The notes under the pieces were generated by a model. The model was not told where the DNA came from, searched no databases, and saw nothing but the letters and a program-made list of their open reading frames with translations. A DNA stretch of 54,173 nucleotides, from NCBI GenBank assembly GCA_019352055.1, contig JABBOB010000009.1, positions 9,791-63,963 on the forward strand, written 5' to 3'. This DNA comes from Acidobacteriota bacterium. GTDB taxonomy: Bacteria > Actinomycetota > Actinomycetes > Actinomycetales > Microbacteriaceae. The position numbers and the translations under genes are program-made. Below, piece after piece: positions 1 to 54,173 of the stretch. Every line of letters starts with the position of its first letter. The stretch's first letter is position 1.

Positions 1-185
1 CCCGCGTCCGCGACGACGACACCGGCGGGCACGTTCGAGAACTTCGCGTAGGGGTCGAGGTTGCCCCACAGGTACATACCGCCGTAGAGCAGCGGCACGG
101 TCATCAGCGCGACGAAGGCGAGCACGCCGAGCTTCGTGGAGGTGAGGCGTCGCAGCTCGGTGCGCAGGAGGGTGATGATCGTCAT
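1..185 (-). CDS. YhgE/Pip family membrane protein, N-terminal fragment
   Basis: The first 61 residues of a gene that runs off the left edge. The N-terminus has a cytoplasmic basic stretch (TELRRLTSTKLG) followed by one hydrophobic helix (about residues 20-39) and then the FSNVPAGVVVADA segment typical of YhgE/Pip (phage infection protein-like) proteins, whose large extracytoplasmic domain starts here. The ATG overlaps the stop of the upstream gene (ATGA), so the two are translationally coupled. It is the third gene of a TetR / ATPase-like / YhgE operon. The family is linked to ABC-2-type membrane proteins; the exact substrate is unknown. The family call is from the N-terminus only. Confidence 0.7.
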   Translation of the reverse strand, partial: MTIITLLRTELRRLTSTKLGVLAFVALMTVPLLYGGMYLWGNLDPYAKFSNVPAGVVVADA

Positions 186-802
186 CGGAGGCTTCCGGTC
201 GGGGCGGCCGCGGACGCGGCGGGGAGGGATTCGGGAACAGCGGCGCCACCGATCACGAGCACGGGCAGCCCGCGGGCTGTGAACTCCTCCGCGACACGGC
301 GCCAGCCGGACGCGTGGCCGCCGTGGCGCTCGGGGGAGGTGAGCACGAGGGCGCGCACGCCGTCGCGGAACGCGGCGAGCTCGAGCAGGAGGCGGACGCG
401 GTCGGTGGGCGGCAGGTCGAGCATGGGGGCGCAGCTCCAGCGCTCCAGGCCCAACGAGGTGAGCAGGGCCTCCGCGTCCCGGCGACGGGAGGGACGCGCG
501 GCGAACCGGAGCTCCTCCTGCACCACCGTGCGGACGGCGAGGGAGGGGGCGGGTTCGGCGACGACGGGGGTGTCGACGAGCACGACCGCGCGGCGCAGCG
601 CCTCCGGATCCGTGCGGCCGTCGAGGAGCACCTCACCGCGGTCCGGCACGAGCCGGCCGGCGGCGATGAGCGACGCGAGCATGGGGCCGCGCTCGCCCTC
701 GGCGGCCACGAACGACGGCCGATCCCCGCTGAGCGCGGCGCTGAAGGGGGCCAGGGAGGGGATCCGCTCGGCGCCGATGCCCGCCCCGATGATCTCGAGC
801 AT
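182..802 (-). CDS. degenerate ABC-ATPase-like protein
   Basis: 206 residues with the overall order of a short ABC nucleotide-binding domain (a GEVLLDG segment after the P-loop position, an internal [16 protein letters not shown] segment where the LSGGE signature would lie, and [10 protein letters not shown] where Walker B LVLDEP would lie). The catalytic elements are not there: the P-loop region reads [10 protein letters not shown] with no Lys, and the Walker B acid is Thr. It therefore probably does not hydrolyse ATP in the usual way. It starts at an ATG that overlaps the TetR stop (TGATG) and its own stop overlaps the YhgE start, so it is coupled on both sides. It may be a structural partner of the YhgE protein. 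Family assignment is inference from pattern and context. Confidence 0.55.
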
Positions 803-1446
803 CACCGGTCGTCCTCCGGAGTCAGTCGGTCCGCGTTCGCGACGAGCACGGCGTTCGCGTCCCGCCAGGAGAGTCCGAGCGCGCCGAGGCCCGCGAGCAC
901 GACCAGCCGGCGCCCCTCGTGACGGGACATCGGCCGGCGGAGGCTCTCGTCGAGCACGGTGAAGGCGGCGCCCTCGATGAGGCGCGCGACGGTCTCGGCG
1001 TGCAGGTCCGTACGTCCGGCCCCCGTCGCCGCCGCCAGCTCGACGTCCGCGACGATGCGGGCGTGGAGCGGGCCGAGCTCGCTGCTCAGGACCTGCTCGT
1101 GGAGCGGGCCGCGCACCACGGTTCGGGTCATCGCCCGGACGTCCGCGACGTCGTCCCAGACCAGGCGGCCGACGAGCGCGAGGTCGAGCACGGGATCGGT
1201 GTCGTGGATCGCGTCGACCGCTGCAGCGACCCGGGCGGCGCCGATGGCCGCGAGCTCGCCGATCAGCGCTTCTCGGGACGGGAAGTGGCCGTACACGGAT
1301 CGACGCGTCAGGCCGGCCGCGGCCGCGATGGCCTCGAGGGACGCGTCGGGATCCTGGTTCAGCTCCGTGCGGGCGGCGTCGAGAAGCGCGGCGCGGTTCT
1401 TCGCCGCGTCGCTGCGCGGTCCGCGGGTGCCGGTCTGCGAGGACAT
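802..1446 (-). CDS. TetR family transcriptional regulator
   Basis: 214 residues. The N-terminal helix-turn-helix is clear (about residues 20-65: [12 protein letters not shown], then [25 protein letters not shown]), followed by an all-helical ligand-binding domain. It is the first gene of an operon with the ATPase-like and YhgE/Pip genes, and is likely their autorepressor: a perfect 10-bp inverted repeat lies 17 bp upstream of the start. The ATG is placed six bases after a TACGAT -10 element, so the mRNA is probably leaderless. The inducer is unknown; regulators next to YhgE-type exporters often sense toxic hydrophobic compounds, but that is inference. Confidence 0.88.
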
Positions 1447-1452
1447 GCCGCC

Positions 1453-1458
1453 ATCGTA
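1453..1458 (-). promoter_or_regulatory. -10 element of TetR operon (leaderless type)
   Basis: TACGAT on the minus strand, six bases before the ATG of the TetR gene. Placement fits a leaderless transcript whose first base is the start codon. The perfect operator lies directly upstream, over the expected -35 and spacer. Confidence 0.45.
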
Positions 1459-1463
1459 CGCCT

Positions 1464-1487
1464 AAGTTGCACACACATGTGCAACTT
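1464..1487. promoter_or_regulatory. TetR operator, perfect inverted repeat
   Basis: AAGTTGCACA, four bases, TGTGCAACTT: two perfect 10-bp arms in the purA/TetR intergenic region, 17 bp upstream of the TetR start and just upstream of its -10. Length and symmetry are typical for a TetR-family dimer-pair site. It lies also upstream of the likely purA promoter (TTGAAC at 1486-1491), so the repressor could touch purA transcription too. Confidence 0.8.
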
Positions 1488-1516
1488 GAACAGGGGTCGG
1501 TGGGCTCGGATAGGTT
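1486..1516 (+). promoter_or_regulatory. possible purA promoter
   Basis: TTGAAC at 1486-1491 and GATAGG/TAGGTT at 1509-1516 give a plausible -35/-10 pair with a 17-19 bp spacer, leaving a short leader with the AGAAGGA ribosome site at 1531-1537 before the purA ATG. The -35 overlaps the right arm of the TetR operator. Weak match; no other candidate stands out. Confidence 0.3.
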
Positions 1517-1542
1517 TGGATCCCAAGCAGAGAAGGATCCTC

Positions 1543-2829
1543 ATGCCTGCCATCGTGCTGATCGGCGCCCAGTGGGGCGATGAAGGCAAGGGCAAGGCGA
1601 CCGACCTGCTCTCCGGCCGTGTCGACTATGTCGTGAAGTTCAACGGCGGGAACAACGCCGGGCACACCGTGGTCATCGGCGACAGGAAGTTCGCCCTGCA
1701 CCTGCTGCCCTCCGGCATCCTCAGCCCGGGTGTGGTCCCGGTGATCGCCAACGGCACGGTGGTGGACCTCGAGGTGCTGTTCTCCGAGCTGGAGGCGCTC
1801 TCGGCGCGCGGGGTCGACGTGTCGCGCCTGCGGATCTCCGCGAACGCCCACGTGATCACGCAGTACCACCGCACCATCGACAAGGTGACCGAGCGGTTCC
1901 TCGGCAAGCGGCAGATCGGCACCACCGGCCGAGGGATCGGCCCGACGTACGCGGACAAGATCAACCGCGTCGGGATCCGCATCCAGGACCTCTTCGACGA
2001 AGGGATCCTGCGCCAGAAGGTCGAGGGATCCCTCGACCAGAAGAACCACCTGCTGGTCAAGGTCTACAACCGTCGGGCGATCGGCGTGGACGAGGTCGTG
2101 ACGGACCTCCTGCAGTACGTCGAGCGGCTGCGCCCGATGGTCGCGGACACCTCGCTCGAGTTGAACACCGCCCTCGACGAGGGCAGGACGGTGCTCTTCG
2201 AGGGCGGCCAGGCGACGATGCTCGACGTCGACCACGGCACCTACCCCTTCGTCACGTCGTCGAACGCGACGAGCGGTGGCGCTGCGACCGGGTCCGGCGT
2301 CGCGCCGAATCGGATGGAACGCGTCATCGCGGTCGCGAAGGCCTACACGACGCGGGTCGGCGCGGGGCCGTTCCCGACGGAGCTGCCGGACGAGTCCGGG
2401 GAGTGGCTGCGCTCGCGGGGCTTCGAGTTCGGCACGACCACCGGGCGCCCCCGCCGGACCGGCTGGTTCGACGCGCCGATCGCCCGTTACGCCCAGCGGA
2501 TCAACGGGGTGACCGACTTCGTCCTCACGAAGCTCGACGTGCTGACCGGGCTCGAGCGCATCCCGGTGTGCGTCGCCTACGACATCGACGGGCGCCGCGT
2601 GGACGAGGTGCCGGTGAGCCAGTCCGACTTCCACCACGCGACCCCCGTCTACGAGGAGTTCGCGGGCTGGAACGAGGACATCACCGGCGCCCGCACGTTC
2701 GAGGACCTGCCGAGGGCGGCCCGGGACTACGTGCTCGCGCTGGAGGAGATGATCCGAGCCCCGATCTCGGTCATCGGCGTGGGCCCCTCACGGGACGGGG
2801 TGATCGTCCGCCGCGACCTGCTGGGCTGA
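1543..2829 (+). CDS. purA: adenylosuccinate synthetase
   Basis: 428 residues, full length. Joins IMP and aspartate with GTP to make adenylosuccinate, the first committed step to AMP, in the cytoplasm. The GTP-binding P-loop is at residues 8-16 ([11 protein letters not shown], with catalytic Asp13 region), the NNAGHT switch with catalytic His follows at about 38-43, the IMP loop [15 protein letters not shown] is at about 126-140, and the C-terminal [13 protein letters not shown] aspartate loop is intact. The ATG at 1543 has a good AGAAGGA ribosome site six bases upstream; the reading frame is open far upstream but that part does not look like protein. It stands alone, between a divergent TetR operon and a convergent antiporter. 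Confidence 0.98.
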
Positions 2830-2838
2830 GGCGAGAGT

Positions 2839-2860
2839 CGCGGGGGACGCCGCCCCCGCG
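2839..2860. terminator. GC-rich hairpin between convergent purA and antiporter
   Basis: CGCGGGGG / CCCCCGCG arms with a six-base loop, nine bases after the purA stop; a second short palindrome follows at 2860-2873. There is no U-tract. It lies between two convergent genes and can serve both. Confidence 0.55.
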
Positions 2861-2891
2861 TCCCGGCCGGGACGTCGTCCACGACGACGAG

Positions 2892-4703
2892 TCAGTGGTC
2901 GGTCGCAGCCGGGCGGAGGCGGGTCTCCTCCAGGTCCAGGAGCGCCTGTGCTCGGTCCTCGATGCGCGCCGGGTAGACACCCTGCCGACGCAGCTCGAGC
3001 AGGTGCTCCCGCTCGGCGTCGACGACCGCGAGCCGGAGCCGTCGGAAGAGGCGGTGCGGTGTGGCCGCGAGCGGCTGGTCGGCACCGTGGCTCCGCTCCC
3101 ACGCCGCCTCGGCGCGGAGGTAGGAGGCCTGCCGCGCGCGCTCGACGATCTCGGGGTCGATCTCGGACGCGCCGTCGACCGCGGACGCGGGGTCGTCGAG
3201 CACCGCGAGCCCGTGGAAGCTCAGCTCGTCGAGCAAGGACGCGAGCTGACGCTGGTCCGCCGCCTCATCGACCCCCCGGATCCGGAGCGCGCGGATGAGG
3301 GCCGGCAGCGTCGCACCCTGCAGCAGCAGGCTCACCACCGCGACGATGAACGCGATCAGCACGAGCTGCGGTCGGTACTGGATGTGCTCGTTCGCGGGGA
3401 TCGACTGCGCGGCGGCGAGCGTGACGACGCCCCGCATCCCGCTCCAGCCGAGGATGACACCGCTGCGCCAGTCGATCGACTGGTCCCGCAGCTGCTCGAG
3501 GTCCGCTCGACGTCGCGCGTATCTCCTTCGGAGGAGCGTGATGCGGCGCCGCATCCGGCCGTGCGTCGGCTGGGTGAGCTCGCGCTGCAGGTACAGGAGC
3601 AGATGCAGCGCGCGGGCCTCGGCGCGCTGCTCCCGCAGGCGCAGCAGGAGGACGAGCGGGCCCACCCACAGGAACCGGAGGGCGATCAAGAGCGCGGTCG
3701 CGAGGAGGCCGAGGCCGATCGTCGCCCCGAGCGAGAGGGACGGGTCCGCGTTCACGTCCTCCACGAGGGCGCGGATCTGGAGGCCGACCAGCAGGAAGAC
3801 CGCGTTCTCCAGCAGGAACTGGATCGTGTTCCAGTTGATCCGGTCGCTCGTCCGGGTGACCACGGAGAACGATCCGGGGTTCGCGTACCCGGTGTACAGG
3901 CCGGCGACGACGACGGCGAGCACGCCGGAGGCGTGGATCACCATCGCGGGCGCGAACGCCAGGAACGGCACGGCGAGCGAGATCGCCGTCGCCAGCACCG
4001 GATCCTCGAGCCGTGACCGGATGGCGACCGTCACGATCCCGACGACGAGGCCGATCAGCACCGCCACGGCCACGGCGTAGACGAAGACCCCGGAGATGGC
4101 CAGCACCCCGCCCTTCTGGCCCCCGGTCGCGAGCGTGACGGCGGTAGTGAGCAGCACGAGCGCGGTCGCGTCGTTGACGAGTCCTTCGCCCTCGAGCACC
4201 GACAGGATCCGCGGCGGCAGTCCGAGCCGTCGGCCGACCGCGGTCGCGGCGACCGCGTCGGGTGGGCTCAGCACCGCGCCGAGGGCGATCCCGGCCGGGA
4301 GGATCAGCGCCGGCAGCACGTGGAAGAGGACGAACCCCGTGCCGAACGCCGTCACGACGACGAGGACGACGGACAGGCTCAGGATGGTGCCGATGTTCCG
4401 TCGGAAGTCGACGAACGGCAGCTTGACCGCCGCCGCGTAGAGGATCGGTGGCAGCAGCACGTCGAGCACGAACTCGGAGGGCACCTCGAACGGCGGCAGT
4501 CCCGGCAGGTAGGACAGCCCGACGCCGACGAGGACCAGGAAGATGGGGGCGGCGATCCCGAGCCGACGCGAGAACGCGGCGACCCCGACGATGACGGCGA
4601 TCCCGACGACGGCCGCGACCTCGTAGACGGGGAGCTGGTGGACGTCGAACGCGAACCCGCCTGCGGCCCGCGAGAGGGGGAGGTCGTGCAGGACGGCTTC
4701 CAC
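2892..4703 (-). CDS. CPA1 family Na+/H+ antiporter
   Basis: 603 residues. Exchanges cytoplasmic Na+ (or K+) for protons; about 12 hydrophobic segments fill residues 25-415, then a long cytoplasmic tail. The CPA1 ion-binding core is visible: SPPDAVAATAVGRRLGLPP followed by EGEGLVNDATALV, containing the conserved D and ND acids. The later segment WSGMRGVVTLAAA is another hallmark. The tail (about 430-603) is rich in charged helices and likely regulatory. The GTG at 4703 is chosen because TACCCT ends six bases before it, the leaderless pattern used by many genes here; no Shine-Dalgarno is present. It ends opposite purA across a shared hairpin. The frame is open upstream of 4703 but that part overlaps the TetR gene. 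Confidence 0.92.
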   Translation of the reverse strand: MEAVLHDLPLSRAAGGFAFDVHQLPVYEVAAVVGIAVIVGVAAFSRRLGIAAPIFLVLVGVGLSYLPGLPPFEVPSEFVLDVLLPPILYAAAVKLPFVDFRRNIGTILSLSVVLVVVTAFGTGFVLFHVLPALILPAGIALGAVLSPPDAVAATAVGRRLGLPPRILSVLEGEGLVNDATALVLLTTAVTLATGGQKGGVLAISGVFVYAVAVAVLIGLVVGIVTVAIRSRLEDPVLATAISLAVPFLAFAPAMVIHASGVLAVVVAGLYTGYANPGSFSVVTRTSDRINWNTIQFLLENAVFLLVGLQIRALVEDVNADPSLSLGATIGLGLLATALLIALRFLWVGPLVLLLRLREQRAEARALHLLLYLQRELTQPTHGRMRRRITLLRRRYARRRADLEQLRDQSIDWRSGVILGWSGMRGVVTLAAAQSIPANEHIQYRPQLVLIAFIVAVVSLLLQGATLPALIRALRIRGVDEAADQRQLASLLDELSFHGLAVLDDPASAVDGASEIDPEIVERARQASYLRAEAAWERSHGADQPLAATPHRLFRRLRLAVVDAEREHLLELRRQGVYPARIEDRAQALLDLEETRLRPAATDH

Positions 4704-4709
4704 CGCACC

Positions 4710-4715
4710 AGGGTA
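4710..4715 (-). promoter_or_regulatory. -10 element of antiporter (leaderless type)
   Basis: TACCCT on the minus strand, six bases before the GTG at 4703. It lies in the short gap after the TetR gene ends and supports separate transcription of the antiporter. Confidence 0.4.
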
Positions 4716-4752
4716 TCGGAGCGCCTCCGCCGGGCAGGTCGGATGCAGGTGA

Positions 4753-5343
4753 TCAGTCGGGCGCGACGGATGCCGCTCCGGGCATGAACGCGGCCATCCG
4801 CGCCAGCACGTCCTGCTCGATCTCGAGCAGGGGTCGCTCCTCCCCTTCGGCGATCCACTGGCGGAAGGCGAGGTGGAACGCGGTGACCCCCGTCTCCGCC
4901 GCGACCCTCGCGTCGGCCTCCGTCGCACCGCGCTCGCGGAACGCTGCGGTCAGGGCGTCGCTCAGCGCGGCGCGCTTGAGCAGCTCGCGCTCCTGCAGGG
5001 GGGTGTTCGCGTCGAGCACGGCCTGCCGCTGACGCGACCAGGCGCGACGCTCGATCGGGAAGAAGTCGCGTGCGGCCGCAGTGATCGCGGCCGTCGCGAG
5101 CTCGAACGGCGCCGCGCCCTCCGGAGCCTCCGCCACACCCTGCACGAAGGTGGCCGCGTACACGTCCGAGCCCACGAACAGCACCTCGCGCTTGTCGGCG
5201 AAGTGCCGGAAGAAGGTGCGTTCGGTGAGTCCTGCCGCAGCGGCGATGTCCTGCACGGTCGTCTGCTCGTAGCCGCGCTCGACGAACAGCGTGATCGCGG
5301 CCAGCTGCAGCCGTTCCTTCGCCCCCGGCTCCCACCGCACCAT
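4753..5343 (-). CDS. TetR family transcriptional regulator
   Basis: 196 residues. Helix-turn-helix at about residues 13-55 ([34 protein letters not shown]), followed by a TetR-type C-terminal domain with conserved helices. The ATG at 5343 (MVRWEPG) is preferred over an in-frame ATG 33 bases upstream because a TAGCCT -10 ends seven bases before it and because TetR proteins typically start just before the first helix. It is divergent from an NAD-dependent epimerase-like gene; an inverted repeat (5369-5398) lies between them, so it probably represses itself and that gene. Confidence 0.88.
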   Translation of the reverse strand: MVRWEPGAKERLQLAAITLFVERGYEQTTVQDIAAAAGLTERTFFRHFADKREVLFVGSDVYAATFVQGVAEAPEGAAPFELATAAITAAARDFFPIERRAWSRQRQAVLDANTPLQERELLKRAALSDALTAAFRERGATEADARVAAETGVTAFHLAFRQWIAEGEERPLLEIEQDVLARMAAFMPGAASVAPD

Positions 5344-5368
5344 GGAGCACAGGCTACCCATGGCAGGG

Positions 5369-5398
5369 ACTGACATCAGGGTGTAAAGTCATGTCAGT
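5369..5398. promoter_or_regulatory. inverted repeat in TetR/epimerase divergon
   Basis: ACTGACAT (5369-5376) and ATGTCAGT (5391-5398) form perfect 8-bp arms with 14 bases between. The repeat sits between two divergent genes, next to the TetR -10 (TAGCCT at 5351-5356) and ahead of the epimerase ribosome site. It is the best candidate operator of the neighbouring TetR protein. Confidence 0.6.
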
Positions 5399-5441
5399 TC
5401 CTGACCTCAGGGTGCCGAGGGGCACAGAAGGAGAGACCGTC

Positions 5442-6335
5442 ATGCGCGTGTTCGTCACCGGAGCCTCCGGCTGGATCGGCTCCGCCACCGTCGACGAGCT
5501 GCTGGCCCGCGGCCACCAGGTCGTCGGGCTGGCCCGATCCGACGCCTCGGCCGCGTCGATCGAGGCGAAGGGCGCCGCGGTCCGCCGGGGCGACCTCGAC
5601 ACCCTCGACGAGCTGCGGGCGGGTGCGCTCGAGGCCGACGCGGTGATCCACCTCGCCAACAAGCACGACTGGAGCGATCCGGCCGAGTCCTCCCGCGCCG
5701 AGCGCGGGGCCGTCGAGACCTTCGTCGACGTGCTCGCCGGCACCGGCAAGCCGTTCCTCTTCGCGTCCGGGGTCGCGGGGCTCGCTCCCGGCCGCCCATC
5801 GACCGAATCGGACCGGACCGAGTGGCGCGGGCCGCAGGCGCCGCGCGGTGGTGCCGAGAACCTCGCGCTCGACGCGGTGCCGGAGGTCGCATCGGTGGCC
5901 CTCCGCTTCGCGCCGACCGTGCACGGTGTCGGCGACCACGGCTTCGTCTCCGTGATCACGCAGGCTGCGAAGGATCGCGGCTTCGCGGGCTACGTGGGCG
6001 ACGGCGCGAACGCCTGGGCAGCGGTGCATCGTGCGGACGCGGGCCGTGCTGTGGCGCTCGGCCTCGAGAAGGCGCCGGCCGGCACCGCGCTGCACATCGT
6101 GGCCGAGCAGGGGGTGAGCACGCGGTCGATCGCCGAGGGGATCGGCCGGGGGCTCGGCCTTCCGGCGCGCTCGGTCGATCCTGACGACGCCCAGGACGCC
6201 TTCGGCTGGATCAGCATGTTCTGGGGGATGGACCTGCAGTCGGTGAGCGCCGACACCCAGCGCCTCCTGGCCTGGGTGCCGACAGGCCCGACCCTGCTGC
6301 AGGATCTCGAGGCGGGTGCGTACACCTCCTCCTGA
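5442..6335 (+). CDS. NAD-dependent epimerase/dehydratase-like SDR
   Basis: 297 residues, extended short-chain dehydrogenase fold. N-terminal Rossmann motif VTGASGWIGS at residues 5-14 and an NAD(P)-binding Asp/Ser after strand 2 (LARSD). The region where a classical YxxxK would lie reads RGPQAPRGGAENLA, so the catalytic Tyr is not evident; the later LRFAPTVHGVGDHGFV and WAAVHRADAG segments match a well-known actinobacterial and proteobacterial subfamily of unknown substrate. The ATG at 5442 has a strong AGAAGGAGAG ribosome site; the open frame further upstream overlaps the operator. It is divergent from, and likely repressed by, the TetR protein. Confidence 0.85.
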   Translation: MRVFVTGASGWIGSATVDELLARGHQVVGLARSDASAASIEAKGAAVRRGDLDTLDELRAGALEADAVIHLANKHDWSDPAESSRAERGAVETFVDVLAGTGKPFLFASGVAGLAPGRPSTESDRTEWRGPQAPRGGAENLALDAVPEVASVALRFAPTVHGVGDHGFVSVITQAAKDRGFAGYVGDGANAWAAVHRADAGRAVALGLEKAPAGTALHIVAEQGVSTRSIAEGIGRGLGLPARSVDPDDAQDAFGWISMFWGMDLQSVSADTQRLLAWVPTGPTLLQDLEAGAYTSS

Positions 6336-6358
6336 CCCCCACTCCGCTCACGCTTCTT

Positions 6359-6383
6359 GCCGCCGGTTCGCTGATCCGGCGGC
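6359..6383 (+). terminator. hairpin after epimerase-like gene
   Basis: GCCGCCGG / CCGGCGGC arms with a nine-base loop, 24 bases after the stop codon. GC-rich, without a clear U-tract. Confidence 0.5.
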
Positions 6384-6440
6384 ATGAGGCGTGCGCAGGG
6401 AGCTGAGTCGTCGGGCGAGTGCGGGGCGCGGAGGGGGCCG

Positions 6441-6446
6441 TAGGGT
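6441..6446 (+). promoter_or_regulatory. -10 element of chorismate mutase (leaderless type)
   Basis: TAGGGT, exactly six bases before the ATG at 6453. Same geometry as other genes in the window; no ribosome site is needed. Confidence 0.45.
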
Positions 6447-6452
6447 CGGAGC

Positions 6453-6755
6453 ATGACCGAGGACGAGGCCGCGGAGCTCCAGTCGCTGCGCGAGAGCATC
6501 GACAACATCGACGCGGCGCTCGTCCACCTGCTGGCCGAGCGGTTCAAGTGCACACAACGGGTCGGTCACCTGAAGGCGACGGCCGGTCTGCCTCCCGCCG
6601 ACCCCGCCAGGGAGCGGGAGCAGATCGCCCGGCTGCGCGGCCTGGCCGAGGAGTCGCACCTCGACCCCGGCTTCGCCGAGGCGTTCCTCGCGTTCATCGT
6701 GGCCGAGGTCATCCACCACCACGAGCGCATCGCGGAGGACGCCGCGAGATCCTGA
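6453..6755 (+). CDS. chorismate mutase, AroQ type
   Basis: 100 residues, a single all-helical AroQ domain. It rearranges chorismate to prephenate, the branch to phenylalanine and tyrosine. Diagnostic features: LRESIDNIDAALVHLLAERF in helix 1 (residues 10-29), the conserved Arg and Lys in RVGHLKA, DPAREREQI in helix 2, and FIVAEVIHHHERI in helix 3. No signal peptide, so a cytoplasmic monofunctional enzyme. It is monocistronic: an epimerase-like terminator lies before it and purL is convergent, with stops only seven bases apart. Confidence 0.92.
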   Translation: MTEDEAAELQSLRESIDNIDAALVHLLAERFKCTQRVGHLKATAGLPPADPAREREQIARLRGLAEESHLDPGFAEAFLAFIVAEVIHHHERIAEDAARS

Positions 6756-6762
6756 CCCGGGG

Positions 6763-9090
6763 TCAGCCGCCGACGCGCGCGCCGAGCCGGGCAGGCAGCG
6801 TCCCTTCGTGCGCGGCTCGCAGCTCCTCGATCGGGATCTCGAAGCGGTCCTGCACCTCGAGGGTGCCGCTCTCGACGTCCGTCACGCCGATGCGGAGGGC
6901 CGGCACGCGCCGGCCGGCGCACAGGCCGACGAACTTCACGTCCTCCTCGCGCGGCACGGCGACGAGCACGCGCGCCGTCGACTCGCTGAACAGCGCCGTC
7001 GCCGTGTCGACGCCGTCGCGCTCCTCGATGTCGCCGAGCCACACCCGGGCGCCGAGCCCGAACCGCAGCACCGCCTCCGCGAGGGTCTGCGCGAGACCGC
7101 CCTCCCCGAGGTCGTGGGCCGCGGCGATGAGGCCCTCGTCGTTCCCTGCGGCGAGGAGCCCCGCCAGGTCGCGCTCGGCTTCGAGCCGGACGGCGGGCGG
7201 GCGTCCGCCGAGGTGGTCGTGCACGACGCCGGCCCAGGCCGACCCGTCCAGCTCGAGTGCCGTCGTGCCGAGCAGGTAGAGGTTGAGGCCGTCGTCCTGC
7301 CAGCCGGACGGGATGCGCTTGGCGACGTCGTCGATCGTGCCGAGCACGCCGACCACGGGCGTCGGGTGGATCGCGGTGCTGCCCGTCTGGTTGTACAGCG
7401 AGACGTTCCCGCCCGTGACGGGCACCTCGAGCGCGAGACAGGCGTCCGCGAGGCCGTCGACGGCCTCCGCGAACTGCCACATCACCTCGGGGTTGGTGGG
7501 CGCGCCGAAGTTGAGGCAGTCGGTCACCGCGAGCGGGGACGCGCCCGTGACGGCCACGTTCCGGTACGCCTCCGAGAGCGCGAGCTGAGCGCCGGCGCGC
7601 GGGTCGAGGAGGCTGTAGCGGCCGTTCGCGTCCGTCGCGATCGCGACGCCCAGGCCGGACTCCTCGTCCACCCGGATCATCCCGCCGTCGTCCGGGAAGG
7701 ACAGGGCCGTGTTGCCCAGCACGTAGCGGTCGTACTGGTCGGTGATCCACGCGGGGGAGGCCAGGGAGGGGGAGGCGAGCAGGGCCAGCAGCGCTTCGCG
7801 CAGCTCGCCGCCCTCGGTGGGGCGGGGCAGCGCCGACGCGGAGTCCGCCTGCAGCGCGTCGATCCAGCTGGGGCGAGCGACCGGGCGGTCGTAGACCGGG
7901 CCGTCCACGGCGACGGTGGAGGGGTCGACGTCGACGATCGTCTCGCCGTGCCAGGTGATCTCGAGCCGACCGGTGCCGGTCACCTCGCCGAGCACGCTCG
8001 TCTCGACGTCCCATTTCGCGGTGACCGCCAAGAAGCCCTCGAGCTGCTCCGGCGTGACGATCGCCATCATCCGCTCCTGGCTCTCCGACATGAGGATCTC
8101 CTCCGCCGTGAGCGTGGGGTCTCGGAGCAGCACCGCGTCGAGGTCGACCCTCATGCCGCCGTCGCCGTTCGCGGCGAGCTCGCTGGTCGCGCAGCTGATG
8201 CCGGCGGCACCGAGGTCCTGGATGGCCTCCACGAGGTCGCCGTGGAAGAGCTCGAGGCAGCACTCGATGAGCACCTTCTCGGCGAACGGGTCGCCGACCT
8301 GCACCGCTGGTCGCTTCGTCGGGCCGCCCGCGGAGAAAGTGTCTGAGGCGAGGATCGATGCCCCGCCGATGCCGTCGCCACCCGTCCGGGCGCCGAACAG
8401 CACGACCTTGTTGCCTGCGCCGGTCGCGTTCGCGAGCCGGAGGTCCTCGTGCCGGAGCACGCCGACGGCGAGGGCGTTGACGAGTGGGTTGCCCTGGTAG
8501 ACCTTGTCGAACACCGTCTCGCCGCCGATGTTGGGCAGGCCGAGGCAGTTGCCGTAGTGCGCGATGCCGGCGACGACGCCGTGCACCACCCGGAGCGTGT
8601 CCGGGTCAGCGAGGTCCCCGAACCGCAGCTGGTCCATCACCGCGACCGGCCGGGCGCCCATCGCGATGATGTCGCGCACGATGCCGCCGACACCGGTCGC
8701 GGCGCCCTGGAACGGTTCGATGTACGAGGGGTGGTTGTGGCTCTCGACCTTGAAGGTCACCGCCCAGCCGCGCCCGATGTCGACGACGCCCGCGTTCTGA
8801 CCCATGCCGACCATCAGGTGCTCGCGCATCTTGGGGGTGACCTTGTCGCCGAAGCGGCGCAGGTACTTCTTGCTCGACTTGTAGGAGCAGTGCTCGCTCC
8901 ACATCACCGAGTACATGGCGAGCTCGCCCGAGGTGGGACGGCGCCCGAGCAGCGCGCGGATCTCGGCGTACTCGCCGTCCGTCAGCCCGAGCGCCGCATA
9001 GGGCTGCTCACGGTCCGGAGTCGCCGCAGCCCGCTCGACGGAGTCCACGTGGACCGTGGACGTGGACGTGGGGGTGGCGTCGCTCGTCAC
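6763..9090 (-). CDS. purL: phosphoribosylformylglycinamidine synthase subunit PurL
   Basis: 775 residues, the small (three-protein) type of FGAM synthase. It converts FGAR to FGAM with ATP and ammonia delivered by PurQ, held together by PurS. Recognisable: [17 protein letters not shown] near residue 55, [25 protein letters not shown] (catalytic His and Mg site), [22 protein letters not shown], the second half [11 protein letters not shown] and [13 protein letters not shown]. The start is uncertain between GTG 9090 and GTG 9096; 9090 is chosen because TAGGCT ends eight bases upstream. It is separated from purQ by a DUF2316 gene on the other strand, unlike the compact purSQL operons of many bacteria. 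Confidence 0.96.
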
Positions 9091-9098
9091 GTTCACCG

Positions 9099-9104
9099 AG
9101 CCTA
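9099..9104 (-). promoter_or_regulatory. -10 element of purL
   Basis: TAGGCT on the minus strand, eight bases before GTG 9090. The same hexamer is found at purS and purM. Confidence 0.4.
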
Positions 9105-9172
9105 CGGCGGTCCGCGCGGCTCCGCGCCCGATCGTCCGCCTCACGGTGCGACACTGCGGGTCGGGAGGGCCC

Positions 9173-9457
9173 ATGTCCCTGAACATCGAGCAGCGGCACC
9201 GCACCGCTGCGGAGCTGCACGCGAACCTCGCCCTCGCGGGCGTGACGGAGGCGCACCTCCGCGCGGGCACCGACCTGGACGAGCGGGAGTTCCGGGAGGC
9301 GATGCACGCCTCCCCGCGGTCGCGGCCGGAGCACGTCTGGCTCCTCCGGGACCGCCTCGTCGTCCTGGTGCACGCGAACGGCAAGCAGCCGGTGCCGTTC
9401 ACCGTGCTCACGGAAGACATGCGCGCACCGGCATCCGTCCGCTTCCCGCTCCAGTAG
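9173..9457 (+). CDS. DUF2316 family protein
   Basis: 94 residues, one small domain. The pattern [35 protein letters not shown] ... [13 protein letters not shown] matches DUF2316 proteins, which look like helix-turn-helix-type small proteins of unknown role. The ATG at 9173 has a GGGAGGG ribosome site; upstream in-frame sequence overlaps the purL start and is not protein-like. It lies between the divergent purL and convergent purQ-purS operon, an arrangement that splits the FGAM synthase genes. Confidence 0.8.
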
Positions 9458-9459
9458 AA

Positions 9460-9482
9460 CGGGTCGGATTCAGCACGACCCG
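9460..9482. terminator. hairpin between convergent DUF2316 and purQ
   Basis: CGGGTCG / CGACCCG arms with a nine-base loop, two bases after the DUF2316 stop. Suits both directions; no U-tract. Confidence 0.5.
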
Positions 9483-9556
9483 CTTCCGGACCGATCCGGC
9501 GGCGGGGGGCCGCGCCCGGTTCCGGAGGACGACCGTCCGCGAGAGCGGAAGGTGGA

Positions 9557-10255
9557 TCAGGCGGCGAGCAACGCCGCCAGCGCGGAGCGGAACACCCGGA
9601 GGCCGTCGACGCCCGAACGCATCGCGTCGGCGGTGTCGGGGCCGAAGCCCGGTTCCGTCGCGTGCTCCGGGTGGGGCATCAGACCGACGACGTTCCCCCG
9701 GTCGTTCGCGATGCCCGCGATGTCGGCGACCGAACCGTTCGGGTTCACGCCCAGGTAGCGGAACACGACGCGGCCCTCCCCCTCGAGGCGCTCGACGGTG
9801 TCCGCGTCGGCGACGAAGCCGCCTTCGCCGTTCTTCAGCGGGACGACGATCTCCTCGCCGCCCGCGAACGCGTTCGTCCAGGCGGTCCCGGCCTGCTCGA
9901 CGCGGAGCCGCTGGTCGCGGCACACGAAGGCGCCGTGATCGTTGCGCACCAGGCCGCCGGGCAGCAGGTGCGCCTCGGTGAGCATCTGGAAGCCGTTGCA
10001 GATGCCGAGCACGGGAAGCCCGCGCCCCGCGGCCGCGACGACCTCCGTCATGATCGGCGAGCGGGCCGCGATCGCCCCGCACCGGAGGTAGTCGCCGTAG
10101 CTGAAGCCGCCCGGCAGCACGACCGCGTCGACGCCCTGCAGGTCGTGGTCGCCGTGCCAGACCCGCACGGGTTCCGCGCCCGAGAGCCGGATCGCCCGGC
10201 GGGCGTCGCCGTCGTCGAGCGAACCCGGGAAGGTGACGACGCCGATCCTGGTCAT
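9557..10255 (-). CDS. purQ: phosphoribosylformylglycinamidine synthase subunit PurQ (glutaminase)
   Basis: 232 residues, class I glutamine amidotransferase. It releases ammonia from glutamine for PurL. The nucleophile Cys86 is in [11 protein letters not shown], the catalytic His/Glu pair is in [11 protein letters not shown] near the C-terminus, and the oxyanion region [15 protein letters not shown] is at about 49-64. The ATG overlaps the purS stop (ATGA), so PurS and PurQ are translationally coupled, as expected for subunits of one complex. Confidence 0.97.
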
Positions 10256-10518
10256 GCCCGCGCCTCGAGGTCGGTGGCCTCCCGCACGCTCACCACGTCC
10301 TCGATCACGAGGTTGGCGAGGAGGGTCTCAGCGACCTGGCGCGCCTCAGCCAGCACGGCGTCGGTCACCGGACCGACGACGTGCAGCTCGAACCGCTTAC
10401 CGACGCGGACGCCGTCGAAGGCGGACGAGCCGAGCCGGTGCAGCGCACCCGCGACGGCCTTCCCCTGCGGGTCCAGCAGCTCGGCCTTGGGCATGACCTC
10501 GACGAGAACCATCGGCAC
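10252..10518 (-). CDS. purS: phosphoribosylformylglycinamidine synthase subunit PurS
   Basis: 88 residues, the small dimeric linker that brings PurL and PurQ together. The sequence [25 protein letters not shown] then [13 protein letters not shown] and the final [10 protein letters not shown] match PurS throughout. The start is GTG 10518, six bases after a TAGGCT -10; an ATG two codons downstream (10512) is possible. It overlaps purQ by four bases. Confidence 0.95.
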
Positions 10519-10524
10519 CCGGCG

Positions 10525-10530
10525 AGCCTA
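10525..10530 (-). promoter_or_regulatory. -10 element of purS-purQ (leaderless type)
   Basis: TAGGCT on the minus strand, exactly six bases before GTG 10518; identical hexamer and spacing to purM. Confidence 0.45.
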
Positions 10531-10556
10531 CCGAGTCGGATCGCCGTCGGCCGCGC

Positions 10557-11414
10557 TCAGGACGTCTGCGCGAGCGCGGCCCGCACGGTGTTGCTCCACG
10601 GGTCGGCGAAGACGAGCTCGCGTCCGTCGTCCTGCACCGGGACCCCGGCGACGCGCAGGCGGTCACCGAGCGCACCCAGCGCGTCGGCGTCGGGCAGCCG
10701 CAGCACGACCTGGCCGAGTCCGAGCGCGGGCGTGCGCGGCCCCGCGCCGCGGCTCTGCCACGTGTTCATGCCGACGTGGTGGTGGTACCCGCCTGCGGAG
10801 ACGAACAGCGCCTGCTCGCCGAACCTCGCCGTGACGTCGAAGCCCAGCACGTCGACGTAGAAGCCGTGCGCGGTCGCGATGTCCCCGACCTTGAGGTGCA
10901 CGTGGCCGACCTCCGCGAGCCCCCGCGCGAGGGTGTCTGCGTGCAGGTGCTGCTGCAGGAACAGGTTCGGATCGAGCGGCAGGGTGTCCATGCGCACCGT
11001 CGCGCCGTCCCACTGCCACCCGGCCCGTGGCCGGTCCCAGTAGAGCTCGACCCCGTTGCCCTCCGGGTCGTCGAAGTAGAAGGCCTGCGAGACGATGTGG
11101 TCGCTCGATCCTGTGAAGGAGGCGGGGAAGCGCGAAGCGACCGAGGAGACGGCCGAAGCGAGCGCCGCCCTGGAGTCGAACAGGACGGCCGTGTGGAAGA
11201 GCCCCGCGGCCGTTCGCGGCGCATGCCGGAGGCCGGAGGCGTGCCGCAGCACGAGCGAGGCGACGGCTCCGCGCCCGACGGTGACCTCGCCCGGTGCCGA
11301 GTCGATGACGTCGAGCCCGACGCCCTCCGTGTAGTAGGCGGTCACGGCGTCGAGGTCGGCCACCTCGAGCGTCACGGCACCCATGGAGGTCGCAGCGGCG
11401 AGCGCATCGGTCAT
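10557..11414 (-). CDS. two-domain VOC family protein (catechol-2,3-dioxygenase-like)
   Basis: 285 residues with two vicinal-oxygen-chelate (glyoxalase-fold) modules, the CatE-like arrangement. Module 1 spans about 10-135 (VTLEVADLDAVTAYYTEGVGLDV, GLFHTAVLFDSRAAL, then VELYWDRP with a ligand Glu), module 2 about 170-285 (VGHVHLKVGDIATAHGFYVDVLGFDV, and GGYHHHVGMNTW). His residues in both modules could bind a metal. The substrate cannot be named. The ATG at 11414 fits a CATACT element six bases upstream. It follows the purC-purD unit on the same strand but a hairpin separates them. Confidence 0.85.
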   Translation of the reverse strand: MTDALAAATSMGAVTLEVADLDAVTAYYTEGVGLDVIDSAPGEVTVGRGAVASLVLRHASGLRHAPRTAAGLFHTAVLFDSRAALASAVSSVASRFPASFTGSSDHIVSQAFYFDDPEGNGVELYWDRPRAGWQWDGATVRMDTLPLDPNLFLQQHLHADTLARGLAEVGHVHLKVGDIATAHGFYVDVLGFDVTARFGEQALFVSAGGYHHHVGMNTWQSRGAGPRTPALGLGQVVLRLPDADALGALGDRLRVAGVPVQDDGRELVFADPWSNTVRAALAQTS

Positions 11415-11424
11415 GCAAGAAGTA

Positions 11425-11434
11425 TGACGCGTCA
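11425..11434. promoter_or_regulatory. palindrome upstream of VOC gene
   Basis: TGACGCGTCA, a perfect 10-bp palindrome directly upstream of the likely -10 of the VOC gene. It could be a binding site for a small regulator; there is no regulator gene beside it. Confidence 0.3.
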
Positions 11435-11444
11435 ACGACCTGGG

Positions 11445-11469
11445 GAGCGCCCGGGGCACGCGGGCGCTC
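11445..11469 (-). terminator. hairpin after purC
   Basis: GAGCGCCCG / CGGGCGCTC arms (9 bp) with a seven-base loop, eight bases downstream of the purC stop and before the VOC gene. Confidence 0.55.
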
Positions 11470-11476
11470 GACCGGG

Positions 11477-12325
11477 TCAGGAGGTGAGTCGCTCGACCAG
11501 CTCCCGGTAGCGAGCGGCGGTGCGGTGCACGATCTCGTCGGGCAGCTCGGGGGCGATGCCCGTGCCGTCCCAGTGCGCGGTGAGCCAGTCCCGGATGATC
11601 TGCTTGTCGAAGCTGACGCCCCGCCGGCCGTCGGCGTAGGCGGCCGCGTCCCAGTAGCGGCTCGAGTCGGGCGTGAGCACCTCGTCGGCGAGGGTCAGGA
11701 CGCCGTGCGCGTCGTCACCGAACTCGAGCTTCGTGTCCGCGAGCAGCACGCCCTTCTCGTCGGCGACGGCGGCGGCCGTTCGGAAGATCGCGAGGGAGGT
11801 GTCCCGGAGCGCCTCCGCCGTCGCGGCCCCGACCAAGTCGACGACGACCTCGAACGGGATGTTCTCGTCGTGCGCGCCGAGCTCGGCCTTGTACGCGGGT
11901 GTGAAGATCGGCTCCGGCAGACGGTCGCCGTCCTGCAGCCCCTCGGGCAGGGGCACACCGCTGATCGAACCGACCCTGCGGTACTCCGCGTAGCCGCTGC
12001 CCGTCACGACCGCGCGGACGACGCATTCCACCGGGTGCATGGACAGGCGGCGGACCAGCATCGACCGCTCCGCGATCTGGGCCGGCACCGGGATCGCGTC
12101 GTGGGCGAGGTGGTTCGGCACGGACGGCAGCTGCGCGAACCACCACCTGGTCAGTCCGGTGAGCAGCGCGGCCCGCCCCGGGATGGGGCGGGAGAGCACC
12201 TGGTCGAACGCGCTGACGCGGTCGTTCGCGACGAGCAGGAGGAGGTCGCCCCGACCTTCGGGCGCGTACAGATCCCGCACCTTCCCCGCGGTGACGAACT
12301 CGAACCCCGGCAGCTGCGTCCTCAT
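11477..12325 (-). CDS. purC: SAICAR synthetase (phosphoribosylaminoimidazole-succinocarboxamide synthase)
   Basis: 282 residues, the longer form of the enzyme. It joins CAIR and aspartate with ATP. Characteristic segments: GKVRDLYAP near the start (ATP-binding Lys), RVSAFDQVLSRPIPGRAALLTGLTRWWF (residues 38-65), VECVVRAVVTGSGYAEYR (93-110), ADTKLEFG (about 200) and FDKQIIRDWL near the C-terminus. Its ATG overlaps the purD stop (ATGA), so the two pur genes form a coupled unit. Confidence 0.97.
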   Translation of the reverse strand: MRTQLPGFEFVTAGKVRDLYAPEGRGDLLLLVANDRVSAFDQVLSRPIPGRAALLTGLTRWWFAQLPSVPNHLAHDAIPVPAQIAERSMLVRRLSMHPVECVVRAVVTGSGYAEYRRVGSISGVPLPEGLQDGDRLPEPIFTPAYKAELGAHDENIPFEVVVDLVGAATAEALRDTSLAIFRTAAAVADEKGVLLADTKLEFGDDAHGVLTLADEVLTPDSSRYWDAAAYADGRRGVSFDKQIIRDWLTAHWDGTGIAPELPDEIVHRTAARYRELVERLTS

Positions 12326-13587
12326 GCGATCCCCTCGGCGATGTCCGACCGGCGGTGCGCGCCGGGGAACCGGATCAGCCCGATCCCCTCGTAGGCGGCG
12401 GTGCGCGCCACCTCGACGTCGAGTCCGAGGCCGACGACGGTCAGCACCCGCCCGCCGGTCGTGACGATGTCGGTGCCGTCGACCGCGGTGGCCGCGTGGT
12501 CGACGTGCACGCCGTCGAGGGCGTCCGCGGCGTCGAGCCCGGCGATCGCCGCGCCCAGCTCGGGCGTGCCCGGGTAGCCCGCGCTCGCCATGACGACGCC
12601 GACGGCCGCCTCGGCGACGAACGTCGGCGCCGGGACGTCGGCCAGCGAGCCGATCGCCGCGCCGCGGAGGAGGGCGGAGAGGGGGGAAGCGAGGCGCGGC
12701 AGCACGACCTGGGTCTCCGGATCGCCGAACCGGGCGTTGAACTCGATGACCTTCACGGACGCGCCGTCCACGACGAGCCCGCAGTAGAGCAGGCCCTGGA
12801 ACGGGATGCCCTCGGCGGCGAGGCGCGCGATGACCGGCTCGGCGACCGTCGTGCGGATCTGGTCGACGAACGCCTCCTGGCTGCCGAACGCCTCCGCGAG
12901 CCACGGCAGGGGGGAGTAGGCGCCCATACCGCCCGTGTTCGGACCGGCGTCGCCGTCCTCGAGCCGCTTGAAGTCCTGCGCGGGGCTGAGGGGGAGGGCG
13001 ATCGTGCCGTCGCTGATGAAGAAGAGGGACACCTCCCGGCCGCGGAGGAACTCCTCGAGCAGCACCGGCCCCGCCTCGAGCCAGCGGAGGGCATGCGCAC
13101 GCGCGGCGGCACGGTCCTCCGTCACCAGGACGCCCTTGCCCGCGGCGAGCCCGTCCGCCTTCACGACGTAGGGCGAACCGGTGGTGTCGAGCGCGGCGTC
13201 GAGCGCGTCCGCGGTCAGCACGTCGACGGCCCGTCCGGTCGGTACACCCGCGGCCGCCATGATCCGTTTCGCGAACGCCTTGCTGCCCTCGAGCGCAGCG
13301 GCGTCGCGGCTCGGGCCGAACACCGGGATGCCCCGCTCCCGCAGCGCGTCCGCGACGCCGGCGACGAGGGGCGCCTCCGGCCCGATCACGACGAGCTCGG
13401 CACCGAGCCGGCCCGCCAGCTCGACGACCGCTTCGGGATCGGTCGCGGTGACCGGCTCGACCCGCGCGAGCGAGGCGATGCCGGCGTTGCCGGGGGCGAC
13501 GACGAGGTCGTGGTGGGTGCTCTCGGACGCCAGCGCCCTCGCGATCGCGTGCTCGCGGGCACCGGAGCCGACGATGAGGATCCGCAC
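12322..13587 (-). CDS. purD: phosphoribosylamine-glycine ligase (GAR synthetase)
   Basis: 421 residues, ATP-grasp enzyme making GAR from phosphoribosylamine, glycine and ATP. Visible: MRILIVGSGAREHAIARAL at the N-terminus, IGPEAPLVAGVADALR (about 73-88), VVKADGLAAGKGVLV (140-154, ATP-grasp), EEFLRGREVSLFFISDG, NTGGMGAYSPLPW, and VIEFNARFGDPETQVVLPRL (C-terminal metal/nucleotide site). Start GTG 13587 is six bases after TAGATT. It is the first gene of the purD-purC unit and is divergent from a sterol-carrier-like gene. Confidence 0.98.
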   Translation of the reverse strand: MRILIVGSGAREHAIARALASESTHHDLVVAPGNAGIASLARVEPVTATDPEAVVELAGRLGAELVVIGPEAPLVAGVADALRERGIPVFGPSRDAAALEGSKAFAKRIMAAAGVPTGRAVDVLTADALDAALDTTGSPYVVKADGLAAGKGVLVTEDRAAARAHALRWLEAGPVLLEEFLRGREVSLFFISDGTIALPLSPAQDFKRLEDGDAGPNTGGMGAYSPLPWLAEAFGSQEAFVDQIRTTVAEPVIARLAAEGIPFQGLLYCGLVVDGASVKVIEFNARFGDPETQVVLPRLASPLSALLRGAAIGSLADVPAPTFVAEAAVGVVMASAGYPGTPELGAAIAGLDAADALDGVHVDHAATAVDGTDIVTTGGRVLTVVGLGLDVEVARTAAYEGIGLIRFPGAHRRSDIAEGIA

Positions 13588-13593
13588 CGCGCC

Positions 13594-13599
13594 AATCTA
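13594..13599 (-). promoter_or_regulatory. -10 element of purD (leaderless type)
   Basis: TAGATT on the minus strand, exactly six bases before GTG 13587. Confidence 0.45.
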
Positions 13600-13613
13600 T
13601 CCGCGCGGCCGCG

Positions 13614-13619
13614 TACCGT
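13614..13619 (+). promoter_or_regulatory. -10 element of sterol-carrier-like gene
   Basis: TACCGT, eight bases before GTG 13628; the two divergent -10 elements are 14 bases apart. Confidence 0.35.
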
Positions 13620-13627
13620 TCTCGTCT

Positions 13628-13999
13628 GTGGCGAGAGCACGGATCCCGGACGGCGAGGGCGACCAGGCGGTCGCGGCCGCCGTGTCCGGCGACGCCGACC
13701 GCGCGGTGACCGCGAAAGCCGTCCGATACCTCCTGCAGCTGCTCGCCGAGCGCTACCCCGGCGGAGCGGTCGAGGTGCGGGTGCCGCCCTTCGGTGCCGT
13801 GCAGTGCATCGAGGGTCTGAAGCACACCCGCGGTACGCCGCCGAACGTCGTCGAGATGACCCCGGCGATCTGGCTGCACCTCGCGACAGGTGGCCGCGGC
13901 TGGTCGGACGCGGTCTCATCGGGAGCGGTGCAGGCGTCGGGATCCCGCGCCGACCTCTCGGGGCGGCTCCCCGTCTGGCGACCGAAGGTGGCACGATGA
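13628..13999 (+). CDS. sterol carrier family protein (bacterial SCP-like)
   Basis: 123 residues, a single small domain. The central part VRYLLQLLAERYPGGAVEVRVPPFGAVQCIEGLKHTRGTPPNVVEMTPAIWLHLATG matches proteins annotated as sterol carrier family / bacterial SCP ortholog, commonly found next to purD in Microbacteriaceae. Function is unknown: lipid binding is implied by the fold only. The GTG start at 13628 follows a TACCGT element. Its stop overlaps the next gene (ATGA), so the two are coupled. Confidence 0.75.
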   Translation: MARARIPDGEGDQAVAAAVSGDADRAVTAKAVRYLLQLLAERYPGGAVEVRVPPFGAVQCIEGLKHTRGTPPNVVEMTPAIWLHLATGGRGWSDAVSSGAVQASGSRADLSGRLPVWRPKVAR

Positions 14000-14343
14000 G
14001 CGAGCCTCAGCGCCGGCAGGTCCGCGTGCGCCGCAGCCCGAAGATCGCTGTCTTCCTCCTCGTGGGCGCGGTCGTCGGTGCGCTGGCCGCGGTCGTCGCG
14101 GTGAACGTGACGCCCGCCGACGCGACGATCCCCCAGCCGCAGGCGATCGGGTTCCTCATCCTGCTGCTCGCTCCGGCGGGCGCCGTCGTCGCGGGCGCGA
14201 TCGCCCTGCTGATCGATCGCGGCGCCGAGCGGCGCTCGAAGGTCGTCGAGGCGGAGCGCAGCACCAGGGCGGTCCCGGTCGTCGTCGACGAGACCGCGGA
14301 GGTCGCCGAGCCGGGCGAGGCCGAGGTGGATCCCCGCCGCTGA
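13996..14343 (+). CDS. small two-TM membrane protein
   Basis: 115 residues. A basic N-terminus (QRRQVRVRRSPK), two hydrophobic helices (about 18-36 and 50-70) separated by a short loop, then an acidic cytoplasmic tail ending EVAEPGEAEVDPRR. Proteins of this shape are widespread in actinobacteria and have no assigned function. The ATG overlaps the sterol-carrier-like stop. Both termini are probably cytoplasmic by the positive-inside rule. Confidence 0.8.
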   Translation: MSEPQRRQVRVRRSPKIAVFLLVGAVVGALAAVVAVNVTPADATIPQPQAIGFLILLLAPAGAVVAGAIALLIDRGAERRSKVVEAERSTRAVPVVVDETAEVAEPGEAEVDPRR

Positions 14344-14348
14344 CACCT

Positions 14349-14405
14349 CCGCGTCGCGGGTCGACCCGCCCGCTCATCTCGGCAGCGGCAGGAGTCGCGA
14401 CGCGG
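14349..14405. terminator. long-loop inverted repeat between convergent genes
   Basis: CCGCGTCGCG (14349-14358) and CGCGACGCGG (14396-14405), 10-bp perfect arms with a 37-base loop that itself contains the palindrome GCGGGTCGACCCGC. It fills the gap between the small membrane protein and the convergent hydrolase. Confidence 0.4.
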
Positions 14406-14411
14406 ACCGGG

Positions 14412-15206
14412 TCACCCTCTCGCGGCGGGCGACTCGATGAAGGCGAGCGCGCGGGTGCGGAACGATCCGGCGGTGGGTGCGTTGAAGTGGTTGCGGCCGG
14501 GGATCGTGAAGAACTCGCCGAGGGGAGCGGCTGCGGCGAGACGCTCCGATGCGGCCAGGATCGGGTCCTCGCTGCCGGCGGCGAAGAGCACCGGCTGCTG
14601 CGGCGGGTCGGCGGGATCCGGCTGCTCGCCGCCGCGCATCCCCTGCACGAGGGCGACGAGCGCCCCGAGATCGTTGCCCGGGATCGCCTCCGCCATCGTG
14701 AGGTACGCCTGGGTGAGGCGGTCGGTGACCGGCGTGCCGGTCGCGATGAACGCCTTCGCCTCGTCGACGCGGAACCGGGTCAGCGGGTCGCCGTCGGGGA
14801 TGCCGCCGAGCACGGCCCGCGTGATGGCGGCGGTGCCCTCGACCGCGGCGTGCCAACCGACCCGGGCGCCGAGCGAGTAGCCGACGTAGACGGCCTCGTC
14901 GACGAGGTAGGTGTCGAGCACCGTCTGCACGTCCTCGACCAGCAGTCCCATCGAGTAGGCGGACGGGTCGTGCGGCTTCCCACTGTTCCCGTGCCCGCGT
15001 TGATCGAGGGCGAGCACCCGATGGCCGGCGCGGTTCAGCTCGCGCACCCACCCCGTCGCGATCCAGTTCGCGTAGGCCGAAGACGCGAAGCCGTGCACCG
15101 CGAGCACGACCGGCCACTCCGGATCGCCCAGGTCGTAGGTCGCGAGCGGCACGCCGTCCGACGTCATGACGCGCTTGGGCTCGGCGGCGGGCGGCAGCAG
15201 GCTCAC
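14412..15206 (-). CDS. alpha/beta hydrolase
   Basis: 264 residues, one alpha/beta-hydrolase domain. The nucleophile elbow is GYSLG with Ser111; the oxyanion loop VHGFASS is at 38-44; DQRGHGNSGKP follows strand 4; the acid is in GSEDPIL and the His in PGRNHFN near the C-terminus. No signal peptide. The start is GTG 15206 with a GGAAGGA ribosome site. Substrate cannot be named; sequence style suggests an esterase/epoxide-hydrolase-like small-molecule enzyme. It lies just downstream of the cation transporter on the same strand (29 bases). Confidence 0.88.
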   Translation of the reverse strand: MSLLPPAAEPKRVMTSDGVPLATYDLGDPEWPVVLAVHGFASSAYANWIATGWVRELNRAGHRVLALDQRGHGNSGKPHDPSAYSMGLLVEDVQTVLDTYLVDEAVYVGYSLGARVGWHAAVEGTAAITRAVLGGIPDGDPLTRFRVDEAKAFIATGTPVTDRLTQAYLTMAEAIPGNDLGALVALVQGMRGGEQPDPADPPQQPVLFAAGSEDPILAASERLAAAAPLGEFFTIPGRNHFNAPTAGSFRTRALAFIESPAARG

Positions 15207-15235
15207 GTCGGCCGATCCTTCCGCATCGGGTGCGG

Positions 15236-16150
15236 TCAGGCGTGGGTGCCGGCCTCGTGAGCGGTGTGGGCCGGCGGTTCGAGCTGGAACGTGGAGTGGG
15301 TCAGCGACACGGCGAAGTGCTCGGCGACGCAGTGCTGCAGCGCGTCGAGCACCCCGGGTGCCGACCCGTTGCGGAAGCAGGCCGGCTCGACCACGACGTG
15401 CGCGGAGAGCACGGGAAGGGAGGAGGAGACGCGGGTCGCGTGCAGGTCGTGGACGGCGAGGACGTGCTCCTGCCGCAGCAGGTGACTGCGGACCTCCTCG
15501 AGGTCGAGCCCGCGTGGCACGGACTCGAGCAGCACGTCGACGGCGTCGCGGAGCAGGAGGAGGGTGCGGGGGACGATGAGCGCGCCGACCAGCAGCGCGG
15601 CGACACCGTCCGCGCGCGTCCAGCCCGTGACGGCGATCACGAGCCCGGCGAGCAGCACGCCGATCGATCCGAGCGCGTCGTTCAGCACCTCGAGCAGCGC
15701 GGCGCGGCTGTTGAGGTCCTCGCCGCCACCGCGGCGCAGGACGCCGAGGGCGACGAGGTTGCCCGCGAGGCCGACGGCGCCGAACACCAGCAGCGCCGGT
15801 CCGGGCACGTCGGTGGGCTCGGCGAAGCGCTTGATGGCCTCGATGACGACGAAGACGCCGACACCGAGCAGCACGGCCGCCTGCGCGGTCGCGCCGAGCA
15901 CCTCCGCGCGGGCCCAGCCGTAGGTGCGACGAGCGGTGGCGGACCGGCCTGCGAGGCGGGCCGCGACGAGCGCGAGCGCGAGCCCGAGCACGTCCGTGAG
16001 CACGTGGCCCGCGTCCACGAGGAGGGCGAGGCTGCCGGTCAGGAGTACGCCGACGATCTCCACGACGAGCACGGTCGCGGTGATCCCGAGCACGGTCGCG
16101 AGCGCGCGCGCCGGGGCGGAGCCCCCGTGCTCGTGCCCGTGCTCATGCAT
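15236..16150 (-). CDS. cation diffusion facilitator (CzcD/ZitB-like metal exporter)
   Basis: 304 residues. Six hydrophobic segments between about 15 and 205, then a C-terminal cytoplasmic domain. The N-terminus is His-rich (MHEHGHEHGG). Metal site residues are visible in the second membrane helix (DAGHVLTDVLGLAL, HxxxD) and the fifth (EVLNDALGS, Asn-Asp pair). It likely exports Zn2+/Cd2+/Co2+ in exchange for protons. The ATG at 16150 is preferred over one 15 bases upstream because AATACT ends six bases before it (leaderless pattern). Confidence 0.93.
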   Translation of the reverse strand: MHEHGHEHGGSAPARALATVLGITATVLVVEIVGVLLTGSLALLVDAGHVLTDVLGLALALVAARLAGRSATARRTYGWARAEVLGATAQAAVLLGVGVFVVIEAIKRFAEPTDVPGPALLVFGAVGLAGNLVALGVLRRGGGEDLNSRAALLEVLNDALGSIGVLLAGLVIAVTGWTRADGVAALLVGALIVPRTLLLLRDAVDVLLESVPRGLDLEEVRSHLLRQEHVLAVHDLHATRVSSSLPVLSAHVVVEPACFRNGSAPGVLDALQHCVAEHFAVSLTHSTFQLEPPAHTAHEAGTHA

Positions 16151-16156
16151 CAGGCA

Positions 16157-16162
16157 AGTATT
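16157..16162 (-). promoter_or_regulatory. -10 element of CDF transporter (leaderless type)
   Basis: AATACT on the minus strand, exactly six bases before the ATG at 16150. Confidence 0.4.
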
Positions 16163-16183
16163 CATCGGTGCGGCGCCGAACGG

Positions 16184-16203
16184 GGGCGGTGTCGAAGCCG
16201 CCC
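16184..16203 (-). terminator. hairpin after the cox operon
   Basis: GGGCGG / CCGCCC arms with an eight-base loop, 40 bases after the stop of the last cox-operon gene and upstream of the CDF gene. Short stem, no U-tract. Confidence 0.4.
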
Positions 16204-16243
16204 GGTGCGTCCTCTGCTCGACCGGTCGGCTCCGCACGCCCGC

Positions 16244-17398
16244 TCAGCGCACGAGGGGCGGCACCTCGGTCGGCAGCTGCGCCGTGCGATGGATCGGGCC
16301 CTGCTCGGCCGAGAGCTGCGCCCCGGTGCCGCCCCAGCGCAGCCCGATGAACTGCGCCGCGATCGACACGGCCGTCTCCTGCGGTGTCCGGGCACCGAGA
16401 TCGAGCCCGATCGGGCTGTGGACGACGTCGATCTCGTCCCTGGTGAGCCCTGCTCTCGCCAGCCGGGTCACCCGGTCCGCATGGGTCGTCCGCGAGCCCA
16501 TCGCGCCGATGTAGGCGACGTGCGGTCCGCGCAGCGCGACCAGCAGGAGCGGCACGTCGAACTTCGGATCGTGGGTCAGGACGCACAGCACGGAGCGCTC
16601 GTCGATCAGGCCGGCCTCGATCTGCTCCGCGAGGTACCGGTCCGGCCGCTTGACGACGAGCTCGTCCACGTCGGGGAAGCGAGCGGGCGTGGCGAACACC
16701 GGTCGCGCATCGCAGACCGTGACGCGGTAGCCGAGGAAGCGGCCGAGCTCGGCGAGCGCGGCCGCGAAGTCGATCGCCCCGAACACCAGCAGTCGAGGGG
16801 CGGGCGCGAAGCTGTTGACGAAGACCCGCATCCCGTCGTCCATGCGCTCGCCCTCGGGCCCGAGGCTCAGCGTCGCGGTGATCCCCGACGCCAGCAGCCC
16901 GCGCGCGTCGTCGGTGACCCGCTGGTCGGCCTCCGGGCTCCCGAGCGTCCCCTCGCTGGTGTCGGGTCGGATGACGAGCCGGGCCCCGACCCGGTGCGGG
17001 TCGACGTGCTCGATGATCGTCGCCACCGCGACGGGGCGGCCGTCCTCGACGTCGGCCGCGATGCCGGCGAGCTGTGGGAACGTCGCTCGTGAGACCGCCT
17101 CGACGAAGACGTCGAGCACGCCGCCGCAGGTGAGGCCGACCGCGAACGCGTCGTCGTCCGCGATCCCGTACCGCTCGAGCTGCGGTGGCGCGCCTCCGAT
17201 CGCCTCGGTCGCCAGCTCGTAGACCGCGCCCTCGACGCAGCCTCCCGAGACCGACCCGGCCGCCGCGCCGTCGGGCGTCACCAGCATCGCCGCCCCCGGC
17301 TCCCGGGGCGCCGACGTGAAGGTGCGCACCACGGTGACGAGTCCGGCCGTCTGGTCGGATCGCCACGCGTCCATCAGCGCGCCGAGCACATCACGCAT
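16244..17398 (-). CDS. XdhC/CoxI-family molybdoenzyme maturation protein
   Basis: 384 residues, full XdhC architecture. N-terminal XdhC domain (residues 15-80, TVVRTFTSAPREPGAAMLVTPDGAAAGSVSGGCVEGAVYE, with the conserved SGGCVE) and a C-terminal Rossmann domain (about 205-350, LLVFGAIDFAAALAELGRFLGYRVTVCDARPVFATPARFP, and YIGAMGSR). The family inserts sulfurated molybdenum cofactor into xanthine-dehydrogenase-type enzymes. It is the last gene of the operon and overlaps coxG by eight bases. A second XdhC-like gene lies earlier in the same operon (20778-21728); the two differ in their C-terminal domains. Confidence 0.92.
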   Translation of the reverse strand: MRDVLGALMDAWRSDQTAGLVTVVRTFTSAPREPGAAMLVTPDGAAAGSVSGGCVEGAVYELATEAIGGAPPQLERYGIADDDAFAVGLTCGGVLDVFVEAVSRATFPQLAGIAADVEDGRPVAVATIIEHVDPHRVGARLVIRPDTSEGTLGSPEADQRVTDDARGLLASGITATLSLGPEGERMDDGMRVFVNSFAPAPRLLVFGAIDFAAALAELGRFLGYRVTVCDARPVFATPARFPDVDELVVKRPDRYLAEQIEAGLIDERSVLCVLTHDPKFDVPLLLVALRGPHVAYIGAMGSRTTHADRVTRLARAGLTRDEIDVVHSPIGLDLGARTPQETAVSIAAQFIGLRWGGTGAQLSAEQGPIHRTAQLPTEVPPLVR

Positions 17399-18008
17399 GC
17401 GGCACCTCCTCGGCCGTGTCGGCCTTGTCGGCCCGCTTCTCCTCCTTGTCGGCGCGCTTGTCCTCCTTGTCGCCGCGGCGGAACATGGAACCGATCGCGC
17501 CGGCGACGAGGGAGACCCCGTTCACGGAGCTCGACCCGGGCTCGCCGGGCTGCGCGTCGTCGCCCTCCGTCATCATCGTCTGGAGGTTGCCGGCGAAGAT
17601 CTTCATGATCTGCTGCGTGACGGAGTTGATCACGCCCTTGCCCATGGCCGCGGCCTTGCCTGACAGCGAGACCTCGACGTGCACGAGCCCGGTGGTCTCG
17701 TCACCCTCCTGCGTGAGCGTCATCGTCGCCGACCCGTCCGCCGTTCCCTGGCCGGCCTTCTCCTGCGCCTTGCCCTGGAAGACCGCGACGTGCTGCTCGT
17801 CGTCGCGGGAGACGAGCTCGATCTGACCGCGGTACTGCATCTTCAGCGGGCCGACCTTCACCGTGACCACGCCCTTGAAGGCGGAGTCCGAGAGCTTCTC
17901 GGTGATCTCGGCCCCCGGCACCGCGGTGGCGACCTGCTCCACGTCCATCACGGTCCGCCAGACCGCGTCGATGGGAGCGGTGACCTTGAAGGTGCTGTCG
18001 AGTTCCAT
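17391..18008 (-). CDS. coxG: CoxG-like SRPBCC protein
   Basis: 205 residues. An SRPBCC/Bet v1-like domain fills residues 1-150 (FKVTAPIDAVWRTVMDVEQVATAVPGAEI, VKVGPLKMQYRGQIELV, HVEVSLSGKAAAMGKGVINSVTQQIMKIFAGNL), the carbon monoxide dehydrogenase subunit G family. CoxG is known to anchor CO dehydrogenase to the membrane in characterised systems. The C-terminal 50 residues are a charged K/E/D-rich tail with repeats of DKEDKRADKEEKRADKA. A coiled or disordered tail of this kind is not typical and could mediate membrane or partner contact. It overlaps the following XdhC gene by eight bases. Confidence 0.88.
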   Translation of the reverse strand: MELDSTFKVTAPIDAVWRTVMDVEQVATAVPGAEITEKLSDSAFKGVVTVKVGPLKMQYRGQIELVSRDDEQHVAVFQGKAQEKAGQGTADGSATMTLTQEGDETTGLVHVEVSLSGKAAAMGKGVINSVTQQIMKIFAGNLQTMMTEGDDAQPGEPGSSSVNGVSLVAGAIGSMFRRGDKEDKRADKEEKRADKADTAEEVPHA

Positions 18009-18037
18009 GCGTGTTCTCCTCGGTGTTGATGATGGCG

Positions 18038-18060
18038 TCACCGAGTCGAGGACTCGGTGA
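18038..18060 (-). promoter_or_regulatory. hairpin spanning the coxE stop codon
   Basis: TCACCGAGTC / GACTCGGTGA, perfect 10-bp arms with a three-base loop, covering the end of coxE and its TGA. It sits in the largest internal gap of the operon (29 bases before coxG) and could weaken readthrough into coxG/xdhC, or protect the upstream message. Confidence 0.5.
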
Positions 18061-19288
18061 CGGGGTACGCGGTCGCGGTCGGGACGACGTCCTTCCCGAT
18101 CGCACGGATGAGCTCGTGGAGCGCCGAGTAGCTGTGGCCGCTCACGAAGGCGTCGCAGTAGGGCAGCGCCGCCGCCATCCCGCCGGTCAGCGGCCGGTAT
18201 CCCGGCGCGGCTTTCCGCGGATTGACCCAGACGATCCGGAACGCGAGTCGTCGCAGCCGGGCCATCTGGTGCCCGATGTCCGCCGGGTCGTCCTGCGCCC
18301 ATCCGTCGGAGAGGATCACGACCACGGCGCCGCGGGCGAGCCCGCGACGCCCGAACCCGTCGATGAACGCGCGGAGGCCGTCCGCCAGGCGCGTCCCGCC
18401 CGCCCAGTCCCGACTGCCGGCAGCCGCCGCCTGCATCGCCTCGTCCGGGTCCCGGCGCCCGAGATGCCGGGTGAGCCGGGTGAGCCGGGTCGCGAACGTG
18501 AACGCCTCCGCCTGCCGGCTGACCACCGCCGCCTGCATGAACGAGAGGTACGCGCGCGTGTACGGCTCCATCGACGCGGACACGTCGCACAGCAGCACCA
18601 GCCGGCGAGGGCGCCGGCGAGGGCGGGAGTGCAGGAGACGGGCCGGGTCGCCGCCGGTGCGGAACGCGGCGCGGGCAGTCCGCCGCATGTCCAGACGGTC
18701 GCGCGACCGCGGCGAGCGCTGCTCACGCCGGCCGGCGCGCCACGGCGTCTCGAGCGCGAGGGCCGCGATGAGCTCCCTGATCCGTGCGAGCTCGTCCGGT
18801 CGCAGCGTGGCGAAGGCCGTGTCGTGCAGCCGTTCCTCGCGACTCGCGGCGAGCAGGAACGCATCCGTGCCGGTCGCCTCGTCGTCGCCCTCCCGGTCGG
18901 ATCCAGCGGCGGCGGGAGGGGCCTCCTGCATCGGTGCGCCGGCGACCCGGGCGGTCTCGCGGTCGTCCGCCGCGCGCCGCCGCGTCGTCGTCGCGTGCTC
19001 CAGGTCGGCGCCGCTGCGGGAGTCCGCGAAGTCGAGCTCGCCCGAGAACACCGCGTCGAACACCCGGTCGAATCGCGGGACCTGCTCGATCGAGTCGACG
19101 AAGATCACGCGACAGGCCCAGTACAGCTCCGAACGGCGACGGGGCGGCGCGAGATGGAGCGCGTCGACCAGCCACGCCGCCCGCTCGGGGCCGCCGACGA
19201 TGCCGACGCGCCGGAGCGCGGTCGCGAACGCGACCGCCAGCACGGCCGCATCGATGGTGAACGCCCGCGTGTCGTCGCCGTCACGCAT
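18038..19288 (-). CDS. coxE: CoxE-like von Willebrand factor A protein
   Basis: 416 residues. Partner of the CoxD AAA+ ATPase; together they are required for making the copper/sulfur part of the CO dehydrogenase active site. The C-terminal VWA domain starts near 228 (LVLLCDVSASMEPYTRAYLSFMQ) and has an intact MIDAS motif DVSAS plus a later TDGWAQDD-like SDGWAQDD loop. The N-terminal 220 residues contain the conserved FDRVFDAVFSGELDF and a low-complexity middle. It overlaps coxD by eight bases and precedes coxG. Confidence 0.93.
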   Translation of the reverse strand: MRDGDDTRAFTIDAAVLAVAFATALRRVGIVGGPERAAWLVDALHLAPPRRRSELYWACRVIFVDSIEQVPRFDRVFDAVFSGELDFADSRSGADLEHATTTRRRAADDRETARVAGAPMQEAPPAAAGSDREGDDEATGTDAFLLAASREERLHDTAFATLRPDELARIRELIAALALETPWRAGRREQRSPRSRDRLDMRRTARAAFRTGGDPARLLHSRPRRRPRRLVLLCDVSASMEPYTRAYLSFMQAAVVSRQAEAFTFATRLTRLTRHLGRRDPDEAMQAAAAGSRDWAGGTRLADGLRAFIDGFGRRGLARGAVVVILSDGWAQDDPADIGHQMARLRRLAFRIVWVNPRKAAPGYRPLTGGMAAALPYCDAFVSGHSYSALHELIRAIGKDVVPTATAYPVTESSTR

Positions 19289-20189
19289 CGGCGCTCATCA
19301 GCCAGTCGCCGCCTCGCGCGCCGACCAGCGCGAGATCGTCCCGGTTCTTGAGCACCGCGCCCCAGGTCAGGGCGGCGGACTCCCCGTCGATGCTCTCGAC
19401 ACCGAGCACGGTGAACGCCGACACCCAGTCGATCACCTCGGCGACCCCCGGCGGCTTCACCAGCTCCAGCGAGCGGAGCCGCTCGACCGCCGAGACGGCC
19501 TGCACGACCACCGGCTCGACGGCGGACGGCACGCGCCGCCGCACGATCTCGAGGACGCGCGCTGGACCGGGGAAATCGATCCAGTGGTACAGGCAGCGTC
19601 GGGTGAGCGCGTCGTGCAGGTCCCGCGTGCGGTTCGAGGTGAGGATGACGATCGGCGGCACCGTCGCATGGATCGTGCCCAGCTCGGGCACCGTCACCGA
19701 CGCCTCGGCGAGCGCCTCGAAGGTGAACGCCTCGAACTCCGCGTCGGCCCGGTCGATCTCGTCGAGGAGCAGGACCGCCGGCCGGGGGCCCGGGTGCTCG
19801 ATCGCCTGCAGCAGCGGGCGCCGCAGCAGGAAGCCGGGGGTGAAGAGCGCCGCGTCGTCGAGGTCGACCCCGTCGACCTCGGATCGCCGGATCGCGAGCA
19901 GCTGCCGCTGGTAGTTCCACTCGTAGAGCGCTTCGCCGGCGTCGATCCCCTCGTAGCACTGGAGCCGGATGAGCGGGGTGTGCAGGAACGCGGCGAGCGC
20001 CTTGGCGGCCTCGGTCTTGCCGACACCGGCCTCGCCTTCGAGGAGCAGGGGCTGCCGAAGCCGCACGGCCAGGAACAGCGCGGTGACGAGGCCGCGGTCG
20101 GCGACGTAGTCGCCCGCATCGAGACCCGTCGCGAGCGCGCCGACGTCCGGGACGAGGTCGGCGACATCGGCGTCCGCGCCCGCGCTCAC
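19281..20189 (-). CDS. coxD: CoxD-like MoxR-family AAA+ ATPase
   Basis: 302 residues. Walker A GEAGVGKT at 52-59, Walker B VLLLDEIDRAD at about 128-138, sensor-1 ILTSNRTRDLHDALTRRC with the Arg finger region. In Oligotropha, CoxD reshapes apo-CO dehydrogenase so that the Mo-S-Cu cluster can be built. The start GTG 20189 overlaps the stop of the preceding MobA-like gene (GTGA); a longer in-frame start upstream lies inside that gene and is not protein-like. The ATPase and VWA partner genes overlap each other, which fits a fixed stoichiometry. Confidence 0.94.
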   Translation of the reverse strand: MSAGADADVADLVPDVGALATGLDAGDYVADRGLVTALFLAVRLRQPLLLEGEAGVGKTEAAKALAAFLHTPLIRLQCYEGIDAGEALYEWNYQRQLLAIRRSEVDGVDLDDAALFTPGFLLRRPLLQAIEHPGPRPAVLLLDEIDRADAEFEAFTFEALAEASVTVPELGTIHATVPPIVILTSNRTRDLHDALTRRCLYHWIDFPGPARVLEIVRRRVPSAVEPVVVQAVSAVERLRSLELVKPPGVAEVIDWVSAFTVLGVESIDGESAALTWGAVLKNRDDLALVGARGGDWLMSADA

Positions 20190-20791
20190 TCGAGTGCCGC
20201 CGCGGAGGCGAGGATCGCCCGATAGTCCTCTTCGGTGTCCACGTCGCGGGGGACCGGGCCCGGGACGCGGACGCGCGCGACGGCCGACCCGAGTCGTTCG
20301 ATCAGCTTCCACACCCCGCGGTCGCCGTGCAGGCCGCGGAGGGCCGGGAACGTGGCGCGGGAGAGGGCGAACGGATGACCGATGCCGTTGTCGTACCGGG
20401 TCACCGCGATCGGCGCGTTGCCGCGTCCCCGGGCGAGCGCGGCGATCGTGTCGACCTGCACGTCGGGCTGATCACCGAGCAGCAGGACGACGGCGCCGAT
20501 GTCCTGCCGGACCTCCCGGATGGTGCGGGCGATGGACGACGAGCAGCCGGTGGCGTACTCGTCGTTGACGACCACCTCGAAACCGGTGGTGTCGACCGCA
20601 GCCCGCACCACGTCGGCCGAACCGCCCAGGGCGAGCAGACGCTGTTCGAACGGATAGCCGCGGGCGACGTCGAGCACGGCGTCGACCAGCACACCGCCCC
20701 GGTACGGCAGCAGCTGCTTCGGCCTGCCGAGGCGGCTCGATCCGCCGGCGGCGAGGACGAGGGCCGCGAGCGGGGTCTCACGCGAGGGCAT
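20186..20791 (-). CDS. MobA/MocA-like nucleotidyltransferase
   Basis: 201 residues, a GT-A-fold NTP transferase. N-terminal LVLAAGGSSRLGRPKQLLPYRG (residues 10-31) is the nucleotide-binding and catalytic loop, LLLGDQPDV (about 95-103) the metal-binding Asp motif, and IGHPFALSR follows. Relatives (MocA, MobA) attach CMP or GMP to molybdopterin. CODH uses the CMP form, so a cytidylyltransferase of this type in a cox operon is expected. It overlaps the XdhC-YHS gene by 14 bases and the coxD gene by 4 bases. Confidence 0.88.
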   Translation of the reverse strand: MPSRETPLAALVLAAGGSSRLGRPKQLLPYRGGVLVDAVLDVARGYPFEQRLLALGGSADVVRAAVDTTGFEVVVNDEYATGCSSSIARTIREVRQDIGAVVLLLGDQPDVQVDTIAALARGRGNAPIAVTRYDNGIGHPFALSRATFPALRGLHGDRGVWKLIERLGSAVARVRVPGPVPRDVDTEEDYRAILASAAALE

Positions 20792-21728
20792 AGCGCGTGG
20801 GGTCCCTGCTGAAGGCGGCCCGACAGCCGTCGGAGCAGAACCAGACGGTCCCGCCGTCGTGCTCGGTGTGCGGCGTCGCATCGACCGTGCTGACGGTCAT
20901 CCCGCACACGGGATCGATCGCGGTCGTCGGAGCGCCGGGGTGCTCCTCATCCGTGCCGGCGTGGTCGGCCGCCTCGTGGTGCTCGTGGGTCCGGCTCGCC
21001 GAGGCGCCGGTCGTCGAGCGCACCTGGACGAGCTCGGCGAGCACGCCGAGCGCGATCTCCGAGGGGGTGGTGCCGCCGAGACGGAGGCCCGCGGGCGTGT
21101 GCACGCGGTGGCGCAGCTCGTCGTCGACGTCCAAGGACGCGACGACCGCCGATCCCCGCTTCTCGCTCGCGATCAAGCCGATGTAGGGCACGCCTACCCG
21201 GAGGGCGCGCTCGAGCGCGGGCTCCTCGCCCCGACCGTGCCCCGCGACGACGACGGCCGCGTCCTCGGGCGAGGGCTGCCAGGTGTCGCCGTCGACCAGG
21301 TCGATCTCGAAACCGAGCGCGGCGCCGAGCGCCGCCAGCGACTGCGCGACGGGCGTCTCGCCGACGATGACGAGCCGGGCGGACGGCACCACCGGTTCGA
21401 GGAACACGTCGATCGATCCACCGGAGAGACACGGGTTGTGCACCTCCACCGCGCCCTCCTCCTCCCGGCGGCCGATGTCACCGGGTCGCACCTGCAGCAG
21501 CACCGGCTCGCCGGAGGCGAGCGCCCGCAGGCTGAACTCGCGCACGGACGACTCCACGCAGGTACCGCCCACGAAGCCGGTCATGGCGCCCGCCGCATCG
21601 AGCACGGCGACGTCGCCGGCTCGGGCGCTCGTCGGATGCTGTGTCCGGACCACGGTCGCGCGCACGAACGGCTGGCGGAGTCGCTCGAGGTCGCGCTGCT
21701 TCTCGGCGACGGCTGAGGAGACCGTCAT
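20778..21728 (-). CDS. XdhC-like protein fused to a YHS domain
   Basis: 316 residues. Residues 1-60 are an XdhC N-terminal domain with GGTCVESSVREF (equivalent of SGGCVE), 115-240 an XdhC Rossmann domain (LVIVGETPVAQSLAALGAALGFEIDLVDGDTW, YIGLIASEKRGSAVVASL). A linker rich in His, Glu and Asp (HEHHEAADHAGTDEEHPGAPTTAIDP) leads to a C-terminal YHS domain (DPVCGMTVSTVDATPHTEHDGGTVWFCSDGCRAAF), with the two Cys that bind metals. YHS domains are linked to copper handling; in a Mo-Cu enzyme operon this could present copper to the apo-enzyme. That role is inference. Starts 20 bases after coxL. Confidence 0.9.
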   Translation of the reverse strand: MTVSSAVAEKQRDLERLRQPFVRATVVRTQHPTSARAGDVAVLDAAGAMTGFVGGTCVESSVREFSLRALASGEPVLLQVRPGDIGRREEEGAVEVHNPCLSGGSIDVFLEPVVPSARLVIVGETPVAQSLAALGAALGFEIDLVDGDTWQPSPEDAAVVVAGHGRGEEPALERALRVGVPYIGLIASEKRGSAVVASLDVDDELRHRVHTPAGLRLGGTTPSEIALGVLAELVQVRSTTGASASRTHEHHEAADHAGTDEEHPGAPTTAIDPVCGMTVSTVDATPHTEHDGGTVWFCSDGCRAAFSRDPTRYALA

Positions 21729-21747
21729 CGGCCTGGTTCCTTCACGA

Positions 21748-24171
21748 TCAGATCGGCGGGGTGGCGTGGCCCTGCATCGCGTCCCACACCCGGCCGGGAG
21801 TGCACGGCATGTCGATCCCCGTCACGCCGAGCGGGCTGAGCGCGTCGATGACGGAGTTGACGATCGCAGCCGGTGAACCGACGGTGGCCGACTCGCCGAT
21901 GCCCTTCGCGCCGATGGGGTGATGCGGCGACGGCGTGACCGTGAAGCCGGTCTCCCAGTCGGGCACCTCCATCGCGGTGGGGATCAGGTAGTCCATGAAG
22001 GATCCGCCCAGGTTGTTCCCCTCGGGATCGAACTCGATGATCTCCATGAGCGCCATCCCGACGCCGTCGGTGAGGCCGCCGTGGACCTGGCCCTCGATCA
22101 CCATCGGGTTGATCCGGGTCCCGCAGTCGTCCACCGCGAGGAAGCGCCGCACCGTCACCTTGCCGGTGCCGCGATCGATGTCCGTCACGCAGAAGTAGGC
22201 GCCGTACGGGTAGGTCAGGTTCGGCGGGTCGTAGGTGACCTCGGCGTCGAGGTTGCCGTCGACTCCGTCCGGCAGCTCCATCGTGCCGTGAGCGGCCATG
22301 GCGATCTCCTGGATCGTCCTGCTCGCGGTGGGGTCGCCCTTGACGAACCAGCGGCCCTTCGCCCACTCGAGGTCCTCCGGGCGGGTCTCGAGCATGGCGG
22401 CCGCGATGAGTCGCGCCTTGTCGCGGACCTTCCTGGTGACGAGCGCAACCGCGGCGCCGCTCACCGGGGTGGAACGGCTGCCGTACGTGCCCAGCCCGAA
22501 CGGCGTCCGGTCCGTGTCGCCGTGCACGACCTCGATGTCCTCGGGAGGGATGCCGATCTCCTCCGCGACGATCTGCGCGAACGTCGTCTCGTGGGCCTGG
22601 CCCTGGCTCTGCACGGAGATGCGCACGACGGCCTTGCCGGTCGGGTGGATCCGCAGCTCCGCGCCGTCCGCCATGCCCAGGCCGAGGATGTCCATGTGCT
22701 TGCGGGGACCGGCGCCGACCCCTTCGGTGAAGAAGGAGATGCCGATGCCCATCAGCTCGCCGCGCGCCCGCTTCTCGACCTGCTCCTGTCGCAGCTGGTC
22801 GTAGCCGATGAGGCCCATGGCATGGCGCATGGTCTTCTCGTACTGCCCGGAGTCGTACTCGAACCCGGCCTTGTTGTCGTACGGGAACTGCTCGGGCCTG
22901 ATGAAGTTCTTGAGGCGGAGCTCGGCTGGGTCCATCTTCAGCTCGAGCGCGAGCCGGTCGATCATGCGCTCGACGAAGTACGAGGCCTCGGTCACGCGGA
23001 ACGAGCAGGCGTAGGCCACGCCGCCCGGCGCCTTGTTCGTGTAGACGGAGGTGACCTTGCCGTAGACCGCGTCCCAGGTGTAGCTGCCCGGGAAGAGGTT
23101 GAAGAACCCGGCCGGGTACTTCGTCGGCTGCGCGGTGCCGTTGAACGCGCCGTGATCGGCGAGGACGTTCGCCCTGATGCCCAGCAGCCGGCCGTCCTTC
23201 GTGGCCGCGATCTCGCCCTGCATGATGTAGTCCCGCGCGAACGAGGTCGACATCAGGTTCTCCGACCGGTCCTCCATCCACTTGACGGGATGTCCGGTGA
23301 CGATCGAGCCCACGATGGCGAGGACGTAGCCGGGGTAGATGCCGACCTTGTTGCCGAAGCCGCCGCCGATGTCCGGGGAGATCAGATGGATCTTGTGCTC
23401 GGGGATGCCGGACACCATCGCGATGATCGTCCGGTGCGCGTGCGGCGCCTGCGACGTCTCGTAGAGGGTGAGCTCGCCGGACACCGCGTTGAAGTCGGCG
23501 ACGGCGCCGCAGGTCTCCATCGGTGCGGGATGGACCCGCGGGTAGACGATCTCCTGCGCCACGACCACGTCGGCCGCGGCGAAGACCGCTCTGGTCGCGG
23601 CTTCGTCACCGCACTCCCAGTCGGCGATGTGGTTGTCCGCTCGCCCCTCGATGTCGTCGCGGATGACCGGTGCGTCGGCGTCGAGCGCGTGCCGCAGGTC
23701 GACGACCGGGGGGAGGACGTCGTAGTCGACGACGATGGACTCGAGCGCGTCGCGGGCCGCGTAGCGGTCGTCGGCGATGACGAACGCGACCTCCTGGCCC
23801 TGGAACCGGACCTTGTCGGTCGCCAGCACCGCCTGGACGTCGTAGGACAGGGTCGGGATCCACGCGAGCTTCAGCGGCTCGAGGTCCTTGCCGGTGAGCA
23901 CGGCGCGGACGCCCGGTCGGGACAGCGCCTCGCTGGTGTCGATCGAGACGATCCTCGCGTGCGCGACCGGCGCTCGGAGGATCGCCCCGTGGAGCATCCC
24001 CGGGAGCACGACGTCGTCCGTGTAGCGGCCCTGACCGCGGATGAACCGCGGGTCCTCCTTGCGCTGCAGCCGACCGAAGCCGATCGGCCGGTCGGCGTCG
24101 GCGGCTGCGGGGTTGTGATCGTGCAGCCGCCCGTGCTCGGCACCGACGAGGGGTTCTTCGACCAGCGTCAT
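21748..24171 (-). CDS. coxL: aerobic carbon monoxide dehydrogenase, large (molybdenum) subunit, form I
   Basis: 807 residues. It oxidises CO to CO2 at a Mo-S-Cu centre with molybdopterin cytosine dinucleotide. The active-site loop reads VAYACSFR (386-392) with Cys389, the ligand for copper, and thus the form I signature AYxCSFR rather than the form II AYRGAGR. Gln241 (SQAPH) and Glu760 (KGIGE) match the known active-site Gln and Glu. Other family segments: GFGRLQRKEDPRFIRGQGRYTDDV, GGGFGNKVGIYPGY, PTGKAVVRISVQSQGQAHETTFAQI. It overlaps coxS by four bases (ATGA). The gene order M-S-L is that of classical cox operons. All catalytic residues appear intact. Confidence 0.96.
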   Translation of the reverse strand: MTLVEEPLVGAEHGRLHDHNPAAADADRPIGFGRLQRKEDPRFIRGQGRYTDDVVLPGMLHGAILRAPVAHARIVSIDTSEALSRPGVRAVLTGKDLEPLKLAWIPTLSYDVQAVLATDKVRFQGQEVAFVIADDRYAARDALESIVVDYDVLPPVVDLRHALDADAPVIRDDIEGRADNHIADWECGDEAATRAVFAAADVVVAQEIVYPRVHPAPMETCGAVADFNAVSGELTLYETSQAPHAHRTIIAMVSGIPEHKIHLISPDIGGGFGNKVGIYPGYVLAIVGSIVTGHPVKWMEDRSENLMSTSFARDYIMQGEIAATKDGRLLGIRANVLADHGAFNGTAQPTKYPAGFFNLFPGSYTWDAVYGKVTSVYTNKAPGGVAYACSFRVTEASYFVERMIDRLALELKMDPAELRLKNFIRPEQFPYDNKAGFEYDSGQYEKTMRHAMGLIGYDQLRQEQVEKRARGELMGIGISFFTEGVGAGPRKHMDILGLGMADGAELRIHPTGKAVVRISVQSQGQAHETTFAQIVAEEIGIPPEDIEVVHGDTDRTPFGLGTYGSRSTPVSGAAVALVTRKVRDKARLIAAAMLETRPEDLEWAKGRWFVKGDPTASRTIQEIAMAAHGTMELPDGVDGNLDAEVTYDPPNLTYPYGAYFCVTDIDRGTGKVTVRRFLAVDDCGTRINPMVIEGQVHGGLTDGVGMALMEIIEFDPEGNNLGGSFMDYLIPTAMEVPDWETGFTVTPSPHHPIGAKGIGESATVGSPAAIVNSVIDALSPLGVTGIDMPCTPGRVWDAMQGHATPPI

Positions 24172-24665
24172 GACTGCACCGTCTCCTGCTCGACGGCGGC
24201 TGCACCCGCGGGGTGATCAGCCGCCCATTGGATGGCTCGCACGATGGTCGCGTACCCGGTGCACCGGCAGATCTGGCCCGAGATCGCCTCGCGGATCTCG
24301 AGCTCCGTCGGATGCGGGTTCCGGTCGAGCAGCTCGCGGCCGGTGATCAGCATGCCTGGGGTGCAGAAGCCGCACTGCAGCCCGTGCTCCTCGATGAATC
24401 CCTGCTGGATGGGGTCGAGCGTCCCGGCCGTCTCCAGTCCCTCCACGGTCCGGACCGCGTGGCCGTCGGCCATGGCCGCGAGCACGGTGCAGGACTTGAC
24501 CGGGGTGCCGTCCAGGGAGACGACGCACGTGCCGCAGTTGGAGGTGTCGCACCCCCAGTGGGTCCCGGTGAGACCGAGGTCGTCGCGGATGAAGTGCACG
24601 AGCAGCGTGCGCGGCTCGATGTCCTTCGCCACGTCCTCGCCGTTGACCGACATCGTCACATGCAT
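24168..24665 (-). CDS. coxS: aerobic carbon monoxide dehydrogenase, small (Fe-S) subunit
   Basis: 165 residues, two [2Fe-2S] domains. Plant-ferredoxin-like Cys39, Cys44, Cys47, Cys59 (CDTSNCGTC then KSC) bind the distal cluster; Cys98, Cys101, Cys133, Cys135 (CGFC and CRC) bind the cluster near the Mo centre. It passes electrons from CoxL to the FAD of CoxM. The ATG at 24665 lies two bases after the coxM stop, and its stop overlaps the coxL start, so all three subunits are made in step. Confidence 0.96.
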   Translation of the reverse strand: MHVTMSVNGEDVAKDIEPRTLLVHFIRDDLGLTGTHWGCDTSNCGTCVVSLDGTPVKSCTVLAAMADGHAVRTVEGLETAGTLDPIQQGFIEEHGLQCGFCTPGMLITGRELLDRNPHPTELEIREAISGQICRCTGYATIVRAIQWAADHPAGAAAVEQETVQS

Positions 24666-24667
24666 GC

Positions 24668-25543
24668 TCACGCCTCCTGTCGCCGGGCACGGGCGATGGC
24701 CCGCTTGAGGACTCGCTGCGTCAGCTCGCCGGCGAGGTGTCGCTTGTACTCGACCGAACCGCGCTGGTCGGTCATGGGATCGACGGCCGCGCTGGTCATC
24801 CGGCCGGCCTCCGTGATCAGCGCGTCGGTCGGCCGGTGCCCGATCAGGACCGCCTCGGCGTCCGTCACCCGACCGGACAGGCCGACGGCGGTCACGCCGA
24901 TGGCCGCGTCCTCGATCGTGCCGTCCGCGGCCAGCGTCACGGATCCGCCCGCCGCGGCGACGGCCCAGTCGCCGACGCGGCGCTCGACCTTCTCGTAGGA
25001 GCTGGAGGAACGGGGCCGGATCGGGATGCGGACCTCGACGAGGATCTCGTTGAACTCCACGGCGGTCTCGTACGGCCCCTGGTGGAACTCGTCCATCCCG
25101 ATGACGCGCTCCCCGGTCGCGCTGCGGATGACCGCCTGTGCACCGAGCACGGCGCAGACCGTCGACAGGTCCTCGGCCGGGTCCGCCTGGCAGAGCGAGC
25201 CGCCGATCGTGCCACGGTTGCGGACGATCGGATCCGCGACGACCCGTTCCGCCTCGGTCATGATCGGGAAGAGGGCTGCGATCTCCGCCGACTCGAGCAG
25301 AGTGCGGTGGCGGGCGAGCGCGCCGATCCGGAGCTCGTCGCCGTGCCGGCGGACGTAGTCGAGCTCGTGCAGCTCGTTGATGTCGATGAGCCAGTCGGGT
25401 CGCGCCAGACGCAGCTTCATCATCGGCAGCAGGCTGTGGCCGCCGGCGACGACCAGCGCATCGTCGCCGTAGCGGGTCAGCAAGGCGATCGCGTCGTCGA
25501 GCGATGTCGCTCTGGCGTACTCGAACGGTGCTGGGATCTGCAT
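24668..25543 (-). CDS. coxM: aerobic carbon monoxide dehydrogenase, medium (FAD) subunit
   Basis: 291 residues. FAD-binding AGGHS (33-37, in VVAGGHSLLPMMKLRL) and TIGGS (112-116, in GTIGGSLCQADPAED) are intact, and RGSVEYKRHLAG near 275 is the usual C-terminal motif of this family. It accepts electrons from CoxS and hands them to the respiratory chain. The ATG at 25543 has an AAAGGGAG ribosome site; the frame is open another 18 codons upstream. It is the first gene of the nine-gene operon, divergent from a LysR gene across a 123-bp control region. Confidence 0.95.
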   Translation of the reverse strand: MQIPAPFEYARATSLDDAIALLTRYGDDALVVAGGHSLLPMMKLRLARPDWLIDINELHELDYVRRHGDELRIGALARHRTLLESAEIAALFPIMTEAERVVADPIVRNRGTIGGSLCQADPAEDLSTVCAVLGAQAVIRSATGERVIGMDEFHQGPYETAVEFNEILVEVRIPIRPRSSSSYEKVERRVGDWAVAAAGGSVTLAADGTIEDAAIGVTAVGLSGRVTDAEAVLIGHRPTDALITEAGRMTSAAVDPMTDQRGSVEYKRHLAGELTQRVLKRAIARARRQEA

Positions 25544-25666
25544 GGCCGCTCCCTTTGGTGACACCATCGCCCATCGCGTCCTTGCGTGGAGGTGCACCTG
25601 CCCGGCAGACCCTGCCGGGCGCGGGTCACGGGTGTCAACATCGACATAAGCGAAGGGTTATCGGGC
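25544..25666. promoter_or_regulatory. coxM/LysR divergent control region
   Basis: On the minus strand a consensus TTGACA lies at 25638-25633 with GCAGGG 17 bases on (25615-25610), a poor -10. That -10 lies inside a perfect inverted repeat GCCCGGCA (25600-25607), five bases, TGCCGGGC (25613-25620). Upstream of the -35, ATAA and TTAT (25646-25661) form a short inverted repeat typical of LysR-type activation boxes, directly ahead of the LysR start. A weak -10 with a good -35 and an upstream LysR-like box suggests activator-dependent expression of the cox operon. Confidence 0.55.
25600..25620. promoter_or_regulatory. palindrome in the cox control region
   Basis: GCCCGGCA / TGCCGGGC, 8-bp perfect arms with five bases between, overlapping the predicted coxM -10. 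Candidate operator or start-site hairpin. Confidence 0.5.
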
Positions 25667-26674
25667 ATGGGCATGACCTTGACCCAGCTTCGGACGTTCG
25701 CCCTCGTGGCGAGGCTCGGCTCGCTCCGCGCCGCCGCCGCCGCGCTCGGCGTCAGCGAACCGGCGGTGTCCTCAGCCGTCGCCGCCCTACGGGCGGAGCT
25801 CGGGGACCCCCTCTTCACCCGGACGCCGCGGGGCATCATGCTCACCGCCGGCGGCCGCACCCTCGCCGCGCACGCGGAGGAGATCGTCGGCCTCGCCGAC
25901 GACACGAGGCGCGACGTCGCGCACGCCTCGTCGAGCGGGTGGGAGCTGCGGGTGCTCGCGACCGCGGCGTTCGCCGAGCACGCCGCCGGGCGGCTGTTCG
26001 ACCTCTTCGGCAAGTGGGTCGCGTCCGACGCGCTCGATGTCGTCGTCGAGGACGCGGACGACATCGGCGCCATGCTGCGGGAGCGCGCCTACGACATCGC
26101 CCTGGGCGCGCGCCCGGCGCTCGCGAACAGCCTCGGGCTCGAGCTCGTGCCGTTCTTCAAGTACCAGCGGATCATGGTCGCCTCCGTGCGGCACCCGCTC
26201 GCGGCCCTGACCGGTCCGATCCCGCTCAGCCGACTGCTGTCCGTGCCGTGGTTCGCCGGGCCCGGCGGGTTCGAGCCGCTGACGGAGGAGGGCAGGTGGT
26301 TCGGGCGGCTCAGCGAGCTCCCGGACGTCGTCGAGCTGACGAGCGAGACCGACGCGCTCGCCGCGGTGGCCGGCGGCGAGGGCGTGATGCTCGCGCTCGC
26401 GCATGTCGCGGCGCCCCGGCTCCGCGGCGGGGTGGAGAAGGTGGACCAGGAGTCGGCGTCGTCCGGCGACCTGGTGCGGCTGTCCGTCACCGACACGCCG
26501 CTCTCCGGGGTCTGGTGGGCGACGACCTTGGACGGCGGCCGCGCCACCGAGTCCGCGCAGATCCTGCGGCGGCTCGTCACCACCGCCGAAGCGACGACGG
26601 CGATCCTCGCCAGCGCGGGGTCACGCGGGCTGTCCCGGCGCGGCAACAAGTTCCACGTCGCGCTCTGGAGCTGA
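25667..26674 (+). CDS. LysR family transcriptional regulator
   Basis: 335 residues. The N-terminal winged helix-turn-helix (LTQLRTFALVARLGSLRAAAAALGVSEPAVSSAVAALRAELGDPLFTRTPRGIMLTAGG) spans about residues 3-62; the rest is a periplasmic-binding-type effector domain with the central hinge (LGARPALANSLGLELVPFF, PWFAGPGGFEPL). It is divergent from the cox operon and most likely its activator, in the position of the LysR-type regulator of other cox operons. The start is uncertain between 25667 and 25673; GAAGGG precedes the first at a suitable distance. Its 3-prime end is 10 bases from the convergent truncated moaA, an unusual junction. Confidence 0.88.
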   Translation: MGMTLTQLRTFALVARLGSLRAAAAALGVSEPAVSSAVAALRAELGDPLFTRTPRGIMLTAGGRTLAAHAEEIVGLADDTRRDVAHASSSGWELRVLATAAFAEHAAGRLFDLFGKWVASDALDVVVEDADDIGAMLRERAYDIALGARPALANSLGLELVPFFKYQRIMVASVRHPLAALTGPIPLSRLLSVPWFAGPGGFEPLTEEGRWFGRLSELPDVVELTSETDALAAVAGGEGVMLALAHVAAPRLRGGVEKVDQESASSGDLVRLSVTDTPLSGVWWATTLDGGRATESAQILRRLVTTAEATTAILASAGSRGLSRRGNKFHVALWS

Positions 26675-26684
26675 ATCCGGCGGC

Positions 26685-27539
26685 TCAGCCGATCGCAGGC
26701 GCGCAGAACGTGCGGGTGACCGACGCGATGATCCCCACCGTCGCGGGGCCGCCGTCCACCGACCACTCCTCCGCCGGTGAGGACGGATCGCTCCGCGGCC
26801 GCTCGGTCAGGACGGACCGTTCGACGAGCACGCGCAGCAGATCGGCCGCGGTGTCCATCTCGTCCCGTCGCCAGGTCTCGTCTGCGTCGAGCGGCATCTC
26901 CTCGATGAACCGCAGCTGCGTCTCGTGCTGCAGCGACCACGCCAGCAGCTCGTCGGCCTCGTCGAGCGTCGATCGCATCAGGACCGCGTTCCCCTTCAGC
27001 GGCCGGAGGCCGGCCGCGCGTGCTGCGGCGATGCCGGCGAACATCGCGGGGAGACGGTCGCGCCGCGTCGGCTCGGCCACATGCGCACGGTCCACCGTGT
27101 CCAGCGACACGTCGACGCGGGTGAGGTCCGCCGCGACCAGCGCCCCCGCGGTCTTGTCGAGGCCGATCCCGTTCGTCGTGATCGCCAGCGCGACGGCGGG
27201 GGCGGCCTCGTGCGATCTCGCGACGATCTCGACCATGTCGCCGTGGACGAGCGGCTCGCCGCCGGTGAAGCGGACCTCGCCGATCCCCAGGTCGCGTGCT
27301 CCGATGCGCACGAGTCGCGCGATCTCCGTCGACGTCAGGAGCAGACGCTTCGCGATCGAGGGCGGCCCCTCGGCGGGCATGCAGTAGGTGCAGCGGAGGG
27401 AGCACTCCTCGGTGACGGAGATCCCGAGGTGGCGCGCGACCCGCCCGGACCGGTCGATGAGCTCGTCGCCCGGCGGGCGATCCAGCATCCTCGACCGTGG
27501 CGACGACGACAGGAGCGGGCCGGGGCCGACGGCGGACAT
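26685..27539 (-). pseudogene. moaA: moaA, GTP 3',8-cyclase, truncated at the C-terminal cluster
   Basis: 284 residues left of about 330-360. MoaA is a radical SAM enzyme that starts molybdenum cofactor synthesis and carries a second [4Fe-4S] cluster near its C-terminus. Here the N-terminal radical SAM motif is intact (CSLRCTYC, Cys46, 50, 53), as are [33 protein letters not shown] and [19 protein letters not shown]. It then ends in APAIG and a stop, where normal proteins read GACDRTRLTADG. Adding a single base restores FCAACDR, so a one-base deletion caused the stop, but no homologous tail follows: within a few codons the sequence is the antisense of the LysR end. The CxxC-N-C cluster site and GTP-binding tail are gone. 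The start is uncertain. Confidence 0.8.
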
Positions 27540-27618
27540 GGGCGCATGCCGGCCTTGGGGACCCAGGCTCAGGATCGGCGCGGGGGTGGCGGGACAGCGG
27601 TGCCGAGCACGACGGAAA

Positions 27619-27659
27619 GACGCCGGGCAGCCAGTGCGGGGGAGTCGCTGCCCGGCGTC
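27619..27659. repeat. 13-bp perfect inverted repeat upstream of truncated moaA
   Basis: Perfect 13-bp arms with a 15-base loop, in the leader of moaA on the minus strand. Stem stability would be very high. It does not match what I recall of the molybdenum cofactor riboswitch. Confidence 0.6.
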
Positions 27660-27802
27660 ATCATCCGGGAGACCGTGGCAGGACCTCGCGGGGGAAGTGC
27701 GGCCCTGCCGGTCCAGGCACCCCGGGGGATGGGTGCGGAGGACCGTTCCGGTCGTATCGGGTAGTGCAGCGGTGGGTACCGCCGGGACCAAGGTAGCACT
27801 GG

Positions 27803-27832
27803 ACGGGGACAGAACGACCTGTCTGTCCCCGT
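27803..27832 (-). terminator. purF terminator hairpin
   Basis: ACGGGGACAGA / TCTGTCCCCGT, 11-bp perfect arms with an eight-base loop, 31 bases after the purF stop on the minus strand; a smaller C/G hairpin (27841-27855) lies just before it. No clear U-tract. Confidence 0.6.
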
Positions 27833-27863
27833 GTCGTCTGCCCCCAGAGCGGGGGACGGCGGC

Positions 27864-29333
27864 TCAGGAGAACTGGTTCGCCTCGACCCACTGGAGGTAC
27901 TCCGCGTCGACCGTGCCGGTGATGTACTCGCCCGTGAAGCAGCTCATCTCGAGCTCGGTGACCGTGGAGCCCTCGAGGATCGCGGCCTGCATGTCGGCGA
28001 CCTCCTGGTAGATGAGATGGTCGGCACCGATCTCGCGGGCGATCTCCGGGATCTTCCTGCCTGCGGCGACGAGCTCGCGCCGGCTCGGCATGTTGATCCC
28101 GTAGACGTGCGGGAAGCGCACCGGAGGCGCCGCGGAGGCGAACGTGACCTTGTTCGCTCCGGCCGCCTTCGCCATGTCGACGATCTCCCTGCTCGTCGTC
28201 CCGCGCACGATCGAGTCGTCGACGATGAGCACGTTCTTGCCGCGGAACTCGGTGCCGAGCGCGTTCAGCTTCTGCCGCACGCTCTTCTTCCGAACCGCCT
28301 GCCCCGGCATGATGAACGTGCGGCCGACGTAGCGGTTCTTGTAGAACCCCTCGCGGTAGGTCACGCCGAGTCGCTGGGCGAGCTGCATCGCGGAGGGGCG
28401 CGCGGAGTCGGGGATCGGCATGACGACGTCGATGTCGCCCATCGGCGCGTGTGCTGCCACCGTGTCCGCGAGCCGGTCGCCGAGTCGCAGTCGGGCGTCG
28501 TAGACCGAGATGCCCGACATGGTCGAGTCGGGCCGTGCGAGGTAGACGTACTCGAACGAGCAGGGCACGAGTCGCGGGTGCGCCGCGCACTGCTGCAGGT
28601 GCAGCTCCCCGTCCGGCGTGATGAAGACGGCCTCGCCCGGGGCGATGTCACGGACGACCTCGTATCCGTTGCTCTCGAGCACGAGCGACTCGGAGGAGAC
28701 CATCCACTCGTCGCGCTGGACGCCGGGGAGGTGGTCGGCGCTGCGACGGCCGAGGGTGAGCGGCCGGATGCCGAACGGGTCGCGGAACGCGAGCAGGCCG
28801 CGGCCGGCGATCAGCGCGATCGCGGCGTACGAGCCCTCGACGCGCTCGTGCACGCGCCGGACGGCGGTGAACACCTGCTCGGGATCGAGCTGGAGGCCCG
28901 AGAGCTGCGATTGCAGCTCGTTCGCGAGCACGTTGACGAGCAGCTCGGTGTCCGAGTCGCTGTTGAGGTGCCGGCGATCGATGTGGAAGAGGTCCTGCTG
29001 CAGCTCCCGCACGTTCGTGAGGTTGCCGTTGTGCACGAGGAGGATGCCGTACGGCGCGTTCACGTAGAACGGCTGCGCCTCCTGCTCGCTCGCCGCGGAA
29101 CCGCGGGTCGCGTAGCGCACGTGACCGAGACCCGTGCTGCCGAGCAGGGTGCGCATGTCCCGGGTGCGGTAGGCCTCGCGGACCTGACCTTTCACCTTCA
29201 CCATGTGGAAGGAGCCGCTCTCATCGGTCGCGATCCCAGTCGAATCCTGGCCGCGATGCTGCAGCAGCAGCAGCGCGTCGTAGATGAGCTGGTTGACCGG
29301 CTGGGCGGCGGAGACGCCGACGATGCCGCACAT
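27864..29333 (-). CDS. purF: amidophosphoribosyltransferase
   Basis: 489 residues. It makes phosphoribosylamine from PRPP and glutamine, the first and regulated step of purine synthesis. The nucleophile is Cys2 (MCGIVGV, no propeptide). The glutaminase domain spans 1-230 (QHRGQDSTGIA, GLGHVRYATRG, HNGNLTNVREL, SDSDTELL, GRGLLAFRDPFGIRPL) and the PRPP transferase domain about 250-489, with the PRPP motif VLIVDDSIVRGTTSREIV at about 350. Four conserved Cys of an Fe-S cluster, present in some PurF proteins, are not conserved here (Cys in CSFEYVYLARPD and MSCFTGEY only), so this could be the metal-free type. Divergent from purM, 34 bases apart. Confidence 0.98.
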   Translation of the reverse strand: MCGIVGVSAAQPVNQLIYDALLLLQHRGQDSTGIATDESGSFHMVKVKGQVREAYRTRDMRTLLGSTGLGHVRYATRGSAASEQEAQPFYVNAPYGILLVHNGNLTNVRELQQDLFHIDRRHLNSDSDTELLVNVLANELQSQLSGLQLDPEQVFTAVRRVHERVEGSYAAIALIAGRGLLAFRDPFGIRPLTLGRRSADHLPGVQRDEWMVSSESLVLESNGYEVVRDIAPGEAVFITPDGELHLQQCAAHPRLVPCSFEYVYLARPDSTMSGISVYDARLRLGDRLADTVAAHAPMGDIDVVMPIPDSARPSAMQLAQRLGVTYREGFYKNRYVGRTFIMPGQAVRKKSVRQKLNALGTEFRGKNVLIVDDSIVRGTTSREIVDMAKAAGANKVTFASAAPPVRFPHVYGINMPSRRELVAAGRKIPEIAREIGADHLIYQEVADMQAAILEGSTVTELEMSCFTGEYITGTVDAEYLQWVEANQFS

Positions 29334-29355
29334 TCGGGTGGAGATCCCCCTGGTT

Positions 29356-29361
29356 TAGGCT
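29356..29361 (+). promoter_or_regulatory. -10 element of purM (leaderless type)
   Basis: TAGGCT, exactly six bases before GTG 29368. The divergent purF start is only 34 bases away, so the two promoters overlap in a very small region and may be co-regulated by one site. Confidence 0.45.
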
Positions 29362-29367
29362 CGAGTG

Positions 29368-30516
29368 GTGCAGCCGCCATCCTCCCATCCGGCGGTCGTG
29401 AGTCGTGCCGCGGGCGGTCCGGTGGACCGGTACGCGGCTGCGGGGGTCGACACGGCAGCCGGTGACACCGCGGTCGAGCTGATGAAGCGCTCGGTCGCCG
29501 CGACCCACGGACCCCAGGTGCTGGGCGGCGTCGGCGGGTTCGCCGGGCTGTGGGACGCGTCCGCGCTGACCCGCTTCACGAAGCCGGTCCTGGCGACCTC
29601 CACCGACGGCGTCGGCACCAAGATCGCGATCGCGCAGGCCCTCGACAAGCACGACACGATCGGGCAGGACCTGGTCGGGATGGTCGTCGACGACATCGTC
29701 GTCGTCGGTGCGGCGCCCTTGTTCATGACGGACTACATCGCCTGCGGCAAGGTCGTCCCCGAGCGGATCGCGGCCATCGTCGACGGCATCGCGCGGGCCT
29801 GTGCGGCGACGCGGACCGCGCTCATCGGCGGCGAGACCGCCGAGCACCCCGACCTGATCGCGCCGGACGACTACGACGTCGCCGGTGCCGCGGTCGGCGT
29901 GGTGGAGGCGGATCGGCTGCTCGGCGCGCACCGGGTCCGGGCGGGGGACGCGGTGCTCGCGCTCGCCTCCTCCGGCCTGCACAGCAACGGCTACTCGCTG
30001 GTGCGACGGATCCTCCGGGAGAGCGGCCTCCGGCTCGACACCCGGGTGGGGGACTACGGCGCCACGCTCGGCGAGGCCCTGCTCGAGCCCACGCGGCTGT
30101 ACACGGCGGACCTGCTCGACCTGCTCGACGGTGTGCACGGTACGGCGGTGCACGCGCTCAGCCATGTCACCGGAGGAGGCCTGGCCGCGAATCTCGCGCG
30201 CGTGCTGCCGAAGGGGGTGCGTGTGGATCTGGACCGCACGACCTGGGAGCCTGCGCCGGTGTTCTCGGTGCTCGCGGAGCTCGGCGGGTTCCCGCTGTCC
30301 GACGTCGAGAGCGCCTGGAACCTGGGGATCGGCATGTTCGCGGTCGTGGACGCCGCCGCTGCGTCGGCCGTCGCGGAGGCCCTGACCCTGGCCGGGGTCC
30401 CCACCTGGCAGGCGGCCGTCATCGAACCGACCGGGGATCACCGGGTCGGCGACGTGCAGGGCGCGAAGGGCGTCGACGGCGGGACGGTGCGACTCGTCGG
30501 GAGCTTCGCGGCGTGA
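29368..30516 (+). CDS. purM: phosphoribosylformylglycinamidine cyclo-ligase (AIR synthetase)
   Basis: 382 residues. It closes FGAM to AIR with ATP. Characteristic: TKPVLATSTDGVGTKIAIAQALDKHDTIGQDLVGMVVDDIVVVGAAPLFMTDYIA (metal and phosphate site), GGETAEHPD, ASSGLHSNGYSLVR, HVTGGGLAANLARVLP and the C-terminal WNLGIGMFAVV. The start is GTG 29368 (GTG 29365 one codon upstream is possible), based on TAGGCT. Divergent from purF and followed by a terminator and the convergent DUF3073 gene, a typical actinobacterial neighbourhood. Confidence 0.97.
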   Translation: MQPPSSHPAVVSRAAGGPVDRYAAAGVDTAAGDTAVELMKRSVAATHGPQVLGGVGGFAGLWDASALTRFTKPVLATSTDGVGTKIAIAQALDKHDTIGQDLVGMVVDDIVVVGAAPLFMTDYIACGKVVPERIAAIVDGIARACAATRTALIGGETAEHPDLIAPDDYDVAGAAVGVVEADRLLGAHRVRAGDAVLALASSGLHSNGYSLVRRILRESGLRLDTRVGDYGATLGEALLEPTRLYTADLLDLLDGVHGTAVHALSHVTGGGLAANLARVLPKGVRVDLDRTTWEPAPVFSVLAELGGFPLSDVESAWNLGIGMFAVVDAAAASAVAEALTLAGVPTWQAAVIEPTGDHRVGDVQGAKGVDGGTVRLVGSFAA

Positions 30517-30620
30517 CGCCCGACCCAGGAGCGCTGCGCCGACCGTGGAGGGCGCGGGGTCCCGCGGCCGTGCCGGTGGTGTCCGCGCGCCGCCCGCCGG
30601 TCGAGGTGCGCGCGCGGCCG

Positions 30621-30641
30621 GCCTCCGGACCACGCGGAGGC
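30621..30641. terminator. hairpin between convergent purM and DUF3073
   Basis: GCCTCCG / CGGAGGC arms with a seven-base loop, about 105 bases after the purM stop and 25 bases after the DUF3073 stop. GC-rich, no U-tract. Confidence 0.45.
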
Positions 30642-30666
30642 GTCGTCAGGCAGCCCGATCACACGG

Positions 30667-30837
30667 TCAGCGGTGCGACTCCTCCTCGGCGAAGTCCTCC
30701 TCGGACCAGCCGGCGTGCGCCTCGGCCGAGTGAGAGCCGATCTCCGCCTCGAGGGCGTTGTAGTTCGTGTCCGGGCTGAAGTACTTCAGATCGCGAGCGA
30801 TCTTCGTGTGCTTCGCCTTCTGACGGCCTCGCCCCAT
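30667..30837 (-). CDS. DUF3073 family protein
   Basis: 56 residues, a small basic-then-acidic protein: MGRGRQKAKHTKIARDLKYFSPDTNYNALEAEIG followed by an acidic tail. This is the conserved actinobacterial DUF3073, often found near purM. Function is unknown; the N-terminal KAKHTKIARDLKY looks nucleic-acid-binding by charge. Start at ATG 30837 has a GAGGGGGT ribosome site. It was too short to show in a 60-residue cut-off but reads cleanly to its stop. Confidence 0.85.
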   Translation of the reverse strand: MGRGRQKAKHTKIARDLKYFSPDTNYNALEAEIGSHSAEAHAGWSEEDFAEEESHR

Positions 30838-30964
30838 GCGTGACCCCCTCACGTCGTGATCGCCGCATCGGGTGAAGTGGCGGCGAAACTGCGAAAACTG
30901 ACGATCATCGTAACACGCACCCTTACGGCAGGATGGTGGTCGGCGCTCGCGCCGGGGGAGGGGG

Positions 30965-32181
30965 ATGGCCATGGTCGCTGTACCCGGCCGGGTCGACGTG
31001 GTGGTGATCGGAGCGGGCCAGGCAGGCCTCTCCGTCGCCTACTACCTGCAGCGTCTCGGCGTCCGCAGCGGTGTCGATCAGATCGTGCTCGACCGCGGAC
31101 CCACCTCGGGCGGGGCCTGGCAGCACCGGTGGGAGGCGCTCCGGCTGGGCAGCGCCCACCGCGTCCACGACCTTCCGGGCATGCGCCGCGCCGGCATCAC
31201 CTTCGAGACCGCGGATCGCGGCCGGCCGGCGCGCGACGTGGTGTCCGAGTACTGGTGTCCGAGTACTACGGCCACTACGAACGCTTCTTCGGGCTCGACG
31301 TGCGCCGCCCTGTCGCCGTCGCGGCGGTCTACGACCGGGGTGCCGATCTCGTCGTGCGGACCACGGCGGGCGAGATCACGACCCGCGTCGTGGTCAACGC
31401 CTCCGGCACGTGGGGTGCGCCGTTCGTGCCCTACTACCCCGGGATCCGGGAGTTCGTCGGGCGTCAGGTGCACACCTCCACCTACCGCGACGCCGCGGAC
31501 TTCGCCGGCCTGCGCGTGCTGGTCGTCGGCGGCGGTACCTCGGCGATCGGCTTCCTCCTCGAGCTGGAGGGGGTCGCCGTGAAGACGTTCTGGTCGACCC
31601 GACGGCCTGTGGAGTACCTCGATCACGGCGTGCTCGACCTCGAGGCAGCGGTGGCCGCGGTCGACCAGCAGGACCTCGCCGCGCGGACGGGGCAGGCGCT
31701 CCCCTCCATCGTGTCGGGCACCGGCGTGCCCAGGACTCGGCGGATCGCCTCCGCGATCGACCGCGGTGTGCTCGCGCCCAGGCCGATGTTCGACCACCTC
31801 GAACGGGACGCCGTCGTCTGGCCGGACGGGTCGCGGGAGCGCATCGACGCGATCGTCTGGGCGACGGGTTTCCGGCCGGACATCCGACATCTCAGCCCTC
31901 TGCGCCTCCACGAGAAGGCCGGTGGGGTGCGGGTCACGAGCGGCGCCGCCGACCGCGACCCGCGGATCTTCTTCGCCGGCTACGGCCCCACCGCGAGCAC
32001 CATCGGCGCGAACCGGGCCGGCAGGACGCTCGCCCGCCAGGTGTTCGCAGCACTCGGTGAGACGTCGATGCCGGTCGAGGCGACCCCCGAATCCGTGCCG
32101 ACGGTGCTGCAGGCCTCTCCTCCGGACGACGCGCAGGACCACGTCGCCCAGCTCATGGCCCGCTTCTTCACCGACGCCTGA
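30965..32181 (+). pseudogene. FAD-dependent NAD(P)-binding oxidoreductase, frameshifted
   Basis: A flavin-containing monooxygenase-like gene broken by a 14-bp tandem duplication. The N-terminal part (30965 to about 31250, frame 1) has the FAD motif VVVIGAGQAGLSVAYYLQ (residues 12-29) and GGAWQHRWEALRLGS. The rest (from about 31255, shifted frame) has the NADP motif VLVVGGGTSAIGFLLELEG, WSTRRPVEYLDHG, WATGFRPDIRHLSPL (flavin-side motif) and a C-terminal GYGPTASTIGANRAGRTLA. Removing one 14-bp copy gives one uninterrupted 400-residue protein, in a typical FMO/thioredoxin-reductase-like size range. The start ATG 30965 follows GGGGGAGGGGG; ATG 30971 is possible. Likely monocistronic; the substrate is unknown. 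Confidence 0.85.
31240..31267 (+). repeat. 14-bp perfect tandem duplication (frameshift)
   Basis: GGTGTCCGAGTACT occurs twice in direct succession, 31240-31253 and 31254-31267. It moves the reading frame by 14 bases and breaks the flavoprotein gene. Slippage on such a repeat could restore the frame. Confidence 0.95.
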
Positions 32182-32202
32182 TCCGCCCGGATCCGGAGTT
32201 CT

Positions 32203-32286
32203 CTCGCGGATCCGGAGATCCTCGACGACACCCGCTCGGGGGCCGCCGTCGACCGGGGTGTCGCGAGATCGATCCGGATCCGCGAG
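32203..32286. repeat. palindromic repeat element, copy 1
   Basis: Two imperfect inverted halves starting and ending in CTCGCGGATCCGGA: left 32203-32233, right 32255-32286, with a central GC-rich loop of about 21 bases. Each half also includes a CGACACCC stretch. A partial unit with CCGGATCCGG lies just upstream at 32187-32196. It lies between the broken flavoprotein and the DUF559-like gene; a second copy lies on the other side of that gene. Confidence 0.75.
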
Positions 32287-33189
32287 TCACCGTCCTCGCC
32301 GCCAGACCCGTTCGATCACATCTCCCACGTAGGCGGTCTCCCGCACCGCGGCGTTGTGGGTGAACCGCAGCGGTGGGTGGCCGAGGTAGGCGATCACCGC
32401 ATCGCGCTCGCGATCGCGCACCACGGCCTTGCCTGCGTGGTGCCGGATGCCGTCCGACTCGATCGGGAGCCACTCGTCGACGAGGCCGTCGGTCCGGTAC
32501 AGCGTGGTCAGCCAGGCCTGGCTGCGCCACGGGATGCATCGATCCTGCGCCTCGAGCCGCAGGAACGTCTCGCCGACCGACTCGGCGAGCGGATCGCTCC
32601 GGTCGACCGCGGCGACCCGGTTCGCGGGCAGCGACGCGCGGAGCAGGGCGGTCGAGGAGGCGGAGAGGATCGGCGGCCCGTCGGTCTGGTTCCGCGCCGA
32701 GTCGACCGCGGCGGTCAGCCACCGGATCGACGTGCAGTGCGCCATCTGGAGCAGCGCGTCCGCGGGGGACACGCGCCACCCCCTGCTCGCCTCGACCCGG
32801 CGCTCCCAGTGCAGCCTGATCTGCGGGTCATGACCGGCGTGGACGTGCCGGGTCGCGTCGTCGGATCGACGCAGCCGGGTGGCGTCCGGTGGCACGCGGA
32901 CGTGCGTCCGGCCGCCGAGCCCTTCCGGGACGAACATCCCGTACGAGGCCGCTGCGGACACGCACGCGAGCACGCCGCCGACGCGGACCGCCTGTACCGC
33001 CGGTGGGGGAGCGGATGGCTCGAGGTACCAGCCGATCCGCGGGCGGACGACGACGCCGAGATGACGGAGGCGCCCCATGTCCGGGCCCGTCAGTCCGGCG
33101 GCGCTGAACGCCCGCACCGGCGCGAGACCCGCATGCCGTCGGAGCACGTCGGCCGCGAGCGCGGCGAGGAGCGCAGGATCTCGAGCCAT
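32287..33189 (-). CDS. AbiEi-like / DUF559 endonuclease-fold protein
   Basis: 300 residues. Residues 1-60 look like a winged-helix AbiEi-type N-terminus (LAPVRAFSAAGLTGPDMGRLRHLGVVVRPRIGWYLEP), the middle has the usual VGGVLACVSAAASYGMFVPEG, and the C-terminus (about 215-300) looks like a DUF559/Vsr-type restriction-endonuclease fold (LVDEWLPIESDGIRHHAGKAVVRDRERDAVIAYLGHPPLRFTHNAAVRET). The putative catalytic acids are E and D in the IESDG segment. Proteins of this class are common single actinobacterial genes, sometimes called type IV antitoxin-like; their job is not known. No partner gene is next to it. It lies between two palindromic repeats, and its stop abuts copy 1. Confidence 0.65.
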   Translation of the reverse strand: MARDPALLAALAADVLRRHAGLAPVRAFSAAGLTGPDMGRLRHLGVVVRPRIGWYLEPSAPPPAVQAVRVGGVLACVSAAASYGMFVPEGLGGRTHVRVPPDATRLRRSDDATRHVHAGHDPQIRLHWERRVEASRGWRVSPADALLQMAHCTSIRWLTAAVDSARNQTDGPPILSASSTALLRASLPANRVAAVDRSDPLAESVGETFLRLEAQDRCIPWRSQAWLTTLYRTDGLVDEWLPIESDGIRHHAGKAVVRDRERDAVIAYLGHPPLRFTHNAAVRETAYVGDVIERVWRRGR

Positions 33190-33267
33190 GACACTGGACT
33201 GTGGGGTATCGCGCACCGCTCCGTGCGAGCTCGATCGGGGGAGGGGCGGATTCCCGGGCGCCGCGGT

Positions 33268-33373
33268 CTTCGCGGATCCGGAAAGATCCCGCGCCACCCC
33301 GCGCGGCGGACCACCTGCCTGGGGTGTCGGCGAGGATCTCCGGATCCGGGAGAGATCTCCGGATCCGCGAGAT
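33268..33373. repeat. palindromic repeat element, copy 2
   Basis: Left half 33268-33300 starting CTTCGCGGATCCGGA, right half 33321-33373 containing two GGATCCGG units and ending CCGCGAGAT. Reading the right half in reverse complement gives CTCGCGGATCCGGAGATC, identical to copy 1 for 18 bases, and the same CGACACCCC end. The element is longer than copy 1 because it carries one extra internal unit. It lies about 80 bases upstream of the DUF559-like gene's start. Confidence 0.75.
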
Positions 33374-33381
33374 GGGGTGCG

Positions 33382-35460
33382 TCAGCGGCGGGTGAGGTCC
33401 TTCGCCCGATCGGTCCCGCCGCGGATGGCGGTCCCCTCCGCGTCGCGCACGGGCCTCCGGGTGGGCATCTTCGGGCGGAGGGGTTCGCCGCGACGGTCCT
33501 GCCCCGGGATCGGGCGGGATCGGCGGCCGTAGATGAGCTGCGACGAGTCGAGCAGCCACGGCACGAGCGCGAGCGTGACGCCGTGCACCAACATCAGCTT
33601 CTGGCGGATCCGCCGCGCCTTGTGGTTGTGCAGAAGCTGCTCCCACCAGTGCCCGACGACGTAGACCGGCGTGTAGACCGTGACGACCTCGGCCCCGTGC
33701 GTGGCCCGGTGCGCCTTCACGTACTTGATGAGCGGCACGCTGATGTCGCGGTAGGGGGAGGGGACCACGGTCAGCGGGACGGCGATGTTCATCGTCGCCC
33801 ACTCCTCCTCGAGGCGCTTCGTCGCGGCGTCGTCGATCGAGACGTGGAGGGCTTCGAGCGTGTCGTGCTTCGCCGCGATCGCGTAGTCGAGCGCCTTCAG
33901 CACCGGCTTCTGCATCCGCCCGACCAGCACGATCGCGTGGTCGCCCTTGGCGCCGAAGGTCGTGTGGGGGTCGACCTCGATCTCCTTCTCGACGTCGCGG
34001 TAGTACCGGTTCACGCCGAGCATCAGGAACCAGAGGATCGGCATGATGACGAACACGAGCCAGGCGCCGTGGGTGAACTTCGTGATCGTCACGATCACCA
34101 GCACGGTCGCCGTCATGCTCGCACCGACGAGGTTGATCACGAGGCTGCGGATGGTGCTGCTGCGTCCCGGCGCCCTCCGTCGCAGCAGGCCGATCCAGTG
34201 CCGGACCATGCCCGTCTGGCCGACGGTGAACGACACGAAGACACCGATGATGTACAGCTGGATCAGGTTCGAGACGCTCGCCTGGTAGACGAGCAGCAGC
34301 AGCGCTGCGACGGCCGACAGCACGATGACGCCGTTGCTGAAGATCAGGCGGTCGCCGCGCGTGGAGAGGGCCTTCGGGGCGTAGCCGTCGCGGGCCAGCA
34401 CGCTGCCGAGCAGCGGGAAGCCGTTGAACGCCGTGTTCGCCGCCAGCAGCAGCACGAGCGCCGTCGCCGCCTGCACGAGGTAGAAGAGAGGGGAGGTCGC
34501 CCCGAACGTCGCGCCTGCCACTTGCGCCATCAGGCTCGGCTGCGGTGCGGTCGCACACGCCTTCCAGCCGATCAGCGAGCACGGTTCCTCGGCGTAGTGC
34601 ACGCCCGAGATCAGCGCGATCGAGAGCAGCCCGACGAAGAGGCAGATCGCGATCAGGCCCATCGCCGTCAGCGTCCTCTGCGCGTTCTTGACCTTCGGGC
34701 GTCGGAACGCGGGCACGCCGTTGGCGATCGCCTCCACGCCCGTCAGTGCGGAGCAGCCGCTCGCGAACGCCCGCAGCACGAGCAGCACCGTGCCCACCTG
34801 CGTGACCTGGTCGGCGTGGACCGTGTAGTGCGAGCTCTCGGCGACCGGCGGCTGCCCCAGCAGGGTGCGGACGACCGCCACCACGACCATCAGGGCGACG
34901 CTGCCGATGAACACGTAGGTGGGCAGGGCGAAGGCGTTGCTCGACTCGCGGACCCCGCGGAGGTTGACGGCGGCCAGCAGCACCACGATCGCGAGCGCCA
35001 TCTCGACGCGGATCCCGGCCAGCTGCGGGAGCGCCGAGATGATGTTGTCGACGCCGGACGCGACCGACACGGAGACCGTGAGGATGTAGTCGACCAGCAG
35101 CGCGGAGGCGACGACCAGCGCAGGACGCTCGCCGAGGTTCTTCTGCGCGACCTCGTAGTCGCCTCCCCCCGACGGGTACGCCTTGATCAGCTGCCGGTAG
35201 GACAGGACGACCACCGCGAGCAGCAGCACGACCACCGCCGCGACCCACGGTGCGAACGCGAGGAACGCCGTGCCGCCGAGCAGCAGGATCAGCAGCAGCT
35301 CCTGCGGGGCGTAGGCCACCGACGACAGCGGGTCCGAGGCGAAGATCGGGAGCGCGAGATGCTTCGGGAGCAGCTGGTCGTCCAGCTTGTGGGAGGGCAG
35401 CTTTTCCCCCAGGATCAGGCGTTTGACGCCGCGACTCTCATCGTCGGCCGCCGAAGTCAC
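33382..35460 (-). CDS. APC family permease, KimA-like (potassium uptake)
   Basis: 692 residues. Twelve or so hydrophobic helices in residues 35-480, then a cytoplasmic domain of about 200 residues. DPLSSVAYAPQEL near residue 43 is the hallmark of KimA/YdaO-type K+ importers, and GGGDYEVAQKN follows. The cytoplasmic domain (DHAIVLVGRMQKPVLKALDYAIAAKHDTLEALHVSID) looks like the USP-like domain of KimA. K+ is the likely substrate; c-di-AMP usually regulates this family, but I saw no matching riboswitch here. Start GTG 35460 is eight bases after TACTGT. Confidence 0.85.
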   Translation of the reverse strand: MTSAADDESRGVKRLILGEKLPSHKLDDQLLPKHLALPIFASDPLSSVAYAPQELLLILLLGGTAFLAFAPWVAAVVVLLLAVVVLSYRQLIKAYPSGGGDYEVAQKNLGERPALVVASALLVDYILTVSVSVASGVDNIISALPQLAGIRVEMALAIVVLLAAVNLRGVRESSNAFALPTYVFIGSVALMVVVAVVRTLLGQPPVAESSHYTVHADQVTQVGTVLLVLRAFASGCSALTGVEAIANGVPAFRRPKVKNAQRTLTAMGLIAICLFVGLLSIALISGVHYAEEPCSLIGWKACATAPQPSLMAQVAGATFGATSPLFYLVQAATALVLLLAANTAFNGFPLLGSVLARDGYAPKALSTRGDRLIFSNGVIVLSAVAALLLLVYQASVSNLIQLYIIGVFVSFTVGQTGMVRHWIGLLRRRAPGRSSTIRSLVINLVGASMTATVLVIVTITKFTHGAWLVFVIMPILWFLMLGVNRYYRDVEKEIEVDPHTTFGAKGDHAIVLVGRMQKPVLKALDYAIAAKHDTLEALHVSIDDAATKRLEEEWATMNIAVPLTVVPSPYRDISVPLIKYVKAHRATHGAEVVTVYTPVYVVGHWWEQLLHNHKARRIRQKLMLVHGVTLALVPWLLDSSQLIYGRRSRPIPGQDRRGEPLRPKMPTRRPVRDAEGTAIRGGTDRAKDLTRR

Positions 35461-35468
35461 GGGTCAGG

Positions 35469-35474
35469 ACAGTA
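35469..35474 (-). promoter_or_regulatory. -10 element of KimA-like permease
   Basis: TACTGT on the minus strand, eight bases before GTG 35460. Confidence 0.35.
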
Positions 35475-35558
35475 CTCGGCGCCGCGAACCTGTCAATTCC
35501 CCTTCCCCTCGCCGCAGACGGGACCCCCGCACGCCACCCCGCTGTCCGATCGGTCAGC

Positions 35559-35564
35559 GATAAT
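35559..35564 (+). promoter_or_regulatory. -10 element of RND permease (leaderless type)
   Basis: GATAAT, exactly six bases before GTG 35571; the closest to consensus of all -10 candidates in the window. Confidence 0.5.
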
Positions 35565-35570
35565 CGGCGG

Positions 35571-38500
35571 GTGCAGATCTTCGCCGCGTTCAGCCTCCGG
35601 AACCGCGCACTGATCGCGCTGATCACCGTCGTCGCCGCCTTCTTCGGCGTCCTGGCCACCACGGGGCTGCGGCAGGAGCTCATCCCCTCGATCCAGTTCC
35701 CCCAGCTCGCAGTCGTGTCGGCCTATCGCGGCGCCTCCCCGCAGATCGTCAACGAGCGCGTCAGCAAGCCGATCGAGCAGGCCGTTCGCGGGATCCGGGG
35801 GGTCGACACCACCTCCTCGCAGTCCTCGACCGGCAGCTCGACGGTGAGCATCAGCTTCACCTTCGGCACCGACCTGAACACGGCTGAGCAGAAGGTCAGC
35901 GCTGCGATCAACGGCCTCCAGTCCTCGCTGCCCACGGGCGTGACTCCCCAGGTCGTGGCCGGCAGTCTGGACGACCTCCCGATCGTCGCCGTCTCCGTCA
36001 CCGGCGACGCGTCCACGACCGAGCTGGCGAGCGCCGTGAACGACTCGGTGCTGCCGAAGCTCGAGAAGCTCGACGGCGTGCGCGCGGCGAGCCTCGCCGG
36101 AGCGCCGGGCACGCGGATCACGGTCACGCCGAAGGACGCGCTCGCGAACCACGGTCTGCAGCCGTCCGTGATCTCCCAGACGCTGCAGGCATCCGGAGCG
36201 CTCGTCCCCGGCGGCTCCGTGACCGAGAACGGACGTACCCGGTCGATCACGATCGGCACCGAGCTCGGCTCCGCGGCCGACATCAGCGCCCTGCCCCTCG
36301 CAGGCGTCACGGAGCAGCAGTGGAACCTGCGTGGTGGCGCACTGACGCGCCCTCCGCGCATCGGCGACGTCGCGTCGGTGGCGCAGGAGCAGGACCCGGT
36401 CACCACCGTCTCGTTGGTGAACGGGAAGCCCGCGCTCACGGTCTCCGTGACGAAGCTGCCGGACGCGAACACGGTGCAGGTGTCCCGCGAGGTCGCCGAA
36501 GCGCTGCCGGGACTCCGCTCGGCGCTGGGTGCGGGCGGCCGCTTCACCCCGGTGTTCGACCAGGCGCCGTTCATCACCCAGTCCATCGACTCGCTGTTGC
36601 AGGAGGGGGGCCTCGGCCTCGCGTTCGCGGTCGTCGTGATCCTCCTCTTCCTGCTCAGCATCCGGGCGACGCTCGTGACGGCGATCAGCATCCCGACCTC
36701 GGTGCTCATCACGCTGATCGGGATGCAGGCGGCCCAGTACTCGCTGAACATCCTGACCCTGGGCGCGATCACGATCGCGATCGGCCGCGTCGTCGACGAC
36801 TCGATCGTCGTCACCGAGAACATCGCCCGGCACTTCCGGGAGGACTTCCCCGGCTTCGCGAACAGCCGGGAGGACCGCCACCGGGTGGCACCGGAGGCGC
36901 GGAGGCGGGTCGTCCTCGATTCGGTGCGGGAGGTCGCCGGTGCGGTCACGGCGTCGACGGCCACGACCGTCGCGGTCTTCCTCCCCATCGCGTTCGTGGG
37001 CAGCACGGCCGGCGAGCTGTTCCGGCCGTTCGCCCTCACGGTGACGATCGCGCTCGCCTCGTCGCTGCTCGTCGCGCTGACGATCGTGCCGGTGCTCTCC
37101 TACTGGTTCCTCCGCCCGGGGCGGAGCAGGCGGGAGTCGGGCAAGCGCCTCGCGCCGCTGCAGCGCGTCTACCGCCCGATCCTCTCCGGCACGCTCGCGC
37201 ACCCGTGGATCACGGTCCTCGTCGCGCTGCTCGTGCTCGGCGGGACGGCCACGCTGCTGCCCGGGCTGCAGACCAACTACCTCGGGTCGACCGGTCAGAA
37301 CACCCTCACGGTCACCCAGAACGTCGCCGACGGCACGAGCCTCGGCGATCAGACCGCGGAGGCGCGGAAGGTCGACCGCACCCTCAGGTCGATCGACGGC
37401 GTGAGCATCGTCGACGCCTCGATCGGCACGAGCGGCAACGCGGCGCGCGACGCGTTCACCGGCGGGGCCGGGTCGAAGATCACCTACTCGATCACGACGG
37501 CGGAGACGGTGGACCAGGACGCGCTGCAGCAGCGCATCCGAACCCGCCTCGGCGGAGCGAAGGGCGAGTTCGAGCTCACGACCGGGCAGGGTTTCGGCAC
37601 CTCGAGCGACATCCAGGTCGACGTCACGGCGGGGAACACCCAGGCGCTGAGCGGTGCGGCGGACCGGATCCTCGCGAAGGTCCGGGGGCTCTCCTCCGTC
37701 GCCCAGGCCACCAGCAATCTCGCCGCGACCCAGCAGTACCTCGCCGTCCGCGTCGACGCGACGAAAGCGGCGCAGGCCGGGTTCACGGAGGCGTCGCTCG
37801 CCCAGTACGTCGCCGCGCAGACGCAGCCGACCGACATCGGCGCGATCACGGTGGGGGACACCAGCATCACGGTCTACCTCGCCTCGCAGAACCCGCCGAC
37901 GACCATCGACACGCTGAAGAAGCTGCAGGTGCCGACGCCCACGGGGAAGCAGCAGCTCTCCTCGCTCGCCACGGTCGCCCTCGACACCGAGCCGGCGACG
38001 GTCACCAGCACCGACGGCGCCCGCAGCGCGACCATCACCGCCACCCCCAAGGGGACGAACACCGGCGCTGCGATCGCACAGGTGCAGAAGGCCGTCGACG
38101 GCCTCGCCCTGCCCGCGGGGGCTGCGGCCACCCTCGGCGGCCTCGCGTCGGACCAGACGAGCGCGTTCCAGCAGCTCTTCCTCGCGCTGCTCGCGGCGAT
38201 CCTGATCGTCTACACGATCATGGTGGCGACGTTCCGGAGCCTGCGGCAGCCGCTGCTCCTGCTGATCTCGGTGCCGTTCGCCGCCACCGGCGCGATCCTG
38301 CTGCAGCTCGCCTCCGGCATCCCGCTCGGCGTCGCTTCCGTGATCGGCCTGATCATGCTGGTCGGGATCGTGGTGACGAACGCGATCGTCTTGATCGACC
38401 TGGTGCGCCAGTACCGGGAGAAGGGGGAGTCGGTCCGCGATGCGGTGCTGGACGGCGCATCGAGACGTCTCCGGCCGATCCTGATGACGGCGCTCGCCAC

Positions 38501-38759
38501 GATCTTCGCCCTCATCCCGATGGCGTCGGGGCTGACCGGGCACAGCGGGTTCATCTCCCAACCGCTCGCGATCGTGGTGATCGGCGGCCTCGTCTCGTCC
38601 ACGGTGCTCACCCTGATCGTGCTGCCGACCCTCTACTTCCTGGTGGAGGGCCGGCGCCAGCGCCGGGACGAGCGCCGTGCCCGCCGCCGCACGCCCTCAG
38701 AGAGGACGAAGCGCGAGAAGGCGCTGCAGCGCGCCCCCTCCGCGCCCCCCGCCTCCTGA
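35571..38759 (+). CDS. efflux RND transporter permease (AcrB/HAE1-like)
   Basis: 1062 residues, full RND length. Twelve helices in two halves with two large extracytoplasmic domains. Features: FSLRNRALIALITVVAAFFGVLATTGLRQELIPSI in TM1, RGASPQIVNERVSKPIEQAVRGIRGV after it, and AIGRVVDDSIVVTENIARHF in TM4 with the paired Asp of the proton relay. No periplasmic adaptor or outer-membrane partner is adjacent, as usual in actinobacteria; other family members act alone or with unlinked partners. Start GTG 35571, six bases after GATAAT. Substrate cannot be told; heavy metal and drug types both share this core. Confidence 0.92.
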   Translation: MQIFAAFSLRNRALIALITVVAAFFGVLATTGLRQELIPSIQFPQLAVVSAYRGASPQIVNERVSKPIEQAVRGIRGVDTTSSQSSTGSSTVSISFTFGTDLNTAEQKVSAAINGLQSSLPTGVTPQVVAGSLDDLPIVAVSVTGDASTTELASAVNDSVLPKLEKLDGVRAASLAGAPGTRITVTPKDALANHGLQPSVISQTLQASGALVPGGSVTENGRTRSITIGTELGSAADISALPLAGVTEQQWNLRGGALTRPPRIGDVASVAQEQDPVTTVSLVNGKPALTVSVTKLPDANTVQVSREVAEALPGLRSALGAGGRFTPVFDQAPFITQSIDSLLQEGGLGLAFAVVVILLFLLSIRATLVTAISIPTSVLITLIGMQAAQYSLNILTLGAITIAIGRVVDDSIVVTENIARHFREDFPGFANSREDRHRVAPEARRRVVLDSVREVAGAVTASTATTVAVFLPIAFVGSTAGELFRPFALTVTIALASSLLVALTIVPVLSYWFLRPGRSRRESGKRLAPLQRVYRPILSGTLAHPWITVLVALLVLGGTATLLPGLQTNYLGSTGQNTLTVTQNVADGTSLGDQTAEARKVDRTLRSIDGVSIVDASIGTSGNAARDAFTGGAGSKITYSITTAETVDQDALQQRIRTRLGGAKGEFELTTGQGFGTSSDIQVDVTAGNTQALSGAADRILAKVRGLSSVAQATSNLAATQQYLAVRVDATKAAQAGFTEASLAQYVAAQTQPTDIGAITVGDTSITVYLASQNPPTTIDTLKKLQVPTPTGKQQLSSLATVALDTEPATVTSTDGARSATITATPKGTNTGAAIAQVQKAVDGLALPAGAAATLGGLASDQTSAFQQLFLALLAAILIVYTIMVATFRSLRQPLLLLISVPFAATGAILLQLASGIPLGVASVIGLIMLVGIVVTNAIVLIDLVRQYREKGESVRDAVLDGASRRLRPILMTALATIFALIPMASGLTGHSGFISQPLAIVVIGGLVSSTVLTLIVLPTLYFLVEGRRQRRDERRARRRTPSERTKREKALQRAPSAPPAS

Positions 38760-38772
38760 CCCGGAGCACGAC

Positions 38773-38864
38773 AACAGGAAGAATTCGCTTCGGCAGGAAG
38801 AAATCGCGCATCTTTTCCTGTCGAAGCGATTCGTTCCTGCCGAAGTGCTCCGCTTTATCCTGCT
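38773..38864. promoter_or_regulatory. cluster of 16-bp sites between RND and DEAD-box genes
   Basis: Four near-identical 16-bp units: AACAGGAAGAATTCGC (38773-38788), GGCAGGAAGAAATCGC (38792-38807), and, reversed, ACAGGAAAAGATGCGC (38806-38821) and GGCAGGAACGAATCGC (38826-38841), with a weaker fifth (AGCAGGATAAAGC reversed, 38852-38864). Two face one way and two (or three) the other. The region is A/T-richer than its surroundings. Candidate operator array for the downstream helicase or the upstream RND gene. Confidence 0.55.
38788..38845. terminator. long hairpin formed by the 16-bp sites
   Basis: The inward-facing outer units form a 20-bp stem with two mismatches (38788-38807 and 38826-38845) and an 18-base loop. 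It starts 28 bases after the RND stop and may act as its terminator, or as a leader structure of the helicase transcript. Confidence 0.5.
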
Positions 38865-39018
38865 GTAGTGCTCCATGGGGTGCGGCTGTACCATGGAGGG
38901 TCGGCCAGGACCGTACTCGTGGAGTCCACAGGCCGTCGACGCGTCGCACCCGACGCGCTCACACGGCCCGCTGCAGAAGCGCGAAGCGCGCAGCGCCCTG
39001 ATCGGACGGAACATCCGC

Positions 39019-41217
39019 ATGCCTGCACGCCCTCGCGACAACAAGACCCCCGACGGCGCCAAGCGCCGCTGGACGCCCGACCAGCGCGCCACGCGCGGCC
39101 CGTCCGCGGGATCAGGCGCACCGGCCAAGGGCGCCCGCGCCACGCAGCGCGAGGCCCGCTTCGGCACCGAGCGCGAGCGCAGCACCGATCGCACGAGCCG
39201 CGGCATCGACTGGTACCCGGGGCCCCGCAACGCCGACCGCTCCGATCGCCCCTCGGGCGACCGCCGATTCGGCGGCCAGCGCGGCGACCGCACGGACCGC
39301 CCCGAGCGAGGCCGGTCCGAGCGTCACCAGAGCGACGTCGGCGGCAGCAACCGGTCGTCGCGCGGCTTCGACCGGAACGACCGGTCTGAGCGTCCGCAGC
39401 GAGGCTTCGACCGCACCGAGCGGCCGCAGCGGAACGACCGGAGCGAGCGCCCGCAGCGCGACTTCGATCGCCCCGACCGCAGCCAGGGCGCCGACCGGTC
39501 CGAGCGGCCGCAGCGGAGCCTCGACCGGATGGACCGCTCGCAGGGGCAGGGCCGCACCGAGCGGCCGCAGCGTGGCTTCGACCGGCCCGACCGGCCCGAC
39601 CGGCCCGACCGTCCCCAGTGGAACGACCGGTCCGAGCGGCCGCAGCGGAGCTTCGACCGGACGGACCGCTCGCAGGGGCAGGGTCGCACCGACCGTCCGC
39701 AGCGGAGCTTCGACCGGCCGCAGCGCGACGACCGGCCCGCGCGCACCGAGCGCCCGACGTACCAGGACCGCGCCGAGCGCGCGCCGCGCACGGACCGCTT
39801 CGAGCGTCCGCAGCGCACCGAGCGGTTCGAGCGGGATGACCGCCGGCCTTCCCGCGAGGAGCGCCCGCGCACCGAGCACTTCCCGGCCCGCAACCCGAAC
39901 CGCGACCGGGCGCAGCACGACCGCCGTCCGGCGACCAGCTTCTCGGGCCGGGAGAAGCGCAGCACCCGTTTCGAGGCGCCGCAGGACGTCGTGCTGGCGC
40001 GCCTCGAGGGCGACGTCGTGACCGCCGCGGATGTCGCCGGTCGCACCTTCGCCGACCTCGGTCTCGGCGAGCAGATCACGAAGGCGCTCGCGGACCTGGG
40101 CGCCACCTCCCCCTTCCCGATCCAGGCGGCGACCATCCCGGCCGCCCTGCAGGGGCGCAACGTGCTCGGCCGCGGTCGCACGGGCTCCGGGAAGACCATC
40201 GCCTTCGGTGCGGCGCTCGTCGAGCGCCTGCTGCGCAACTGGGCGGCGGCGGGGCGCACCGGCACGGGCCGTCGGCAGGGCCGTGCGCCGCGCGCCCTGA
40301 TCCTCGCGCCGACCCGCGAGCTGGCGCTGCAGATCGACCGCACCGTGCAGCCGATCGCCCGCTCGGTCGGGCTCTACACGACCCAGATCGTGGGCGGCGT
40401 GCCGCAAGGTCGTCAGGTCGGCGCGCTCGTCAAGGGGGTCGACATCGTGATCGGCACCCCGGGTCGGATCGAGGACCTGCTGGAGCAGGGCCGCCTCGAC
40501 CTCGGCGCGATCGAGATCGCGGTGCTGGACGAGGCCGACCACATGGCCGACCTCGGCTTCCTCGAGCCGATCCAGCGCCTCCTCCGCCGGGTGCCGACGG
40601 ACGGGCAGCGCCTCATGTTCTCCGCCACGCTCGACGCGGCGGTCGCGCAGCTGGTCGCCGAGTTCCTCCCGGACCCGGACGTGCACGAGGTCGCGGACCC
40701 CGCGGGCTCCGTCACCGCGGACCACCGCGTGCTCGTGATCGAGCAGGGTGAGAAGCTGCCCGTGCTCGCGGCGCTCGTCGGGTCCGTCGAGCGCTCGCTC
40801 GTGTTCGCCCGCACCCGGGCCTTCGCGGAGCAGCTGGCCGACGACCTGGACGGCGAGGGCGTCAGGACGGAGAGCCTGCACGGAGACCTGAACCAGGCCC
40901 GCCGCACCCGCAACCTCGCCAGGTTCAGCGAGGGCAAGGTGTCCGCACTGGTCGCGACCGACGTCGCCGCGCGCGGCATCCACGTCGACGGCATCGAGCT
41001 CGTCGTGCATGCGGACTCGGCCGAGGACTACAAGACGTACCTGCACCGCTCCGGCCGCACGGGTCGCGCCGGCGCCTCCGGCACCGTCGTCACGCTGATC
41101 ACCGCGAGGCGGCGCAGGCGGTTCACCGAGCTGCTCGAGCGCGCTGGCGTCGAGGCGGAGTTCGTCGTGCTGCGAGCCGGTGAGGACCCGGTGGAGGCGC
41201 TCCGCTCGGCTCGGTAG
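39019..41217 (+). CDS. DEAD-box RNA helicase with long repetitive N-terminal region
   Basis: 732 residues. The C-terminal 390 residues are a standard DEAD-box core: Q motif FPIQAATIPAAL, motif I GRTGSGKT (about 388-395), Ia PTRELALQ, Ib TPGR, motif II LDEADHMADLG, motif III SATLD, then motifs V (ATDVAARGIH) and VI (HRSGRTGRAG). The first 335 residues are disordered-looking and rich in Arg, Asp, Ser, Pro and Phe, with many approximate repeats such as DRSERPQRxFDR. RG/RD-rich extensions of this kind bind RNA in other helicases; likely role in ribosome assembly, mRNA turnover or cold adaptation. The ATG at 39019 is preferred because upstream in-frame sequence (from 38875) is in the leader; ATG/start is uncertain. 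Confidence 0.9.
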   Translation: MPARPRDNKTPDGAKRRWTPDQRATRGPSAGSGAPAKGARATQREARFGTERERSTDRTSRGIDWYPGPRNADRSDRPSGDRRFGGQRGDRTDRPERGRSERHQSDVGGSNRSSRGFDRNDRSERPQRGFDRTERPQRNDRSERPQRDFDRPDRSQGADRSERPQRSLDRMDRSQGQGRTERPQRGFDRPDRPDRPDRPQWNDRSERPQRSFDRTDRSQGQGRTDRPQRSFDRPQRDDRPARTERPTYQDRAERAPRTDRFERPQRTERFERDDRRPSREERPRTEHFPARNPNRDRAQHDRRPATSFSGREKRSTRFEAPQDVVLARLEGDVVTAADVAGRTFADLGLGEQITKALADLGATSPFPIQAATIPAALQGRNVLGRGRTGSGKTIAFGAALVERLLRNWAAAGRTGTGRRQGRAPRALILAPTRELALQIDRTVQPIARSVGLYTTQIVGGVPQGRQVGALVKGVDIVIGTPGRIEDLLEQGRLDLGAIEIAVLDEADHMADLGFLEPIQRLLRRVPTDGQRLMFSATLDAAVAQLVAEFLPDPDVHEVADPAGSVTADHRVLVIEQGEKLPVLAALVGSVERSLVFARTRAFAEQLADDLDGEGVRTESLHGDLNQARRTRNLARFSEGKVSALVATDVAARGIHVDGIELVVHADSAEDYKTYLHRSGRTGRAGASGTVVTLITARRRRRFTELLERAGVEAEFVVLRAGEDPVEALRSAR
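39364..39850 (+). repeat. approximate tandem repeats coding for DRSERPQRxFDR units
   Basis: Repeated DNA of about 30-60 bases per unit, each encoding variants of ERPQRGFDRTDR or DRSERPQRSFDR, with spacer PDRPDRPDRP and SQGQGR. Copy number is likely variable between strains. Confidence 0.7.
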
Positions 41218-41219
41218 GC

Positions 41220-41225
41220 GATGAT
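41220..41225 (+). promoter_or_regulatory. -10 element of DUF1684 gene (leaderless type)
   Basis: GATGAT, exactly six bases before GTG 41232, just after the helicase stop. Confidence 0.3.
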
Positions 41226-41231
41226 CAGCGC

Positions 41232-41858
41232 GTGAACCTCGACGACGCGATCGACATCGCGGACTGGCGCCTCCGTGTGCACGAGCTGTACGCGGATGTG
41301 CGGGTGCAGTACGCCCGGAACGAAGCGCTCGCGCACCGCACCTGGGTGGACGGCCGCAACGAGCTCTTCGCCGAGCACCCGGCCGCCCCGTTGCTGGAGG
41401 AGGACGAGGACGACTTCGACGGCCTCGACGTGCCCGACTACGACCCGGCCTGGGCGTTCGAGGCCGAGATCGAGGAGGCGCCGCCCGCTCACATGGACGT
41501 GCCGACCGGCACGGACGGCGTCGTCCCGTTCGACCGGATCGGCATCGTGCGCCTCGACGGCCTCGGCACGCTCGACGTGTGGTGGCTCGGCTCCTACGGC
41601 GGCGGGATCTTCATCCCCGTCAAGGACGCCTCGGCGGGGAAGGACGGTGGCACCTACGGCGGTGGCCGGTACCTGATCGACACCGTCAAGGGTGCCGACC
41701 TCGGCGAACGCGGCTCGCGGCTGGTGCTCGACCTCAACTTCGCCTACAACCCGTCCTGCGCCTACGACCCCGACTGGGCGTGCCCGCTCGCGCCGAGCGG
41801 GAACACGCTCCAGGTCGCCGTCCCGGTCGGCGAGCGGACGTTCGCCGACGACTACTGA
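41232..41858 (+). CDS. DUF1684 domain protein
   Basis: 208 residues. Conserved features of the DUF1684 family are the [18 protein letters not shown]-like central block (here [44 protein letters not shown]) and the C-terminal [39 protein letters not shown]. The N-terminus has [14 protein letters not shown]. No signal peptide or TM. Function is unknown. The gene starts 14 bases after the helicase stop and may be read with it, or separately from a GATGAT element. Confidence 0.85.
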
Positions 41859-41942
41859 TCGAGGTCGGCGAGGCCGCTCCGGGGTGCCGGGCGCTGAGGA
41901 ACGGGCCTCCACAGGCGAACCCGTCGTGTCCGACGGCGCGCC

Positions 41943-41948
41943 TACACT
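41943..41948 (+). promoter_or_regulatory. -10 element of recQ (leaderless type)
   Basis: TACACT, seven bases before the ATG at 41956. Confidence 0.45.
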
Positions 41949-41955
41949 CCCCGGC

Positions 41956-43805
<1,850 letters not shown>

Positions 43806-43809
<4 letters not shown>

Positions 43810-44348
43810 CCGAGTTCTGCACCGCCCGCCTCCTGCTGCGGCACTGGCGGGAGGAGGATCGGGAGCCCTTCGCCGAGATGGGTGCCGATGCCGAGGTGAT
43901 GGAGCACTTCCCCGCAGGGCTGAGCCGTGCGGAGTCGGACGCGTTCGTCGACGGGATCGGCGCGCTCCTCGAGCGTCGCGGCTGGGGGCTCTGGGCGGTG
44001 GAGGAGCTCGCGACCGGACGCTTCATCGGCTTCACCGGGCTCAACGAGCCGGGCTTCGAGGCGCCGTTCCTCCCGGCGACCGAGATCGGCTGGCGGCTCC
44101 GCAGGGACGCGTGGGGACACGGGTACGCGAGCGAGGCGGCCCGCGGCGTGCTGGCGGTCGCCTTCGAGGACCTCGGGCTCGAGGAGCTCGTCTCGTTCAC
44201 CGCCGTGTCGAACGCGCGGTCGCAGGCCGTGATGCGCCGCATCGGGATGACGGCCGACCCGGCCGAGGACTTCGATCACCCGGCGATCGCGGAGGGGAGC
44301 CCCGTGCGCTCCCACGTGCTCTACCGCCTCCGCCGTTGCACCGGCTGA
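43806..44348 (+). CDS. GNAT family N-acetyltransferase (RimJ/RimL-like)
   Basis: 180 residues. [36 protein letters not shown] at the N-terminus and [55 protein letters not shown] form the acetyl-CoA fold (RxxGxA-type loop DAWGHGYA). It resembles RimJ/RimL-type enzymes that acetylate ribosomal protein or other N-termini; the true substrate is unknown. Start GTG 43806 overlaps the recQ stop, so the two are coupled. It ends just before a very strong hairpin. Confidence 0.88.
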
Positions 44349-44350
44349 GG

Positions 44351-44405
44351 GTGCTCCGGTTCCCCGCCGCTTCGATGGGGCCGGAGCGGCGGGGAACCGG
44401 AGCAC
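44351..44405. terminator. 21-bp perfect hairpin between convergent GNAT and AKR
   Basis: Perfect 21-bp arms (44351-44371 and 44385-44405) beginning GTGCTCCGGTTCC, with a 13-base loop. It is one of the strongest inverted repeats in the window, in the gap between two convergent genes; no U-tract. Confidence 0.75.
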
Positions 44406-44414
44406 GTCGGTCGC

Positions 44415-45227
44415 CTACTCGGTGATGGCGTCCAGGGCGGCGATCGCCTCCGAGTCGAGCGCGAAGTCGACCTGCGCGTTCTCGGCGATGCGCTTCGGGG
44501 TGACCGACTTCGGCAGCGGCAGCACCCCCTTCTCGAGGAGGTAGCGGATGGCGACCTGCGCGGGGGTGTGCCCGACGCGCTTCGCGATGCCGTCCAGCGC
44601 GCCGCCCTCGAGCAGCCGGCCGGTCGCGAGGGGGGAGTAGCCCTCGACGAGCACGCCGCGCTCCTGGCACCATGCGGTGACGTCGTGCTGGGTGTTGCCG
44701 ACGAACCAGCGGATCTGGTTCGCGTGGGGCACGACGTCGGTGGCCGCGGTCAGCTTCTCGAGGTCGTCGACCGAGAAGTTCGAGACGCCGATGGAGCGCG
44801 TACGCCCCGCGGCGAACAGCTCCTCGAAGACCCTCCAGACCTCGATGTTGCCCGCGGTGTGGTCGGTGCCGATCGCGTTCCACGGCCACGGCGCGTGGAT
44901 CAGGTAGAGGTCGACGACACCGAGGTCCAGACCCTGCTGGGACGTCTCGAACGCCCGGCGGGCGCCGGCCGCGTCCTTGATCTCCGCGGGGAGCTTCGTG
45001 GTGATGAAGATCTCGCCGCGGTCGATCCCGCTGTCGCGGACAGCGCGGCCGACGCTCGCCTCGTTCCCGTAGGCGAGCGCGGTGTCGATGTGCCGGTAGC
45101 CGGCATCGAGGGCGGTCCGGACGGAGTCGTAGGCCTCCGGTCCGTCGGGGATCTGCCACGTGCCGAACCCGATCCTCGGGATGGCGACGTCGCCGGCGAT
45201 GGTGAACGTGTCGGTGAGAGCGGGCAT
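44415..45227 (-). CDS. aldo/keto reductase
   Basis: 270 residues, (beta/alpha)8 barrel using NADPH. The catalytic tetrad is complete: Asp48 (HIDTA), Tyr53 (LAYGNE), Lys78 (TTKLP) and His111 (IHAPWPW). The C-terminal cofactor loop PLPKSVTPKRIAENA (about 235-249) is typical for the family. Substrate not assigned. The ATG at 45227 follows TAGCGT by eight bases. Convergent with the GNAT gene across a strong hairpin. Confidence 0.93.
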   Translation of the reverse strand: MPALTDTFTIAGDVAIPRIGFGTWQIPDGPEAYDSVRTALDAGYRHIDTALAYGNEASVGRAVRDSGIDRGEIFITTKLPAEIKDAAGARRAFETSQQGLDLGVVDLYLIHAPWPWNAIGTDHTAGNIEVWRVFEELFAAGRTRSIGVSNFSVDDLEKLTAATDVVPHANQIRWFVGNTQHDVTAWCQERGVLVEGYSPLATGRLLEGGALDGIAKRVGHTPAQVAIRYLLEKGVLPLPKSVTPKRIAENAQVDFALDSEAIAALDAITE

Positions 45228-45235
45228 GGGGCCGG

Positions 45236-45241
45236 ACGCTA
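45236..45241 (-). promoter_or_regulatory. -10 element of aldo/keto reductase
   Basis: TAGCGT on the minus strand, eight bases before the ATG at 45227. Confidence 0.35.
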
Positions 45242-45270
45242 CGACCCCGGGAGGCTCCTGACCTGAGTGC

Positions 45271-46542
45271 TCACTCAGCGGCGGCGAGGAAGACGCCGGC
45301 GGCCTCCGCGAGGCGGCCGGGGTCGTCGACGTGCGTCATCTCGCGCGCGGAGTGCATCGACAGCAGCGGAGTGCCGACGTCGAACGTGCGGATGCCGAGG
45401 CGGGTGGCGGTGATCGGCCCGATGGTGGAGCCGCACGGCACGTCGTTGTTGGAGACGAACTCCTGCCACGGGACCCCGGCGGTCCGGCAGACGCGTCCCC
45501 ACAGCGCCGCGCCTGAGGCGTCGGTGGTGTAGCGCTGCACCGCGTTGATCTTCAGCAGGGGTCCGCCGCCGGCGACCGGACGGTTGGCGGGATCGTGCTT
45601 CTCCGGCCGGTTGGGGTGAACGGCGTGGCCGGCGTCGGCGGACATGCACCAGGAGGCGGCGATCGCGCGGGCCAGCTCGGACCGCTCGCCGCCGAGGGAC
45701 GCGGTCACGCGCTCCAGCACGTCGGCGAGCAGCGGTCCGGCGGCACCGGACCGGCTCTCCGAGCCGACCTCCTCGTGGTCGAAGGCCGCGAGCACCGCGA
45801 TCGCGCCGCTCGGCTCGACCGACTCCATCGCCCGCAACCCGGCATGCACGGAGCTGAGATTGTCGAGCCGGGGGGAGGCGAACAGGTCGCCGGTCACCCC
45901 GAAGCGCCGCGGCGGCTGGGTGTCGCACGTGATCAGGTCGTAGCCGGCGACCTCCGCGGACGGGATGCCGAGCAGCTCGGCGAGCGCGCCGACCACGTCC
46001 CCGTCCCCGGCGACCCCGAGTATCGGCTGCAGGTCCCGCTGGCGGTCGGGGGAGAACGCCGTGTTCAGCTCGCGGTCGAGGTGGATCGCGAGGTGGGGCA
46101 CCCGCGCCCACGGTCCGGTCCTGACCAGGCGCTCGGTCCCGCTCGTGTCGACGACCCGGCCGGCGAGCTCGAGCTCGCGGTCGAACCACGAGGCCAGGAT
46201 CGGGCCGCCGTACACCTCGACGCCGGCCTGGAGGAAACCGCCCCCGCCGACGGTGGGCTTCGGCTTGAGCTTCAGGCCCGGGGAATCGGTGTGAGCGCCG
46301 ACGATCCGGTACGGGGTGGTGGCGTCCGCATCGACCGGGACGGCGACCGCGACCACCGCTCCGTCGCGGACGAGCAGGAGGCGGGCGCCCGGCACCACGG
46401 CCTCGGCCCAGTCCTCCGTCTCGTCGAGCGCCGCGTACCCGGCCGCGACGAGCCGCCGGGAGACCTCCGCCGCGGCGTGGTACGAACTCGGCGAGGCGGT
46501 GACGAATGCCGCGAGGTCGTCGATGTGCGAGGTGCCGTCCAC
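45271..46542 (-). CDS. M18 family aminopeptidase
   Basis: 423 residues. Zinc-dependent aminopeptidase of the DAP2/aspartyl aminopeptidase type. Metal ligand segments are intact: GAHTDSPGLKLKPKP (His and Asp near 87), the bridging acid region FDHEEVGSESRSGAAG (about 255), and the C-terminal HSAREMTHVDDP (His near 400). GTG 46542 is chosen; the frame can be read 12 bases further to a TTG at 46554, with a TTGAAT element six bases before the GTG. It acts in the cytoplasm, removing N-terminal acidic residues from peptides. It lies downstream of the PadR gene but a strong hairpin separates them. Confidence 0.9.
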   Translation of the reverse strand: MDGTSHIDDLAAFVTASPSSYHAAAEVSRRLVAAGYAALDETEDWAEAVVPGARLLLVRDGAVVAVAVPVDADATTPYRIVGAHTDSPGLKLKPKPTVGGGGFLQAGVEVYGGPILASWFDRELELAGRVVDTSGTERLVRTGPWARVPHLAIHLDRELNTAFSPDRQRDLQPILGVAGDGDVVGALAELLGIPSAEVAGYDLITCDTQPPRRFGVTGDLFASPRLDNLSSVHAGLRAMESVEPSGAIAVLAAFDHEEVGSESRSGAAGPLLADVLERVTASLGGERSELARAIAASWCMSADAGHAVHPNRPEKHDPANRPVAGGGPLLKINAVQRYTTDASGAALWGRVCRTAGVPWQEFVSNNDVPCGSTIGPITATRLGIRTFDVGTPLLSMHSAREMTHVDDPGRLAEAAGVFLAAAE

Positions 46543-46573
46543 CTCGCTATTCAACCCGCTGGACCGCGGGGTG

Positions 46574-46626
46574 CGGTTCGAAGGGGTTCCTGCGCGACGG
46601 AGCCGCCCAGGAACCCCTTCGAACCG
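46574..46626 (-). terminator. 19-bp perfect hairpin after PadR gene
   Basis: Perfect 19-bp arms (46574-46592 and 46608-46626) ending in GGTTCGAAGGGGTTCCTG with a 15-base loop, seven bases downstream of the PadR stop and before the M18 gene on the same strand. Confidence 0.7.
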
Positions 46627-46632
46627 GTGAGG

Positions 46633-47256
46633 TCACTCGCCGAGGATGCGGTACAGCTCACGGCGCAGCTCGTCGACCTTCTCGGTCGCGCGGGCGCGCT
46701 GCTCGGCGGTCACGCCGCCCCGGAACTGCATGGCGGCGCCGGCGAGCTTGCCGAACGCGGTCATGAGGGCGTCGCCGCCCTGGAAGCGGTCACCGGCGCT
46801 GCGGAACGCGGCGTCGATCTCCTCCTGGTGCGCCTGGACGTAGGTTCGGCCGGCTTCGGTGAGCTCGTAGGCCCCCCTGGGGCCGCCCTCCTGGCTGATC
46901 AGACCCTCGTCGACGAGCTGCGCGAGCGTCGGGTAGACCGAGCCGGGGCTCGGCGTCCAGGCGCCCTCGGTCTTCTCGCCGATGGCCTTGATCAGGCCGT
47001 AGCCGTTCGAGGGACCGTCGGACAGCAGGCCGAGGAGCGCGCTCCGCACGTCACCGCGACGGGCGCGGGGACCGTGCGGGCCGAAGCCGGGGCCGGGGCC
47101 GAAGCCCTTGAACGCGCGGAGGGCCTCCGCGGGTCCGTCCCACGGGCCGCCGAAGCCGCCGCGGGGACCGCGGTGGCCGAACGGCCCGTCGAACCGGCCG
47201 CGGAACGCGCCGTGCTGGGGGTGGTCGTGGTCATGCTGGTCGTGGAAGTGATCCAT
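46633..47256 (-). CDS. PadR family transcriptional regulator
   Basis: 207 residues. The N-terminal 65 residues are a low-complexity His/Gly/Pro/Phe-rich stretch (HFHDQHDHDHPQHGAFRGRFDGPFGHRG), then a PadR winged helix (RSALLGLLSDGPSNGYGLIKAIGEKTEGAWTPSPGSVYPTLAQLVDEGLISQE) and a helical C-terminal segment. The His-rich head could bind a metal, or simply be a tail. Start ATG 47256 has an AAGGAG ribosome site. It may repress itself through the GATATATC palindrome upstream; the divergent neighbour CsbD gene could also be controlled by it. Confidence 0.88.
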   Translation of the reverse strand: MDHFHDQHDHDHPQHGAFRGRFDGPFGHRGPRGGFGGPWDGPAEALRAFKGFGPGPGFGPHGPRARRGDVRSALLGLLSDGPSNGYGLIKAIGEKTEGAWTPSPGSVYPTLAQLVDEGLISQEGGPRGAYELTEAGRTYVQAHQEEIDAAFRSAGDRFQGGDALMTAFGKLAGAAMQFRGGVTAEQRARATEKVDELRRELYRILGE

Positions 47257-47291
47257 GATGAAACTCCTTCAGGTTCTGTTGTCGTGAAGCA

Positions 47292-47308
47292 TCACGATAT
47301 ATCGGTGA
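47292..47308. promoter_or_regulatory. candidate PadR operator
   Basis: TCACGATATATCGGTGA region around the perfect palindrome GATATATC (47296-47303), in the PadR/CsbD divergent interval. AT-rich in an otherwise GC-rich region, as often seen for PadR sites. Confidence 0.45.
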
Positions 47309-47412
47309 ACATCGGAGCGCAACCGGATGTTCCCGGCGGACCCCATGCGGATGCCCGGGCCGCTCGGAGGCGGCCCTGGGACGGTCGACGGACCCGATGG
47401 AAGGAGACGGTC

Positions 47413-47583
47413 ATGGCGATCGGCGACAAGATCTCGAACGCGGCGGAGGACCTCGGCGGCAAGGCCAAGGAGACCACCGGAAAGGCGACCGGCGACGAGC
47501 GCCTCGAGGCGGAGGGCCGGGGCGACCAGGCTTCCGCGAAGGTGAAGAAGGTCGGTGAGGACGTCAAGGACGTGTTCCGCTGA
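47413..47583 (+). CDS. CsbD family stress protein
   Basis: 56 residues: MAIGDKISNAAEDLGGKAKETTGKATGDERLEAEGRGDQASAKVKKVGEDVKDVFR, the standard CsbD pattern of small charged helical proteins induced by general stress. Function is unknown. ATG at 47413 has an AAGGAGA ribosome site. It is divergent from the PadR gene and followed by a strong hairpin. The frame is short and easy to miss by a length cut-off. Confidence 0.88.
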   Translation: MAIGDKISNAAEDLGGKAKETTGKATGDERLEAEGRGDQASAKVKKVGEDVKDVFR

Positions 47584-47600
47584 CCTGCGCACGGACGTCA

Positions 47601-47634
47601 GGAGCGCCTTCCGGGTCGACTCGGAAGGCGCTCC
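47601..47634 (+). terminator. hairpin after CsbD gene
   Basis: GGAGCGCCTTCCG / CGGAAGGCGCTCC, 13-bp perfect arms with an eight-base loop, 18 bases after the CsbD stop. Confidence 0.65.
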
Positions 47635-47729
47635 AGCGTCCTGGGTGCCGGCGAGATGCACGGCGAGCAGCTGAGGTCGTCCCGGAACGGGCGGCACCGG
47701 AGCGGCGCGGGGCATCCGAGTCCGGTTCG

Positions 47730-47879
47730 AAGTTCAAGGTCCGGTACGCGACCCTCGGGTTCAGTGAGACCGCGCGGCTGGACGACGGGAGCATGTGGCC
47801 CACGTCGTACGCGATCGATGCCGTGACGCCCGAGGTCGAGCAGCGGATCGCGTCGCTCGTGCTCCAGGCCGTCGGTTAG
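47730..47879 (+). pseudogene. remnant of a DUF1801-like protein, C-terminal part only
   Basis: A 49-codon open stretch, KFKVRYATLGFSETARLDDGSMWPTSYAIDAVTPEVEQRIASLVLQAVG, matches the C-terminal part of DUF1801/YdhG-like small proteins. Upstream in the same frame no start and no family-like sequence is seen (the frame runs Arg-rich and low-complexity). The stop TAG overlaps the stop of the SDR gene on the other strand by three bases, so the fragment is convergent with it. A deletion of the first two thirds, with the hairpin of the CsbD gene just upstream, is the simplest view. Confidence 0.6.
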
Positions 47880-48805
47880 GCCGGACGTGCGGCCGGCAGG
47901 CCGGTGCCCGTGAGCCGCTGCGCCTCCGACCACAGGAGCCGCGCCTTCTCCTGGGAACGGGACGACCGCGGGAACCCGGCCCGGTGGGTCGGACCGACGA
48001 GCGCCCAGCGGTCGGGCCCGTAGTACGCGCCCTGCTGCGCCTCCGGTGACGTCACGGCGAACAGCAGCGGTTCGGCGCCGGTCTCCACGCCCTGTGACGG
48101 GATGAACGTGCGGCTCGCGGGTGCGAGCTGCGCCTCGGCGCTGCGCCCCAGGTTCCTTCCCGCGGTCTGCAGGTTCGTCCGCGTGTACCCGGGGTGGGCG
48201 ATCGTGCTGAGCAGGTCCCACCCGCGGCCGACCGCGATCGCTGCGAGCCACCGCCCGAGCATCAGGTCCGCCAGCTTCGACTGCGCGTACGCGCGGGCCG
48301 CGGAGTAGCGGCGGGAGGTCCATTGGAGGTCGGCGAGGTCGATGCGGCCGAAGTTCGCGGCGACGCTCGACATCGTGGCGACGCGCGACCCGGGGGAGGC
48401 GAGCAGCGTGGGCAGCAGGAGGTTCGTCAGCGCGAACGGGCCGAGGAAGTTGGTGCCGAACTGCAGCTCGAAGCCGTCCGTCGTCGCGGTGCGCCGAGGC
48501 GGCACCATCACGCCCGCGTTGTTGACGAGCGCGTGCAGCGGGCGTCCGTCCGTCGCCACACCGTGGGCGAACTCGCGCACCGAGGCCAGGTCGGCGAGGT
48601 CGAGGCGGCGCACCTCGATGCGCGCGCCGGGAACGGCGTCGCGGATCTCAGCCGCGGCGTCCTCGCCCTTGCCGACCGTGCGGACGGCGAGCAGCACGTC
48701 GGCTCCGGCGGCGGCGAGCCGCTTGGCCGTCTCCTTGCCGGTGCCGCTGTTCGCGCCGGTCACGACGAACCGCCGACCGACCTGCTGGGGTACCTGGAAG
48801 TGCAT
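47876..48805 (-). CDS. SDR family oxidoreductase
   Basis: 309 residues, classical short-chain dehydrogenase, retinol-dehydrogenase-like. NAD(P) motif TGANSGTGKETAKRL at residues 17-31, NNAGVM (about 93-98), catalytic Ser in SSVAANFG, and YAQSKLA (Tyr and Lys, YxxxK). The C-terminal 60 residues are longer than usual. Start ATG 48805 has a GGGGGACGGAG ribosome site. A partial palindromic repeat is just upstream (48825-48846). Confidence 0.92.
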   Translation of the reverse strand: MHFQVPQQVGRRFVVTGANSGTGKETAKRLAAAGADVLLAVRTVGKGEDAAAEIRDAVPGARIEVRRLDLADLASVREFAHGVATDGRPLHALVNNAGVMVPPRRTATTDGFELQFGTNFLGPFALTNLLLPTLLASPGSRVATMSSVAANFGRIDLADLQWTSRRYSAARAYAQSKLADLMLGRWLAAIAVGRGWDLLSTIAHPGYTRTNLQTAGRNLGRSAEAQLAPASRTFIPSQGVETGAEPLLFAVTSPEAQQGAYYGPDRWALVGPTHRAGFPRSSRSQEKARLLWSEAQRLTGTGLPAARPA

Positions 48806-48824
48806 GGGTGCTCCGTCCCCCGGC

Positions 48825-48846
48825 CGAGGATCGCCGGATCCGCGAA
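48825..48846. repeat. half copy of the palindromic repeat element
   Basis: Read in reverse, TTCGCGGATCCGG then a base and GATCCTCG, the same unit that builds the two elements at 32.2 and 33.3 kb. It lies in the gap between the SDR start and the GH13 stop. Confidence 0.6.
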
Positions 48847-48851
48847 TGATG

Positions 48852-50108
48852 TCAGGCGCTGCCGAACACGGCGGCCTCGTGCGGGCCCGTTCCGCCTTCG
48901 AGCAGGCGCTGGCCCGGCTGGGGGTCGAACTCGACCGCGTCGTCCCCGACGTTCAGCACGACGGTGACCGAATCGCCGCCGTCGCTCGCGATCACCTGGT
49001 AGATGAGCAGGTCGTTCTCGACGCGCACCTGCGAGTAGCGGCCGTGCGCGAGCCACGGCTTCCTCCGGCGCAGCGAGATGAGCCGCTGGTGGAGGCGCAG
49101 GACGGGTCCGCCGTCGCCGGAAAGCCCACTCGGATCGTCGGGGAAGCGCGGGCGAACCGCGTCGTCACCGCCCGCGCGATCCTCCTTCACCCCGCGGAAG
49201 CCCTCCTCGTCGCCCGCGTAGACGACGGGGGTGCCGCCGACCGTGAACAGGATCGTGAGGGCGTGTGCCAGGTGGCGGTGGTCGTCGAGCCGGCTGGCGA
49301 TCCGCGTCGTGTCGTGGTTGCCGACGAACGTCGCAGGGAGGAACGCAGCGACCATCTCGGCGTGCCGGCCGAGGGACCAGGCGGTCTCCCACAGGTTGCG
49401 CTCGTTCAGGCCGCTCCAGATCGCCTTCCACAGCTCGTACTGGGTCACGGAGTCGAGCCGCGACTCCTCAATGAAGCGCACGTAGTCGCCGTGGATGACC
49501 TCGCCGAGCAGCCAGGCGTGCGGGTGCAACGTGTGCACCGCCTCGGCGACCTGTCGCCAGAACGTGACCGGCACCGCGTACGCGGCGTCGAGCCGCCAGC
49601 CGTCCACGCCGAGGTCGAGCCAGTGCCGCATGACACCGATGACGTGATCCCGGACCTCGGGCTCCTCGTGGTTCAGCAGGACCAGCGCGCCGTGCCCCTC
49701 GAAGTCCGCCCAGCCGTCCCCGCTCCGGACGAACCACCGAGCCGCCTCCGCATCGCCCGCCTCAGCGCGCCGGAACCGCGGATGCGACCGGCCGACGTGG
49801 TTGAAGACCCCGTCGAGCACGACCTTGATCCCGCGCGCGTGCGCAGCGGCGACGAGGGAACCCAGGTCGTCCGCGTCGCCGAGCCGCGGGTCGATCCGCA
49901 GGTGGTCGCGGGTGTCGTAGCCGTGCGTCTCCGAATCGAACACGGGACCGAGCTGCAACCCGTTCGCGCCGAGCTCGATCAGGTGGTCGAGCCACCGCTC
50001 GAGCTGCGGCAGCCGATGCTGCACCGACCTCCCTGGAGGGTTCTCCGGCTCGGCGCCGGTGAACCCGAGCGGGTACACGTGCCAGAGGATCACGTCCTCG
50101 AACCGCAT
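48852..50108 (-). CDS. GH13 alpha-amylase-like glycoside hydrolase
   Basis: 418 residues, small single-domain-plus-cap enzyme. Region I LDGVFNHVG (Asp99), region II DGWRLDAAY with nucleophile Asp174, region III GEVIH with Glu203, region IV VGNHDTTR with Asp266. All three catalytic acids are intact. No signal peptide, so probably intracellular; acts on alpha-glucans or alpha-glucosides. Start ATG 50108 has an AGGGGGAG ribosome site. Both GH13 and SDR are on the minus strand but not tightly linked. Confidence 0.9.
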   Translation of the reverse strand: MRFEDVILWHVYPLGFTGAEPENPPGRSVQHRLPQLERWLDHLIELGANGLQLGPVFDSETHGYDTRDHLRIDPRLGDADDLGSLVAAAHARGIKVVLDGVFNHVGRSHPRFRRAEAGDAEAARWFVRSGDGWADFEGHGALVLLNHEEPEVRDHVIGVMRHWLDLGVDGWRLDAAYAVPVTFWRQVAEAVHTLHPHAWLLGEVIHGDYVRFIEESRLDSVTQYELWKAIWSGLNERNLWETAWSLGRHAEMVAAFLPATFVGNHDTTRIASRLDDHRHLAHALTILFTVGGTPVVYAGDEEGFRGVKEDRAGGDDAVRPRFPDDPSGLSGDGGPVLRLHQRLISLRRRKPWLAHGRYSQVRVENDLLIYQVIASDGGDSVTVVLNVGDDAVEFDPQPGQRLLEGGTGPHEAAVFGSA

Positions 50109-50328
50109 GGCTCCCCCTGCCGACCCCGGAACCGGCGCGCGAGGTCCCAGGAATCTACGCAGCCCTCCCGAGCGGTCACCCGGAGCGGTCGGAGGAGCGT
50201 CGCCCCCTCGAGCGATCCGTGCGGGCCTCGCCGGGCATGTCGGCCGGGATCCGGCTCGATCGGGCGGTACCGTCGCCTCGCTCCGGGGCGCACGCAGCGC
50301 CCCGCGTCATCGGGGGGTGAGGGTGCGC

Positions 50329-50934
50329 ATGCGTTCGATCCCTCCCTCCGGCCCTGGCGCGGCCGTCTCCCCGTACCGGGCTCGGCGGCGTGTGCTCAGC
50401 GTCCTCGCGGTCCTGGTGTGCACCGGCATCGCGCTCGTGACCGTCACCGATCCCTACGCCGGTGCGACCGCCGCCCCCTTCTACCGCCAGGCGGTGCTCT
50501 CGAAGCAGACCGGTGTGCAGCGCTTCGCGATCGAGGGCGGCTACGCGCTCGTCTCGCTGAAGCGGGACGCGTACACCGTCGAGATCGTGGGAAGCGGCGG
50601 GGGCGGCGCAGCAGCGACCGCGCCGAGCGGCCCCGTCGCGCCCGCGTCCGTCGCGCAGGCGTACGCCGCCGGCCTCGTCGCGGGGCGGGGCTGGGCGGCG
50701 AGCGAGTTCGGCTGCCTGGTGAGCCTCTGGAACCGCGAGTCCGGCTGGAACTCGCACGCCGCGAACCCCAGTGGGGCCTACGGGATCCCGCAGGCGCTTC
50801 CTGGCAGCAAGATGGGTGGGGACTGGCAGAACGACTACCGGGCGCAGATCCGCTGGGGCGTCGGTTACATCGCCGCCCGGTACGGCAGCCCGTGCGGCGC
50901 CTGGGCGCACTCGAACGCGGTGGGGTCCTACTAG
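50329..50934 (+). CDS. secreted lytic transglycosylase/lysozyme-like protein
   Basis: 201 residues. N-terminal signal or membrane helix (RRRVLSVLAVLVCTGIALVTVT, about 20-40), a linker with a Gly/Ala-rich stretch, and a C-terminal domain (about 115-201) FGCLVSLWNRESGWNSHAANPSGAYGIPQALPGSKMGGDWQNDYRAQIRWGVGYIAARYGSPCGAWAHSNAVGSY. The Glu in RESGWN is the expected catalytic residue; the GAYGIPQ and final GSY are the family marks (APF/SLT-like). Cuts or remodels peptidoglycan outside the membrane. ATG 50329 is used; GTG 50323 is possible. Confidence 0.87.
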   Translation: MRSIPPSGPGAAVSPYRARRRVLSVLAVLVCTGIALVTVTDPYAGATAAPFYRQAVLSKQTGVQRFAIEGGYALVSLKRDAYTVEIVGSGGGGAAATAPSGPVAPASVAQAYAAGLVAGRGWAASEFGCLVSLWNRESGWNSHAANPSGAYGIPQALPGSKMGGDWQNDYRAQIRWGVGYIAARYGSPCGAWAHSNAVGSY

Positions 50935-50970
50935 CGGGAAGCCGTCCGTTCCGTGCGGACGATGTTGACG

Positions 50971-51000
50971 TGGTGTCATTGTGGTGTCACCATGGCGTCA
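50971..51000 (+). promoter_or_regulatory. three direct repeats upstream of the HicB-like gene
   Basis: TGGTGTCA (50971-50978), TGGTGTCA (50982-50989) and TGGCGTCA (50993-51000), spaced exactly 11 bases apart, i.e. one helical turn; the last overlaps the ATG. TTGACG at 50965-50970 could be the -35. This is a typical arrangement for a ribbon-helix-helix autorepressor. Confidence 0.6.
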
Positions 51001-51494
51001 TGGAGCTCGACCGCTACACCGACCGCGTCCGGGCGCAGCTGGCCGCCGTCGCGGACACCGGTGCCGACGACGTCCGGGCGCTGGCCGAGCGGATGAGCGC
51101 GGCGCTCGATCCCGCTGTGCGGCTCGCCCTGCTCGAGCTGCTGGCCGAGGCGGCCGGTGAGATCAGCGGCGAGCTGGCGCCGGGCTCCGTCGACGTCCGC
51201 CTCCGCGGCAGGGACCCCGAGCTCGTCGTGCGCCTCCCGGCCGGGGGGCCTGGGTCGGCGCGGCCCGCACCTCCCGGCTCAGCAGCGCCGGAGGTGCCCG
51301 GCGACGACTCCGCGACGTTCCGGACCACGCTCCGACTGCCCGAGCGGTTGAAAGCCCGGGTCGAGGACGCCGCGAGCGTGGAGGGGGTCTCCGTCAACAC
51401 CTGGTTGGTGCGCGCCGTGGCGACCGCCCTCGAACCAGCGGCCCGCCGGCCGTCGACCCGGAACGGGGACCGGTTCACCGGCTGGGTGCGCTGA
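51000..51494 (+). CDS. HicB-like ribbon-helix-helix protein
   Basis: 164 residues. The C-terminal part (about 105-145) TFRTTLRLPERLKARVEDAASVEGVSVNTWLVRAVATALE is a ribbon-helix-helix DNA-binding domain. The N-terminal 90 residues (DRYTDRVRAQLAAVADTGADDVRALAERMSAALDPAVRLALLELLAEAAGEISGEL) are helical; no HicB-type RNase-H-like fold is evident. No HicA toxin is beside it, so it is better seen as a regulator of the DUF4097/ABC operon that follows. Three 11-bp spaced repeats end at its start codon (autoregulation). Confidence 0.8.
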   Translation: MELDRYTDRVRAQLAAVADTGADDVRALAERMSAALDPAVRLALLELLAEAAGEISGELAPGSVDVRLRGRDPELVVRLPAGGPGSARPAPPGSAAPEVPGDDSATFRTTLRLPERLKARVEDAASVEGVSVNTWLVRAVATALEPAARRPSTRNGDRFTGWVR

Positions 51495-51519
51495 ACCCGC
51501 TTCACCCACGACATCACGA

Positions 51520-51538
51520 GTCCCGCCGTCGGCGGGAC
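51520..51538 (+). promoter_or_regulatory. intercistronic hairpin before DUF4097 gene
   Basis: GTCCCGCC / GGCGGGAC with a three-base loop, 25 bases after the HicB-like stop. It may stabilise or modulate expression of the downstream genes. Confidence 0.35.
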
Positions 51539-51570
51539 CGATCCGTCATGCCTGCAAGGGAGGAACCGTC

Positions 51571-52419
51571 ATGCCCGTCTTCGAGACATCGCAGTCCGTC
51601 GCGCTCGACGTCGACGTCGCCGCCGGCCACGTCGAGATCGTCGGCGAGGACCGGTCGGACGTCATCGCCGAGGTGGCTCCGTCCAACGAGGGTCGCTCCG
51701 GCGACCGGTCCCTCGCGGAGGCTGCCACGATCGAGCACGACGGCGATCGCGTGGTCGTCCGCGTCCCACGGCGGATGAACCTGTTCGGCCGCAACGATTC
51801 GGTCGACGTCCGGGTCGCGATGCCCCGCGGTTCGCACGTCGAGGTCCGGAGCGCGTACGGCTCCGTCCAGCTCCGTGGGGTGCTCGGCAGCACGCGCGTC
51901 GACGCGAAGTACGGCACCGTCTCGATCGACGCCGTCGGCGACCTCGTGCTGTCGGCGCCGCACGGCGAGGTCGACGTGCGGGAGGTCGGCGGCCGCCTCG
52001 ATCTCGATGCAGGGCACAGCAGGGTGCGGGTCGGCGCGGTCCGCGGCGAGGCGCAACTGCGCGCCGCCCACGGGTCGATCGACCTCGGCGTCGCGCACGG
52101 CCCGGTGGTGGCGCGGCTGTCCGGTGCGCTGAGGATCGAGACGGCCCTGTCGGACGTGTCGGCGCAGAGCGCCTACGGGGCGCTGCGCGTCGATGCTGCG
52201 ACCACCGGCACGGTCCGGCTCGACAACGGCTACGGCGACATCGAGGTCGGGGTGCCGGCGGGGACGGCGGCCTGGGTGGACGCCAGCTCCGCGCACGGAA
52301 CCGTCCGCAACGAGCTCACCGCGGGAGCCGCGGCCGGTGGGACGGAGCGGACCGTCGAGCTGCACCTCAGCAGCGAGTGGGCCGACGTCGTCGTGCGGCG
52401 CAGCCGCGCGTTCTCATGA
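51571..52419 (+). CDS. DUF4097 family beta-strand repeat protein
   Basis: 282 residues. Beta-helix-like repeats: DVRVAMPRGSHVEVRSAYGSVQLRGV, VDAKYGTVSIDAVGDLVLSAPHGEVDVREVGGRLDLDAGHSRVRVGAVRGEAQLRAAHGSIDLGV, and so on. No signal peptide is evident. The protein lies between a RHH regulator and an ABC exporter and overlaps the ATPase gene (ATGA), so it is probably an accessory or sensor part of that system. Start ATG 51571 has a GGGAGG ribosome site. Confidence 0.85.
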   Translation: MPVFETSQSVALDVDVAAGHVEIVGEDRSDVIAEVAPSNEGRSGDRSLAEAATIEHDGDRVVVRVPRRMNLFGRNDSVDVRVAMPRGSHVEVRSAYGSVQLRGVLGSTRVDAKYGTVSIDAVGDLVLSAPHGEVDVREVGGRLDLDAGHSRVRVGAVRGEAQLRAAHGSIDLGVAHGPVVARLSGALRIETALSDVSAQSAYGALRVDAATTGTVRLDNGYGDIEVGVPAGTAAWVDASSAHGTVRNELTAGAAAGGTERTVELHLSSEWADVVVRRSRAFS

Positions 52420-53219
52420 GCGAGCCGATCGTGTCGGGATCAGCGGCCGGACCCGCGGCGGTCGCCGTCCGCGTCAGCGGCGTCCGGAAGGCCTTCACGG
52501 CGCTCCAGGTGCTCCGCGGTGTCGACCTCGAGGTCCAGCGCGGCACGATCCTCGCGCTCCTCGGTTCGAACGGCGCGGGCAAGACGACCCTCATCAGGAT
52601 CCTCGCGACGCTCACGAGGCCCGATTCGGGCAGCGCGCGGGTCGCCGGGTTCGACGTCGTCGAGCAGGCGGCGGAGGTGCGGCGCTCGATCAGTCTCACC
52701 GGCCAGTTCGCGGCGGTGGACGAGATCCTGAGCGGGCGGGAGAACCTCGTGCTCGTCGCCCGGCTCCGGCACCTGAAGGGCCCGGGAGCGATCGCCGACG
52801 AGCTGCTCGCCCGCTTCGCGCTCATCGAGGCCGGAGCGCGCAGGGTGGGCACCTACTCGGGTGGGATGCGGCGCCGGCTCGACATCGCGATGAGCCTCAT
52901 CGGCGACCCCGCCGTCGTGCTGCTCGACGAGCCCACCACCGGGCTGGACCCGGAGGCGCGCATCGAGGTCTGGGGCGCCGTCCGGGCGCTCGCCGCGAGC
53001 GGCACCACGGTCCTGCTCACGACGCAGTACCTCGACGAGGCACAGCAGCTCGCCGACCGGATCGCGATCCTCCACGAGGGCCGGATCATCGTCCAGGGCA
53101 CGCTCGCCGAGCTGCAGCAGCTGCTGCCCCCGGCCCGCGTCGAGTACGTCGAGAAGCAGCCGACGCTCGAGGACGTGTTCTTCGCCGTCGTCGGCACCAG
53201 GAACGAGGAGCACCGATGA
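52416..53219 (+). CDS. ABC exporter ATP-binding protein (DrrA-like)
   Basis: 267 residues. Walker A GSNGAGKTT (about 48-56), signature YSGGMRRRLDIA (about 147), Walker B VVLLDEPTTGLD (about 171) and a C-terminal extension of the DrrA kind. With the ABC-2 permease it forms an exporter of hydrophobic compounds, often antibiotics or lipids. Start ATG 52416 overlaps the DUF4097 stop. Confidence 0.93.
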   Translation: MSEPIVSGSAAGPAAVAVRVSGVRKAFTALQVLRGVDLEVQRGTILALLGSNGAGKTTLIRILATLTRPDSGSARVAGFDVVEQAAEVRRSISLTGQFAAVDEILSGRENLVLVARLRHLKGPGAIADELLARFALIEAGARRVGTYSGGMRRRLDIAMSLIGDPAVVLLDEPTTGLDPEARIEVWGAVRALAASGTTVLLTTQYLDEAQQLADRIAILHEGRIIVQGTLAELQQLLPPARVEYVEKQPTLEDVFFAVVGTRNEEHR

Positions 53220-53977
53220 CCACGCACTTCATCACCGACACCGCCGTGCTGACCGGACGCTCGCTGCGCCATATCAGCCGCAGTCCCGACACGGTCATCA
53301 CCACCGCGCTCATGCCGATCGCGTTCCTGCTGCTCTTCGTGTTCGTCCTGGGCGGCGCCATCCGATCGGGGACCGGTCGCTACGTGGACTACCTGGTGCC
53401 CGGCATCCTCCTCATCACGATCGCAAGCGGCATCGCCTACACCGCGTATCGGCTGTTCCTGGACCTGCAGAGCGGGATCGTCGAGCGCTTCCGATCCATG
53501 CCGATCGCGCGTTCCGCGGTGCTGTGGGCGCACGTGCTGACATCGGTGGCAGCGAACGGGATCTCGCTCGCACTCGTGGTGGGGGTCGCTCTGCTGATCG
53601 GCTTCCGGCCCAGCGCCGACGTCGGGGAGTGGCTCGCGGCTGCCGGCGTCCTGCTCCTGTACACGCTCGCGCTGACCTGGCTCGCGGTCATCGCCGGCCT
53701 CACCGCGAAGTCGGTCGACGGTGCGAGCGCGTTCTCCTACCCGCTCATCCTCCTGCCGTTCATCAGCTCCGCCTTCGTACCCACCGACACCATGCCGGTA
53801 CCGGTCCGGATCTTCGCCGAGGTCCAGCCGGTGACGCCGATCGCGAACGCGCTCCGCGCACTGCTGAACGACCACCAGGTGGGCAGCGACATCCGGGTCG
53901 CCCTCGCCTGGTGCCTCGCCCTGCTCGTCGTCGCCGCTGCCGTGGCAACGACCGCGTACCGGCGCCGGACGGCCTGA
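53216..53977 (+). CDS. ABC-2 type permease (DrrB-like)
   Basis: 253 residues, six hydrophobic segments. ITTALMPIAFLLLFVFVLGGAI, YLVPGILLITIASGIAYTAYRLF and YPLILLPFISSAFVPTDTMP are typical of DrrB-type membrane subunits. ATG 53216 overlaps the ATPase stop. Complete gene; a short hairpin follows. Confidence 0.92.
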   Translation: MTTHFITDTAVLTGRSLRHISRSPDTVITTALMPIAFLLLFVFVLGGAIRSGTGRYVDYLVPGILLITIASGIAYTAYRLFLDLQSGIVERFRSMPIARSAVLWAHVLTSVAANGISLALVVGVALLIGFRPSADVGEWLAAAGVLLLYTLALTWLAVIAGLTAKSVDGASAFSYPLILLPFISSAFVPTDTMPVPVRIFAEVQPVTPIANALRALLNDHQVGSDIRVALAWCLALLVVAAAVATTAYRRRTA

Positions 53978-53979
53978 TC

Positions 53980-53995
53980 ACCGACCGGGGTCGGT
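53980..53995. terminator. short hairpin after ABC-2 permease
   Basis: ACCGACC / GGTCGGT with a two-base loop, starting three bases after the stop. Confidence 0.35.
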
Positions 53996-54002
53996 CCGCG
54001 GG

Positions 54003-54173
54003 TCACTCGTCGGGCCTGACGTCGACGCTCGTGCCGGCGGCCGGCGGCCGGCACACCGGCATCCCGCCGTGCGCAGCGGTCACGCGATGGTGCCCGGCGG
54101 ACGGGCCGCCGTCGTAGCGCACGGGGACCCGTGGACGAGCATCGGGAAGCCCGCCGTCGCGACGATCCGGCCG
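54003..54173 (-). other. window end, possible partial minus-strand coding
   Basis: Two minus-strand frames stay open to the window edge. One stops at 54080 (GRIVATAGFPMLVHGSPCATTAARPPGTIA, excellent GC3), the other at 54003 (ending PPAAGTSVDVRPDE). Either could be the C-terminus of a gene continuing rightward. I cannot choose; a short convergent gene end after the ABC operon is likely. Confidence 0.3.

Follow-up and report, generated by a model that had tools for sequence, protein, structure and literature searches.

A complete form I (Mo-Cu) carbon monoxide dehydrogenase operon lies at positions 16244-25543, on the minus strand, of the window, by which we mean the whole 54,173-nucleotide stretch of DNA analysed here. 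We consider it probably functional and acquired by transfer within the family Microbacteriaceae, the inserted block, about 11.5 kb long, lying between purF and a gene for a CDF cation transporter (rough probability 0.85). The operon itself is ordinary, another instance of a trait that is widespread, and its gene order resembles that of many named actinobacterial loci; part of its significance is that trace-gas metabolism was probably transferred here to a genus otherwise without it (six sampled species), at a clean site where a decaying moaA gene is a witness of the insertion.

All nine genes are present, in the order coxM-S-L-F-mocA-D-E-G-I (Table 1), and with the chosen starts they are separated by gaps of 2 (M-S), 19 (L-F) and 29 (E-G) bases or overlap by 4 (S-L), 14 (F-mocA), 4 (mocA-D, GTG start), 8 (D-E) and 8 (G-I) bases, reproducing the junction figures (overlaps of 4-14 and gaps of 2-29 bases among nine co-directional genes) of an earlier sequence-only reading. 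CoxL scores 1317.2 bits (E=0) against TIGR02416, for which the curated cut-off is 991.15, and its best PDB chain, 8uem_A, is named CoxL; Q241 lies in SQAPH, C389 within AYACSFR (residues 386-392) and E760 in GESATVG. The same reading had taken the AYACSFR loop with Cys389, Gln241 and Glu760 as the mark of a true form I enzyme rather than a form II relative and had named a CoxL phylogeny as the check: the residues are as it described, and motif, model and tree agree, CoxL falling with form I and the five form II rows separating at 100 in a quick tree whose finer branching we set aside. CoxL identities show a gap from 46% to 53% (396 genomes, the best two candidates per genome scored), and coxM, coxS and coxL occur together with coxD, coxE, coxF and coxG, as expected of form I. 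CoxS matches xanthine oxidase family models for the small subunit, in every case under the equivalog cut-off, and the MocA-like protein reaches 111.6 bits on TIGR03310, under the cut-off of 186. The CDF cation transporter gene (15236-16150) was considered as a tenth gene of the operon and rejected; it belongs to the host, since its DNA is conserved in three congeners (G001, G002 and G003) that are without cox.

Table 1. Features of the cox region, in positions of the window.
Feature	Position	Strand	Basis or remarks
Inserted block, about 11.5 kb	16151..27611		Missing from the congeners' pur locus
coxI-type XdhC protein, without YHS	16244..17398	-	XdhC_CoxI + XdhC_C; nearer Oligotropha CoxI than CoxF
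coxG, SRPBCC-type membrane-recruitment factor	17391..18008	-	PF06240 (COXG); PDB 8uds_D CoxG, E=1e-20
coxE, von Willebrand A protein	18038..19288	-	PF05762 VWA_CoxE, 199 bits
coxD, MoxR-type AAA+ ATPase	19281..20189	-	52% to Oligotropha CoxD; AAA_5
mocA-like NTP transferase, probable molybdopterin cytidylyltransferase	20186..20791	-	PF12804
coxF-type maturation factor, XdhC_CoxI + XdhC_C + C-terminal YHS	20778..21728	-	Domain models; Oligotropha CoxF match
YHS domain of the CoxF-type factor, residues 271-314	20787..20918	-	PF04945, 35.2 bits, cut-off 30.3
coxL, Mo-Cu catalytic subunit, form I	21748..24171	-	TIGR02416; AYACSFR, Q241, E760
coxS, 2x[2Fe-2S] small subunit	24168..24665	-	ATG start 24665; xanthine oxidase family small-subunit models
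coxM, FAD-binding medium subunit	24668..25543	-	PF00941 + PF03450 (FAD_binding_5 + CO_deh_flav_C); ATG start 25543
Probable -35 box TTGACA of the cox promoter	25633..25638	-	Follows the same element in related loci; from consensus
Candidate LysR operator ATAACCCTTCGCTTAT	25646..25661	-	Identical in L125, L126 and L127
Divergent LysR-type regulator	25667..26674	+	PF00126 + PF03466
Truncated foreign moaA	26685..27464	-	TIGR02666 positions 1-261 of 336, under cut-off

The inserted block consists of the cox operon, the divergent LysR gene and the truncated moaA, and sits between two genes that adjoin in three congeners. The LysR gene and the moaA fragment, like the YHS domain on the CoxF-type protein, were absent from the earlier sequence-only reading. 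Its flanks align on both sides to loci L119, L120 and L121, where only 187, 178 and 72 bp lie between them, and G001, G002 and G003 have collinear flanks with no such block between them. PurF and PurD are 14.3 kb apart here versus 2.5-4.3 kb in all six congeners; in the remaining three (G004, G005 and G006) the CDF stretch is without alignment and purD is separated from purF by other sequence. No aligned cox remnant was seen at the congeners' pur locus. Comparison of C-termini shows that the truncated moaA has kept one of three cysteines of the C-terminal cluster, the other two being missing, and it falls outside the moaA clade of the genus. The block has no clear mobile-element signature: the window contains no tRNA, and the 20 direct-repeat families listed, of 57, include none at the block's boundaries. 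Mis-binning of the contig, with the operon coming from another organism in the sample, would suit a fragmented assembly (124 contigs) and congeners without the operon, but both flanks, on the same contig as the block, align with the two nearest congeners at 80-85% in long pieces and PurF is 94% identical to that of G001; it would survive only given a chimeric join on both sides, and we rejected it on the flanks as exceedingly improbable.

Form I was found in at least 15 of the 398 sampled Microbacteriaceae genomes (best two candidates per genome scored, counts being lower bounds), and a sixteenth match in the family, G092, is form II at 42%; within the genus one genome of seven has it. The earlier guess at the family holds, the sampled Microbacteriaceae containing Diaminobutyricibacter and Cryobacterium (L107, L113 and L114 match named loci at 100% identity); no 16S gene was found in the genome. 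CoxL is 90-91% identical to its counterparts in three genomes of other genera (G094, G150 and G338) versus 80-83% in other Microbacteriaceae, whereas RpoB is 86.9 and 87.3% identical to that of G150 and G338 versus 85.5-88.1% for the other non-congeneric rows of the family. The three genera with about 90% CoxL identity are no closer in RpoB (two genera) or PurD than the rest of the family. When RpoB (tree of 24 of 28 rows) was tested against a grouping of sampled cox genera and congeners in one clade, the result was marginal (p 0.041).

Vertical inheritance would have a cox-bearing ancestor of the Microbacteriaceae (or Micrococcales) followed by loss in most lineages, the six congeners included. 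It is consistent with a tree of the five proteins CoxM, S, L, F and D, in which the Micrococcales rows stay together (100/99; 6 of the 37 collected loci, L018, L020, L022, L034, L076 and L077, are omitted), and with an AU test in which a single clade of all Microbacteriaceae CoxL has p 0.68 and the constrained tree is the better one. Because the better tree emerged under constraint, we rely on the five-protein tree; it supersedes the quick CoxL tree, which had placed the window outside a grouping of Geodermatophilaceae, Micrococcaceae and other Microbacteriaceae. Descent of this kind would nevertheless demand several losses within the genus, none leaving an aligned remnant at the pur locus, and it leaves unexplained both the CoxL identity of about 90% to three genera with average RpoB or PurD and the foreign moaA fragment, so that we hold it to be unlikely. 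Judged from these sequences, gain of the operon by transfer from within the Microbacteriaceae is probably the best reading, and the suggestion that the trait may be a transferred one is backed by the inserted block, by a patchy occurrence, by a moaA remnant of foreign origin and by the mismatch between CoxL and RpoB.

The LysR protein is 76-79% identical in L125, L126 and L127 and may control the divergent cox promoter through the candidate operator ATAACCCTTCGCTTAT, of which one base is changed in L008 and L025. The truncation of the adjacent moaA at model position 261 of 336, and a cox -10 region that by eye looks weaker than in relatives, could be taken to mean that the operon is decaying and unexpressed and the block possibly a relic. 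All nine cox genes and the LysR gene are open, however, the active-site residues, operator and -35 box are retained, and an intact native moaA is located on another contig of the genome; decay is therefore a very improbable reading.

A search for RuBisCO (PF00016) found none in four genomes, the host's own included (93% complete in 124 contigs, where a gap is possible), so that the Calvin-cycle enzyme of a carboxydotroph was not found and scavenging of trace CO is likely. Most likely the host, to judge from its gene content, is a carboxydovore, living on organic carbon and scavenging CO, probably under starvation. The sequence-only reading had also called CO oxidation in this family possibly under-recognised, which is partly supported: close relatives occur in numerous named Cryobacterium genomes and in some from elsewhere in the Microbacteriaceae, and a literature search found nothing on coxL in Cryobacterium but did give a few listings for Microbacteriaceae with coxL or carbon monoxide dehydrogenase.

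The CoxF-type factor has the XdhC_CoxI and XdhC_C domains and is nearer Oligotropha CoxF (34%, E 1e-34) than CoxI (E 7e-10), and its C-terminal domain passes the Pfam gathering score for YHS and has the Asp/Cys plus three Cys ligands of the YHS/TRASH group, the candidate ligands D272, C275, C298 and C302 being invariant in 38 aligned YHS-bearing sequences. In an AlphaFold2 model (mean pLDDT 91), blocks within residues 271-310 reach pLDDT 94-97 and follow a linker that in places drops below 50. A fold search with the model gave six matches at E<=0.001, representing two structures (2we7/2we8 and 3on5) that we take to be of the XdhC family. The YHS part alone has weak sequence matches to ribosomal L24e (E 0.004) and phenol hydroxylase (E 0.014); L24e and toluene-4-hydroxylase are named as YHS/TRASH proteins in the accessible part of PMC4626032.

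The domain is present on CoxF in 75 of 80 named loci and in 58 of the 61 testable actinobacterial coxF genes among the matches listed, and also in cox clusters of Thermomicrobium, a haloarchaeon and Paraburkholderia. These genome-wide counts are lower bounds, the CoxF survey having taken the best five candidates per genome and the CoxL survey the best two; in G497 and G526 a second piece, N-terminal, was left out, and the two CoxL pieces of G520 were joined. Three CoxI-type matches to the YHS motif proved to be CoxF itself. YHS is not universally required, since Oligotropha CoxF and several actinobacterial CoxF proteins are without it. No paper on the YHS domain of CoxF was found in a literature search, in which co-mentions of 'CO dehydrogenase' and 'YHS' were unrelated rows in selenoprotein tables. 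The operon also matters for pointing to this conserved domain, unmet in the literature searched, on a factor that copper insertion requires, and so to how copper may reach the buried Mo-Cu site.

The chemistry of CO dehydrogenase, the requirement for CoxD, CoxE and CoxF in Oligotropha and the copper response of one YHS protein are already established. In the host, CoxMSL would oxidise CO at a Mo-S-Cu site, with electrons passing through FAD and, with CoxG, to quinone and the aerobic chain; the cytosine dinucleotide cofactor would be made by MocA and handled by the CoxI-type XdhC protein, the molybdenum sulfurated by CoxD, and copper inserted by CoxE together with CoxF. The YHS domain, flexibly tethered at the end of CoxF, might bind copper through its Asp and three Cys and hand it to the sulfurated molybdenum site. 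We infer this carrier role from the need for CoxE and CoxF in copper insertion, and tentatively propose, at slightly under even odds, that YHS is the dominant carrier of copper to the Mo-Cu site, and perhaps the ancestral one, with uptake by Asp-x2-Cys...Cys-x3-Cys, a swing on the disordered linker, and loading. If true, the role would have been overlooked because the model organism, Oligotropha, has no YHS.

Excerpts of PMC4240915 describe the Oligotropha enzyme as without copper when CoxE or CoxF is missing, report that both proteins are missing in a coxE mutant and in a coxF mutant alike, and propose MCPSHGTM as the copper site of CoxF. These mutants, which leave CoxE and CoxF unseparated, and that other site count against the carrier role. 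A possible alternative, to which we give somewhat less than an even chance, is that YHS on CoxF does not carry the copper of the enzyme but senses copper or has a structural or docking role, and that the metal may sit elsewhere on CoxF: the Cys of MCPSHGTM is positionally equal to the invariant C100 of NPCxSGG here, and some CoxF proteins have no YHS. The biochemical precedent is likewise one of sensing, in that the available text of PMC4626032 reports a YHS adenylyl cyclase turned on by copper and by no other metal tried, and a toluene hydroxylase YHS with no metal in the crystal. The Asp and three Cys of YHS have elsewhere been put forward as copper ligands. Against a sensor or docking module, YHS tracks form I CO dehydrogenase, no CoxF matches having turned up in sampled genomes with form II alone, and Cys/His clusters stand in for it at the end of five of eight YHS-less CoxF tails, as short tails (HCxAHGH, CCGHG) in three named mycobacteria and two other actinobacteria.

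Among known systems, the Mycobacterium smegmatis enzyme, whose form I Mo-Cu structures we take PDB 8uem and 8uds to be, shares AYACSFR, a CoxL match of 1338 bits over residues 23-807 and a CoxG homologue (8uds), but its family is not that of the window. M. smegmatis respires CO to sub-atmospheric levels with an enzyme induced on carbon starvation, according to the accessible part of PMC6794299. The mycobacterial loci that we read, with M. smegmatis CoxF not among them, differ in having coxG before coxE and a coxI-like gene upstream, and four have CoxF without YHS and four with it. Oligotropha (Afipia) carboxidovorans pHCG3 has the same M-S-L core with D, E, F, G, two XdhC proteins and LysR nearby, and each of the five accessory proteins compared best matches its Oligotropha namesake (CoxD 52%, CoxE 31%, CoxF 34%, CoxG 27%, CoxI 25%); there, however, CoxL is 57% identical, coxF follows coxE rather than coxL, and Calvin-cycle genes come after. 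The cox loci of Arthrobacter, Cryobacterium and Diaminobutyricibacter largely keep the order found here, although MocA or the far end is undetected in some, and have YHS on CoxF and the same operator element wherever a LysR gene was found; their CoxL is 79-83% identical and of another sub-clade. The YHS adenylyl cyclase of Mycobacterium phlei likewise bears a C-terminal YHS with Asp-x2-Cys and Cys-x3-Cys (D178, C181, C204, C208; available part of PMC4626032), but there the domain is attached to a cyclase and senses copper, whereas its partner here is an XdhC-family maturation factor.

The nine genes at 16244-25543 form a single array on the minus strand, encoding CoxM, CoxS, CoxL, a CoxF-type XdhC protein, a MocA-like transferase, CoxD, CoxE, CoxG and a CoxI-type XdhC protein. 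A sequence-only reading had proposed that these constitute a complete form I CO dehydrogenase operon, and all of its testable points proved correct: the three active-site residues Q241, C389 and E760 are present in CoxL as described, and the gaps and overlaps match, given a GTG start for coxD and an inner ATG for mocA. CoxL clears the cut-off of the curated aerobic CO dehydrogenase model by more than 300 bits and shares the AYACSFR loop with its best solved relative, 8uem, a structure that we take to be mycobacterial. The form II proteins in the CoxL tree (39-42% identity) split off fully. The finding is mostly ordinary, adding one more genome to those that carry this known system. We note that a second molybdopterin-binding oxidoreductase of the genome (locus L002, G000:C86:12348-14552) is 28% identical to CoxL and not form I; it is probably of the xanthine or aldehyde dehydrogenase type.

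At a threshold of E<=1e-150, matches were found in 16 of 398 genomes sampled from the family, 15 of them form I (10 genera, this genome included) and one, G092, form II only; just one of seven genomes of the genus has form I. The genome, in which no 16S gene was found, is placed in a family coded f1. Loci from f1 genomes show 100% identity over 5.4 kb with loci from Diaminobutyricibacter tongyongensis, Cryobacterium gelidum, Cryobacterium fucosi and an Acidobacteria-labelled metagenome-assembled genome (MAG), and because of the identity to the named Diaminobutyricibacter and Cryobacterium loci we equate f1 with Microbacteriaceae. One of the three closest CoxL proteins is carried by locus L003 of G094 (JABBOD010000019.1), a MAG named 'Acidobacteria bacterium isolate G2_35' that sits in Microbacteriaceae; its Acidobacteria label seems to be a misassignment. 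Among the papers searched, none connects Cryobacterium with coxL and four mention both Microbacteriaceae and coxL; 'Microbacteri' is absent from the main text of a survey of 709 CoxL proteins (PMC6794299).

The operon lies within an insertion at a purine biosynthesis locus. PurF and PurD are 14.3 kb apart in the window versus 2.5-4.3 kb in all six congeners, and positions 14435-16150 and 27612-31000 align to DNA of the congener G001 with 187 bp between them there. The same flanks align in G003 (178 bp between) and G002 (72 bp, with slightly different edges), and since they are collinear with a small spacer in all three, the block 16151-27611, containing the cox genes, a LysR gene and a second moaA, is an insertion. 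The CDF gene on its left side belongs to the host; in the other three congeners (G004-G006) the pur genes are also close together, and other sequence replaces the CDF gene.

Features flanking the inserted block and elsewhere in the window; the names of the purine genes are in part presumed
Feature	Position	Strand	Remark
purL	6763-9420		flank of inserted block
purQ	9557-10255		flank of inserted block
purD	12322-13587		flank of inserted block
purF	27864-29333	-	flank of inserted block
AIR synthase-type gene, probably purM	29365-30516	+	flank of inserted block
RND-type transporter	35490-38759		ACR_tran, 676 bits
PadR-family regulator	46633-47256		His-rich N-terminus

The moaA of the block is a fragment: its match to the model breaks off at position 261 of 336, and of the three C-terminal cluster cysteines two are missing. 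The genome has an intact copy elsewhere, on contig C4. The truncated copy does not group with the clade of moaA genes native to the genus (support 96/97). In G150 and G141 a moaA of full length stands near cox; among 88 loci searched, one is also near cox in Diaminobutyricibacter, with two weak 35% matches in Arthrobacter loci. CoxL is 90-91% identical to those of G094, G150 and G338, representing three other genera, versus 80-83% to other Microbacteriaceae. RpoB is 86.9% identical to that of G150 and 87.3% to that of G338 (no RpoB match was found in G094), with other non-congeneric Microbacteriaceae at 85.5-88.1% and three congeners at 93.8-98.1%; PurD is 63% identical to all three genera and 59-63% to six other family genomes tested. 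In a five-protein tree the window and these genera form one clade (100/100) within that of all Micrococcales rows used (100/99). The suggestion that the operon was transferred is therefore well founded on the insertion at the pur locus, the foreign moaA fragment, and the mismatch of CoxL with RpoB and PurD, and we read it as gained by transfer between genera of Microbacteriaceae. Against this, a tree with all Microbacteriaceae CoxL proteins as a single clade is not rejected, and testing RpoB against a grouping of the cox genera with the congeners gives a marginal result (p 0.041).

The LysR gene is divergent from coxM, and the intergenic stretch contains ATAACCCTTCGCTTAT followed by TTGACA. 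The window has this element in exactly the form found in G094, G150 and G338; it is one base off in two Arthrobacter loci, with a variant, ATAACCTTTCGCTTA, in G141, G106 and Diaminobutyricibacter. Fourteen loci were read; nine have an upstream LysR match and all nine have the element, which is missing from the five loci lacking such a match. We take it as a putative LysR operator overlapping the promoter, to which LysR would bind. In G106 two tandem copies of the operator-like element (L132:7323 and L132:7427) lie upstream of coxM, at distances of 223 and 119 bases, and each precedes TTGGCA or TTGACA.

RuBisCO was found in none of four genomes (this one and its three nearest cox kin), so that CO is unlikely to serve as a carbon source for growth. 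The likely use in the host is scavenging of trace CO, by analogy with Mycobacterium smegmatis, for which it has been shown (PMC6794299).

The part of the finding that merits a bench test is a YHS domain on CoxF. The XdhC-family protein directly after coxL is 34% identical (E 1e-34) to Oligotropha CoxF, far above its likeness to CoxI, and has a C-terminal YHS domain (35.2 bits against a cut-off of 30.3). Its D-x2-C...C-x3-C motif occurs in the CoxF tail at 75 of 80 named form I loci, and in the same loci in no CoxD (0/80), CoxE (0/77), CoxM (0/80), CoxS (0/80) or CoxI-type protein (0/58, leaving out three rows that are CoxF itself). Among 396 Actinomycetota genomes, a form I CoxL (53-100% identity) is present in 60, each of which also gives a CoxF match; a CoxF match occurs in a further five, four of them with a piece of form I CoxL at the edge of a contig and one with a contig that ends inside coxF. 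CoxF matches at E<=1e-20 are absent from all 65 genomes whose strong matches are at form II level only, at five candidates scored per genome. Fifty-eight of the 65 actinobacterial coxF genes include YHS, four are interrupted by the end of a contig and three lack it; in five that were read on, a single open frame runs through to the domain. Outside Actinomycetota, Pfam YHS is found on the XdhC protein of cox clusters in Thermomicrobium, Natronorubrum and Paraburkholderia, and slightly below cut-off in Deinococcus (29.1 bits); it was not found in Oligotropha CoxF or in four CoxI-type proteins scanned. Eight YHS-less CoxF tails were read: five (L052, L059, L062, L199 and L196) have Cys/His clusters at the very end, EHHCDAHGH, QHCAAHGH and CCGHG among them, as if a metal site had been replaced, and three do not.

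In Oligotropha, coxE and coxF mutants yield CO dehydrogenase without Cu, and in that study CoxF is proposed as the Cu supplier, its exact function being left to protein-level studies; as a caution, each mutant lacked both proteins, and the authors locate Cu at another CoxF motif (PMC4240915). The four candidate YHS residues show no variation across the window and 37 aligned loci of the 75 YHS-bearing named ones, and the confidently predicted CoxF structure (mean pLDDT 91) shows a well-formed YHS domain after a linker that in places drops below pLDDT 50. This fits a tethered copper carrier; the main rival gives the domain a sensing or docking role. A search that left most subscription papers outside found no literature joining YHS with carbon monoxide dehydrogenase, XdhC with YHS, or CO dehydrogenase with YHS in any relevant connection, and is therefore weak evidence of novelty. 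In a mycobacterial adenylyl cyclase, a C-terminal YHS domain confers a response to Cu but to none of the other metals tried, and its proposed ligands, one Asp and three Cys, have the same spacing as in the YHS of CoxF (PMC4626032).
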